From: Capsaspora owczarzaki ATCC 30864
Lineage: Eukaryota; Opisthokonta; Filasterea
NCBI RefSeq assembly: GCF_000151315.2
Contig: NW_011887303.1
Span: 953,503 to 1,017,502, forward strand
DNA length: 64,000 nt
Direction: 5' to 3'
The translations under genes were made by a program, and so were the position numbers. A model generated the notes under the pieces. The model saw nothing but the letters and a program-made list of their open reading frames with translations, was not told the DNA's origin and made no database searches. Below are positions 1 through 64,000 of the stretch, in pieces; within the stretch, counting starts at the first letter, position 1, and each line of letters starts with the position of its first letter.

Positions 1-119
1 ACAAGACGACCAAAAGAACAAAAGAACAAACAAACAACAATAATAGCATTTACAAGACAGACACAAGGTCCCCACCGGCATAGGCGAAGGCTCAAAAAAA
101 ACAAGCAGCACTCGCAGCG

Positions 120-1223
120 CTAGCAGAACGCGCTTGGGCAGGAGAAGGACTTGACAATGTCGGTGAGAATGACATTCTGAGACGTGCCGTCAATCGGATG
201 CGCGCCTGCATCTTCAAAGCCCATGGTTTCCCAGAAAATGTCAAGATCGCTCGTTGACCACATGTACTTGCCGTCCTTGGTTTCCACATGCCGCCGCAGC
301 GCGCGGACGACGTTGCTGCCGTAACCTGCAGTGCATGAAGAAGGTCTTCTGGTCAGTGCAACTCGAGATATTGACAGCAAAACACACCTCCAGCTTTGAC
401 TGAATAGATTGACAATCTTCTTGGGCATCACTGATCATGGCACAGGGCACACTGACGGACGCAAAGTTGCAAAAACCCGAATCGCAGAGCACTAAACCTC
501 AAAACCCTCAAAACCTCGCCCCTTCGCATCGAAGCAGGATCTGCCCTGCAATGAAGGAATTCGCCATAGGCTCTGCATGCATCATCAGACAGCCCTCATA
601 AGTGTACAGGTCACACCCGAATCGAACCAAGGCTTAACCAAAGCGTGACGAACGTCTGAGTTCAGTTTGAGCTGTTTTGGTGCTGAGTAGATTTTACCAT
701 TCTCGCGGTTTGCTGGGAGGACTGCAATGTGACAGAGTCGCCATGCATCGCTGCTGTTGGAGTTGGTTGCTTGTGCGCCTTGGCCTTGAGCACCGAGTCC
801 CGATGGGAGCGGCTGCCGGGCGATCGAACCTGCGCCAACGAGCCCGGCTGGAGCCACAAGCGCATCGACCCGCGCCGCAATTGAAGCGAGGCTCGCATTG
901 CTACTGGACGTGTGTGCGGTAGAGGTCACTGCGCGGGCAATCTCGTGGAGCAGCGACGGAGCGGCCGCAGCGAGCGCGTGCAGATTGGGACGCGCGGTTC
1001 CAGCAGGCAGCAGGAAGGCGCCAACATGCAGCGCATCAGCAGCAGCAGTAGAAGTAGTAGAGGCAGCAGCAGCAGCAGGAGTGGCTGTGGCTGCGCGGTG
1101 GACTGCCTGGGCGAGCGTCGATTGGGACGCATGAGCGACTGGCGCGTGGTCGGCAAGCAGCGTCGCGCGGAGGAAGACGAGGCGAGCGAGGTGGACGTCG
1201 ACCGGAGCCACTGTGGCGAGCAT
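120..1223 (-). CDS. GNAT-like N-acetyltransferase, 2 exons, 243 aa
   Basis: Model: exons 1223-698 and 325-120, with an intron of 372 nt (donor GTAAAA, acceptor CTGCAG). The join restores one continuous motif, HIAVLPANRENG then YGSNVVRAL. This resembles motif A of the GNAT superfamily (a hydrophobic strand followed by an R-x2-GxG-like acetyl-CoA loop). It is followed by a segment with STSDLDIFWETMGF, which looks like the GNAT motif B strand and helix that usually ends in GF. The N-terminal 150 residues are rich in Ala, Ser and Thr and look partly disordered. The start ATG at 1223 is the first in frame after the upstream spacer. Substrate unknown. The gene lies head to head with NUP107. The family call rests on short motifs only, so a structure-based search would settle it. 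Confidence 0.55.
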
Positions 1224-1639
1224 CTCTTTGTATAATGTGCAATGTGTGAGAGTGGGAGTGAGCGTGTATGTCGAGTGTGGAGTGTGTGCAGTAGAGTCGG
1301 AGTGGAACTGGAACAGAATGGAAAACTGAGGCGATTGCCATTTATAGGCAGCTCAGACGCTGAGACGCGCGCCAAAGCATAATATAGCAACTTTTTTTCA
1401 ACCCAACAGTTTGGAGAGTGGAGCTCTGCTCGAACATAGGGATCGACAGTCGTGCGCTCTCCTCCATTCTTTCATTCATGCTCGTCCTAATATTCCAATC
1501 CATGGTGATCCGTATTGGATCTTGTTGCTCCACGTATTGGATCTTGTTGCTCCACGTATTGGATCTTGTTGCTCCAATCTCAATCTCAGTCAGTCTCAGT
1601 CAGTCTCAGTCCTTTTTTTTCACGTTGCCCGCTTTGCAC
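1224..1639. promoter_or_regulatory. Divergent spacer between GNAT-like gene and NUP107
   Basis: A 416-nt spacer separates two outward-facing genes, so it should hold both promoters. No TATA box is obvious. It contains an exact 3 x 22-bp tandem repeat (1511-1576), followed by CTCAGT-type repeats and a short T run just before the chosen NUP107 ATG. The NUP107 frame stays open through this region back to an ATG at 1418. I prefer the ATG at 1640 because the upstream extension is encoded by the repeats and looks non-conserved. Confidence 0.5.
1511..1576. repeat. Exact 3 x 22-bp tandem repeat upstream of NUP107
   Basis: The unit CGTATTGGATCTTGTTGCTC plus CA occurs three times head to tail without mismatch (1511-1532, 1533-1554, 1555-1576). 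It lies 64 nt upstream of the NUP107 ATG. It may be a repeated protein-binding site or a recent slippage product. Confidence 0.9.
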
Positions 1640-4600
1640 ATGTCGACGTTGCCGCTGCGCAGCCCCGCGGTCGGGTCGACTTCCGCCCTCCGACGCACAC
1701 CCGCTGCTGCTGCTGTGTCTGCTGGTATTCCAGGCATGGGCATTGGGATGGGCATTGACGCTGCGCTCCCGTCGCCAGCAGTCCAGCGCGAGTCGGCGCG
1801 ATCGCTCTTCCTCCGAAAGGCCGCCCAGTCGCAGTCGCAGTCCAACTCGCAGCCATTCCAGACACCACTCCGCCAGCCTCAACTTCAGTCTCATTCTCAA
1901 TCTCATTCTCAATCTCATTCTCAGCCCCAGCCTCAGTCGCAGCCCCAGCGCGGCTTGTTCAGCTACGCGGACGAGGACGAGCTCTTTCCACGCGCGGCGT
2001 CCTCGCCCGCGTTCGCTCGCCCAGCCGGTGGCTTCCATGGCTCGGGCTCTTCCATTGCTCCTGCTGCTCCTTCTAGTAGTGCTCCGTTTGCGATCGCGGG
2101 CGTCGGGCTGCCGTCGAGCGCGAATCGCGGCGTGCGGATCAATCCCGAGATCGCTGGATTGAGCGCAACCCCGCGCGCCAGTGGTGCCGTGGCTCCTGCT
2201 GCGTTCGCATCGTCAGTGTACTCACAGATGACTGGTCCAGAGGGCGGCCAGGCGACCGCCGTCATCGCCTCGACCTCGCAGCCTGCACCGCACGACCAGT
2301 TTGCTCAGTTCAATGCTCGCGTGGGACAGGCATTCGGGGCAATGTCGCCGGCTTCGACTGCAACTGGTGCAAGTGCGGCCCATTTTGCTCGCAGGCAACA
2401 GCAGCCTCAAGGAGAGCAAGGACCCGCCGATGCGTCGAGAAACGCTCTCATGCTTGATATTGACACGGACGACGTGACCACCACCTTGGCATCAGGGCCA
2501 CTCGACATTGTCAATGGTGAGTGCTGAACTAGCTCAATGAAGAGGCCACACAATGCAACCTCAGCTTGCAAACTGAATGCATCTTGTTTTTGGTTTTGTT
2601 TATGTTTTTGCGTCGTTGGAACAGACTTTTCCACCAACATGGCCATTCAGCAAGCAAACACGCCGGACGTAGCAGATGCACTTGCCGAATTTGAAGCCAT
2701 CTGCGTCGCCAACATTAAGGTACCGCGCGAGATTCCTTGTTCTGTGAGAGGCATTCCCTTTTGTGATCTCACTTCCCTTTCACAGTCCGTCCAGCGACAG
2801 CTCGCGCGAATTGCACCGTACTCGGCAGACTACGGCACCCTTGCTCAGAGACTTACGTGGCTGCGGAACGAGCGAAGCGCATGGCGACTCGCACGATTCT
2901 TGTTCTTGGACGAGCGAATGGCCGACGAGCGCAATGTCGCCGCCCGTGAACTGGCTCTGGAGCGCATGCAACAGCAGCAGCAGCAAGATCAGAGCGGATT
3001 GGAGTCGAGTGTTGTGGTTGAAGAGTGGGAGGTGGAGGAGCGCGAGACCCTCAAGAGTCGCTACTTGGAGCGCCTCGCCGGCCATGGCTCGATTCTGCGC
3101 ACGCTCTTCCGCACAGACTCGGCTAGCCGTCGCAATCTCACCATCCTGCACTGGCTCGAGTCATTGGCGGCGGACGAGATTCAGAGCGACGACGCCAAGT
3201 ATGTGACAGCGGCCATGAACGGTGTGGCGCAGATGGACGGCTGGGAGTATACTCTGCATGCGTTGCAGGCCATCAAGCAAAAGGATCGCCCCACCAACCA
3301 ATCCTTTGCACTTGGTGGTTCGGCGTTGGCCTCGTCCTCTGCCAGCTCGACCACTGGTTCCATTGGACTGGTGAAATCGCTCGATCCGGACGGTCCCCTG
3401 CGTGAAGGGCGCTCCCTCGCAGATGACGATATTGATCGCGAACGCACCTTGCTGCGCTTGGTGTTCCTGCTCATCCGCTCTGGTCGCATCAGCGACGCCC
3501 AGCACTTGTGCCAGGAAGCAGGGCACGCGTGGCGCGCAGCCACCCTCGGCTCTAGCTCTCTCTGGAACGACGCGGCCATGGTGTTTGAGCTCAACTCACC
3601 GGCGGAAGAGCAGGACGACCCGGAAGTGGCCGACGGTCGCTTGGTCTGGATCCATGCGTGCCGCATGCTGGCGAGCGACACTCGCATTTCGTCGCTCGAG
3701 CGAGCCGTGTATGCATCGCTGGTAGGCGATGTGTCGCACACGCTGCCAGAGTGTACTTCATGGGAAGACTGGCTGTGGGCATACTTCCGAGGCCTGGTTT
3801 TCGATCGCATCGAGCTCGAGTACGCCAACTTCCCGTCGCTGGCTGCCGTTGACGCCAGTGGCGAGTTTGATAGCATCTTCACCGAGCTCGAGGCCAGCGT
3901 ATCGTCTTCTTCTTTGGCTGCTGGAGAGCTGGCAGAAGCGTCGCGGCCCCCACAACAGCAGCGTGCCATTCATTTCGCCGCAGCCACCAATGCAGACCTC
4001 ACCCCAGATGTCATCTTGCGCCGCGCCGCAACGAGTAACGTCACTGCCGTTCGGGAAACATCGAACGAGCACTTCCACAGCGCCATCGCCGCGATGGTGC
4101 TCAACGATGCAGATGCGTTGCTGAGCACGCTGGCTCGGTCGTGCGGTGTTGACGGCGACATTGACACCCTCAACTCGCTCAAGTCTCGCATCATTGCCAG
4201 CCTGGGCCGCCGAAACACGTCGGGCGACCTGCAGCAGGTGGCATTGACGTCGGGCCAGCGGGCTCTGCACTCCGCGCATGTCATTCGCTTTGCCATTCAT
4301 CTCGCGCTGCATTTGCGCAACATTGGGATTGAGCTGGACACCCAGGTTGTCGACGGCATGTTGGCCGTTTACGTCGAGTTTTTGATTGACACGCACCGCT
4401 TTGACCAAGTTGCCCTGTACGTGTCCTTCATCACGAACGATTCCTTGCAAACAGCCCTGTATGCTGCGTTCCTGCAGCCCTTCCCCTCCAAGCGCCGTCA
4501 CCAATATCTGGCGCAAGGCGATCAGCACGGGCTGGATGTGGCTCGCATCGCCAAGGCAGTTGTCGACAATATTCGCTCGCTTGCAGATGCCGACGATGTC

Positions 4601-6248
4601 CTCCCCGTTCTGTCCTCGGGATTGCCTAGTGTTAATACTTCGATGGTCATGGCCACGCCCATGGGCCAACGCGGAGCCGCCGCGGTGCGTTCTCGACCGG
4701 GATCGGCGATGCGGCCTATCGAGAGCGCGAGTGCAGCGATGGACACTTCGGCTGGTCCTCTGCCACTGGTTGCAGCCACGCCCAAAACGCCGTTGCATTT
4801 CAAGTCCAAGCTCTTTGCCGCTGCCTCTGCGACCCCTGCCTCCCCGGCGACGCCGACATTGGCCAGTGCTTCGCGACCTCGCCATCTCCCGCCGCCGTCT
4901 TCCGTGCCCCGCATCGTGACAAACTTCCCTCAAGCGCCGGCAGCGCAGCAGCTCAATGCGAGTGCTCTGAGCAAGACTCCAGTTCGACAACACGACGCAT
5001 CATCGTCTGTCATTCCGACATTGGCTGCAGTCAATGCGCCCATCAGCCGACCCGTTCTGTCGCGAGCCGACCAAGAGCGCATTGATGCCATCCAATGGCT
5101 CTGTGGCGGCGCCAATGCGTCGCAACGTCAAGAGGCGCTACTGCAGATGAACAGTCTTCTTCGCGGCTTTTTGTCTGCGGACAAGTTTGCGTCCGCCCAC
5201 GCCTTGCTCGACGCCATGGCATCCTTCCGATTGGATGGCTTGCTTCAAGACAAGTTTGGCGACATTGATCCCGCGGAAGCCGAGCTCGAGCCCCAGTATC
5301 CCGACTTGTTGAACGCGACGCACGAGTTGCATTCGCATCGCGCGCTTGTCGCTGCTTATGAGGTGAGTGTCAATCGGATATAGGGAAGCGTTTTAGTTTC
5401 AGAACGATAGACCGATGAAGGGTCGAACTGATTTTTGTGTTTTGTCTTGTCAGATGTTTGATGCTTGGGCGGCCAAATTTGCAGGCCGACCTACAAGGCC
5501 CCCAGCGTTCACCACCGAGCTCTACGCGACCGAAGAACAGTACCAGCAGTCTATTGAAGGCTTTGAGATGCGGCACGAGAGGTAAGGTTGATTGGTTGTA
5601 AAGTACATGACTCGTCTGTCCCGCGCCATTCTTACGATTCTCAACCCACGTGACTCTGACTTGCTGTAGGTGGCAACAACTTATTATTGAGCTGACGGAC
5701 AAGGCGGTCGACTTGCTGCGCGAAATCCTAATGTTCAAGGGCGGTGAGTATCGCAAGAGCGCATGTCTTGTCCCCCTAGTTTTCCTTTCCACACACACAC
5801 ACACCCTCTGTGTGCGCGAATGCTTACTAATAAGTCTGTGTGTGGCGTTGCAGGCTGGCTGCTTGATCAATACGCTGAAGTGGACCAAAATGGAAACCCG
5901 TCTTTGCGCACACAGCAGATGGACTCTCTTCGTCAAAAGTTTATCCCGGCTCTGGCCTTCTTGCTACACAGGGTGAGTGTTTTTGTTTTGGGGGAGACGC
6001 ATGGCTGTTGTATGATGTGAATTGAGAGCGGCGCACCTCACATGCAATTCTGTATGGCTGTTTTTCAGGTGTTGCACGATACCGAACAAACTGGTCACGC
6101 GATGCAAGTTCCAGATTTGATCTGCCACCGTGTTTCACGGCTGTACGAACTGTTTAACAAGGCCGAATTGCGCCGGCTGATGGCTTTGGTGCGCGAATCC
6201 GCCCTAGCGAATCTAGAGTCTACAGGCCGACCATTGGGTCTTAATTAA
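1640..6248 (+). CDS. NUP107: Nucleoporin Nup107/Nup84, Y-complex scaffold, about 1349 aa
   Basis: Exons: 1640-2516, 2625-2719, 2786-5362, 5454-5581, 5670-5743, 5854-5972, 6069-6248. Nup107 is a helical-repeat subunit of the nuclear pore Y-complex. Residues 1-290 are a Ser/Gln/Pro-rich disordered tail with SQSHSQ repeats. The rest is alpha-helical and carries Nup107 signatures: LRLVFLLIRSGRISDAQ with AGHAWRAATLG, then WEDWLWAYFRG, then a long helical C-terminus. Length is larger than the human protein (about 925 aa) because of the N-terminal tail and internal Ser/Ala/Pro linkers around 4640-5090. The 66-nt stretch 2720-2785 begins GTACCG and ends TTTCACAG, but it is a multiple of three and has no stop. 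If retained, the protein is 1371 aa. Start chosen at 1640; an in-frame ATG at 1418 is less likely. Confidence 0.88.
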
Positions 6249-7147
6249 GCCGGACTACGACCCGATTATGACGAGATGAGCTGGCGTGTGTCGTTTTTGG
6301 TGCATTTCGTTGATCTTGTTGTGCATAAGCGAAGAATTTCTCCGAGTTTCAGCCACATCGAAAATGCAAGTAGAGGCAACGTGGAGCAACCGCGCGGCTT
6401 GTGTGCTCAAGAAACGTTATTCATCATAGATAGATCGTTGTGGCATGCGAGAATCGCGTCAGTTGTCAGTGAAATAGCACGAGCGGGTCCGGGTGGCAGA
6501 TTTCCGATCGCGTTCCCGCGCCTCGCATCCCTGATTAAGGACAGCATTCTGATCCGACAGAACGCATTCTATTACAACGTAAATATAATTTCAATCAAAA
6601 TACCAGACGTTTCGTCAAAGTTTTGTGCATAGGGTGCTGCGCACGATCGGCACAAAGTTTTGCGCGAGAACAAATGAATGCTTCCGCTCCTGGGACGTGT
6701 TTTTGCCCGGAGTTTTGCTTTTATTTTGATAAAAGGGTGATTTTACTTGTGTTTCTTTGGTCAAAAGTGCTGAAATGAGACTTTGGGGCTACAAGTGTTT
6801 GTTGAACTGTTGTCTTGCAAAAAAGGGTTGAAACAAGGCCCACAAGTCGATTTTTGTCCCATTTGCCAGCAAAACGAGCCAGTTTCCCCACACAACCACT
6901 ACAACATGCGCTCTATTTAATAGCATTGCATCCGATGACTTTACTTTGCATCAGCATCAACATTTCCGCATCCAAAATTTCGAGTTGGTTGCGCAGTCTT
7001 TTTTTGTGGTTCTTTTTCATTTTTTTGTTCCAAATTTCCCCTTCCCCTCCCCACTTCCTTCGCTCCCCGTTGACTGTTGACTGTGAACTGTGAACTGTGA
7101 CTAGTGTTGTGAGCTGACGACTTTTGCGCGCGCGAGACAAACCGAAC
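6249..7147. other. Spacer between NUP107 and the SH3-DH-PH-PX-PB1 gene
   Basis: About 900 nt without a convincing gene. It should hold the NUP107 3' UTR and the promoter and 5' UTR of the next gene. The last 130 nt are T-rich, with repeated GTGAACT/GACTGT motifs just before the next ATG. Open frames here show no recognisable domain. Confidence 0.6.
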
Positions 7148-7367
7148 ATGAGCGAGGGCTTTGAGGTGCTTCGCTACGTTCGCGCCATCTACTCGTACAC
7201 TGCGACCAAGGACGACGAGCTCGACCTGGATGAAGGTTTGTATTGGAAGCGCAGCATTTCGTTCGTGTGTGTGTGTGTGTGTTTTGAATTGAATGTTGGG
7301 AACTGTGCTGTGGTTTGGATGGTTGGCCGAAATCTCGGTTCCTCAACGTCCACTCTCTACAAAGCGG

Positions 7368-7398
<31 letters not shown>

Positions 7399-10300
7399 CC
7401 AGGCAGGCAGGCAGGCAGGCAGGCAGCCAGGCAGGCAGGCAGGCAGGCATGGAAGAAAGCTCAGAGAGCGAGAGGAAAGGAAGGAAGGTCGGCTGCAAAG
7501 AGCTGAACGAGAACGCGAACCAAAAAAAAAAAAAAAAAAAAAAAAAAAGGGTCGAGAGAACGAGCAGAAGAGGCTGCCTGTCCCGCCCGAATGTCGCTTG
7601 CTGGAGTGGGTGCATGGGAGCAGCCAGCCAGACAGTCAGACAGACAGAAGGCGGTCCAGCTGCACAGAGTGCGAGAGAGGCTGGCTGCGCTGCGGGTCGA
7701 TCTGGGTGACGCGTTTTCCCTTTCCCCCCATCCGTTTCGCCGGGGATCGTTCTCCTCAACGCGCACTCGCACGACTCGGCAGCAGGCCAGTGCTCCCAGC
7801 AATGCACAGCCCACAGTCGTCTGAGAGAGAGAGAGAGGCCGCGTTCGCTTGCGCTCGGCGATTTGAAAGCCAACTCTGTAAAAAAAAGAAAAAAAATTCT
7901 GTTAAAACATTTTTTAATATTTTTATATTTTTATTTTTGATTTTTCTTTATTTAGTGTATGGAAAATACAAAAACACAGTTTTGGTTTTGTGAGGCCACA
8001 AAGGCAGGCACCTGAATGGATGGATTGGAGAACTGTGTGAGATGGATGATGCACTTTGGAGGCGGTGGAGGGGGGGTGGGGGTGTTTGAAGAACCAGCGA
8101 AAAACGCCACTTGATACTCAAAATGTTGCTTGCGGTTGTTGTTGCCTTGAAACCAACACCAGGTCAAGTCGTCGGGATTTACGGCGAAGGCGACGACGGC
8201 TGGTGCTGTGGCTATGCTGGTGACCGCGCAGGTACAGTGTTACCCTCATCCATTCACTCTCGCTGGCTGGTTTTGGCGGTGGATGATGAGACAACAACAA
8301 ACGATTTTTTGTGCTGCTTGGCATTCCCACACTCCAGGTTACTTTCCTGCGAATTATGCCGAAGACATTACACCAGAGGAAGCTGCAGCGGCACTGACGG
8401 ACGACTTTGGCCATGACGGTGGGGCGCACGAGACGGCAGACTCGCTGGACATTTACTCGTCGCCTGCAGCAACCTCCAAGCAGGTCGCCTCTGTCAAGGC
8501 CTGGCGAGGTCGCGCCAATTCTGAAACCGAATACGTCAACCCCAACTCATTTCGAGCAGACGGAGGAGCCGCCGGTGGTGGTGGTGCTGCAGGTGGTGAC
8601 GACGACGGCGAGCACCATTACGGAAATTACTCGGTGCAGCCGCAACGAGGCGGACGCGACGGCGACGGCGACGACTTTGACGACGAGAGATGGAGCGAGG
8701 ACGAAGACAACGATGGCGAGGCATCGACGGCGAGCTTCCAGTCTGGAACGTCCAACGACTCGACCTCGATCAAGCGCGGCTTTTCGGTGCGACTCTTTGG
8801 CAAGAAGGATTCCAGCGCCAGCCTTTCTTCCGACTCGGACAAATCCGACAAGGCTGCCGAAAAGGCAGAACGCGAGCGGCAAAAGCTGCGCGAAAAGGAA
8901 GAGAAGAACGAGCGACAACGGCTGGAGAAGGAGGAGCGCGCAGAAAAGCAGCGTCTTGACAAGGAGGCCAAGAAGGAGCGCGAGTTGGCCGAAAAGGAGG
9001 CCAAGGAGCGCGAAAAAGAAGCAAAGGAGCGCGAGAAGGAGGACCGTCGGCTCGAGCGCGAGCGTGAGCGTGAGGAGAAGCGCCGCGAGAAGGAAGCAGC
9101 AGCCCCCGCTCTCTCCAAACCCACCAGCACGAGCAGCATCTTCTCCAATCGCTTTAGCAAAAACTCAAACACCTCTTTCGACGCGTCGCCAGCTGCTTAC
9201 AGCGACCAGACCGGCCAGGATGATTACTACAATGATGAGTTTGCTGAAGAAGCAGAATACTACGAGGACGAAGTTTGGAGCGACGATGACACTGCCGATG
9301 TGGAAGGCGTCGTCTTTACCGGCGAAGCCGATGGTGAGTAGCCCCCCCTTTTTTTGTCTTGTTTCGCGTTTTGTGTCTCTGCGACCTCTTGGCATGTCGG
9401 GTGAAAAGCTCGACCGTGGGTGTTCTCACCTACCTTGGCGCTTTTCCATCGTGTCCAGGCTCCGAAGAAGCTGCCGATGAAGCGTACGATTCATGGGCCA
9501 ATCGCATGCGCAGACCGTCGATCGTTTCCAACAGCGCCGCAGCCGCAGCCGCAGCAGCCTCCGCATCCAGCACAAAGAAAGGAGGTAGCGCATCTTCGAC
9601 CAGCGATCGACCACCTGACAGTCCTACGATTGTGTTTATGCACACACCCGTCTCCACGTCTCGTTCATGGTAATTTGTTCTTTGGGGGGCGAGTTGGCCG
9701 ATACGAAGAAAGAAAAGAGTTTGAGTCCTTATTTGTTTGTGTTCCCGCCACACCCCCCCCCTTCCCCTGCTCTTTGCTCTTTGCTCTTTGCTCTGGGGCT
9801 TCGCAGGAAGGACGCCGTGACCGAAGCAGAGCTTGCGGAACTGAGCAAGCAGCAAATTCAACGGCAAGAGACAATTTTCGAGACAATCAAGACGGAGGGC
9901 GACTATGTCAATGATCTTAAAGTGCTCCAATCCGTGTACATTGGTAATGCCCACATGTTACGCGCGGCAGACCTCGCGCAATGTTGACGCTCATTGCAAT
10001 AATTGTTTTTTTTTCTCTCCAGCGCCAATGCGGAAAAAGAAGCTGCTGTCCGTCAAGAATTTGGCTGTGCTCTTTTCGAACGTGGAGCAGTTGCTTCCCA
10101 TCAACGAAGAGCTCCTTGGGTAAGGACCTTCTCGCCCTTGTTATTGCAGCATTCACGAGTGTGGCCGACTCACTGGCTGGCAACTTTTTTTTTTCTTTTG
10201 GGACAGGCAACTCGTGGCGCTTCAACAAAAAGCGTTCTACATTGAAGAAGTGGGTCAAATCTTCCTGACCATTGCCGACTTTTTCAAAGTTTACACGCTG

Positions 10301-13300
10301 TACTGCGCCAACTATGAGCACGCCATTGTCATTCTTGAAAAGGAGCTCAAGAGCAAGTGTACGTACTGTTTGTGTTGCTCCAAGCCGCTTTTTGTGTGTG
10401 TGTGTGGACGCTAGTTTTTGTGCTAATTGTCGCTCGCGTTTGCATTCCACACAGCCTTCAAAACCTTTGTCGACAACGCTTCCGCACTCGAAGAGTGCAA
10501 AGGACAGAACATTTCCAGCTTCCTGATCAAGCCTGTCCAACGAATTTGGTATGCGTGCAACATCCTGCTAGATTGTTTCACTCGCTGTTTTGTGTGTCTC
10601 ACTCTGATGCATCTACCCGGCAGCAAATATCCCCTTTTGCTACGCGAAATTCTCAAGCACACCGAGCCTTCGCATAAGGACTACAGCAAGGTTCAGGCGG
10701 CTCTGGCCAAAATCGAGACGGTCGTCACGGTCGTGAATGAGGCTGGGCGTGCGGCCAGCAACTCGGCGAAAATGCTCGATCTGCAGCAGCGCATCAAGAC
10801 CAAGGATGGCGAGTCGTTGGAACTTGTGGCTCCCTCTCGTCGTCTGCTTCGGCAAGCCTTGTTCAGCGAGATTGGTCCCGGTATGTCTGTTGTGTTTTGT
10901 AGCTTGTACTTGTTTTGAGACGTTGGACTGCTGTTTTTTTTATTGTAATTTGGCATCTCTCCCCGCCGTCCCCTTCCATCCGAGTTGATGGCTTGTCTGC
11001 ACATTGAACCCCTCACTTTTTTGTTTGTTGTGGATTGATCCTTCTTTGTCCAGATCGCAAGTCGGAGGAGCGCGAAATTTTCTTGTTTAACGACTTTTTG
11101 CTCATCACCAAGCCATCGAAAGTCAAGAACACGTTGATTGCCCAAATTCACTTTGATGCATGCATGGTCAACGATACTTTGGATGAGGTACGCACGTTCA
11201 GTTCACGCTGTTCTTGTTCTCGAATCATCAATCGTTCGAGTCGTGCCATCTCTGACATCAACTGCTCTTCGTTTTCGTCTTTTGGTAGCAATCCGAGGCG
11301 CTCGCGAACGGATTTGAGATCATCCATGCTGGACATGGAAAATACCTTGTGGTTGCCCCAAACTACACCGAGCGACAAAAGTGGGTGGACGATTTGGTTG
11401 GTCTCACCAGCGACTACCTCATCAAGATGCAACAGGAATGGGCAGCGCAGCAGGTTCCGCAAGACGACGAACCAGAGTCGCCTGCACGCGAAGCTGTCGA
11501 CTACTCTCGTGGCTATGGCAGTGCCGACATTGCGCGCTCCAAGAGGCAGCAGCAACTCGATGAAGGCGGTGGCGAGAGCGAGTACGCCAACTCACCAGCG
11601 CGCGGGTCATCGAAGCGCAGCACCATCATTCGTCGCATGTTGCGCAAGTCGGACGACGGTGGCGGCGAGCCCCAAAGTCCGACCAGCGGCAGCAGCGAAG
11701 AAGTGTACTATGGCAACGCCGGCTTCCTCAAGCGGCAGAATTCCAAACCCGTCGCCGTGGACGATGCTGAAGACCAGGCTCGCCGCGAAGAGAAGGAGCG
11801 GCTCAAGCGCGAAAAGGCCGAGCAGAAGGCAGCGGCCAAAGAGCAGGTGCGCACAGTTGAAGCGCGTGTTTCGAGCGTCCTGCTTTCATTGGGTTTTTTT
11901 GTTGTCTTGCCATCTCTTTGATTGACCTTCCGCTCACTGTTGCGATTCGTTGTCTTTGTTTGTGTCTGGGTGAACGTTTCGGTTGACAGAAAGCGAAGGA
12001 GAAAGAGGCACGCGCGCAAGAAAAGAAGGAGCGCAAGGAGCGCGAGGAGCGCGAGAGGCAAGAGCGCGAGGAAGCTGAAGCTGCAGCTGCCGCAGCCGCC
12101 GAAAGCGCATCGACCTCGCCAGCGCCTTCACGTGTACGTAGCCGTTGGAATATACTGTTGGTTGCCTCCTCCTGTTTGAGCATTTGTTTGGTGCTAAAAA
12201 TCGCCCTTCTCTTCGGATCATTGTAGGCCGTTCCGAAGCTTCGTAGCATGTCAACAACATCCGAGTCGAACGAAAATGCGAGTGGAGGCGAGGAATCCTC
12301 GTCTGACCGGCCGGCAGCACCCCGCCGCGCCCCGCCGGCACGCCGTCCTCCACCGAACAAGGCTCCTCCCAAGCCAACAGCTGCCGCATCCAGTGACGAA
12401 GAGTCGAGTTCGAGCAGCTCCAGCAGCGAGAGCGAACCTGAGCCCGAGCCGGCTGCCGAAGCAGCCAAGGACGAGAACGACAGTCAGTATTTTGTTGGAT
12501 TGGATGCGTCTTTGTGATCTGCAGACCCCTCATTTTGCAATCCATGCCCCGCCCCCCCCCTCCGCTTTTCTCCATTTGCTGCTGCTGCTGTTGATACAGA
12601 CCGCCCGCGATCTGGAAGCGGAAGTGGATTGAAGCGCGTTTTCACCAAGAAGACTCCAAAGCCTGCGGCTGAGCGTCTCGAGCTTCCTGCAGCCTACAAG
12701 CGCGCTGAGGAGCGTCGCATCAATCTGCCTGTGCGAGTTATCAAGCAGGAGCTTCAAGGAAGCAGCTATGTCAGAGAACACAAAAACCCATTCTTGTTTC
12801 ACAAAGTTCAACTGCTTGCTCATTGTCCGCTCTGTGTCGCTTGCTGCTGTAGCTCTTTACCATTCGCATCAAGAACGATGGCTTGGAAGGTCCTATCAAA
12901 TTCGTCAAGCGAAAGTTTGGCGACTTTTACCAATTGCACATGGATCTCATCACGACCTTCCCCGCAGAAGGCGGCGTGTCTGACGAGAGCTCGCGCATCA
13001 TCCCCGAGCTTCCAGCCCAGGCTGTCATCATTACGGACGACGTTGCTGCTGCGCGCGTGTCAGAGCTTGACTTGTACTGCCAACGCCTGTACACCTTGCC
13101 GGACAAGATTAGCAAGAGCGACATTGCCCAAAAGTTCTTGGTGGACGAGGTCAAGCAGCGTCGCATCGAGCGACCCAACAACATGGCGCTTGCTCAACGG
13201 CGTATGCAGGAGCGACGGCCTCCAGGCTCCCGCCCCGTTGGCGACGTTAACAAGATTTACGCCACCTCGGCAGAGGCCACGGGCAAGGAAAATGACGGAG

Positions 13301-16092
13301 CTGCCCCGGCCGACGGTGCCAAACCAGCCGAGGCTGCCAAAGAGTAAGACGAAGCACCTGGTGGTTGTTTGGGTTTGGTCGAAAATGTGTGCGAGCGCCA
13401 ACGTTTTTTTTTTTTTTTTGGTTGGTTTGTTTGTTTTGTTTTGTTGTGGTTTGGCGTTTTAGGGGCGGCGCGGTTCTGGTCACCAAATCCACTGGCTGGG
13501 TTCCTCAGAAGAAAGTCACCGTCAACCCCAACATTACCAATCCCGCAATGGCAGCTTCTCAAGGCCGCGTGAAGCCCCAGCGAGGGCCCCCGCCCGCATT
13601 GACGCAGCGCACTCAGTTTGGCGCTGGTCCCGCGCTGGCGCCAAGCCAACAGGCCCAGGTCGATCTGCTTCTTCAGCGAGCTGGCATGACCCCCAGCGCT
13701 GGAAATCGTGCTGCTCCAGCTGGCCGGAAGGTTGGCCCGGCGACAGCAGCGCTTTTGGGCTCAAAACTCAAACAGCCCGAGCCTGCACCGCCAGCAGCAG
13801 CAGCAGCAGCAGGCGCAGCAGTGACGCCTGATGCTACACCTGCTGCAGCGAGCGCTGCCAGCCCTGCGGCGGCTGAGGGTACTCCGGCGACTCCTGCTGC
13901 CGCGCCAGAGGCAAACGTCATGCTCACGAATGTTCCTGCGTAAGCCTTCTCTGTCATTGCTTTGTGGTGAGCGCTTTTGTTGGCTGTCCATTTTGCACTC
14001 ACCTCAACTCCATTGAATTCAATTGACACAGGCGCCCGAGCATTCCTGTGAGTCGATCTCGCCTCAAGAAAGAACCCGAGGCTGGCTCTGCCACTTCACC
14101 CGCCATCTCTTCTGGCACGTCTTCCGCCACCTCTTCTGCCGGATCCAGCCCTGCACCGGGTGTCTCTCAAACTCCAATTTACAGCGCTGCTCGACCCCCT
14201 CCAGCCACTCGCCCTGCTGGTCCACTGGTTGCTCGGTAAGTCAAGTCTGTGCCGCGAGTTCGCGCTTCCGACTCATTCTGAAGCAAAGGGTGGCAGGCTA
14301 ACCATTGTGGATTAACTTTTGCTGTCTCGTTCGCGCTTCTCCATAGACCTCCTCCGACAGCTTCTCAAAATGTGTTGGGCCGAGCTCGTGCCGCGGCAGC
14401 CGCCATGAGTGCTGCGCCCGCCCAATCTGGCGCCACGCCGCCTTCCGCTCACATCCCTTCCTCTGCCAGTCCAGCGACGAGTGCCAGTCCTGTGCCCTTC
14501 GGTCGTCCACCGTACGTGTCGCTTTTTTGTTTTGTTCTTGTTTGAATTTGCGTGGGCTTGTGTTTGTGTGGGGGGAGGTCTGCCGCGCTTTGCCTAACCA
14601 CCAGTGGTGTGACAGACCTCCGACTGGCGAGTACCGCTCGCTTGCCTCGGCTCGAGCAGGCGCAACCCCCGCTGCCGCTGCCGCTGCACCACCGCCTGCT
14701 GCTGCAACCCCTGTAGCGAAAGCGGTTGCAAACGAAGCTGCGCAATCCGACGCCAAGACCAGCGCTATCATTGCATTATTGAAGAACGACAATGTCCAAG
14801 AAACCTCATTGTATGTACTCATCTCCATCAGTTGTGTTGCGAAGCGGAATTGTCGCTGTTGTTCTGGTTTTGGTCTTACCCTGTACGTTTTTGTGCTGCT
14901 GCTGCTGCTGCTGTGTGCGTGCGTTCCTAGCTCTTCGTTGCCCCCTTCTGCAATGGATCATTCGAAGGACAACCCGGCGGGACCATCCACGAATGCTGCT
15001 GGCTCGGCTTCTCCATCCACGGCGCGCGCATCCTTGCCGACCGCGGCAGCCAGCAGCATCTACGCTTCCTCTCCGCCGACCAACCGGTCCTCTCTCTCAA
15101 ACGCGGTTCCAGGAGGGCCTTCCGTCACGTCCAGTGGCGGCATTTACGCCGCACCGAAAAAGGATGGTCCGATCTACGAAAAGCCGCGTCCCACCATCTC
15201 TGGGCCCGTGGCGGTCAGTTTGCCAGCATCTGTTGCCAGCAACACTACTGGCAGCTCCAGTCAATATGCGCCTGCTGGTAGCCGAATCGGAGGGGCTGCT
15301 GCATCGACCCCGTCGACAGCCTCTCCTGCCGTAGCGTCGATCGCGTCGACGCTCGGCGCACGCACATCATCCACCCCATCATCAATGGGAACGTCGCCTG
15401 CCGCCTCAATCGCCGCGGGACTCAAACCCGCGAATGCATCCGCTGGGCAGTACGCGGCGCCTTCATCGTCTAATGCGTCTGCTGGTCAGTACGCACCTAT
15501 CAAAAAGCCCACTTCCGTGCCTCCGCCGCGACCCAATGCAGCTCCGGCACCGGCACCTGCACCTGCACCTGCACCTGCGCCGGCACCCGCTCCCACGCCT
15601 GCCGCAGCTGCAGCGCCCGGTCGGCCAACGCCATATGCCGGAGGAGCCGCGTCGCGCTTTGGCGCTGGCGCCACCTACGCGGCTTCGAATGTCAAAGCTG
15701 GTCCGCCACCTGGCGGATTCCGTGCACCAGCTCCCCCGCCCGGAACGGTCGCTGCCGCTGCGCCTGCTGCGCCTGCGGCTGCCCCGGCTCCAGCACCTGC
15801 AGCGCAGTCTGCATATGCCGCATCACCTGCCGAGGACGCGAACGCTATTCGCGTCAAGGTGCAGCGCATGGACAACAATCAAATGTTTGCATTCAAGGTA
15901 TCGCCCTCCTGGACGTACACCAAGCTGTACGACTCCTTGAGTGGCAAAATTGCGCCGCCCGAAGGCAAGAAGATGGAGATTAGTTACAAGGATGAAGATG
16001 GCGATGTTGTCACCATCCTCGAAGACGATGATTTCCAGATGGCCATGGAGCAAACTGGAGCCAAGCTTTTGCTCTTTGTTCATCTCAAGTGA
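7148..16092 (+). CDS. SH3-DH-PH-PX-PB1 Rho guanine nucleotide exchange factor/scaffold, 2018 aa
   Basis: Twenty exons: 7148-7235, 8163-8231, 8338-9333, 9459-9669, 9807-9943, 10023-10119, 10207-10358, 10455-10548, 10624-10880, 11054-11187, 11289-11846, 11990-12133, 12227-12482, 12600-12769, 12853-13343, 13463-13939, 14032-14235, 14347-14511, 14616-14810, 14931-16092. Domains: SH3 at 10-62 (ends YFPANY); charged coiled coil about 223-306; DH about 465-655 with the CR3 signature QRICKYPLLLREILKHT; PH about 665-780; second charged stretch; PX about 1108-1220 (KFVKRKFGDFYQLH, then IPELP); Pro/Ala-rich linker with YxxP-type tyrosines (IYAAP, IYEKP, QYAAP); C-terminal PB1 about 1936-2018 with the OPCA motif YKDEDGDVVTILEDDDF. 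The DH-PH pair should activate a Rho GTPase, PX binds phosphoinositides and PB1 pairs with another PB1. Yeast splits these domains between Cdc24 (DH-PH-PB1) and Bem1 (SH3-PX-PB1). The 927-nt first intron cuts the SH3 domain. Confidence 0.9.
7366..7449. repeat. (GGCA)n microsatellite in intron 1 of the SH3-DH-PH-PX-PB1 gene
   Basis: About 20 GGCA units, with two GGCAGCCA interruptions at regular spacing. A 27-A run follows at 7522-7548. Both lie inside the 927-nt intron that splits the SH3 coding region. The apparent Arg/Gln-Ala repeats read from it are not protein. Confidence 0.9.
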
Positions 16093-16977
16093 TTCGCTGT
16101 GGCTGGCCAAGCTGTCTTTTCCACTCCATTTTCATTGCGTTCTGTGTCGTGTTGTTGTTGTACGTTTGTTTGTGGTCATTTTCAGGAATTACTTATCAAT
16201 TCATTTTTCGCGCGACATTGAAATGGAGTTTATGGTGGTTGGGTTTGGAGCAGCAAAAAGGAGCTGGAGACTGAGCTCTCAATTCAAAAACAACAACACA
16301 AAAGGGAACAAGTAACCCTTAGTGACTGACATGCTTCAAATTGTCAAGTTCAGAAAAGTGCAAATCTCAGTCCAATTCCACGCTCAGACATTGCGTTGCA
16401 TTTCGTGTGACTTTTAGTCGAGAAACCCGCCCCCCCGCTCCCGATTTATTCTTATTGCAAACCAAGCCAGATCGAGCGAGTCAAGCATCATCGCTGCTTT
16501 GGCTTGCGTCTGAGTTGGCTTGGCTTGGCTTGCATGGAGTCGAGCACGGCGATCGAGACTGGGGCGGCGACGCTCTTGCAAGCCCCAGGAGTCCCAGGAG
16601 TCCCAGGAGTCTCAGGAGGGGCAGCGGGCTGCCTCCAACAATCATCGGGATCGACTCGCTCAAGGAACGGGCCAACGGACGCGCTCAGTGCGGGAGCGGT
16701 GCCATCGCGTGGTCGGAGCAATCCGGTCATCAACTCGATCACCAATGAGGACCGCAAGTCAAGCACGAAGACAATTCATCAGCATGGTCCTCGCAATATA
16801 GGTTGGTGATTCGGAGGAGGAGGAGGAGGAGGAGGAGGGAGGAGGAAGGAGAGCTGAATCTCAAATTTTACCAAGTTGACAGATTTTGGTGAAAATCTGA
16901 GAATCTGCAACTCTGAGCGCTCATTTTTTGTTTCTGGCAACCTTTTGGTTTTAGTGCGCGACTGTCTTCTTCCGGCA
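16093..16977. other. Spacer upstream of TERT
   Basis: No supportable gene. It holds the 3' UTR of the preceding gene and the TERT promoter and 5' UTR. Visible structure: a CCCAGGAGT direct repeat near 16585-16615, and a GGA-repeat block at 16815-16850 (purine-rich, able to form triplex or G-rich structures) about 130 nt upstream of the TERT ATG. Confidence 0.55.
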
Positions 16978-19900
16978 ATGTTTGAGCGCCACTGCACGTT
17001 GCTCGAGTATCTCAACGAGCTGGTCGCTGTGCAACAGCAGGCTCAACTGAGCGCTGCAAATTCGACCACGGCGCCAAGCAGCTCTGCCTTTTCAAGCTTT
17101 CGGCGTCCACGCGCACTTCCCCAGCCGCTTCGAGCGGACGATCCTCAAGAGTACCAGCACCTGCTGACCACAACACTAGTGGCATTCTCTCCAGGTGTGC
17201 CGATTTCGCCATTCAAGCGCGGGGCCGACTTTTCGCAGTCCTGCACACAAGAAGAAGTACGCCGTCGAACATAAGCAAGCAGAAACTCGTGTGCATAGCA
17301 TGGATAACGCTGACTTTTTTTTGGCACCATCGTTGTGGTCGGGACATTCCTACTCAGCTTTTGAACCGCCTACTCGAGTTGCTCTTCCGCGAACATCAGC
17401 CCAGTCACGTCCTCGCTCCTGGCTACCGAAAGGTTGAGCAAACAAAGAAATGACTTCTGAATCGTGAAGTTGTTTGGCATACTTACTTTTTGGTGGTCTG
17501 ACATTAGATGCGAAACAATGACAAGGTTCTCGGCACGGTCAACAGCTTGTACGGCGTTGAAAACTACTTTCCAAACACCACATTAAACTACCTCAAGACA
17601 TTGCCGTGGGAGTTGTTGCTTGCTCGGTAAGCGGGCGACTGGAAGCACAAGCGGGATGATGGAGACACCGATTTCTCAAAGATTAGAGATGGTTGATTAG
17701 GATGGGCGATTCCGTCGTGCTGCATCTGCTGTTAAGTGCATCCGTGTTCGTCAGATTGAACAACGGCTGCTACATGCAAGTTTCAGGTAAGTGTCGCTCT
17801 TGTAGCTGGCCGTAGCAACCTCACATTGGTATTTCACTTCGACGGTTTTTGGTATCGCCTGAAGGTGCTCCGGCCGACGATGCAACTCCTTCACAACCTG
17901 CGCGCTCAAAGCAACCAAAGCAGAATATGATGGCGAATAAACCTGCTAGAAAGCAGCCAAAGTCCTCGTCATCCTGGCACGTCGTCCCGGTGTCCGATTC
18001 AACGGAACGCACGAGCGCACCGTCAACTTCGAACATGCCGTTTGATGTAACGGACGTTTCCGACGACAAGGCCGATCAGCCGCCTGCCAATCCGGTTGCA
18101 AGTTATGCGACTACATATTTGCCTCGATCTCGCATCTTCTACTCGCTAGTGAAGGCCACCAGATTTCCGAAATCACGTACGTTGGTGGAGAACCCGAGAA
18201 TCGAATCAATCGAATCAATCAATTTTATTTTGGTTCAAAAAGCTCACGCCTTTGTCCTTTCTTAGACTGTCTCAATAGGTTTGAACCTTCAACTAGGAGT
18301 GCCGAGCAGCTCGTCATGCGAATTTTACATCCTGCGAGCGAGCCCGCTGGAAAAGCAAACCAAACCCCAATCAAGTCAAAGCATCAGCGCGTTCCTTCTC
18401 GCCTCGCTCCTCTTGTCTCGTTTGTTGCCAAGATTCTCCATGCACATCGGCGCTTGTCGTATGGAGCCATGCTCCAGCGACTGTGTCCTGTGCCCGAGCA
18501 CGTTCAGCTGGTACGAGTCCATCAAGGGTGTAGGCTGTCCGCGGAGTCTCATCGCAGCGCAAACAACTCAAGTCTTGTCTTGCTTGCACAGATTCCAGCC
18601 AAATCAAGTCATCCATCCTCGAGTCAAGCGACGACGACGCAGAGTTCCAATCCCCGTCCCCACTATCGGGAATTAATCAACAGCTTTTCCACTTATGCTC
18701 AGGTTGGTTGCATGTGAAAATGCGCGAACGAAAAACCCTTGCAGCTCGATGCCTTGATTGATTCGAAATTGTGTTTGACTCGATTGCGCAGGTCTCGGCC
18801 TACCTCGAGGCAGTCACGAGCACCCTTCTTCCCAAAAATGCCTGGGGTTCTGCTGCGAACGAGGCCAAGTTTCGAAGCCATCTGGCATTGTTTGTGCGAC
18901 TCCGGCGCTTTGACAAGATTGCCTTGCAAACCATGCTGGATGGGATTCAAGTTTCTGCCATTCCGTGGCTCGCCCCACCGAATCAACTGGCCAAGTCCCC
19001 AGTCGGCCCATTTCATTGTTCAGGCCCTACCGATCTTGCCAAGCGGACTGGCATGCTGGCGTCTGTCATTCAGTGGTTGTTTGATGACATTTTGATCCCG
19101 CTGATACGAGTGCGAGCGCAAAGCGAGAGTCTGTCTGTTTGTTGTTTTCTTGGAATAGGCTTGTTGCACGCTGACGGCTTTCCCTTTGTGACAGATGCAC
19201 TTTTATGTGACGGAAAGCGGTCCTCATCGCAATCGCATCTTCTACTATCGCCAAGCGGTTTGGCGCAGCATTACCAAGCTCTCGATGCAACCCTTGCTCA
19301 GTTCCATGTTACAGCATGTCCCCAAAGTACGAGATATCTAGAGAGAATTGCGCTTGATTTCCTCAATCGAGCGTTATAGGCTCACCGTTCCGCTGCCCAT
19401 TCATGACAGAAAGAAGCCAAGTCCATTCTGTCCAAGCGGATGTTTGGCTTCTCCTATCTGCGACTTTTGCCAAAAGCGAAAGGTGTTCGACCAATTATCA
19501 ACATGGGGCGTAAGCCATCAGCTGCGGTACGCCATGTTGCTTGTGTGTTGACATGTCAAGGAGCCCTCTGACCAAAAGAAAAAAATCCGAAAATCAACCA
19601 GGAAGTGTCACAATACCTGATGCGCGGTCACCCGGGCAAGCCTCGGCTGTCCATTAACGTGCGTTTGCAAAACCTGTTCCATGTGCTGACATTCGAGAAG
19701 GTACATGATGTTTGCAAGTGAGCCAGAGGCGTCAGAGGATTAAGCCTTTACTCCTCATTGACTGAGTACAGAATCGGAATCCCGCTCCCCTTGGAGCGTC
19801 GCTGTTTGGAATTGACGATATTTATCCGCGACTTTTGCCTTTCGTCAACCATTGGATTGGCCAGGGTCGACAATCGTACGTTTGGTTGTTCGAGAGCATC

Positions 19901-22020
19901 TCTGTTGTTGTGTTTTGGCGCGGGAAGTCTCACGATTTTGCTGCCTACGCTCTCTGGTAGTGAAATCTACTTTGTCAGTTTGGATATTCAAAGCGCGTTC
20001 GATACTGTCAACCACGACAAGTTGCTGGCCGTCATGGACGGTGTCTTGCAAGAAGACGAGTACATGATGCGGCGATTCGTATCCGTCGTTTCTGCAGGCG
20101 ACAAACCTCGACGTCGTTACAACCGACGGGTTTGCGTTGCCGGTGAGGACACGCCTGCTGAGCAAGCGGCATAATCACGTTGAGGTGTACTCACGATTTT
20201 CCTGTGGTTTTGGAATGGTGCTTTCTGTGGCAGGCGATTTTGCACAGTTCTCCGAGTTTGCCAGTTCAGTATCGAAGGATGAAATGAAGAACGCGCTGCT
20301 GATCGATCAAGTCGTGTATCCCTTTCAAGAAAAGCAAGAGCTGCTTGACATGTTGCAGGATGTTGTTCGGAACAACATTATTCGTATCGGAAAGCGATTT
20401 TATCGTCAGCGAGCTGGAATTTCTCAGGGGTCGCTTCTCTCTACGCTTCTTTGCAGGTTGGTAGTTGACCGATCGTTTCTTGGCATGAAGGTTTTGGACT
20501 TTGGAATTTTGCGCTCACGGTCGATGGTTCAGCTACTATTACGGGCATATTGAGTCGCAGATATTGCCACCGTTGCCAGCCGACAAAGGAGTACAGTTGC
20601 ATGCATTTTGTGAAACGACTGCATCTGAGATGTGACGGAGGTCACTCACTATTTGTGTGTGGTGATGCTGCCCGACAGGTTCTTCTTCGCTTTGTAGACG
20701 ACTTTCTGCTGGTCACAACGGATTACGAATATGCAGTCAGCTTTATTACTGCCATGTACACAAGTGAGCGCTTGCTCCTCAAAGTTGCCGTTCGTCAGTT
20801 GTCAACAACAACATCTTTGCAAACAACAATGTCTTTGTTACCATCAGAGCTCAGCGAGTATGGAGCTGCCATCAACCCAGACAAGACCCTCATCAACTTT
20901 CCCTTTGCTGTTGCCGGCGTGCAATTGCCTCAAGCGGAGCGAGGTGAGAGGACCAGCGTGATTTTGTTGCAACTGGTACTTTTAGAATGCTCACCACAAG
21001 TTATGCTTTACGGCTCGTTTCGCTCGTTCGTGCTGTCACAGATCAATTTCCCTGGTGTGGATTCTTGTTGAATACAAAGACCTTGTCTATTTCCGCGGAC
21101 TACTCCCGTTATTCCGGGGTTTGTAAGTAGTGCCAATCGAAATGGAGACAAACAAACAAATGGGTTTTCGGTTTGCCGACTCACTTGTGGAACTGGCAAA
21201 AGATTTGAACGAAAGCTTGACTGTCGATGTTTCAAGACATCCCGGCCGATCTTTGCGCCATAAAATGATTCAGTAATGACGACGTACAGTTGTGGAGGAA
21301 GCAAAGCAAAAACAACAAAGCTCACCTTCTCCTACCACCGTTTATTGCCGGCCCAGGTCTCTCAAGCCCAAGTGCCACGCCATGCTGTTGGACTGCCGAC
21401 TCAACACACTGTTAGACGTGCAAGTGAACGTCTATCAAATCTTCTTGTTGAGTGCCATCAAGTTCCACTGCATTGTTCGAGAGCTTCCTGCCTCCCGCCG
21501 CGTTCAAGGCAATCCCGCCTTTTTCATTGGTATACGTCTCGCTGGAACTGCGTGCAACGTCCATGCTTAATGCAGCTTCCACTCACTTTTGGCTTTGCGC
21601 GCACTTTTAGAGCTTGTCCTCGAGTCCATCTCGTTTTTCTACTCGTTGATACAAACGAAAACCCAAGGAGTGGCGCTTCCCGTTCAGTGCTCGTTGACTC
21701 GCCGCCAAGTGATGTGGTGAGTTTGTGCACAACAGCAACTGACACGACGCCATCCAAATCGATCTGGTGGGTGTGATTGGTTGCAACCAACCTTATCTTC
21801 TTCTCCCTCTTCGCTTTTTTTGCTTTTTCTGATTTTACTCAGGATCGGCTGTCACGCGTTCATCACCATCTTGGAGAGGAAGCAGACTGATTATGCACCA
21901 TTGCTACGTGGCCTAACCAAGCTGCAGCAGAGTTTTGGAAAGGGCGTCGAGCATTCATGCGTTGCTGCGACCCATCGTTCGCGGTCTGAGATTCTTTTTG
22001 CCGTTGCAGAGTTCAACTAA
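16978..22020 (+). CDS. TERT: Telomerase reverse transcriptase, 22 exons, 1082 aa
   Basis: Exons: 16978-17256, 17358-17432, 17508-17626, 17701-17786, 17865-18176, 18266-18510, 18592-18702, 18792-19109, 19195-19326, 19410-19526, 19602-19700, 19772-19875, 19961-20142, 20234-20456, 20533-20590, 20679-20763, 20848-20943, 21042-21122, 21203-21272, 21357-21529, 21611-21716, 21843-22020. The catalytic subunit copies telomere DNA from the telomerase RNA. All TERT parts are present: TEN domain (ARMGDSVVLHLL, NNGCYMQVSG, to about residue 187); RNA-binding domain with CP motif (about 340-366) and T motif (NAWGSAANEAKFRSHL, about 425); motif 1 (FYVTESGPHRNRIFYYR); motif 2 (YLRLLPKAKGVRPIINMG); motif A (SLDIQSAFDTVN); motif B' (QRAGISQGSLLSTLLC); motif C (RFVDDFLLV); motif D; motif E (FPWCGFLLNTKTL); C-terminal extension. 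Catalytic aspartates are D674, D827 and D828. Length is close to human TERT (1132). The ATG at 16978 gives the family's usual N-terminal helix. No break seen. Confidence 0.95.
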
Positions 22021-22227
22021 CAGACAGACCGATCCTTCATAAATAAGCTATTCCTATTGTCATGGATAAAAGTCTTCGTTCTTGCCCAGATTTTCTTTTT
22101 TTGTCTCAGTCCTCGTTCTCAGAAAACAACACAACTCAGCATTGGGGACACCATCCACTGCCATCTGCATCGAACATACTCTGGCAGCATACCTTGATCA
22201 TCTCTGCAATTCTTTGCTCTTCTAATC

Positions 22228-24192
22228 ATGAGTGCGCTGCCATTGCCGCATGTGCTGCTGTATCGCGAGTTGCACGGCGGATTGCCGCTGTTGCCTGCTC
22301 CACCGCCGCGACTGAGGCAGACCGCCGCGCCGCCAGCCGCAGCGTCAGCCGTAACACAGCCGTTGAGCAGCGCAGGGTCAGAGCGGCGGCGACGGCGGCG
22401 GCAGAGTGAGCTCCTGCGGCGGCTGAGCGGGCCTGCAACTTCCCTCACGTCCAAGCGACTCCTTGCTGCGCGGCTCTTCCCGCGTCCGCTGCCGAGGTAG
22501 GATGACTTGAGCATTATTTGAAAAAACGGCATGTGAATGGATTTGCAAAGTCCGAGCCATCGAACAGCACGTAGAAGAGAAAAAGTACCCAAAGTGAGTG
22601 TTTCGGAACTGAAACAAGGTGGAAAATTTTGGCGGGAATGATTTCAGATTTGAGCAGATTTGAGTGTTGGATTGGAGTTGAGATTGCGGGGGACAATGGA
22701 AGCACAGTATTTCAGCTCACCAAGAAAGCAAGCAATAGTCGTCGATACGCCGTTGAAAAGGCCGCCACTGCGATTCGGCAAAACTCACTCACCATGCTCG
22801 GTTGTGGTCGCGAAATTTGCCTGCGGATCAAAATAGTGCCAACGTTCCACTTCGAGCAATTCACGACGCGGAAGGTCAGATTGTGCAAGGCTGCGTCCTG
22901 CTGGGCTTTTCGGGCGATGGCCGGTTTATGCTGTCGTACATGAGCGAGGTGGCGCCTGCTCGACTCCAAAGCAGCTTTTCGTTCTTTGAGAGCGTCACGC
23001 TGTTTACATACAGCTTTGTTGTAAGAGCTGTCATGCTGTAGTGTTGTTCTGTTTCAACGCGCGCACATTGACTCGAGACTTTGCCTTCGCGTTGTTTGGT
23101 GATGTTTGCCGGTCCCACCAGACTTGGCGATTTGATCCGCATCAGCCGCTCGCGTGCCATTCCAAAACCCCGCTATTTCGAGGAACAGCACACAAGACAT
23201 TACTACTGCAGGTCGCTGAATCACCATGCGGCCGAAGATATGTGATCACTGGTTTTGAGCAGGAGCACGCCGCCGACGGGCTTGCCTGTCGCAATTGCTA
23301 CATGAGCATTGTCAGCCACACTCCCGACGAGCAGCCTGGTGTTGGGCCGCAAAAGCCCGTGTACGATCGCGTCTGTGAGATTGCGCTGCCGTCCCCTCTC
23401 TCGTTTATCACGTCAGGCGTCTCGCTTGTGCTAGACGATTTGTATGTCTTCAACACGGGCGAGCAGCTCCTAGTTGTTGATTTCCGGACAGATCCACAGG
23501 CCTCTCTTGTAGGCAGCAATGGGACCGAAGCATCACGACCAGTTTCCGACCAGTTGCACGCTGCGATCGACACCACCAACTCTCCTCTTCAGCGTCTCCA
23601 GACCCCGGCCGCACTCGTGGAACAACCAAGCGAAATTCTCACACGCCGCATTTCCCTCGAAGGCATTCTTGCCAACCTGGCTGCCCACCCAAAGTTCGGG
23701 TTTGGGAGGGAGTGCCTGCGAGTGATCGACTACAACGGATATCTGATCGACGTCTGTCGCCAGTCGCGCCAAGCCATCCTACTTTTGGCCTGCGTTGCCA
23801 AGTCCACAAACCAACCGGGCCACACTCCCGTGCTCCCTCCCGGTGAGGAGCCGGTGCATGTGCTGACCTATCAGCTCATGATTCCGCTCGATGGCGAGGC
23901 CGAGCCCTCGTCCCGTCGAGGTCTGCGCCTTGCTGGTTTTGAGCGAATCAGCATGCGTCAAGCCGAGTGCACGACAGCAGCGCTTATTGCGAGAACCCTG
24001 CGTCGTGCGCAAGCGCTTATTCATCAACTGCGCGTAGTTTCGGCCGAGCCAGCGCAACAAGTCTTCTCCACCTGGACCAATCGGACGGTTCTTGCCGGCC
24101 AATCACTACCAGGACTTCGACATCCGCTCTGGCCACTCGCTGTCACCATGACTTCGCCAGCTGTCGGCGTGCGTTCGATGCCCAACGCTTGA
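22228..24192 (+). CDS. DCAF15: DCAF15-like CUL4-DDB1 substrate receptor, 3 exons, 519 aa
   Basis: Exons 22228-22496, 22837-22948, 23014-24192. DCAF15 is a substrate receptor of the CRL4 ubiquitin ligase. The call rests on colinear similarity to animal DCAF15 as I remember it. There is a basic N-terminal helix (RRRRRRQSELLRRL) ending ARLFPRPLPSANVPL, matching the PRLFRKLPPR region. It is followed by the strand pair VLLGFSGDGRFMLSYMSE (animal IFLGFSKCGRYVLSYTS), then LFCFNARTL, then SPCGRRYVITGFE. Late in the protein LRVIDYNGYLIDVC corresponds to the animal FSDYDIVILEVC segment. Exon 1 to exon 2 was chosen because it keeps the spacing of the animal protein exactly. Alternative small exons in 22551-22800 are possible but insert about 40 unmatched residues. 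The long Ser/Pro linker of the human protein is mostly missing. Confidence 0.65.
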
Positions 24193-25035
24193 TTTTGTAA
24201 ACAGCAGATACTGTGGATAACTTGTAAACATGATCTTTGGTTCGTTTTCATCGCGAGTCACCCAGTATTACAATATCTTGCGATTGTGTGTCACAGTGTT
24301 CTTGAATCGTACAGTGGTGTTGTATGTTGGCTCCTAGTCTCGAGCTTGCTTTGGCCTGGTTGCTGGCTGGGCTCGCATTGTGCGCACAATCCAGAACATC
24401 TGCCCCGAAGCCCCGGAACGTCGACCCACGCCGCAAATTCATCCATCAAACAGCAGCATTTTACACAGTGAGAATAGTGAGATGAGTGAATGTGAGTGAG
24501 ATGGAGCAATGGGGTCGGAGTTCCCCCCCCCCCAGCCAGCCAGCCTCGTGTCATCATCAAAGCAGGATGACGAGGACGACCAAACCGCTCAAGCCTCCAT
24601 CATCAAGCATCAAGCAGAATCGGATGTTCAGCTGTCTTGCTTACGAGGGCGAGAACGTGCAGGAAGACAAGGACGAGGACGAGGTACAGGACCGGGTTTG
24701 GGATGCCGGGAATGTACTCGACTGGCTGAGCGTCAACGATCGCCATACTAAGTTGGACGACTGGGATAAGATGTTTGAGAATGAAGGACTGAAGTGTCAA
24801 ACAAGTGGTCGAAAACGCAATACAGTGATCGTTGCTGTTCTTTCTTTGCAGCTCAGCTCAGTCCAATTCAGTTCTCAAACCACTTGCACTGGGAACGAGA
24901 TCACCAAGAATCACATCAGAGCATTGTAGGATTGACTGGCTGAGCTGGCTGGCTTGAGATTGGGAACAGCGCATCAAATCAAGATCCGAGAGCCGCATTC
25001 TGAGCCGATTCTGAGAATCTTGGTTGACGACAACA
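24193..25035. other. Spacer between DCAF15-like gene and RUSF1
   Basis: No recognised gene. A frame from ATG 24501 to 24929 encodes a short acidic sequence (contains NVLDWLSVNDRHTKLDDWDK), but it starts across a C10 run, has no family resemblance and may be chance. The spacer contains GACGAGGAC repeats and should hold the RUSF1 promoter. Confidence 0.45.
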
Positions 25036-25140
25036 ATGCAGCGGACGACGCCGACGATGCGCGTGCGTTCACGCTCACCTGCGAGGAGGAGGAGGAGCAG
25101 ATCAAGCACACGGACTGCTGCCGAGGCGCAAATCCCAGCG

Positions 25141-25171
<31 letters not shown>

Positions 25172-27106
25172 TGCGGGAGATGGTCAAGAACCAGAGGATG
25201 CTGGTCGTCGAGTCTGACGGAGCAACCAGGCGAACGTATATGGCATCACCACCATCAAGATCAAGCAGCCGAGACGATGCACGGATGGCTGACTCGAGCA
25301 AGAGGAGCAACAAGTGGCGATCGAGCGACGAGGACGGCGACGAGGACGATCACGACGGCCAGAATGACAATCTGCTCAGATTGGTCGACGAGAAGCATCC
25401 CGAGGCATCGTCATTCGCTCAGCTCTTGAAGGTTGGTACATTACAGTGTGTTCAACGTGGAGAGCGGGATTGGAAATGCTGCTGGATCTGATTTTTGACT
25501 TTAATCGATCTTTTGTGTTGTTGACTTGCCGCTTGCTTGAGCAGGCAGTGTTCCTTCCCGATGGATACCCAGACAGCGTCAGCGCAGATTACGCATCCTA
25601 CCAACGTTGGGACACGGTGCGCAACTCAAAAAGACAAATCCCTCTCCTGTCTGTTTTGTTTGATTGGCAATTCTTCCCTGATTTGTTTTTGGTTTTGTTT
25701 GTTCGGTCTGCGCGCAGCTGCAAGCTTTCTGCAGTTCCATCAATGGCAGCCTGGCCACACTAGCAGTGCTGAAGGGAGTCGGCGTAGGGGATGAAACGGC
25801 GACTGCGACGGCTGCGGCAGTCTCTTGGATGCTTCGTGACGGCGTTGGGATGCTCGGACGGATTTTCTTTGCTTGGCAAAAGGGTCCAGCGTTGGACGCA
25901 AACGCAAAGCGCTGGCGCCTCGTAGCTGACATTTTCAACGACCTGGCCATGTTTGTCGAACTGCTGTCTCCACTGGTTGGAGAGTGGTTTCTAGCGTTTG
26001 CCTGCCTCGGCTCGGTGTTACGATCCATCGTCGGTGTCGCTGGCGGGGCCACGCGGGCGGCCATCACGCAGCATCAGGCGCGGCGCAACAACCACGGCGA
26101 TGTCAGTGCCAAGGACGGCAGTCAGGAGACGCTGGTGAATCTCGCGGCGCTTCTCGTGTCGCTCTGGTTGCTCCCTGCCCTCGGCTCCGACCATCCCACC
26201 CTTGTGTGGCTCTTGTTTTGCTCGTTTACGTCGCTTCACCTCTTTGCCAACTACCGGGGTGTTAGAGCGACCGTCTTTGACACGTTTAATCGCGAAGTGC
26301 GTTCGCGCACCCAACTTGGCTTTTGTTTGGTTTTTTTTTTTTTTTTTTTGGGTTCATGAACTCACCATTGAAACTGCGGTCGGCTTGTATCTCTCGACAG
26401 AGGCTGTTTATTGTCGCCAGTGATTACATGCAAAGACCATCGGCGGCCACAACGCTCACTCCAAGGTTGACTGCGGAACAAGAGCGATTTTTGTTGTTTC
26501 GAGGTGAGTTCCCGCTGTTAGAGCTCCTTCCAAGTTGTTTCGCTTTTGTGGATCCGTTTGTGGATGAGTGACTATTGCCTGGTGGATGCCCGTTCACAGA
26601 GCCCTTGACAATCGACCTTGGAGCGCAGCTCAAGTCGTGCTCGGCGGCCAGTCAGGAGTTGTTTCAACATGGCGCGCAGCTGGCCCATCCCTTCATTCTG
26701 TACTCGGAAAATTCTACAACAGCCCGCATCCTTCTCAGCGACGCTGCTTCAAACAGTGATCAGATTTGCAGCTTTGCGGCGGCCTACTTCCAGCTTGCGA
26801 TCGATCCGTCCAGGCCGGGCCCAGCACACACCAAAGCTCTTCGTGACGCGTTGCGATCTCGGAATTCAGGTTTGTTCCAGACTTGGCGTGGCTTGTTCCA
26901 GACTTGGCGTGGCTTGTTCCAATTTGTCACCATCCGCTCATTTTTGTGTTGTTTTTCAATGACCAGCGCGCATTCAACTCGAGTCTGTGCGATTGGCCCA
27001 AACAATGCTCGAATCGGCAGCTCGAGCTGGATGGGACTTGTCTCGGTCTGCGTTGATGCCCAGCGAATGGCGTTGGACCACATCTGTTACCCCCAAACGC
27101 GGCTGA
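25036..27106 (+). CDS. RUSF1: RUS1/DUF647 family protein (RUSF1, C16orf58 orthologue), 6 exons, 519 aa
   Basis: Exons 25036-25431, 25545-25616, 25718-26296, 26401-26503, 26600-26869, 26967-27106. The ROOT UVB SENSITIVE family is conserved from plants to animals, and its biochemical role is still unclear. Diagnostic family blocks are near perfect: FLPDGYPDSVSADY; SSINGSLATLAVLKGVGVGD; GMLGRIFFAW; DANAKRWRLVADIFNDLAM; VAGGATRAAITQHQARRNN, then DVSAKDGSQETLVNLAALL. Hydrophobic stretches around residues 250-350 fit the membrane-associated helices of the family. The C-terminus GWDLSRSALMPSEWRWT matches the usual end of the family. The Ala/Arg/Ser-rich first 60 residues (poly-Ala about 35-45) are not conserved, so an internal ATG at about 25179 (MVKNQRML) is an alternative start. 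Confidence 0.9.
26871..26918. repeat. 21-bp tandem duplication in RUSF1 intron 5
   Basis: TTGTTCCAGACTTGGCGTGG is followed directly by a second copy and the start of a third. It lies in the intron between the last two RUSF1 exons, so it does not affect the protein. Each copy contains CCAG, which could act as a weak decoy acceptor. Confidence 0.8.
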
Positions 27107-27281
27107 GAAGGGGTTTTGCGTTGGATGTATAAAAAAAAAGAAAACAAAAAAAGCAAAAGAGTAATATTTGTAATGAGACAGCAACCGTGGATGTGCACAT
27201 ACGCTAAACAGTCACGCACACACACGCACACACAAAAAGCCACCAAACAGAAACCGAGGCGCACAACCATAGAATGTGGCT

Positions 27282-30200
27282 TTAAAAGTCCTCTTTCAAG
27301 TAATTCATGGGAACAACACCTCGTTGGCTAGTCCTCTGATTGAGTGCGACACCCCACCCGTCGTTTCCGATCTGGAGCACTTTGACGCGATCGCCAGCCT
27401 TGAGTGCCAGCTCATCGCCGCGATTCGCCGTGTAGGCATACTTGGCCTTGTACATTTTGCCCGCCGAAGAGGCAGCATCCAGCTTGAGCGTAGCAGACGA
27501 TCCCGTGCTGGGCAGAGGCGCTGAGGCTGGTGGTGCTGGAGTGGTAGTTTTCAGCGCAGGAAGGACCGGAGTGGCGGCGGCCAGCACGGGCATCGCAACT
27601 GCCGCCTGAACGCTTTGAACATCGTCGTAAATTGAGTCTGCAGGTGCTGCGGCAGCGCTGTCCTGGACAGTTGCGTATGGCGAAGGTTCTTCCTGAGCTG
27701 CTGGCTTTGGAGTTCCGTTGCGAGCGGGGAGAACAGCCACCGCTTCAGCCGCTTCGACCGAGTCGGCCACGGGAGAAATGGGGGTGGTGGGCGTGCGCGG
27801 ACGTTCCATCGCCGGTGCAGATGATTGCGCGAGGGGCGACGAAAGTGTGGGCGAGCTTCCGCTGGGTCGCGAAAGGGGTGCGACGGGGGCCATTGCAGGC
27901 GTCGATCGGGCGCTCGGCGGCGCAGGCGGTGCTTTGGTTGGTTGATTTTTCTTTGGCTTGATGGCGGTTGCAGGATCCTTGATTGCTTCCTTCCATTGGT
28001 CGGGCACATTCTCGGCCTGACAGCGAAAATGCGAGGGTAGACCAAAAAAAGAAATCAAGGTCAGACAATCAGCAACGTGCATATGGATGACAACCCCTTG
28101 GCACGACTACGAATAACAGCAACCAAAACCGTGACACGTTCCGAAACCAACAAACAAACAATCAAACCCAGGGCTCCCTACCTCAAACTTTTGCTCATTG
28201 GGGTTCCAGCCGACATGCGCAACATGCTCGAATGACTCGGATTTGGGCATGCTAATCATATTCTTGGTCAGCTTGACGCGAACAAGGTTCTCCTCGCCCG
28301 GCTTGCCCTTCTTGAGCTTCTTGGCGGCGCTTGCAGACATGGTGGAGAACTTGAGTTGCAACGCCGGGTCGGTCTCGTCGCCCGTTGGCTCGCTGCTGGA
28401 AGGAGCGCTGGGCACATCTCCGAAGGGATCCGCAATGGCGCTCGACTGCAAGCCAGCCGGCTGCTTCCGAATGGTCGTTGGCGACGCGACACGACTGGAG
28501 CTCGAGGGAGAACCAGGCGGGGGTGTGTTGGGCGAGGAGGAGGAAAAGGACGGCATGGATGGAGATCGGGGCGTGCTGGGACCAGGTGACGCCGGTGGCA
28601 AAGCGGTGGACGACACCTTGGAGGCGGCGGTGGGCAGCTTCACCTCCTCGACAAAGGACGCCGGGAAGGACCCAGTCTTTCCGCCAAGCTCACCTTCCCA
28701 CCAGGCGTCGGCGCCCTTCGCGTAGATGCGCAAGAGCGAGTTCTTGGCAAAAAGCAAGTCGTTGTCGCTGCCACCGACGACATCGTAGTCAAAGATGGCT
28801 CGTGCAACGCACAGCAGCGGGCGATTCTCGTTGCCGGCCGCTGGAGGGGCGTCAGCGAGAGCGCTGGCTTGCGCGATCAAAGTCTTGGCGTCCATATCAG
28901 GGACGGCGACAAGCGTGGGCGTGGACGGTGCTGGCGAGCCCGCTCGAGGCGAGAGTGACGCGAGGGATGCTGGCGACGACACCAATGGCGAGGGCGGCGC
29001 GCCATGCATTGTACCTACCGCGGCGCGACTCGCGGGGCCCAGCCGAAGCGTGGCCACGGGATCGGCGCCACGTGCGATCGCCACCGAGGCCTCCAGTTGT
29101 CGCGATTCAAGCTCAAATTCATTGGCCTGGCGGATGCGGTCTGCTTCAGCTCGCCGACGGCGATCTTCCTCCTTGTGGCGTCGCTCGTCTTCGCGTCTTT
29201 GTCGCTCATCTTCGTCGGCCTGTTTCTTGGCCAGGCGACGATCCTCCTCTTCTCTGCGCTCGCGCTCGCGTTTTTCAGCGCGCTCCTCTTCCTCCCGCTT
29301 GCGTTCCGCCATGATGCGGTTGCGCTCATCTTCCTTTGCGCGTTCCTCGCGTTCTCGCTTTTCGCGCTTTGCGCCGCACGGCGGGAAATCGCAAAGCCAC
29401 TCAAAGCACTCGAACGCGCCGGGCGTCAGCCCCACGCAGGTGCGGTGGAACCAACGATCGCAGGCGCCAGGACCATTGCACAGCATGACGTCGTCCTCAA
29501 TGCGACGGCCACACTTGCCGCAAGGGTAGTCGGCGGGCTCCAGTCGCGCTGCGTGGGCCGCCATGAGCTCCTTCACCGTCCGCGAGAGCGCAATGCCTGC
29601 ATTCACGAGCAGTTGCGCGCCCAAATCGTCAATGCCCCCGCTCGAGTTTGTGCCGCTAATCCCCTTGACGCCTTGCAATAGAGTTGTCAAACAGGAGGTG
29701 AGACGGCCTTGTAGTCCGAGAATGAGTGCAACGCGCTGGCCGTTCGAATCGCACTCCTCCATCAGCTTTTTCACAGTGGTCACGATGGAGGTGGCCAAGT
29801 CCACGAGGGCATCCTTCGGGGTCGTGTTGGCTTTGGCGTTCTGCACGAGCTTGTTGACAAGCTTCAACGCCGTCAGCACGACTGCGTCCAACGTGACTGT
29901 CTTTGTGATCTTTGCTGCCGACATGGCCGGAGCGACCTGGATGACAAGTTGGACGGAACAGGGAGGAGGGAAAACAAAGTGAGCACTAAAATCATCACCA
30001 AAATAAAAGAAAGACAAAAGCAACAACAAAGCAACGTCAAATACGTACCGCAGGCGGCGTGGCTGTCGGCAACGGCGAACTGGAAATGGATCCGACAGGA
30101 GAAACAGGACTGCCAGTGGAAAGTATGTCGGATGTGGTCTGGATGAGACCTTTGGCGGAGGCGACGAGCTGCTGGACGACAATCGAACCGTCTTGGCCGG

Positions 30201-30756
30201 ACGACACGGCTTTGGCTCGACCGATAAAGTCGCTCAGCTGCGCAACGAGCGACTGGGGCATGTTTGGCACGAGCTCTTTGACAGTCTTCACAACAGTGGC
30301 GGCGGCTTGGATGACGCCTTCATAGTTTTTCTGCTGCACCTCACGCACAAGCGCGACAATGTCGGCATTGAGGGTGTCCAGCGTTGCGGGTCGAGCAGGT
30401 GCCGGCACAGATGCGAGGGCTGCAGGCGGGGCGCGCGCAGCTGGTCCTCGCCCCACAGGCGCCGATGCCAGCGCGGCTGGAGGGAATGATGTGGCAGACG
30501 CGGTCGGTGTGGCGGGTTTGGACGAGGACTTTTGGGCAAGCTCGCCGATAAACTCGAGCAGGTCTTCGCGATGGCCCAACGACGACACGCCGAGCTTCTC
30601 GAGCTTGTCATCGGTCAGCTTGACCAATCGCTTGCCCGAAATGTTGTTTTGCACAAAGGCAGGCGCGTATGCAGCGAATGTGCTGCCTGACAGCTCTTTG
30701 AGCCACGCTTCGACGTGCGCTTCTGTCCACGCGTCGACGTCTGCAGGGAGTACCAT
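27282..30756 (-). CDS. SAM-PHD-SH3-CRIB-SH3 scaffold protein, 3 exons, 1065 aa
   Basis: Exons 30756-30049, 29936-28182, 28016-27282. Domain order: SAM (about 6-70; VEAWLKELSGSTFAAYAPAF, then LVKLTDDKLEKLGVSSLGHR); two similar helical segments (VVKTVKELVP near 150 and IVTTVKKLMEE near 290); PHD-type zinc finger (about 373-430; CGKCGRRIEDDVMLC, then CDRWFHRTCVGL, then CDFPPC); Arg/Glu-rich coiled coil (about 430-540); SH3 (about 612-672; AIFDYDV, DAWWEGELGGKTGSFPASF); CRIB/PBD (about 798-835; MISMPKSESFEHVAHVGWNP, then VPDQWKEAI), the signature of Cdc42/Rac effectors such as PAK and WASP; Pro/Ser-rich linker; C-terminal SH3 (about 1006-1065). It should bind GTP-loaded Cdc42 or Rac through CRIB and proline-rich partners through SH3. 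No kinase or WH2 domain is present, so it is a scaffold. I know no animal or fungal protein with this order. The exon junction splits the CRIB motif. Confidence 0.87.
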
Positions 30757-31519
30757 TGTTTTGTGCGCACAGCGGCTGCGTGGGGAACTGTCAAAATCAG
30801 GAATAGTCCTCCTAGTGAATATCGGCCTGAAATGTTCACGACGAAGCGGGTTGTGCTCTCGTCTCGCCCGAGAAAAAGGAGTTTCCGACCCAAGAAGAGG
30901 AAGTCTGTAACAAAGGCACGAAACACACACACGGAACTGAGTGACATTTGATCTCATCGACTCCTCATACAAAATGCAACTCTTCATAACAAAACAGGCG
31001 ACAAAAATGAGTAATAATCCGCAAATTTTTATTTTATGATTTTTTTATTATTTTTGATTTTGATTTTGATTTTGGTTGTTGTTTTTGTGAATCACCGCTC
31101 CATCTCTCTCACTCTCGTTCACTCTGTCTCTCTCTCTCTCTCTGCCATGCCATCTCATCGTAAATAGGTCGACCAAAAAGGCACAGCCGGAATGGCGAAG
31201 CAACACAACCTGGCAAACGAAAAAAAAAAAAATTAAAACAAAAAGGAAAGAAATAAAAAAAAAAAACACTGTGAAATTGCATTGCAAAAAAAAACAACAA
31301 GAAAATAAAAATAATAAAAAAATAAAAAATAAAAACAAATGCCAAAAAAGACAAAAAAGACTTGAATAAGAAAAAGCAACGAAAGAGACACGAAAGCGAC
31401 AGAACGACAGAGAAGCGAGACGCACACACTCTGACAATAGCGACACAAGCCTGACAGAACGAGAGGGGGTATCAAAATGAGGAGGAAGCAAGGAGGAGCA
31501 ACACGAAAAAGAAAAGAGT

Positions 31520-31555
<36 letters not shown>

Positions 31556-32642
31556 AGCGACGGGTGAAAAAAGTACAGCGAGAGAATGACATGCGCTTTG
31601 GAGATCCAAGACAGGGGGCAACACCAGAGCAGGGAACGGGACCCAGGGTTGACGCAGCAGAGGGCATTCGATGGCAATTTGGGGGGGGGTTGGGTGGGAG
31701 GTCGAGGTTGGGAGACGGGGGTGACCGAGGATGGGTGAGATTGGGATTCCAGCCCCGCAAGATTTGGCTTTGAGAAAAAAAAAAAAAAAAGATGTTGATG
31801 AAGACGAGACGAGAGGAGAGGGGGATCAAACAGAGACAGCGACGTGCAGAGGACGTGGTGGTGACAACGGAGGGGAGGAGGAATAGCCACGTCCCAAGCG
31901 AAGAGAGCGCTTGTGTGCGGAGGAAAGGACGGGAAAAGGGAAAAAGGAAAAGGGAAAAAAAAAAAAAAAAAAAAAAATCATTGACATTGATGGACTCAAA
32001 GCGTTTTTTAGTGAGCAACTCTGTAGGCAAATTTGCAGGGAGCTGGGTACGTGTTTGTACTGCGCGATGGTGATATTTAGTAAGGAAATAAAACGTCTTA
32101 AAAAACCTACAAAAAAACAATAAAAAATAAAATAAAATGAACTGAGGCATTGAAATTGAATTGCAGGTCGAAAGTAATCCGACAATCCACGACCACCTAT
32201 GGAGGTGGGATAAGAGATCGAAAAGAAGGAAAAAAGTTCACGTTGCCCCTGGCTCGAGAAACTGAGATTTGTTCGTCTCATGCGATTTCGCCCATCTCGT
32301 TTCTCATGCTGCCGTCCTCTGTCGCTGGTGGTGTAGAAATCTGTGGCGAAGGACAACTCGATCGCAAGTACAACACCGACAGCATTAAATGCATTCATTC
32401 GACACAGAAAACACGGGTGAAAAGAAAAAAAAAAGCAAAGCAAGACCTATCAAAGTTGAAAGTTCGCATCATGAAGAGACAGGAAGAACGAGCGAGAACG
32501 AATGCCAACGCAATTGAAATCGAGGAATACGACTGATGGGGAGGTGGTGTTGAAACAGCATTTGTGCCAGTCCGTTTCAACCGGAAACGAAAAACCAACA
32601 AGACAAAAAGCAAAAAAAGCAAAAAAACAGCCACCGCTCACT
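30757..32642. other. Homopolymer-rich spacer upstream of the CRIB scaffold gene
   Basis: About 1.9 kb without a supportable gene. It holds the promoter and 5' UTR of the CRIB gene and the 3' UTR of the PH-SH2 gene. It is strongly A-rich on the + strand from 31000 on, with an A31 run at 31521-31551 and further A runs near 31770 and 31955-31977. Lys/Phe-rich open frames here are products of these runs. Confidence 0.6.
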
Positions 32643-33878
32643 TCAAGACACGACGCCCTTCAAGATTCGCAGATTGTCTGTGGCGTTTGGCAATGTGCTG
32701 GTGTGGTAGTGTTTCAAGAGATCCAATTCCGAGGTGAAAGTCTTGTCGTCGGCGATAGAGTACGAGTTGCGCTCGGAAAAGATCTTGTAATGCCGAACTC
32801 GGTCGTAGCCCATAACCGAGAGAACATGCTTGCCCGGCTGTGTTTCAGAGCAACGGATGAGGAAGGCGCCCGCGGCTTGTGTCATGAGCTTGGCCTCGGC
32901 GACTTCGCGCGAAATTTCCCTGTAAAACCACCGTGCGTCTTCCACGCAGGTGAGTGGTGGTCGCACAGCAGGAGCGCTACCCCTGCCGCTGACGCCGCCG
33001 GGGCGAGCCATTGGATGGTTGCCTGGCAGCGGCGGCGGGGTGTGAACGCCACCACCACCACTACCACGAGCCGGCAGTTCGGGTGCGCCACGGGGCTTGT
33101 TATCGCGTGACACTGGCGGCAACGCTGCGGGGCTGTTGTGGCCGCCGTGCGATGGGTACGAGTGGCCGATAGGTTGGCCGTCGTCAAAGACGTCGTCGTA
33201 GGGATGTAGACCTCCTTCTTCCTCGTCTGACTCGAGATCGACATAGTCGCCGTTGTGGACATCGTCGTCGTCGTCATCGTCGTCCTCGAGTTGGATGTAC
33301 GCATCGCCCTCTGCTCCCGGCTCGAGATCGTGGTAGTCGTGTGCGGCGTCGTAGCTGTCAAAGTCGTAAATGTACGAGCCTTCGCCTTGGCCAGGCACCG
33401 GAGGCGCGTGCGCAGGCGAGCCGCCCAGCGACAGCGACGAGCGGGCAGAGGTGAGTGGTGCAGGTGCACGGGCGGGGGGTGTCGAGGGCGCGCCGCCAAC
33501 AAACGATGGGCGCTGGACAAAGCGCGCGGCTTCTGTTCGGAAGACCTTGAGCCACGCCTCCATGTCTGTCAGCGAGGCTGCTGCAAGGTATATGGGGTTG
33601 ATGGACGGGCTTTTGGGCACGAGGCGCATGACATGCTGGACCTTTCGGAACTCTGACTTGCCCTCAAAGTCAAACAAGACCAGCGGGTACTGCTCCTGCG
33701 AGCTCGATGCCGTCGCGGTCTTGTAAATGTAGACGCATCCGGCGCGCACCAGAATGTACCGCAACTTCCAGCTGCCCATCGCGCCCGTGAGCTTGCGCAA
33801 AAAGCCGAATCGAGCACAGCCCGCGCGCTTGAGGTCGGGTGCCGAGACGTTCGACAGCGGAATGGCGCTTGCACTCAT
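32643..33878 (-). CDS. PH-SH2 adaptor (SH3BP2-like architecture), intronless, 411 aa
   Basis: Single exon from ATG 33878. N-terminal PH domain (about 15-130): FGFLRKLTGAMGSWKLRYILV at its start, then FRKVQHVMRLVPK, closing with the PH-type helix DMEAWLKVFRTEA. The middle (about 140-310) is Pro-rich and very acidic, with tyrosines in docking-like contexts (YIYDFDSYD, DYHDLEPG, AYIQLEDD, DYVDLESDEE, PYDDVFDD). C-terminal SH2 (about 315-405): WFYREISREVAEAKL, then the phosphotyrosine pocket motif GAFLIRCSE with its Arg, then HYKIFSERNSYSIADDKTF. PH-acidic/Pro-SH2 is the layout of animal SH3BP2. This is likeness of architecture, not proof of orthology. It should link membrane phosphoinositides to tyrosine-phosphorylated proteins. 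No intron is present, unlike most neighbours. Confidence 0.88.
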   Translation of the reverse strand: MSASAIPLSNVSAPDLKRAGCARFGFLRKLTGAMGSWKLRYILVRAGCVYIYKTATASSSQEQYPLVLFDFEGKSEFRKVQHVMRLVPKSPSINPIYLAAASLTDMEAWLKVFRTEAARFVQRPSFVGGAPSTPPARAPAPLTSARSSLSLGGSPAHAPPVPGQGEGSYIYDFDSYDAAHDYHDLEPGAEGDAYIQLEDDDDDDDDVHNGDYVDLESDEEEGGLHPYDDVFDDGQPIGHSYPSHGGHNSPAALPPVSRDNKPRGAPELPARGSGGGGVHTPPPLPGNHPMARPGGVSGRGSAPAVRPPLTCVEDARWFYREISREVAEAKLMTQAAGAFLIRCSETQPGKHVLSVMGYDRVRHYKIFSERNSYSIADDKTFTSELDLLKHYHTSTLPNATDNLRILKGVVS

Positions 33879-34541
33879 GATCTGGTTGGAGATGTTGATG
33901 TCGAGTGGGGGCAGAGTTAGGGAATGCGATGAGCAAGAAGCAGGGTGGGTGGGGGGGGTGATCAGGCGACAAGCCGGACAGAGCGAGAAGAAGAAGAAGG
34001 AGTGAAACACAAAACAACAAGAGAGAAGGGAAAAAAAAAAAAAAAAAAAAAAAAAGAGTGAAGCAAAACGCAGTAGGATCACGTCTTTAAAATGGAACGA
34101 GTTTATACGGCGACTCATGCGAACCGAGTACCCGGTTGTAGCTATCGAAAAAAGGCAGGTTTTTTTTCCTTTGGGGGTTTCACTCGTTTGTTCCACCCAC
34201 CCCCCGTCTCCACTGCGCCGCTCTCCATTCCATCCCGTTCTTGCCAGCTCCAGTCCTCACACTTCTCGCTCGTTGGTGTCTTGTCTTCGTTGTTGCATCG
34301 CGTCTTTCGCAGCAGAGCGCGGCGTTCTGAGGCCGTCCTTATTTTTTTTTTATTATTTTGTTTAGATCCCTTTTTTTTTTTTTTTTTTTGGAAGCCTGAC
34401 TCCCGAATGGAAGCCTCAGCAAAGCGGCTCTTGGGGAGGAGGCAAGGGGGGGGGGGTGGAATGAAGCTTGCTAAAAACCCTTAGTAAGAGACGCAAAAAG
34501 TGATTATCAACGCGGCAAAGCGGTAAGCAACCTTTTGCCGC

Positions 34542-34576
<35 letters not shown>

Positions 34577-36269
34577 CACCATCGAGTCTTTCCCCTTCGT
34601 TCGCCGTGGGTGGCCGACGTCGGCGACGCAATCCAAGGAGAGATCCATGAGAGCTGACCATCAGTCGAGTGTGCTGCTCTCGCCCCCCCCCCCCGCCTGC
34701 GACTGGGCCTCGGATGGGGTGTCCAGCGTGTCAGCAGAAAGTGGGAACAGCCAAAGGCTTGACAGCGCGCGATCCCAGCGCCCCAAAGCCCACCACAACC
34801 ACACGCGTGTTAGCACACCAGACTGGCTACAGGCACTCGCTGATGTCCCCCCTCCCCACGGCAAGGCTGAGGTGGAAGAGTGCAAGCGAGGAGACAGCTG
34901 ACACGCCTCGCGCTCCTTCCAAAGCACCAACCACCCCCTGCACGACGCTGCTGCTGGAACGAGGCTTGTCACAAGAATGACGAGGATTGACGAGGAGCAT
35001 GGCAACGTTTGGTGGAAGTGCGATGGAAGAGCGAACATGCAGCAAAACAACAGGTGATGATGATCGACACATACAAAAAAAAACAACGAAAACAACCACA
35101 AAAAAAAAAAAGAATAACAATAACAAGCAAAAGGAGAACTGATCCGGATTCCCTTGACGACCGACCCGCGACATCAGCATGAAGAATCGGCGCGACGTCA
35201 CAAGGTCGCAAAGTGCAGTGAACAGCGTCGGTTATTGGTGTGGTGATTGCGATTTTGCTGATGGATGAACGACCGTAGAGCTCGCATTGCACGCGCTAAA
35301 TCGTCCCTCTCCACGCTTTTGACGTTGTGTTACAAAGCAAACCCCCCCCCCGCGCATCGCCGCAGGGGATCAGGTCGTCAGGACACTTTGAGTGTGATTT
35401 TTGATGGATACAGTACCATCCCATCCCTCCTCAAACAAGCCAGGTGGGGCTTGGTTTTGCGGGTTTTCGTTGCTTTTGTTTGTTGTTTGCCGTTCGGTCG
35501 CTCTCTTCACCATCCTTCACACCATCCGCCTGCTCGTCGCTGTTCCGACAACCCCTTTTCAATGCACTTGACAGTTCTTCCTTTCTGATGATGACGCACT
35601 TTCATTTTTGGACAAAGTGTCATTGACTCAGTTCTTGTTTTTCCCGTTTTTGTCTTTGTTCATTTTCTTGAGAGTTTGAGGTGAGTTTGGCTTTTCAGTT
35701 GTTGTTGCCTTTTTTTCAACTGCACACGATCCAAGTCGCTAGTGGTTGGTGTTACGAGAAGTGCAAATCGAGCAAAGCGAACAAAGCGAGAAGGAGCAGG
35801 AGGAGGAGGCGAGACAGCATCCGTGAGAGCGGGGGCACAAGCGCGAGCTGAGAGTGAGTCCCACCTCTCTGTCACGCGTTCCCCTCTCGCTCGAGAGCAA
35901 AAGCGAGCACACACACAACAGTGACATGAGCCCAGCGCGGACGCCGCTGCAATGCAGACGTGCCAGATGCATGTCTTGTTTTGTGATTATTCCCATTATT
36001 TGCATGATGTTTTTTTTTTTTGATGTTTTATTCTGAGCTCCTTTTTTGGACTTGTCGGCTTTTTTTTTTCCTTTTTTTTTTTTTTTTTGGCGCGAGTGTT
36101 CACCTCTTTGGCCTGCCACTGCGCCGCGCACCCGCTGCCGAGCACCCAGCCCCCAATGGTCGTCGTTGTGTCGGCGCATGTGGAGAGTGCCCATCGCGAC
36201 GGATGCGACCGATGAGGGGGGACGAAGAGGGGTTTGGCTCCGAACGCGTCTGGATTTGTTGGCTGGAGT

Positions 36270-36305
<36 letters not shown>

Positions 36306-37043
36306 AACAAAAGCAAAAAAATGAGACAACAGTTGATCTGTGGGGCCCGAGCGGGGCGTGACGGCTGGTGCATGCTGATCGCGCTCGCTGCGGCTTGTGG
36401 ATGGCGGTGTTGCTGGCGAGCACGACGACGCGTGTGCGCAGCATCGGCGGCAGCAGCAGCGCTCGGCGTGTGGCTGCAACGACGCAGAAGCAAACGCATG
36501 GCAGGCGCCAAAAAAAAAAAAAAAAAAAAAAGTTGTACCACCACCACCGCCGCGAATCGATCGTTCGTGCGGTCGCTTTCTGCGCTGGATGGCTTGCTCT
36601 CTCGGGATGTGCCGCGTGTGTCGTGCCCTGCCCCTGGGTCGGGCGCAATCCAAGCCAGCCAGCCAGCGAGCGAGCGAGCGCTGCAGCCAAGCTTTGCACT
36701 CGATTTTTTTTACTTTTATTTATTTTTATTTTTTTTTTCAACTTGCAATGTTTTTTTTTTTTTTTGTTTTTTTCGGGTTTGTTTACTTCTTTTTTTCATC
36801 CTTTTGCCATCTTTTTTTTTTTTTTTTTTTTTTTTTCTTCATCCTTTTTCTTCATTCTTCTTCATTGCAACAGTCAGTCATGTTGACCTTTTTTGAATGG
36901 CCTTTTGAGTGGTCGTTTCTGATGGCTTGTTTTGTTGTGCTCAAAATTCCATGCAACCGTCGCTCACTTCACTTCACTGAACAAACCCCGCTTCACACAG
37001 TCAACAACGCCGCCAAAAAACTCCCATTTTGAAAAAAACAACC
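33879..37043. promoter_or_regulatory. 3.2-kb divergent spacer between two SH2 adaptor genes, rich in poly(A)/poly(T)
   Basis: No gene found. It separates the outward-facing PH-SH2 (-) and SAM-SH2 (+) genes and is the longest gene-less stretch in the window. Homopolymer runs: A25 at 34031-34055, T near 34371-34389, A33 at 34543-34575, A32 at 36272-36303, A22 at 36510-36531, T25 at 36812-36836. A 5'-UTR intron for the SAM-SH2 gene is possible: a donor-like GAG/GTGAGT near 35680 and an acceptor-like TTGCAACAG near 36870. Poly(dA:dT) tracts commonly exclude nucleosomes, so a long open regulatory region is plausible. Confidence 0.5.
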
Positions 37044-39611
37044 ATGGAGCAAGGCACGGATGCACACAACTGGACAACCCCAGAGGTGACGGTGTGGCTG
37101 CAGCACGCCGTCAAGTTGCCAGAGTTCCTGGCGCCGTTCAGAGCGCTTGCGGTGGACGGACGCACACTTTTGGCGTACGACGAGGTCACGCTGGCCCATG
37201 CACTCTCGGCGTATAGTAACATTGACGAGAAGACTCGCCGCAAACTGCTAAAGGAAATCTCGCATTTGAAAGCCCCGCCGAAGGCCGCAGAGAAGAGCAA
37301 CGCGTTCAAGCGCATTTCCGTGATGGGCAAGAGCTTTGCCAACAAGATCAGCGGCGGGCACAGCAACCTTCCGCCCACCGTGCCCGAGTCAGACTACACC
37401 CATTCATCGATGAGCCCGGCGGGAGGCTCGCCTGGCCCGCGGGCGGGTACCGGGCCAGCCGGTGGCCGAGGCGCCTTGCCCCCAACTCCCCAAGAAGTTC
37501 AACCAGATAGCTACACGGTTCCTGCAGACGCCATGACACGCCAGCGATTGGCCTCGATCGTCGAAATGCGCAAAGCTTCCACCAGCAGCAGCAACAGCAG
37601 CAACAGCAACAGCCACATTGCACAACACAACACGACGCAAGACGACAGCGCTTACGGAGTACCGTGGGATGTTTTGCAAGCACAACGCGCAAAAGCCGCT
37701 GCCGCCGATCCCAACAACCAGCCATTGTACGATGTTGTGAGCGACGACAGCCCGGCCGTCCCACAGCCCGCTGCAGCAGAGGCCCTTTATGAAGCCCCGC
37801 TCGACATTCCTCACCCTGCAGTGCGTGCCCCACCGGCAGGTTCTCACACTCCCATTCGACCCCCTGCAGTCATGGCCAACCAAGGAGCAGCCAATCATCC
37901 TCTTCCTTCTTCTTCCTCTGCTGCTGCGGCGACAGGAGCCGCACAGCGCCACAATTCGAATTCCGCGCCACGTGCGCCTGCTGTGATTGGTCTTGTCAAG
38001 CCGCGTGCTGACGAGCCCGACACGGACGTGCACGAATACGAGGTGCTCTCGCCCGAAGATGACTTTCCCACACCTGTCGTCAAGCCTGCCAACAAGGCCG
38101 CATCGGCAGTCTCCGCTGCGCCAGCCCCCAAGGCAGAGGCCATCTACGAGCTCACCTCAGAGGAGCAAGACCAGGTTACCAAGTCCACCAGCAACGAGGC
38201 CCTGTACGAGATACCGTTCGAAGACGGCTCTCCCATCACCACCGCGGCGGCCCACGTACAGCCTCATGGCCCCGGCCGAGCTGCTGCAGCTCCCTTCTCA
38301 ACGCAAACTCCCCCACAGGCGCAGGCGGCTCGCCCCGCTGCTCTGCCAAGCCAGGCTGCCATCCCCAAAGTTGCAGCGCTCACCAGCCAACTGCGATCGG
38401 TCGTTGGCAACCGCGCGGGTGGCAACGTTGTGCCCAACGACAGGCAACCCGAAACGTTGTACGAAACGCCCTCCGAACTTCCAGTGAATGAGTACGAGGA
38501 GCCGTTTGATGATGGATCAATGTATGAAAGCCGCCATGTGCACTCGGCGGTCACTCAAAAGAGCACCTCCCAGACCTCGGTTGGCAGCAGCGGCGGCAGC
38601 AACGGTGGTCTTTCGCGCACGCCGTCCATTTCCGCCAATTCGGCGCGCTCCTCCCCATCGCCGTCGCGCACAAGCTCCACATCCAGCGGCTCGGGCATTG
38701 GCGCGACCGTTCCGCGTCAAAAATCCCTCAGCCACCTTGACGAAGGAGATTCGGCGGTGCACGAGTATGAGATGCCTTTTGAGGAGCCTGCCCCACTCGC
38801 CGCCCGCCCGCAAGCTCAATCAGAGGCACCCTCGACCACTTCTGCCATTCCGCACGCGGGCGGAGCAGGATTGGTTGCAATGCCTGGGTAAGTTTGTTGT
38901 TGTTGTCGTTGTTGTTTGCTTTCGTTCGTCGGTGGAAGGTCTGTTGTCGATTTGGTGATCAAGCAAAGACGCACGGAGCGGGGGTGGTGGTGTTGGTGGT
39001 GTTGGTGGGCGTGGAGATGCGGTTGACAAGGACTGCATGGCATGGACGTCGGAACTTGAAATGTAACTTTACTCATCCAACGCGCTTGCTCTTTCTTCCC
39101 CACCTCTTTGGTCAGCTTCCGAGCATCCATGGCAACTAGTGGTGCAAACAATCTGCACAAGAAAATGAGCGACTTATTTGAGGAGGCTGCCGCGCCACCC
39201 GTTTTCCGCGCCCAGAAGCCACAAGCCATTCCCTCAACCGCTCCAAGCGTCGCTGCCGCTGCTCCGCCAACTGTTGATCAGGACGCGCTTATCCGACAGC
39301 AACCATGGTTTAAGAACATTGGTCGACCCGAAGCCGAGGCGGCAATCGCTCGCGACCGTCGCGACGGCTGCTTTATTGTCCGCCCGTCTGACGGCCGTTA
39401 TTCCCTCTCCCTGTGGGCTGACAACAAGGTTTACAACATCAAGTTGCGTGTGGTTGACGGCAAGTGGGCGATCGGTGAAAGCTCTGAAGATCGCTTCTCC
39501 ACCTTGATTGAGCTTGTGCACTTTTTCACGCTGAATCCAGTGCAGCTGCGCAACTCGACCTCTGTGGTCCGCCTTTCTCACCCTTGCTCCTTCGCGCCGG
39601 AACATTCTTAG
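37044..39611 (+). CDS. SAM-polytyrosine-SH2 adaptor (SLP-76-like architecture), 2 exons, 779 aa
   Basis: Exons 37044-38887 and 39116-39611. N-terminal SAM domain (about 8-72; WTTPEVTVWLQHAVKLPEF, then LAVDGRTLLAYDE). A long disordered middle carries at least ten tyrosines in acidic contexts: AYGVPWD about 202, LYDVVSDD about 228, LYEAPLD about 249, EYEVLSPED about 331, IYELTSEE about 368, LYEIPFEDG about 387, LYETPSE about 472, EYEEPFDDG about 483, MYESR about 494, EYEMPFEEP about 574. Three share the core YE-x-PF-E/D. C-terminal SH2 (about 675-768): PWFKNIGRPEAEAAI, then GCFIVRPSDGRYSLSL with the pocket Arg. SAM, tyrosine-rich middle and C-terminal SH2 is the layout of animal SLP-76 (LCP2) and its relatives. 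The middle is likely phosphorylated by tyrosine kinases and bound by SH2 partners. This is a parallel in architecture; orthology is not shown. Confidence 0.88.
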
Positions 39612-40079
39612 TATGCCTTCGTTCCCGAAATCACGCTCGGGTCGTTCCACGCTCGTTTCGATGCGACTAGCGCTTGATTTTTTGTTTTTTGAACTTTGTA
39701 TTTTTTTTTTAATTTGTTTTTGGTTTTTGTTTTTGGGGCTTAGGGCTCGGTTGTAGTCAGTCGTGTTTTGATCGATGGTCACGCCGGCATGCTCGTAGTT
39801 GCCTTGTCGAATATCGTTGTGATTACAAGTTTTGATAGTTTTTTTTTTTTTTTTTTTTTTTGGTTTGTTTGTTTGTTTGTTTGTTCATGGCAAAGTCCAT
39901 CAAGCACAATACCTGTCACTTTTGTTCGCCTGCTAATCGCGAGTGTGAACAATCAACTTTCATTTGGCACAATCCACGCTCGTCCACCCAAATTCAAACA
40001 ACCAAATCATAACATCAACAAAAACAAAAATTCAACTGGCGGCGTTCTTTGCGTCACTTTGTGTTTTAGGCTTTTCTAA
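39612..40079. other. Convergent 3' spacer between SAM-SH2 and kinesin-5 genes
   Basis: A 468-nt spacer between two genes that end towards each other. It holds both 3' UTRs. It includes T runs near 39700 and 39841-39860 and a GTTT repeat at 39861-39885. No coding or RNA signal seen. Confidence 0.6.
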
Positions 40080-43000
40080 CTAATGGTTTGCAGACAGGCG
40101 CCCAGCAACCTTGCGAGCGGCAACAGGCGCAGCGCCAGTCGACGATGTCAAAGGCACGCTGGTGCGAGCGGTGGCACGCGGTGCTGGTAGCCTGGAAGCG
40201 GTGGTGGCTGGCTTGACGACCCGAGTTGAAGCGGCAATCTGAGCAGGGGCATTGCTGCTCAAAATAGGAGAAAGCACAGCAGCGGCGGCAGCAGCTGGGG
40301 CTGCGCTAACTGGAGTTGCTGAAATGTGCACTTCGACCGGAGAAGCGTCGTCCGTCGAGTCGTTCTCTTGCTCAACTTCGGCAACAGCGGTCGGCGAGCT
40401 TGGGATGGTTTGGCTTGGGATGCCAACGTTGGACACAGCGGTCTCGCCCATTTCTTCTGCTTCTTCTTCTTCTTTTTCTTCTTGCTGGGCTTTGCTCACC
40501 AGCTCGGACATGGGGCGCGACGAGGGCAAGCCTGGCAACTCATTCCAGCTCGAGATTGAGGGCAAGCGGAAGGAAGTGCGACAGTTGGACACAGTTTCGT
40601 CAAAGTCACCGACGTCACTCATGCGCCACTGCGCAAACGGCTTGGAAGGCCGCCGTGGAGCGCGGCTGGTGCCCATGTCGGATAATCGCTGTATCCGAAC
40701 CTGCTCGTCATTCTTGCGGAATGCATCAAGCAAAACTGCATGGTCGCTAGTCTGTGTAAACTGCTGCGGGAAGGCATAAGAACGCTTGCGCGGAGTATCG
40801 CCGGTGGGCACATCCTCTCGCAGCGCAGCGTGCACAAAGTCGCGAGCAGCGTTGTCGATGCCATGCAAGTCCTTCAACGAGGCGCTGTGCGTCTCTTGGG
40901 CCACGTGCTGGGCGACATCAATCTGCTCTTGCAGAGTGTCACAGAGGGCCGCGCCAGTTTGAACGCCGGATCGAATGACCTGGCAAACGGCTGTCTCAGT
41001 CTGCGCCTTGATGTTCTTGGAGCACTGCCTGGCTTGCTCCACGTCGGCGTCACGCTGGTCGGCCGAGCTGGACGCGCGGGCTTCAGTTTCAACGCGGACA
41101 GAGTGAGCGTAAGCGGTGACGGCGCACGGGATGTTGTCAGCGTTGGCATCAGAGTTTCGAGCATCGAGCAACGCGCGAACAGCGGTATCAATCGACGTGA
41201 CGGACTCGTCCACGTCGTTGATCTTGCTCGCCATGGACTGTTGGCGCTGGGTGGTGGACTCGTGCATCGACGTGATGGCGACGAGGTTGGCTTGCTCGGC
41301 AGCTGTGCAGACGGAAGTGGCTTTGGCCATCGTCTCTGAGCAACGCGTTTGAATTTCGGTATGGGCAACCACAGCGTTGGTCAGGGCAGTTGACCATCCA
41401 GTGGTCAAATCTGCAACCGCTTGGTGCGAGTCGGCATAGACGGAATCCAAAAGTGCAGTCATCTGCGCCAGCACAGCGGCTCGCTGGAGTGCATTCCGCT
41501 CGGCGTGCTCGGCCGCTTGGCGTTGCATGTGTTGACGCTGGTTGTCGGCAGTGCGCGCCAAGTCGCCGCTCTTCTCTGCAACGAATCGACCAAGGTCATC
41601 AAGGGCAGACTTTTGGGCGAGTGCCAACTGCGTGAGCGATCGAGCCATCGCGCTGGCTTCGGTGCAGGCGGCCTCCTTCCATTCTTGTGATTGAAGCAAC
41701 TGCTCCTCGAGCGCGGTGCGGATTGATTGCACAATGGGCGACAAGTGACCCTCCAAGGCCTGCTGGCAAACAGTTGCCACGCGGGAGGCGAAGAACGCCG
41801 CGCTCTCGTTGGTGGCCGCGAGCTGAGCCGATTCTGCCCGGGCCTGCGACTCGATTGCGCCCACAATTCGCTCGGTGGACGCATCAACGTCTGCCATCAG
41901 CGAAGCAAGCCCTTCCAGAGCCTGGCTGGCCGTGGATAAAGTGGCCTCCGAGACGGACGCGACATGACGCGTGATTTGCGCAATCTGCTCACGATGCGCG
42001 GTCATGCATCGATCTGCTGCGCTGGTTGCGTCGGCAATACGCGTCGCCATGTCGGTGGCAAACTCACTGCGAGCACTGCGGTTGTGGGTTTCGACGGCGG
42101 CCTTGCGGGCGAGCTTCGCTTGGAGCCCGTCAATGTCGGAAAGCGACGCGCGAACGGTGGCCAGCAAGCTCGATGCTTCCTCCGAAAGCGTTTGCTCGTT
42201 CAGGGCATGTTCGTACATGAGATACTTGTGCTCGTCGCGATCGGTGGTCATGCGCTCGAGAGCAGCGACCGTAGACCGCAATTCCTGCGTCGTGCGCTCG
42301 AGGATGGTGCGCGTGTGCGCCAGGTCATTGTTGGTGCTTTCAAGTCGCATTTTGAGCATCTCGACCTGGCCCACGGCAGAATCACGCTCGGCTTGAACTG
42401 CGTCCATGCGTGTCTGATGCTCGGCCAGCTGCTCGCGCTGCGTTTTGATCGTCTCTTCCATGGCCTCGTAGTTTTCTTGGGCAATGAAAAATCCATTCTT
42501 TTCGCGCGAAGCCACCAAGTCCCGCTTGAGTCGCTCAATTTCCACAGTATAGTCTCGAATGAGCGAGCGCTTGGTGAGCTTTTGATTGATTTCGGGGCGG
42601 TTTTTGACGTTCTTGGCGCGATGGGCATAGTCCAGAGTGCTCAAGGTTTCCTCGACATTGATGGCTGCAGGCGACACGGTCGCAATGATGCACGTACGCG
42701 TGGTGCCGCCGAGCGAGTCCTGCAGAAGGCGAGTCAGTTTGCTCTCACGGTACGGAACGTGATCACGGCCCTCGACCAACGAAGTAATGACACGACCAAG
42801 CGTGAGCAGAGACTGGTTGATATTGCCCGCCTCACGCGCACGCTGGGAGACAGCGCCCGAACGCCCAATATTTTCCGACCCAGCAAGATCGACCAAGTTG
42901 AGCTTGCCGACCTTGAGCAGATCTTCGCCTTCAGGCGTCGACTCTTTCATGTGGATGGTGATGGAGAACACGCAATGCGAGCGGCTCGAGGCGTGGTTCA

Positions 43001-44542
43001 TGGCAGTCACGGCCGTCTGGCGGCGAGCAGAGCACTTTTCCAGGACGGCATAAATGTCGTTGCGATGCTTGAGGCTCATCTCCTCGACGCCTTGAACGAC
43101 GACGGCACCTTTGCGCGAGCCATCTTCCAAGATGCGGAGCTTTGTGGGGTCGTCCGACTTGGCGTCGCTCAGCAGATCGCGAAGCTCCTCATTGTAGAGC
43201 TCGAGCGATGAAACCTTGATGGAAAACTCGGCGTCTTGGCTTTCCAGCACTTCAAACAGGTTGTGCAGCGCGCGGGGCACAATGCCTGCCTCGGGATCGC
43301 TTTGGAATGAGTAGTTTCCTTCGGTGCGACGACCCTCCATTGTGTACGTTTTACCAGTGCCGGTTTGGCCGTAGCTGTGTGTGTGGGAGTGTGTGAAACG
43401 GAGGGAGAGGCGAGTTAGGCATTTGATTGCGATCGGTTTGGTTTTTTTGCCGTTGTTGCTCTTGGCAAGCAACACGACAAAGAGAGAAAAGGGAGGGGGG
43501 CAAGGAAATGGCGCAACGCTTACGCAAAGATGGTGCAGTTGTAGCCCATCAGAACTTCCGTCATAATCGGAGCAACGACTTCGTTGTAGATTTCAATTTG
43601 GCGAGCATCATGACCAAACACCTGCAAAACAAACCATGGAACCAGCCCCAAAACAAAGTCAGTCAGTACTGGATGACTCTTGATCGTCGCACCATGACAG
43701 TTACCTTGTCAAAGTGGAAAGTCTTGGTGGTGCTCTTGTCGACGACGCCTTGCTTGACATTGACTTGGCGCATTGTCTCGTCGCATTCGACGACCAGCGG
43801 GCTGACTGCGGTCTTTTCCATGTTGTTCAGGGGCCTGCAGCAGCAGAGCAGAGCAGATCAGTGTAAAGTGAGAACGACGTTTTTTTCAAGATTCAGTTGG
43901 TTTCCAAAGTGAGCAACTTCACGTCCCCGCCGTTCCTTTTTGTTTGGTTTGATAGATTTTTGCTCTGTTCGATGCAACCATCCACACACGGGCGAGATGG
44001 AGGTGGGATTCAGAGTATGAATTGGCGCGGTGAAACAGTTTTTTCCATTGCTTGGGGTTTTTTTTTTTTCCCTTCGCCCTGTCGCGCCTGTCAATGTCGC
44101 ATCCAATGAAACAGAGCCTTCCACCCTTCTCCTATCAGCATCATCTAATCATCCACGCCACTGCTGGAAACGCGGTGCATTCGCGCAATGTTACTCAAAC
44201 AAACAAAAAGCCGACCAAAACAAAAAACCGTTTGCGTTTTTTATTTGGTTTCAAACTGTCAAAAAGTGTTTCAAATTTTGGCGGCGCGCATTTTGCGTTT
44301 GCGACGTTGGGTCGTTTGCTTGTCGGAAGAAGGCGAGATGGAGTCAAGTATGAAAGCTGAATCGATGCGCGTGTTCGTCGCATGCACGGGGAGTGTAGTG
44401 AAGCGGCGTTTGGGGCAGGGTGAAGAAAAAGAGTTCAGGAGGGTCGAATGGAAACTGGTGCAAAAACAGTTCGTTTCGTCCGTTGTTACCTGCAGCGCAA
44501 GACGACCTGAATGTTCTTCTCCTTGGGTTGCTTGGACGACAT
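40080..44542 (-). CDS. KIF11: Kinesin-5 (Eg5/BimC/KIF11) mitotic motor, 4 exons, 1191 aa
   Basis: Exons 44542-44490, 43834-43705, 43621-43524, 43374-40080. Homotetrameric plus-end motor that slides spindle microtubules apart. The N-terminal motor starts [16 protein letters not shown]. The P-loop GQTGTGKT is at 96-103, switch I NHASSRSH, switch II DLAGSE, and the neck region follows at about 345. The motor is followed by a long coiled-coil stalk (about 350-930). The class is fixed by the C-terminal BimC box [13 protein letters not shown] (about 950-960), the Cdk1 site specific to kinesin-5. The tail is Ser/Pro/Ala-rich and ends in a basic stretch ([16 protein letters not shown], then [10 protein letters not shown]). 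The first three exons are small and the remaining 3.3 kb is one exon, unlike the finely split TERT gene nearby. Confidence 0.94.
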
Positions 44543-45319
44543 GTTTTGTTGCACACGCTGAAAATCCAAGTGCAAGTTGCAGAGGGTGTGGAGAGTCGGG
44601 TGGAAGTGAGTTTGGGTGAGTGAGTTGGAAGTTGGATTGAGTGGGTGAAGATGGAAAACCAAAAAGAACAGGACTGACTGACTGTCCAGCATCATCAACC
44701 ATCATACAAAACAGTGATGACTCGGGATGACACGACAAATCATGCACTTGTCTTGACGCGCAATCATCTCATCAGCACACCCAACACATCCACTGGCGTG
44801 GGCAGCAAGGCATCAGCTTGGCTGTCGTCGGCCGATCGATATCCGGTTTCAATCGCTGAAGGGGAAGGTGTGTTGCTCTCTTGTTCTCTTGCGTTAAAAC
44901 CAAACAGTGTGTTGAAGGGTCGAGGTTCCAGACGACCAACAGCAGAGAGTCTGGAGGTTCGGGATGTCATGTTGTCACATTCACTCACTTTTGGTTTTGC
45001 TTTGGTTCCTCCGCTCGGCCACCCAATCCCCACATGCCAATTCCCCACCCCCAGCCCGCCTCTCGTTTCCATTGCTATTATATTCCGTGCTGTTGTCCAA
45101 CCTCCCGTCCTTGTCCCACTAAATTCTCCGTTTCGCATTCGGATCTTCAAAGTTCCGCCGGTCGTTTTGGTTGAAATGCTTCCGCATTTTTTATCTCTTT
45201 TAAAAAGGCCAAACCGAAACTCAGTTGCTCAGCAGCAGTCTCTGTTTTTTTTTTATTTGAAATCACTCGACTAACACAACTAGCAGCGAAAAGCAACCAA
45301 CGCACATCATCACACAATA
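44543..45319. promoter_or_regulatory. Divergent spacer between kinesin-5 and the VAT1-like gene
   Basis: A 777-nt spacer with outward-facing genes on both sides, so it should hold two promoters. No TATA box or repeat of note. Short frames present here have no recognisable domain. Confidence 0.5.
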
Positions 45320-47150
45320 ATGAAGGTTTGTAACGCACACTTTGCTGGTCTGAATGGCTGGCTGGCTGGCTGTGGCTGGAGCTGGAGCTGAGCGGAACGT
45401 GACGTTTGCAGCCAATTGATATTGATAAAGCCTCACCCTCGCTCGTTCTATTGTTCCGCTTTGCTCTGCACTCCGACTGGACTGGGCTGGCATGATGTGG
45501 TTATTTGGCACGCTTGCCTATGAATTAGGTCATCATGCTTACTTCGTTCGGCGGACCCAGCTGCCTCCAAGTGCAGACGCTGCCGGATCCTGTGGCCGGG
45601 CCAGGCCAAGTGCTCGTTCGCGTCCACGCTGCGTAAGTTCCCGCCCGCCCCCTGCTCTCTGGGTTTGTGCCTCGTGCTTGCTGCGGTCGTGTGCTGTATG
45701 ATGCTCCGTTGGACGGTGGCGTTGTCACTCGCAGACCAAATTCGACTGCGGCAATGCACAGCGCTTGTGCTGCCAAATGGACGATTCGCAATACTCATTC
45801 TGCACGTTGTTACTCTTCTTCATTACGATGCTCGTCATGTCGGATATGACTCTCTCTCCATCTCATCAACGTCGACAGCGGATTGAACTTTGCCGAAGTA
45901 AGTCTTCGTTTTGGGTTTATCTTTCACCCTCACAAGCACTCAACTCGTCTATCTATTGATTTTTGCCTCCCCCCCCCTCGCTTGGTTTAGATTATGGCGC
46001 GCCAGGGCTTGTACGACGGATGCCCCAAGCCACCCGTGGTGCTCGGCTATGAGTGTGCAGGTGAGTCGTTCGCTGGGTTTTTGTGCCACACATTTTTGGC
46101 CAACGCATTTTGCCAACCATCATCTTGATCGTTTGCTCTGCTAAGGCGTCGTCGAGGCGGTCGGCCCTGACGTGACCTCTATCGCCGTCGGAACGCGTGT
46201 CATGGCCATGAAGAACTTTGGCTGCTGGACCGATTTGCTGCAAACGGACGCGGACGCCGTCTGGCCCATTCCAGATTCCATGAGCTTTGAGATTGCCGCT
46301 GCTATTCCCGTCACGTACATTACCGCGTACATTTGCCTCTTTGATATGGGCAACCTGCGCCCCAACCAAAGCCTCTTGGTTCACATGGCGGCTGGTGGTG
46401 TTGGCATTGCTGCTACGCAGCTCGCGCGCACCGTTCCGAACGTTCGCATTTTTGGCACGGCCTCTGCGGCAAAGCACCAGGTCGTCAAGGAGAACGGCGT
46501 GGATGTTCCGATCGACTACCGCACGACCGACTACGCCCCCATCGTCCAACAGGAGACGAACAACAAGGGCGTCGACCTCATCCTCGACCCGCTGGGCTCT
46601 GAGCACTTCATGAAGGGCTACAACCTGCTCGCGCCCCTTGGCCGCCAGATCTCGTACGGTGGCTCTACCTTCCTCAACGGTCAATCGCGCAGCCTGCTCC
46701 ACGTCGCCTCCGAGTGGTGGAAGTGGAAGAGCATTCATCCGATGCGATTGATGAAGGTGAGATTTTGGCCATGATGATGCGTAGTGGTGTGCTTTTAGTT
46801 TGATTCGATGTATTATGACGATGATGATGGTGTTATCGTTGCCTGTTTTGTTTGTGTCCTAGCTTGCTCACTTGATCCCTTTTTGATTTTGAACATTGGT
46901 TTTTTGACTTGGGGGTTTTTAGGACAATCGCATGGTGGGCGGGTTTTTCGCGGGTGCCCTTGCCAGCGAAAAGACCATCCTCAAGCGAACGGTGGATGCC
47001 ATCATTGCCCTGTACCACGAGGGCAAGGTCAAGCCTGTGATTGACTCTGTTCACCAGTACGAGAACGTGAACGATGCCATTGATCGCATCATTACCCGTC
47101 AGAATGTTGGCAAGGTGATTCTGACCCCGAATCCTCCCGCCAACAAATGA
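45320..47150 (+). CDS. VAT1/zeta-crystallin-like quinone oxidoreductase (MDR family), 6 exons, 345 aa
   Basis: Exons 45320-45325, 45529-45632, 45879-45897, 45991-46060, 46146-46756, 46923-47150. NADPH-dependent zinc-free medium-chain reductase. The spliced start MKVIMLTSFGGPSCLQV matches the family N-terminus, which supports a first coding exon of only two codons. A 19-nt microexon supplies GLNFAE, so that HAAGLNFAEIMARQGLYDG reads like VAT1. The nucleotide-binding loop is MAAGGVGIAATQLA (about 147-160), and the later DLILDPLGSEHFMKGYNLL is typical of VAT1. The structural and catalytic zinc cysteines of alcohol dehydrogenase are absent. Animal VAT1 is linked to membranes and mitochondria; nothing in this sequence tells where it acts. 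An alternative start at the internal ATG 45535 would lose the first strand. Confidence 0.88.
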
Positions 47151-47478
47151 AAAAGCGCAATCCAACACTGTGAATCGCTGGAGTTCTCGGTGCAGCTGTA
47201 TCGATTATTGGTTTTGACTTTCTGTTTTGGTTGATTTTAGATTGCATGGTTGTTTTCTGTTGTTGTTGTTTGTTTTCTGTTGTGACATGAATGTCTTTGG
47301 TGCATCTTTCCATCCTTCCATCTTTATCTTGATCTTTCAATTCTGTTCATTGGAATCTAACGCTAAGCAACCACAATTTCTCATTCCCTCTCCGCTCCTT
47401 TCTCCTCTTCCTCAATTCCTCCATTGCATTTGCTGATTCCAGCTGTTTTGCACCTTGTCGTTCCCCACACACCCCAAT

Positions 47479-47521
<43 letters not shown>

Positions 47522-47887
47522 GCAATGCACCTTCAGTCTGTCGATTCAACACTTTGGAGTGGTTTTTTTTTTTTTTTCACCATTCCAACCAATTTCCCAG
47601 ATTTGGTTTCCATTCCGACGCTCACCTTCAATCCATTTCAATTCATCCATTTCAATTCATCCATCAATTCATCCATCTAATGGTTCACTCATTCATTCAT
47701 TCGTTCTTTCCATTATTCAATTATTCAACTCACTTTTCTTTTTGTTTGTTGCTTCTTAGCTTTTTTTTTTTTTTTTCAAATTTTTTTTCCTTTTTTTTTT
47801 TTTTTTTTGGCTTTTTTCCATACATTTGTGTCTGCTGCAAAACGAACCATTCAGTCCACTGCTTCACCCTCAACTCGCTCATCAGTC
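47151..47887. other. Spacer upstream of the Sec14-PH-DH-PH gene
   Basis: A 737-nt spacer with a (CA)n microsatellite (47480-47520), a CATTCATT/TTCAATTCATCC repeat block near 47630-47700 and several long T runs (47761-47776, 47789-47808) shortly before the next ATG. No gene supported. Confidence 0.6.
47480..47520. repeat. (CA)n dinucleotide microsatellite
   Basis: An uninterrupted CA run of about 20 units, flanked on both sides by CAATGCAC, suggesting that slippage grew within a short duplicated context. Intergenic. Confidence 0.95.
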
Positions 47888-50800
47888 ATGGCAGCCGAGT
47901 CATCGTCATCGTCATCGTCATCGTCTTCGTCCGCGCTGGGTGGGCCGCAGCAGTTAAACCGGCCGCTGTCCGCACTCTCGCCCGCAAACAACGGACTGGG
48001 CGACATTCTGGTCCCGCCGTCGCCGACAGCAACAGCAACAGCAACAGCAACGCCCGGCATTGACGACGAGCAACTCACAGAGCTGTACATGACGTCGTTC
48101 GGCATCACGCGCGACGAGGCCAGCCGCATCCTGCTCCTGCGGCGGAAGCTCGTCCAGAAGGGCTTCCTGTCATCCACTGCTGCTGCTACTCCAGCTGCTT
48201 CCGACCACCAAGCAACCCAACCTCAAGCGGCCACCACAAGCAGCAGCCACAACTCAAACGTCCTCAATGACGAAACAGTCCTCCTCGCAAAGTTCCTGTT
48301 TGCCCGCGAGTTTAACGTCGAAAAGGCGCTCGCGCTGTACACGGTCTACATGAACCACTTTGGCATCACCCAGCGGTTTGCCGTCGATGTCATGGACTCG
48401 CTGAGGGACGGCACGCTGTACCTCCCTGGATCGCGCGACAAGGACAATGCTGCCGTGCTCGTCGTCGCTGCCAAACTGCAGGAAATGAGCTTCCCGTCGT
48501 CGCCGGCGTTCTCGGCCAGCTCGTCGTCCAACTTGTCGGCCATTCTGGACTTGGCATCGTATCTGCTGGACATTGCCACGACAGACACACTCACCCAGCG
48601 CAACGGCATTGTGGTGGTGGTCGATCTCTCGCGCGCCAGCTGGAAGCAGTTTGATGCCTCGCTGCAGTCGCAGTTGTTTGGCTTGATGGACGAAAAGTAC
48701 CCCGTGCGCCTGCGCCGCATCTACCTCGTCAACGCTCCGTGGTGGCTGTCCATGGCCATGAAGACGTACAAGGCTGTCATGTCTGCGCCCTTGGCCGCCA
48801 AGCTCGAGGTGGTCGACAACAACGCCTCGCTCGCCAAAATCATCCCGCCCACCAGTCTGCCGAGCGACTTTGGCGGAAGCCTGCCTTACAACCACGAGGC
48901 ATTCGTCGACCAGCGCGTGCAAGCCGAGACAGATCTTCTTGCGGCGGCACGACGCGAAGGATACGTCTACCAGCTCGTGCCCACGTCCGACGAAAGCGAG
49001 GAAATGTTCAAGCGCCAGCTGTCCGAGCGTCGCCACTTCCACGAGCAAATTGCTCGCTTCTCGACGGTGTTTGACGATGATGTCGATGATCCGTTCGAGC
49101 AAATGCAAGCCCACGCAGGGGACGACAGCACAAGCGGTAGCAGCACGCCTGGATCGCCGCCGCAGATGCGCACCATTGCACAGCTGCCGGCTTCCATGTC
49201 GACATCCCTTCATTCAGTGTATTCGCTGACTCCGTCCATGTCCAGCGAGTCCCAGACCTCGGCAGCTGCTGCTGTCAAGTGGGTGCGTCGCTACTTTGTC
49301 ACGCGCGTCAAAGAAATGATCATTACCGTCTATCGCACGGCCGATGATGCCGCTGCGCTCGAAACGATTGATTTGCACAAGTGCTCTGACATTGTGGTGG
49401 ACGAGCGAACGGTCAAACTCTTGCAAGAGCAATCGGCAAACAACACCGTGTCCTCGACCTCATCGCCCGCCGCTGGTGGTGGTGGTGGTGGTGCGTCCGC
49501 CAACCGCCTGAGCACGCTGAGCACCAAAAAGAGCGACCAGACGGTGACGGCGCTTGGTCGTGGTGCGTTTGTGAGCGCCCTGGATTCGCCCGAAGCGCAA
49601 AACTCGCACGCCTATTTCGGTTTCCACATCCTTGGCATTGACGGTACCAAATGGTCCATCCGTCTCGAAGGTGCTCGAGAGTTTGAAGGCTGGATGGCGT
49701 CTCTCCGCGGCAAGATGAATGTAAGCAGTGGGCATTCTGCCTTTATTTTGCTTTGGTAGTGTGCAGCGACTGATTGTTTTGTTTGTTTGTTTTTTGTTTG
49801 TTTGGTTTTTGTTTGTTTGGTTTTTGTTGTTTTTTTTTTGTTTTACAATGCAGATTGTTCGCGAAGAACGCCGCCGCCGTGAAGAGGAATTGGCGCGCCG
49901 TCAGAAGGAGGAGCGAGAGCTGAAGGAACGGCTCGAGAAGGCTCGTGAGGAGGAGCGCGCCCGACTTGCCCAGGAAGAGCAGGAGCTCCGCGAGCGCCAA
50001 GAACGCGAGGCTCGCGAGGAAGAAGAGCGAGCCCGCGAGGCTGTGCGATTGGCCCGCGAGGAGCGCATCCGCACCCTCCACCCCAAACGCACCAACATTG
50101 TGCAGGAACTTCTGGCGACCGAGCAATCCTACGTGAACAACCTTGTCATGGTGGTGGATGTAAGCGAACAGGAGTAGGTGCTGTGTTGATTGTTTCTTTT
50201 TTGTGTGTGTGTGCTCATGCCGTCGTACGACTCAGTTCTTCATCAAGCCGTTGCGAGCAACGATCGAGACTGGCAAGCCGCTGGTGACCAACGCCGATCT
50301 CAAGAAAATGTTCCCCGATTTGGAATCGATTGTTAACATCAACAAGCAGCTCCTGGCAGAGCTGGCCGAGCGTGTTGAGAACTGGTCGGCCGTTCAAAAG
50401 ATTGGCGACATCTTTTTGAAGATGGTACGCTTGCTGTTTCTGCCATGACACGGGTGTCAAGATGCTTGTTGATCCTTTTTATTTTGCTCACGCTACCCTC
50501 GCAACGCAGGCCGTTTACCTCAAGGTTTACACTGGCTTTGTCAGCAATTTCCCGATGGCCACCGAGTTGATATCGCGACTGACTGAAACTTCGGCTCCGT
50601 TCAAGGCCTTTTTGAAGGTAAGGCAATTCATCAAACGTGCTTTGTGTGTAGTGGTGTTGAATTTGATGGCATTCTTGTCGAGTGGTGTTAACGGGACTCG
50701 GCAAATTGTCTACTTGTCAGGAAACTGAATCAAGGCCTGAATGCAAACGCCTCGGTTTGCTCCAACACATGCTTACTCCGATTCAACGCATTCCTCGCTA

Positions 50801-51654
50801 CGTCTTGTTGCTTGAAGGTGGGTCTGCTCTTCCTTTTTTTTTTGAAATTCAGCTTCGGCAGCTTTCTCACTCATTGACGTGTTTTTTCCCGTCGAATAGA
50901 CCTTGCCAAGCGCACCGATCCAGAGCATGTTGACTACGCCGACATCACCGCTGCTGTCAAGCAAGTCAAAGAACTCGCCAACTTTATCAACGAGACCAAG
51001 CGTCAAGCAGAGTCCCGCGCAATGATGGTTGCCATCCAAAAAGACGTCAAACGCCTTCCCGAAGGATTTGTGAGTCGAGTGCTTTTGTTCTCGTTGTTCT
51101 TTTTGATCGTGCATCAAACTGTCGACTGTTGCTGACTTTGGGTTGGCGCAATAGGAGTTGCTGCAACCTCAACGACGCCTGATTTCCGACACCCATTTCA
51201 TCGAGCTGGAAATCCTCTCTGGGTCTCGCCAGTACACGCCCGGTCACACAATCATTGTTTATCTCTTCTCGGATTTGGCTCTGTTCGTTCAGCGCAAAAA
51301 GAAGAAGCAAGGAGTGTCGGATGGCTTCCGCGCCAAGTCTGCGCTGAGCGACATTCACGTCGTTCCGCTGCCCGATGTTGGTGGTGAGTGGTGACATTCA
51401 TTTGATTTGACGGATGAGATTTCGAATTGGCGTCCTCTATCCCGTTTGATGCTAACTTGACGTTGCAAAAAAAAAAAAATACTCGGCTGTCCGTTCTGCT
51501 TGTAGAAAACACCAACCTGATGCAGATCTCAGCCGGCGACCTTGTTGTCATTGCTCAGGCTACTAGCAAGCGAATTCGAGATGACTGGATTGCGCAGCTG
51601 AAAGACACACAACGATGCGAGTCTGCTCCTGCTGCCCCAAGCACTGCACAGTAA
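47888..51654 (+). CDS. Sec14-PH-coiled coil-DH-PH Rho guanine nucleotide exchange factor, 8 exons, 1026 aa
   Basis: Exons 47888-49720, 49854-50159, 50236-50424, 50510-50617, 50721-50817, 50900-51069, 51155-51383, 51506-51654. Order: poly-Ser N-terminus; CRAL-TRIO/Sec14 lipid-binding domain (about 105-340) with FLFAREFNVEKAL, VVVDLSRASW, RRIYLVNAPWW and LPSDFGG; a first PH domain (about 455-611; KWVRRYFVTRVKEMIITVY, closing with EFEGWMASLRG); Glu/Arg coiled coil (about 615-690); DH domain (about 690-890) starting IVQELLATEQSYVNNLVMVV, with CR3 MLTPIQRIPRYVLLLE; a second PH domain (about 900-1020), ending RIRDDWIAQLKD. Sec14 before DH-PH recalls Dbl/MCF2 and Trio, but spectrin repeats are replaced by a PH domain and a short charged coil. 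It should activate a Rho GTPase at a lipid-marked membrane. Start at 47888 is the first ATG with a plausible context; upstream in-frame sequence is T-run derived. Confidence 0.9.
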
Positions 51655-51829
51655 CCATTTGTGTTATCCTCGTTTGCTCTTTCCCCCCCCCCCTTCCTTT
51701 TTTTCTGTATGTAGTACTTTGAAAAGTAGCCGTGTTTGTATTTTTGTATTTCCCTCCTTTTTTATTTGTTCCTTGTTCAATACTAGTACCTTCAGTCAAG
51801 CCATTCTTCAATAGCATTCTCAGGTAGAA
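51655..51829. other. Short convergent spacer
   Basis: 175 nt between convergent 3' ends of the Sec14-GEF gene and the PARG gene. It contains a C9 run near 51685. The two 3' UTRs are likely to overlap. Confidence 0.5.
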
Positions 51830-54039
51830 TCACAGCTCTGCACGGAGTGCGCGAACGCCTTCAGCATCGAGGCGCGACCCAAATACATCCTCGAAGGGCA
51901 CCACATTGCCGCAAGGGTTGTGCGACAGACGCGAGTTCTTGTCGTCAAAAATGGCAAACGAGATGACGCGGAATCGATGCATGAAATCAAAGCGACGGTC
52001 GTTCAGCACCTCTTCAAAGAGACGCGCAATGTGATTGGGCGGGTTGCCAAATGCACCGCATCCCATCGCAGACAGGACGACCGAGTCGTGTCCAGCAGCG
52101 CACGAGACGGCGAGGATGGTTCGCATCTTTTGGCGCGTCTTTTCGGCAAACTTTTCAGTCAGCCGAGGCTCTGGGGTGGATGTTGAAGGGGCTTCCGCGC
52201 CTGCCTTGAGTTGCTTTTTGCTGGGACGAGCATTGACAAGGTCTGGGCGAGCGTACGCAGGGACGCCAATGAAAGCCATGGTCTGGGGCGCGGCCAAGAA
52301 TGGGTAGCCCTCTTGCTCAGTGCCACGCATCACAAATACCTCAGGGTTGTACACTCCGGCAAACTCGGGCAGCGGGAAGCGCCACGCACGCTCGCTGTCG
52401 TAAAACTCTGTGGCGCCAAGTTGAGCGTCAGTCGAATGGACGAACATGAATTCTAAAGTTGCGCCACAAACGTACCATTGTTGCCAAGAGATTGCACGTA
52501 ATTGGTTCGGCGGAAGAGATTTTCTTCCTGAGCACCAGCACCAGTAGAGTAGCCTGGGCGTGGTCGAGAGAAGGACAGACGTGAGTGAATACTCGTTGCC
52601 CAAAATCAAAACCAACCCACCACCACTTCATTGCCCGAAAACACCCTTTCCCAAAACAAAAGAAACAGCGCAGCAGTAGTACTCACCGCCTCCCGGTCGC
52701 TTGTGCGATGCCATGTTCAAGACAACAGGATTGAGGTGGAGGTCGTTCTTCAGCTGCAGCCCGAGCTCGAGGCAGTCGCCGCCGTAGACAAAGCATTTGG
52801 CAGGCCTCTCAAACTTGCCAGCAGGACGGCCCACAGTGAAGATGCCGCGGGGCGCCGAGCGATTGTTCTTCTCAAAGTACGGCACAGCACCGCGCTTGGA
52901 CCTGTCCGCGGGCTCGTCGTCGGCATCCAGGTTCAAGGCATTGGCAGCCACGGCGACAGCCTCAACTTCGGATGCCGCCTTCAATGCAGCATCCTGGATG
53001 TCTGTCGTCCCAGTTGCCAGCAAGTTGGCAATCTCCTGCGAGGTTCGGATGTCAAAGTACGCGGTGGCGCGCGCTTGAGCCTGAATTCGCTCCACAGCCG
53101 TCAGAGTGGATCTGGACGCAGGTACAGAGGTTGGCTTGAACGCCGCAAGCGGGTGCGCCACAGCTGGCGAGGTACTCGCGGCGCCATCACTTGAAGTCGC
53201 AGTGTTCAGATCCAAACCCGGCAACTGAACAAAGTCGCCGTTCGGAAGACGGTATTCTTGTGTTGAGCACGCTTGGAGTGTTTCACGCATCACGTAGACG
53301 CTGTCAAGTCAGAACCAGACAACGGAAAACACTTTGAATCAGAAGAAGAGCGACCTTTGCTTTGTTGCGAAGGGTTGAGCTCTGCTCCTGACGGAACAAC
53401 ACAACGGCAAGTTGCTGATCTCTTGTCTCGGCACCATCGCGTTTGTCGTCGTGTGGGCAATCAGCAAAATCAAAATGGCGACCTGATTGAAAATTGTTGC
53501 GCAACGCGGTTTGGCTTGTCTGGCGTGATGTGCACCATGTTACATCACCAAATCTCCCAAATCTGAGACAGACAAATTTGGGTTTATTCGTTCACTCATC
53601 CCCAAGTCCTCCACCCCCCCCCCATTAAGACCACGGCACACACTGAGATAGACTACCAGTCGTCTCAAGTATTGGATGGTGTGCTTTGTGCATACCGGAG
53701 ATCGCGCAGGGCGTCCTTGCGAGTCGCCGAGTGGTACTCAAACCAGGCACGGAAGGCGACCGGGTTGAATGGACGCGCCATCAGCGGAGCATCCGTCAGC
53801 CCAATATCAGCATAGTGCCTGTCGAGCTGGGCGTTGGTGCGCGGCGGCTCAGGCTTGGGTGCGCGCGCGAAATTCGGATTGTAAGCACCGCTGGTTGCCG
53901 CCGACGATGACGCGCCTCGACTGGATGACGCGCTCATGATGGAGTGATGATAATAATATCGGAGGAGTAGATTCTGGTTCAAGTGGACAAAGTATGAGTG
54001 CTGCGATGCGACACGCAATAGCGTTGAACGAAATGCCAT
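51830..54039 (-). CDS. Microbial-type poly(ADP-ribose) glycohydrolase (TIGR02452/DUF2263 family), 4 exons, 518 or 552 aa
   Basis: Exons 54039 (or 53937)-53696, 53300-52687, 52553-52476, 52452-51830. The family is a macrodomain-fold hydrolase that removes ADP-ribose chains. The catalytic signature GGG-x3-GAxAQEE appears as PGGG, then YSTGAGAQEENLFRR, formed across the exon 2/exon 3 junction (about residues 283-302 of the short form). LNPVVLNMASHKRPGGG before it and VLSAMGCGAFGNPPNHIARL after it match the fold's phosphate-binding loops. Two in-frame ATGs compete. The inner one (53937) begins MSASSSRGASS. The outer one (54039) adds 34 residues (MAFRSTLLRVASQHSYF onward) with three Arg, no acidic residue and Leu/Tyr-rich patches, which looks like a mitochondrial presequence. 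The 395-nt intron 1 contains a C9 run. A mid-protein Ala-rich linker is unusual but open. Confidence 0.82.
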
Positions 54040-54280
54040 ACAAAACAACGACTGAGATTGGAGATTGGAGATTTGGATTGGGTGATGTAACAAGTATTTG
54101 AATGCCAAGAGATCACAAGGTCGGGGGAGGGAAAGCAAAATAGTGCTGAAGTATGCAAAAAATATGGAATTATGAAAGAAACAAAGGAAACCGACCGCTT
54201 CAAGGGAAGGGAGGGACAGAGAGGGGGGGCGGGCAGGACAAAACACTGACAACCAAACGAACCGACTGTACTGTATTCTA

Positions 54281-55842
54281 CTACATCAATTGACACCCAC
54301 TGATGATGCACTGAGCAAGAGCTGCAGACAATGCATCCATATCGAGCCACTTGAGGGCAGCCGTAATCCGGTCGGGACCGTTCGGTGTTGGGGTGGTGAA
54401 GCCAGTGTCGGTGACTTGCAGCGTGACTTGGTCGTACTCCATATAGCGTTCGGGTGTGGCCGAGATGAGCATGACCGTGGCAATCACATCGTACAAGACC
54501 GACGAGCGAACAGCCGGGTCTAGAACAAGGTGTGAATTGGGGAGATGTTTCGAGCCAAAATTTGAGTCAAAGGTCACCGACTAACGAGCAGCAAAAGGCA
54601 AAAAACAACCAGCAACAAGACAAAGTTGCTCGCTGGGTGCCGGTCTTACCACATGGCTTGGGCCCCTCGGTGTTGGCCCACGGACAGAGCGGAAGCCAGA
54701 TCTTGTACATTTCCAGGACGGTGGAGATGAGACGAGACCCGTTGGCTGCGCTGAGAAGTTGCTGATAGAAGATGCCATCCAGTTGGTACAGGCCGGAGGT
54801 GTCGAGCGGCGCAGTGAAGAGCGACCAGATGGGCAGACTGGCGGAATGGTTGATGCTGGCAAAGCTGTACACGAGCTGGGACGACGCCGGGTCATCTCGA
54901 ACATTGTATTCGTTGGTTGGGACCAAGGAGTCGTTGTATCCGCGGTAGATGCTGCCACTCATAGCAAACGCGCGAGACACACGCTGGAGCGCGGCAGGGA
55001 AGCGTCGCTCGGCCTCGGCCATGTTGTTGCAGGGCGCAAGCAAGAGCATGACCACGGGGTTTTCGACTTCAGCGGCGAGGATGATGTCGTTCATTGCTGT
55101 CACAGGTAAAGTCAGATGATGGTGAGAGGTCGTTCACAACCCGGCAGAGAAGTACACAACTCCGGCGTAAATACTTTGGTCCTCACCTTGAACACCGTCG
55201 TAGTAAATCTTGCCAGGGTACGAGTCAAGGCTGTAGTTTGCAGCCCAGCCTTGCAGCTCGACCGTCATGTTGTCGTACTGCGTTCTGAGACAAGCAGCGA
55301 AACGAAATCAGCCTCGCCTTCATTCTCAGAGGATGCGAATTCTCATGGAGCAGGGGTCCTTGATGATAAGCTTACCCAATGCCAATGGGAATGTCAGTGC
55401 GGTTGATGCGAGTGAGGAACTGCGCTGCAATCTGAGCGCGAACGGGCGTGTTGTGGGTCGCGACGAGTACGAGGCGGACGTCGATGACTGGCGACGCGAG
55501 TGCGACTGCAATGGCCCACGTATCGTCCATATCTGTGCCTGTGACGTCGTTTTGCAAGAATGCGAGTGCGTCCGTCGTGAGTATGATCAAGTTGATCAAA
55601 ACAAGGTTTGATGGGTTTGATGTGCGGTTTCGCTGTGGCAGGAGCGGCAATTGCAGTGGTTTACCAATGTCAGTGTCGATGATGACCGGCGTGCGTCGGC
55701 TTGGCGCAGTCAGAGGAGCAGCAGCAACAGAAGAAGAAGAAGGGTCCACTGCGTCCATGGCGAGTGCGGACGGGAGCGAGTGAGCGAGGAGGGTGGTCGC
55801 CGCTGCCATGAGGATGACCACCAAGAGTGACTGAGTTCGCAT
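54281..55842 (-). CDS. Secreted inosine-uridine-type nucleoside hydrolase, 5 exons, 374 aa
   Basis: Exons 55842-55665, 55538-55376, 55284-55187, 55096-54650, 54519-54281. The family splits the N-glycosidic bond of nucleosides using a Ca2+ held by an Asp cluster. The cluster VIIDTDIGTDMDDTWAIAVA spans D56, D58, D62, D64 and D65 and is assembled across the first intron. Further family features: NMTVELQG, a conserved N/M-rich block (LLAPCNNMAEAERRF), and a late Asp in MDALSAAL. The N-terminus MRTQSLLVVILMAAATTLLA is a clear signal peptide, cleaved near residue 28, so the enzyme is probably secreted or vacuolar, suited to nucleoside salvage from food. Substrate preference cannot be read from sequence. 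The following Ser/Ala linker is low complexity. Confidence 0.88.
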
Positions 55843-56065
55843 GACTGGTCAATCGAGCTCAGAGCTCAGCGGAAAGGAAGACTGAGCAGGAGAACTCGAA
55901 AATGGAAATCGGATAGGACGAGATCGAGTGAGCAGATCATCACCATCATCAACATCACAACAGTGACACACCCGAGCGGGAGGATTGCCAGAGACTAAGC
56001 GCTTCAGCTTTGGTCAGCCTCCGCCTGTTTCAGCAGCCAATCCAGCTTATGCTCCTGTCGGAATA
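55843..56065. promoter_or_regulatory. Upstream region of the nucleoside hydrolase gene
   Basis: 223 nt between the hydrolase start and the left end of the Tc1-type element. It contains ATCATCACC repeats. If the element inserted here, it split an intergenic region and may have displaced distal promoter elements. Confidence 0.4.
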
Positions 56066-57598
56066 CAGTCGCGCCTGCACAAATCCGCCCTCCATCCCTC
56101 CTTCGCGTGTTTGCGCGCGAGCCTATTGCCTAATATATATTGCTCTCAGTAGTTCCTACTCGATTACCAAGTTTGTCCACAATTTGAAAATTCAAACCAG
56201 TCGTTTCTCATAAAATGGCTCAAGCCGTGATTTTGGCGGGAAACGACTTTAAACGGTTTTCTCAGAGCGGTGCCGCCGTGCATGTCCCCGCCGCCCGCGT
56301 TCCACTCCGGTGCACTCTTTTTGCATCCCAGATATGCGTCCACAAGGGAAGACGGCGGAAAACAAGCAGCTGCAGCTCGTGCATCGGCGTCAAGCTGTGC
56401 TCAATCTTCGCGCTCAGAAGGTTCCTGTCAAGCAGATAGCCACTCAAACTGGCCTGTCTTTGCGTGGAATTTACCACATTATTGATAGATACCCCGATGG
56501 TATCGCGGCAGCTGATGCACGTCGCCCTGGGCGCCCCAACGTGCTGACCGACCGAGATTCCCGCCAACTCCGCCACCTTGTCTCGAGCACCCCAGCCATT
56601 TCAGCCAAGACTGCCGCTTCGATCTTACCTGCGAGAAATGGCCGACACCCGGGTACCTCAACCATCAAGCGGGCACTGCACGAAATGGAGTTTGTGAATA
56701 CTTTGCGGGCGTTGAAGCCCAGGCTGAACAAAAAGAACGCTGCCGAACGACTCGCCTGGTGCACTGACCATCGCAGCTTTACTGTGGCTGACTGGCGCAA
56801 GGTCGTGTTCTCCAGCGAAGCACACATGAGGCTGCATGCCTCTACTCCGCGTGGCCGGGTGTGGCGGAAGAAGGGCGCGCCGCTGACCCGCGACATGGTC
56901 AAAGAGACGGTCCAACATGGAGGAACTGAAATTTACCTCTGGGGTGCTATCTCGTCGCGCGGGCCCCTTCCTCTGGTGCCGCTCGATGAGGCTCTCACCG
57001 GCAAGCAGTACGCGCAGATGCTAGACAAGAACCTGCTGCCTGGTATGAACCGGTTGAAGATGGGAGGCACGTTCATCTTCATGCAAGACAATGCGGCGGT
57101 GCATACCAGCAAGCCGGCGATTGACTACTTGGAGGACGCCGATATCAAAGTTTTGAATTGGCCGCCCTACAGCCCCGACCTCAACCCCATCGAGAACCTG
57201 TGGGCTGAGATCCAGAAGGGAGTACTGAGTGAATTTCATCCGCAGAACAAGCAGCAGCTGTGGGAGGCGATCGAAAAGTGGACGGAAAAACATGTCACGC
57301 CACAGTACTGCCGGGCCTTGATTGATTCGATGCCGAAACGGATTGAAGAGTGCCTCAGCGCGAAGGGTTGGTACACCAAGTACTAAGGTTGAATTGCAGC
57401 GGGAAGTGTCACTTGTGACAACACTTGTTGTGAAATTTCGTGATTTTGCCCTCTCTCATCCAACCCCTTCGGCTGTTTCCTCCGCCCTATGTTGGTTTGT
57501 GATGAGTACTGTTGTTGAAATGTATTAAATGCCACGCGAAACATTGGATCACACTTCTTCCGAAAATCGCCAATGTGCCTTTTTTTTGGGCGCGACTG
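56066..57598 (+). mobile_element. Tc1/mariner-type DNA transposon with candidate 10-bp terminal inverted repeats
   Basis: CAGTCGCGCC at 56066-56075 is preceded by TA, and its exact reverse complement GGCGCGACTG lies at 57589-57598, on either side of a single transposase gene. Many Tc1 elements start with CAGT and duplicate TA. The 3' flank reads CA, so the target duplication is imperfect or mutated. The implied 1533-bp length is normal for Tc1. Similarity between the ends stops after 10 bp, so the boundaries are provisional. It lies between the nucleoside hydrolase and LIM genes and does not interrupt a gene. Confidence 0.6.
56334..57386 (+). CDS. Tc1/mariner transposase, DD34E type with first Asp replaced, 350 aa
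   Basis: Uninterrupted frame from ATG 56334. The N-terminal helix-turn-helix pair contains LRAQKVPVKQIATQTGLSLR and then a GRP-like hook (ARRPGRPNVL). The catalytic core contains QDNAAVHTSK (second Asp) and NPIENLWAEIQK (Glu), spaced 34 residues apart as in the Tc1 DD34E clade, with WPPYSPDLNPIENLW fully conserved. At the first catalytic position, where Tc1 usually reads SDE, this copy has VVFSSEAHM, with Ser in place of Asp (codon AGC). The open frame is full length (Tc1 about 340 aa), so the copy is young or selected, yet probably not active with a Ser there. A CAG just before the ATG could be a splice acceptor from an upstream short frame (ATG 56215), but nothing recognisable is gained. 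Confidence 0.93.
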   Translation: MRPQGKTAENKQLQLVHRRQAVLNLRAQKVPVKQIATQTGLSLRGIYHIIDRYPDGIAAADARRPGRPNVLTDRDSRQLRHLVSSTPAISAKTAASILPARNGRHPGTSTIKRALHEMEFVNTLRALKPRLNKKNAAERLAWCTDHRSFTVADWRKVVFSSEAHMRLHASTPRGRVWRKKGAPLTRDMVKETVQHGGTEIYLWGAISSRGPLPLVPLDEALTGKQYAQMLDKNLLPGMNRLKMGGTFIFMQDNAAVHTSKPAIDYLEDADIKVLNWPPYSPDLNPIENLWAEIQKGVLSEFHPQNKQQLWEAIEKWTEKHVTPQYCRALIDSMPKRIEECLSAKGWYTKY

Positions 57599-58690
57599 CA
57601 GTTCTCGAGTGTTTCATCGTCCTCTTCCGCAACTCTTCACTTTCACTTCTCTCTCTCTCTCTCTTTCTTTCTCATTGAAACTCTTTTTCACATGCATATC
57701 ACTTGGTTTTTTTTAGTTGTTTTTTGATTATGATTAAGTTCAGTCTGTTTTTTCAATTGTTTCTCATCGACTGATTTTATTTTCGTGTAAGTTTTTTTTT
57801 ATGTTCGTTTCGTTGGCAACTCGAACTTTTTTTTTCTTTTTTTTTTTTTTTTTTTTTTTCTCCTTCTTTTCTTTTCTTTCGTTCTTTTCGTTCTTTCTTT
57901 GCAGTGTTTTGCATTGCATTGCATTGTGCTGATGATGATGATGAAGCGATGATGCTGATGAAGCGATGAGCCGTTCGAAGCAGCGAATGATGATGAAGAA
58001 GCGAGCGAGAATGCCCAAATCGAGGTGGAGAGTGATAAAAGTGCGACGAACTGAGTCATGAAGCATGTCTGGGCCCAGATGGAAGTCCCCCCTCGCTTGT
58101 TGCTGGGAACTGTGAGAGACAGAGAGAGGGAGAGACAGAGAGAGAGGGGGGGAATGGGGCGGTGTGCATTGTGCTTGCAATGCGCAATGGCAGGGGGATT
58201 TTTTATCAATTTCAGGGTCCGACTGCTGTTCGCTCGCGCTCCTCTTCTCACTGTTCACTCCCTCGCTGTTCACTCACTCAATCACTCACTCACGCTAGTA
58301 CTCACTCAGCACTCTGCGCCGTGGTGTTGCAAACAGTCGCAGCGTCCCAACCTTGCACACTCTTTACACTGCTTGTTTCTCATCTCTCTCTCTCAAATCG
58401 ATGACACGTCGCACAACGCAACCTCCCCCTCCCTATCATCATGATACACGACGATGCTCACTCTCTATCGGTTGTTGTGTGGCTGTTTGAGACAGGGATT
58501 CAAAAGTTCTCAAAAGTCGCTGAAACCCGGCGACGCAAGACTTCTCAGACGCTCATTGACACCAAAAGCAGCAGCATCCAAGTTGCTCAGCAACGAGTTT
58601 GGTTGCATCGGAAAGTGAATCTCCAACAAGAACTCCTCAAGCACGATTCTGTTTGCTCTGAAACAACTCAAAACATCCCACTGAAACCCG
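57599..58690. other. Spacer between the transposon and the LIM gene
   Basis: About 1.1 kb with T runs (57839-57860), GATGATGAAGCGATGA repeats near 57930-57995, GAGAGAGG and CTCACTCA repeats (58100-58300). A frame from 58441 to 58698 (MIHDDAHSLSVVV) overlaps the LIM start and is more likely 5' UTR. No gene is supported. Confidence 0.5.
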
Positions 58691-61010
<2,320 letters not shown>

Positions 61011-61348
61011 TGGACTTTGGAGCGAGCTCAAGTTTTGGGCTGTGATTGCCGTTTGCTGTTGTTTTTCGCTTGGGTCGCTTCCCATCCGAGGCGGCGTCAT
61101 GTTCGTTGTTCTCTCGTTGTTGTTGTTTCTGTTCTCGTTATTGTTTTGATTTTGTTTTTGTGATACTGGTGTTGTGATGTAGATCTTCGATGAATGGTCT
61201 ACCAAAAAGAGTTTTGCTGTTGTGATTGACTGGCACGTTCAATGCATTGATATTCCGTGTTTCCCCCGTTTTCTTCCTTTTGAATTACCGTTTATTTCGA
61301 TATTGAGAGCTCACTCTTTTTCACTCTTATTCTTTAATCTCGTTCAAC
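61011..61348. other. Spacer between LIM and HPGD-like genes
   Basis: 338 nt with tandem transcription on both sides. It holds the LIM 3' UTR and a short promoter. No repeat or gene seen. Confidence 0.5.
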
Positions 61349-62771
61349 ATGCACATTCAAGACAAGGTTGCGCTTGTGACTGGCGGAGCGAACGGAATCG
61401 GCCGCGAGTTTGCGATTGCGCTGCTCGAGCGCGGTGCAAAGGCAAGCACAAATAGGCGTGCGCAACCACGGCATTCCCATGCAACATCAAGGCAGGGGGT
61501 GGGGGGAGCACAGGTCGAACGTGGTGGTGGCGAGATTTGAATGGGGCGACAGCGCGGAGCGACAGCGCGGGCGGCGATCGGAGTCGGAGCGTTCTAATGG
61601 TGATTCACTGGCCTACTCGAGTGGACTGCGAATGAGCGAAGAGTTGTGTTGAAGTTTGCTGATTGGGTTTGAAACGAGTGCAGAATGGAAGAGCGAGCGA
61701 GTGAGATTGAGTGAGTGATGAGCGTGAGTTTGGTCAGAAGAAGATCACAATCCATGACCCGGTGATCAAGCGATCAAGCGCCAGAGTTATAGAGCACAAC
61801 AATAGTAGTGAAGGTGCATCATGATGGTTGATGATGTGCAGCAACATTACGAACAATGCAAAAAAAGGGTGGGGGCTGATCATCGCGACTCAGAAGTCAG
61901 GTATTTCTGAGATTCTCATGTGTTTTCTAACGCTGCAAATTATTCTTATTCTTATTATTGGAGATGCAGGTCGCGCTCGTCGATCTGGACACCAACACTG
62001 GCGAAAAGCTCAGCGCCGAGCTCAACGCAAAGTACGGCAGCGACCGCACCGCATTTATCAAGTGCAATGTGACCAAGGAGGCCGAGCTCGAGCGTAAGAA
62101 TTTGCGTAGAATAGCTCAGAGAACGAGATTAAAAAAACCCCCTTCAAAAATCTCACTTCGACGACTACTCCGACTACTACTACACATCTACACATCGCGC
62201 ACATTTTGCAGACGCATTCTCGCACACATTCAAGCTGTTTGGCAGACTCGACATTGTCGCAAATAACGCAGGCATTGCGCGCGAGCCCGACTGGCAGCTC
62301 GTGATTGACATCAATCTCACGGCGGTTGTCGCAGGATCCCGCCTGGCCATCACGTACATGTCGGCACCGCATGGAAACGGCGGTGTCATCATCAACACTG
62401 CCTCGATGGGTGGACTCATCCCCATGCCATACGCACCCGTGTACGCGGCGACCAAGGCCGCAGTCATTCAGTACTCGCGCTCGCTCGGTCAGGCGCACGA
62501 GAACATTCGCGTCAATGCAATCTGCCCATCATTCACTGACACTGCGTTGGTCGCCGAGGGCAAAACCATGCTCCCAACCGTGTTTGGCGAAGTGGTTGCT
62601 GCCACCGGTCCGCTGCTCTCCCCCGAGCTGATCGCAACGTCCATGATTGCGATTGTCGAGGACGACAGCAAAAACGCGGCTGTGATGCGCGTCACAAATG
62701 CTCGCGGTGTGGATTACCAGTCCTACGACGGTTTCTTGAACAAGTCGACTCCTTTGACGCCCAAGCTGTGA
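61349..62771 (+). CDS. HPGD: Short-chain dehydrogenase resembling 15-hydroxyprostaglandin dehydrogenase, 3 exons, 258 aa
   Basis: Exons 61349-61441, 61970-62093, 62212-62771. NAD(P)-dependent SDR. The cofactor loop TGGANGIG (11-18) is followed by VALVDLD, with Asp at the end of strand 2, which favours NAD over NADP. Further motifs: ANNAG; NTASMGG with the catalytic Ser region; the catalytic pair in VYAATK (Tyr and Lys); RVNAICPSF. The start MHIQDKVALVTGG matches HPGD (MHVNGKVALVTGA) almost exactly, and the end also follows HPGD (IVEDDSKNAAVMRVTNARGV, then YDGF). Animal HPGD oxidises prostaglandin E2 and other hydroxy fatty acids; here the substrate is probably a hydroxylated lipid. Intron 1 (528 nt) has a GC donor (AAAG/GCAAGC) with a TGCAG acceptor. 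No GT donor nearby keeps both frame and alignment. Confidence 0.88.
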
Positions 62772-62972
62772 TGAAGGGGGCGGGGGCGGGCAGAGTTTTT
62801 CAACGATCATCATCGGCATTATGATGTGTCTGTGTGATTGTGCAAAATACGGGTCCGATTCATTGTAGAGCTTTGGAGTGCTTCTTGCACTCGTCGAATC
62901 AACAGCGCAAGCTTTCAAAGTCGCTCGTCGTAGCTAGCCAACACACATCAGTTGCACTCAAAAGCTCACGCT

Positions 62973-64000
62973 TTATTCATCGTATTGTACCATATCTTCA
63001 ACATCATCGCCAGTGTCTGCGCTTGCTGCAGCAGCAGCAGTCGCCTGGTCGAAAATCGGTTGACTGGTTGCGCTGGATTCGCCGTCGTCGCCCATCCGCT
63101 GCCGCTTGCTTGCGTGCTCCGAGCTGTCGTCTGCGGCGGCGGTGGTGCTGACCGTGTTAGCGCTGTCGCTGGGGCTGTTGGCGTCTTCGTGTGGTCGTTT
63201 TGCCGACGCGGCGGCCGCGGCAGCAGCAGCAGCCTCTGCAATCGCAAACGCAGATCCCAGAGCCGGCGGCGGTTGCTGCGCGTACAATGGCGCCTGCTGG
63301 TAGTTGTTACCCCATCCTGATGATGATGATGATGAGTGATGATAGCGTCCTCCAGCATTGCTATTGTTGCTCTGGTAGTTGTTGCTCTGGTGGTTGTTTC
63401 GATTGTTGCGTTGCTGCTGGCCACCGCCGCCGTAGCCACCGCGCGATCCGTTGTATCCATGGCCTTGACCTTGGCTTCCTTGGCTTCCGTTATACCCCTG
63501 ATGACCTTGACCACCTCCTCCGTGGTGGTGGTGATGCCTGCCACTGCCACCGTAGCCCGCGTTGAACGGCCCGCCTGGCCTGACGCCAACGCCGCCCGTG
63601 CCGCCTGTCGGCGTGCCCTTGCCAAACCCGCCGCGGCCCTCGTCAAAGTCATCGCGGAACTCGTCGCGGACTTGGCCGCCGCTCATCCCGCGGCCAAACT
63701 GGCGGCCTTCCTCAAAGCCGACGTCCCAGTCGGTGCGGATTGGGCGGTCGTCCAGCCGCGTCCCAGTCACGTACTTCATGCAGTCCTCGGCGTCTCTCCG
63801 CGTGTAGTACCTGAGGTCGGCCGGGGGGGGTTGGAGAGGGAAGGGGGTGAAGGGGAAAATGGAGAGGGATTGAAGAAAGCAAAAACATAAAAGACGGGTA
63901 GGCGAGTTAGTGAGAAGCAGCGTAGCCATCTTCCTGTAAAACGCAAACAAATCCCCCCCCCCCACTCGCATACTCGGCACGTACTCGACAAAGGCAAATC
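62973..64000 (-). CDS. NCBP2: Nuclear cap-binding protein subunit 2 (CBP20), 3' part, with a long Gly-rich tail
   Basis: Partial: exon 64000-63985 (runs off the window) and final exon 63810-62973. CBP20 binds the m7G cap with CBP80. The visible part covers the end of the RRM, spliced as [14 protein letters not shown], then [17 protein letters not shown] and the cap-contacting tail [20 protein letters not shown], all close to human NCBP2. Human CBP20 stops soon after this (156 aa). Here about 220 more residues follow: Gly/Asn/Gln-rich repeats ([18 protein letters not shown] and similar), a His/Ser block, poly-Ala, a basic possible nuclear signal (HASKRQRM) and an acidic end ([11 protein letters not shown]). 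The acceptor for the last exon is the CTCAG at 63811-63815. The gene converges with the HPGD-like gene, 200 nt apart. Confidence 0.9.

Follow-up and report, generated by a model that had tools for sequence, protein, structure and literature searches.

A predicted SH3-DH-PH-PX-PB1 protein in Capsaspora owczarzaki, a candidate organizer-type scaffold with a built-in Cdc42/Rac exchange factor

A gene of 20 exons with a predicted product of 2018 amino acids lies at 7148..16092 on the forward strand of a 64,000-nucleotide stretch of contig NW_011887303.1 of Capsaspora owczarzaki ATCC 30864. This whole stretch is referred to as the window, and the positions given for the gene are those of the window; C1, C2, C4, C6, C10, C13, C17 and C19 are contigs of the same genome and lie elsewhere. 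In the splice model, exons 1-10 occupy 7148-7235, 8163-8231, 8338-9333, 9459-9669, 9807-9943, 10023-10119, 10207-10358, 10455-10548, 10624-10880 and 11054-11187, and exons 11-20 occupy 11289-11846, 11990-12133, 12227-12482, 12600-12769, 12853-13343, 13463-13939, 14032-14235, 14347-14511, 14616-14810 and 14931-16092. All 19 introns have GT-AG borders, and the spliced frame amounts to exactly 2018 amino acids with a TGA stop at 16090-16092. A coding-frame test by codon log-odds favours the annotated frame in 19 of the 20 exons, the exception being exon 2 with its 22 codons, and exons 11-14, which lead from the PH to the PX domain, have values of 0.55-0.91 bits per codon when read in this frame. 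The predicted splice model thus bears out the preliminary description of the locus, which had claimed a 2018-residue gene running through 20 in-frame exons.

The complete protein was searched in pieces against Pfam, and all five domains claimed earlier for this single chain were recovered above the curated cut-offs, including the PX and PB1 domains on which that claim hinged. The SH3 domain (amino acids 13-59, exons 1-3, 7184..8357; SH3_9, 3e-11) is followed by a DH (RhoGEF) domain (amino acids 478-653, exons 5-9, 9874..10738; RhoGEF, 4.5e-50) and by a PH domain of the SOS1/NGEF type (amino acids 686-781, 10835..11396; SOS1_NGEF_PH, 3.1e-8, and PH, 7.5e-6). A charged linker rich in Glu, Lys, Arg, Ser and Ala (exons 11-14, 11397..12724) leads to a PX domain of the Bem1/p47phox type (12725..13143), of which amino acids 1137-1218 match Pfam PX at 3.2e-10 and the start was placed at amino acid 1107 by alignment. 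The C-terminal PB1 domain (amino acids 1938-2016, 15847..16083; PB1, 2.5e-12) is separated from PX by about 700 residues of low-complexity sequence. This long Ala/Pro/Ser-rich region (13210..15846) is presumably disordered, and no Pfam match at E<=1 was found between PX and PB1. All these features lie on the forward strand.

The lipid site of PX domains carries the motif RR(Y/F). In the Capsaspora protein the first Arg and a later Arg of this site are kept and a Lys stands at the second position of the motif, which makes the preferred lipid uncertain. An R-x-x-P-x-x-P motif lies inside the PX domain at amino acids 1169-1175. The PB1 domain contains a complete OPCA motif, as had been described, with the spacing D.[DE].D.{8}[DE] at amino acids 1986-1999 and all four acidic positions kept. 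Two PB1 lysines are also present (amino acids 1941 and 1971), so that the domain offers an acidic as well as a basic face. AlphaFold models from single sequences were poor (mean pLDDT 52.9 for PB1 and 39.1 for PX), and none of the 302 Foldseek matches obtained with this poor-confidence PB1 model reached E<=0.001.

The preliminary description had seen the whole Cdc24 and Bem1 set in this one chain, a view that holds in part. The five domains are there, and among solved structures the PX domain matches Bem1 first (4.4e-11), with p47phox close behind (1.2e-9) and p40phox at 0.0036, whereas the PB1 domain matches Cdc24 first (2.2e-5) and then NBR1 (0.015). A yeast Cdc24 PB1 fragment searched against the genome likewise found the 7148..16092 locus first (8.4e-4 versus 0.026). 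The top rank of Cdc24 is, however, weak evidence and was rejected as proof of kinship, because the PB1 domain of the p67phox gene on C17, taken as a control, also matches Cdc24 first among solved structures. What did not stand is the completeness of the set. The CDC24 CH domain (PF06395) had no match at E<=1 in amino acids 1-1000, and its weak matches in the genome lie on C2, C13 and C19, none of them at this gene. PH_10 (PF15411), which we take to be the Cdc24-type PH domain, had no match at E<=1 in the protein and two in the genome, on C19 and C13, both below the cut-off. Judged by the best 60 of 68 PDB matches, among which Cdc24 does not occur, the DH-PH module is closest to ARHGEF4 (Asef), P-Rex1, intersectin and collybistin, presumably all Cdc42/Rac GEFs. 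No relative of the DH domain turned up in a scan of viral_contigs.

The architecture overlaps with that of several known proteins. With Cdc24 (CH-DH-PH-PB1) it has DH-PH and a C-terminal, OPCA-bearing PB1 in common, and it differs by the missing CH and PH_10 matches and by the added SH3 and PX domains. Bem1 (SH3-SH3-PX-PB1) shares an SH3 domain, the PX type, a C-terminal PB1 and the order SH3-PX-PB1, but has two SH3 domains and no DH-PH, whereas a single SH3 was found over all 2018 amino acids searched. According to excerpts of PMC2121648, the PB1 domain of S. cerevisiae Bem1 is without the OPCA motif that is present here. p47phox and NOXO1 (PX-SH3-SH3-PRR) have the same PX and SH3 types and a PxxP within PX; the Capsaspora protein differs from them in domain order, in having a single SH3 instead of a tandem after PX, and in its DH-PH and PB1. 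Among solved structures, its SH3 is closest to the second SH3 of p47phox, a kinship regarded as weak, since the closest SH3 domains among the loci compared in the genome belong to different genes and no match at E<=0.01 came from the p47phox locus. p40phox (PX-SH3-PB1), the known partner of p67phox, also combines PX, SH3 and an OPCA-bearing PB1; here the SH3 is N-terminal, the PX is weakly similar to that of p40phox and a GEF module is added. This module is that of the Dbl-family RhoGEFs, those of the Intersectin/Asef/P-Rex kind being most similar in sequence among the best 60 of 68 matches. Asef and intersectin also carry an SH3 domain, and to our knowledge none of these RhoGEFs has PX-PB1.

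A paralogue with the order SH3-DH-PH-PX was identified at about C4:1021035-1024990, the upstream first part of its SH3 not being located. Its DH domain is 45% identical to that of the 7148..16092 gene over 189 columns, and it too has a SOS1/NGEF-type PH, an EK-rich linker and a Bem1/p47phox-type PX. Two intron positions are common to both genes, one in SH3 (phase 1) and one in PX (phase 0). The part from DH to the start of PX lies in one exon of the C4 gene, whereas introns split it at 7148..16092, and one open frame (L034:991-3285) holds DH, PH, the EK-rich linker and the first PX strand. A PB1 domain was looked for in the C4 paralogue and none was found. In a DH tree of 22 rows the pairing of the two genes was supported at 90/77, with the DH domain of C13 outside that group; once seven rows that were long or partial had been removed, this fork lost its resolution, with C4 still the closest row.

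The genome also contains genes for NADPH oxidase components. A 150-amino-acid NADPH-binding stretch of a Nox2 gene matches human Nox2 at 4.2e-50 (next kind 1.3e-31; Nox5 3.6e-26), and a p22phox gene scores 37.5 bits with its neighbours (cut-off 25). A p47phox gene is found on C2 (5.7e-39); with it an organizer is already there, which was counted against a role of the 7148..16092 protein at the oxidase. A p67phox/NoxR-like gene on C17 (5.9e-35) bears its own PB1. Bem1/p47phox-type PX domains occur not only in the p47phox gene but also in an ArfGAP-linked gene and others. Eight PB1 candidates were scored in the genome, and four reached the Pfam cut-off: C17 p67phox, the 7148..16092 gene, a bHLH gene and a PB1-kinase gene on C1. 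None of these four looks p40phox-, Bem1- or Cdc24-like, except in part the 7148..16092 gene.

Several loci were considered as further Cdc24 or Bem1 genes and rejected. The PB1 on C10 adjoins a bHLH, and the PX beside it belongs to a separate gene that we take to be SNX13/14-like. Behind the PB1 at C1:999449 comes a protein kinase frame, which gives this locus a MEK5-like appearance; its presence slightly lowers the probability of the p67phox reading given below. The candidate on C19 reads Vav-like in translation (CH-DH-PH-C1-SH3-SH2), and the Bem1-type PX on C6 has an upstream exon matching ArfGap (1e-4, below the cut-off). Besides these loci, C13 carries a separate CH-DH-PH gene, with no PB1 within the stretch read.

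The reading that we prefer, with a probability of roughly 0.42, is that the 7148..16092 protein is an organizer-type scaffold with a built-in Cdc42/Rac GEF, whose PB1 docks p67phox at a Nox2-type oxidase. It may supply the docking partner that has been missing for the organism's NADPH oxidase. Membrane phosphoinositides would recruit the protein via PX and PH, DH-PH would load Cdc42 and/or Rac at the membrane, and the C-terminal PB1 would dock a partner PB1. The single SH3 could close the protein on a PxxP site, such as the one within PX, or engage a proline-rich ligand. For PB1, the likeliest partner in the cell would be the C17 p67phox/NoxR-like protein, with Rac-GTP delivered beside the Rac-binding TPR of p67phox on the Nox2-type oxidase. 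One chain would do the job of p40phox and a Rac GEF in vertebrates, or of NoxR-Cdc24-Bem1 in filamentous fungi.

The gene is the leading candidate for the p67phox PB1 partner because no other PB1 gene at the cut-off resembles p40phox, Bem1 or Cdc24. The C4 paralogue has the same GEF-PX arrangement but yielded no PB1, so the core function could do without p67phox, and PB1 could also pair with itself, the bHLH protein, the C1 PB1-kinase, one of four weaker candidates or an intron-broken PB1. In excerpts of PMC2121648, p40phox is described as found solely in vertebrates and as absent where fungal and amoebal p67-like proteins have a PB1; the same excerpts put forward, for fungi, an 'exchanger model' in which a RhoGEF bears a PB1, and pose the PB1 partner of fungal NOXR as an open question. 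PB1-mediated pairing of NoxR with Cdc24 is described in a part of PMC7051960.

Such a protein would unite a Cdc42/Rac activator with membrane- and partner-binding parts as in Bem1 and p47phox, which are separate proteins in yeast and humans. Alongside Nox2, p22phox, p47phox and a PB1-bearing p67phox, the genome encodes a probable Rac/Cdc42 GEF in one predicted chain with an SH3 and a PX of organizer type and an OPCA PB1. With this one gene it becomes testable whether loading of the GTPase is tied directly and physically to assembly of the oxidase, or to polarity.

A somewhat less likely reading is that the protein is a Cdc42 polarity scaffold rather than an oxidase factor: PX and PH would bind the membrane, Cdc42 would be loaded locally and head-to-tail PB1 contacts would cluster the GEF, creating a positive feedback loop in filopodia or at the cortex. 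The OPCA motif with both lysines, the GEF-PX core shared with a C4 paralogue in which no PB1 was found, and a DH domain closest to GEFs that act on Cdc42/Rac (best 60 of 68 PDB matches) fit this proposal, against which the PB1-bearing p67phox stands as a ready partner. Yeast Bem1 is known to stimulate Cdc24 (PMC5386590), in keeping with a polarity role.

The gene also bears on the origin of the Bem1-Cdc24 pair. An ancestral opisthokont SH3-DH-PH-PX-PB1 gene might have been duplicated in the fungal line, after which Bem1 would have arisen from one copy through loss of DH-PH, and Cdc24 from the second through loss of SH3 and PX; the PB1 domains of Bem1 and Cdc24 would therefore be sister paralogues, and a part of PMC7051960 describes them as a monophyletic pair. 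The domain order is compatible with both proteins, the PX is closest to Bem1, and the PB1 and Cdc24 are reciprocal best matches within the sets searched. This derivation is nevertheless unlikely, and less supported than the organizer-scaffold reading, given the lack of CH and PH_10 matches, the separate C13 gene with a DH that does not group with this one, the Cdc24-first behaviour of the C17 control and a Bem1 PX that matches the ArfGAP-linked PX as well as this PX. Quite improbable is the extended form in which the gene is a retained ancestral polarity/oxidase chain, the source of Bem1 and Cdc24, their PB1 pairing being a relic of one PB1 that once served both self-association and p67phox docking.

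A functionless PB1, recently captured by an existing SH3-DH-PH-PX gene, would agree with its absence from what was found of the C4 paralogue and with the low-complexity stretch after PX, but is improbable since the OPCA acidic positions and lysines, all kept, argue for a used interface. That two genes, SH3-DH-PH and PX-PB1, appear fused owing to short intergenic DNA is very hard to credit: the ATG of exon 13 could open a second gene, the first being ended by a retained intron 12, but the exons from PH to PX are separated solely by GT-AG introns of 83-143 nt, the intron positions in SH3 and PX are matched in the C4 paralogue, and the single open frame that runs there from DH to the start of PX makes an interruption between the PH and PX domains unlikely.

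Contig C12, which carries the window, belongs to a genome of 27.46 Mb in 29 contigs. The splice model of the window gene (window 7148..16092, forward strand) joins 20 exons across 19 GT-AG introns into a frame of 2018 residues with a single stop at its end, and codon log-odds are best in the annotated frame for all exons except exon 2 (22 codons), that is for 19 of 20. Pfam detects SH3, RhoGEF (DH), PH, PX and PB1 in the protein, every one over its curated cut-off; the five domains in one architecture of the preliminary description are thereby borne out, including PX and PB1. In the long interval that separates PX from PB1, Pfam has no match at E<=1. Intron 1 (window 7236-8162, 927 nt), by far the longest of the gene, contains a microsatellite of GGCA units and a stretch of 27 consecutive A. 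A Nup84/Nup107 nuclear pore gene (window 2528-5380, forward strand; 1.5e-87) lies immediately upstream. A protein of the order SH3-DH-PH-PX-PB1 is not described in the title or abstract opening of open-access papers among the matches listed. RhoGEF and PB1 are both named among the domains co-occurring with PX, RhoGEF rarely, in PMC2837644. An unstudied entry for the window protein in a protein database is to be expected.

A whole-genome search gave 47 exon matches to RhoGEF and 41 to PX, and the two occur together in a second place, on contig C4. The gene located there (about C4:1021035-1024990) encodes a RhoGEF domain (167 bits), a PH domain of the SOS1/NGEF type, a charged linker and PX. DH, PH, linker and the first PX strand share a single unbroken frame (991-3285 of the extracted stretch L034), and the last ~40 residues of an SH3 domain, whose first part lies upstream of the located piece, score 43.6 bits. 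Two introns are common to the C4 and window genes in place and phase: one of phase 1 within SH3 before Y/FFP, and one of phase 0 within PX, following its first strand. A division of the window gene into two between PH and PX is therefore unlikely. Among the compared loci outside the window, the C4 gene is the best match to the window DH-PH, at 261 bits and 42% over 320 columns; the runner-up has 117 bits. The two are paired with a support of 90/77 in a DH tree of 22 rows, comprising 20 of the 24 DH groups from the compared loci (four short groups were dropped), the window gene and human Asef; removal of seven further long or partial rows leaves the window/C4 fork unresolved, with C4 still nearest. 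No PB1 is found in the last frame of the C4 gene, and the eight PB1 candidates in the genome are all on other contigs. Since the C4 gene has SH3-DH-PH-PX with no PB1 found, this core architecture is older and has been duplicated; PB1 was either acquired in the window gene or lost from the C4 gene.

Among sequences of solved structures, the window PX is nearest to yeast Bem1 (4.4e-11), followed by p47phox (1.2e-9) and NOXO1 (2.3e-6), with PI3K-C2alpha (0.0016) and p40phox (0.0036) far behind; the C4 PX behaves alike (Bem1 9e-10, p47phox 3.2e-9). The window SH3 is nearest to the second SH3 of p47phox (4e-13), with STAC3 (8.9e-12) and many more close behind. The DH-PH unit, presumably of the kind acting on Cdc42/Rac, is nearest to ARHGEF4/Asef (7.5e-36), P-Rex1 and intersectin, and no Cdc24 occurs in the best 60 of its 68 solved-structure matches. 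The PB1 is nearest to yeast Cdc24 (2.2e-5; next NBR1, 0.015), and a yeast Cdc24 PB1 fragment searched against the genome places the window locus on top (8.4e-4 vs 0.026 for the next). This match is non-specific, because the PB1 of the genome's p67phox, used as a control, likewise has Cdc24 first (0.0032), then p40phox (0.0083).

Oxidase components are encoded in the same genome: Nox2 (matched over 150 residues of the NADPH-binding part; human Nox2 4.2e-50, putative ferric reductase 1.3e-31, Nox5 3.6e-26), p22phox (37.5 bits including neighbours, cut-off 25), p47phox (PX-SH3-SH3, 5.7e-39) and p67phox (TPR and activation region against human p67phox 5.9e-35; C-terminal PB1). The window and p67phox PB1 domains both have Lys at the two basic positions, which probably correspond to human Lys-355 and Lys-382. 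Both also have the four acidic OPCA positions, following the spacing of human p40phox in PMC2121648. The eight PB1 candidates were scored exon by exon, so that an intron-split PB1 could escape detection; three reach E<=0.001 (p67phox, the window gene and a bHLH-adjacent one), a fourth (C1:999449, 0.0017) passes the cut-off including neighbours, and the other four fall below it. The C1 piece (stretch L087, C1:998501-1000500, reverse strand) is followed by a protein kinase frame, and by eye the gene looks MEK5-like. On C10 (L064:7586-8580), HLH (8.1e-7) and PB1 (1.1e-6) lie in neighbouring frames, assumed to be the same gene, possibly a transcription factor with PB1.

With organizer-type SH3 and PX (Bem1/p47phox-like scaffold parts), a DH-PH of presumed Cdc42/Rac kind and a PB1 that could pair with p67phox in one chain, the window protein is most likely a Rac/Cdc42 GEF scaffold recruited to the membrane, where it would dock p67phox; a closed state would be held by SH3 on a PxxP site. 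In vertebrates, p67phox is tied to membranes by p40phox via PB1 and PX. In one survey, p40phox appeared in vertebrates only, and PB1 is kept in NOXR of fungi and in a p67-like protein of an amoeba; the partner of fungal NOXR is posed there as a question, and an exchanger model is offered in which a RhoGEF bears the PB1 (PMC2121648). NoxR-Cdc24 binding through PB1 is stated in PMC7051960, and PMC5386590 describes yeast Cdc24 exchange as sped up by Bem1, whose PB1 is needed. Past the domain anatomy, we infer every step: the protein would be recruited to the membrane as a GEF scaffold, its PB1 would dock p67phox, its own SH3 on a PxxP site would hold the closed state, and the C4 paralogue would work in the same way but lack the dock. 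Four simple SH3-ligand matches, two per class, occur in the protein; the one within PX (R-x-x-P-x-x-P) is no special mark, since PMC2837644 names an SH3-accessible PxxP as a feature of PX domains in general. Against this reading count the p47phox already present in the genome, the PB1-kinase and bHLH PB1 as other possible partners, and the Lys at the second RR position of the window PX.

The preliminary description had seen in this gene the whole Cdc24 + Bem1 polarity set in one chain. CDC24 (PF06395) and PH_10 (PF15411), the Pfam families that mark Cdc24, are unmatched in the window protein at E<=1. Weak genome matches to both lie on C13 and C19, with one further CDC24 match on C2. The C13 gene is CH-DH-PH with a long proline-rich tail; its CDC24 score (27.9 bits including neighbours) is above cut-off, and no PB1 occurs within the stretch read. 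C19 was rejected as a second Cdc24, its translation reading Vav-like. A yeast Bem1 PX fragment matches a C6 gene best (1.2e-10), then the window gene (1.7e-10) and, lower, genes on C2, C4 and C1, so that the organizer-type PX serves several genes here and is no mark of Bem1 alone. In the C6 gene (about C6:295600-296700, stretch L067), an ArfGap match (1e-4, below cut-off) lies upstream of the PX on the same strand, a possible ArfGAP-PX gene. The architecture was thus rightly described and the kinship overstated, given the unmatched Cdc24 families, the non-specific PB1 match and the shared PX type. An ancestral Bem1-Cdc24 form is the boldest reading and a less likely one; if true, it would account for the PB1 domains of Bem1 and Cdc24 being a monophyletic pair, as reported in PMC7051960.

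Elsewhere in the window, an adaptor gene (window 27285-30233, reverse strand) combines a PHD-like cysteine stretch (by eye), SH3, a P21-Rho-binding (CRIB) motif and an apparent further SH3, and is likely to encode a Rac/Cdc42 effector, ~11 kb from the GEF gene. A second RhoGEF gene (window 49700-51600, forward strand), in which the domain is matched near 50230-50502 and 50715-50816 (C12:1003732-1004318), is preceded by a CRAL/TRIO frame at window 47681-49756.
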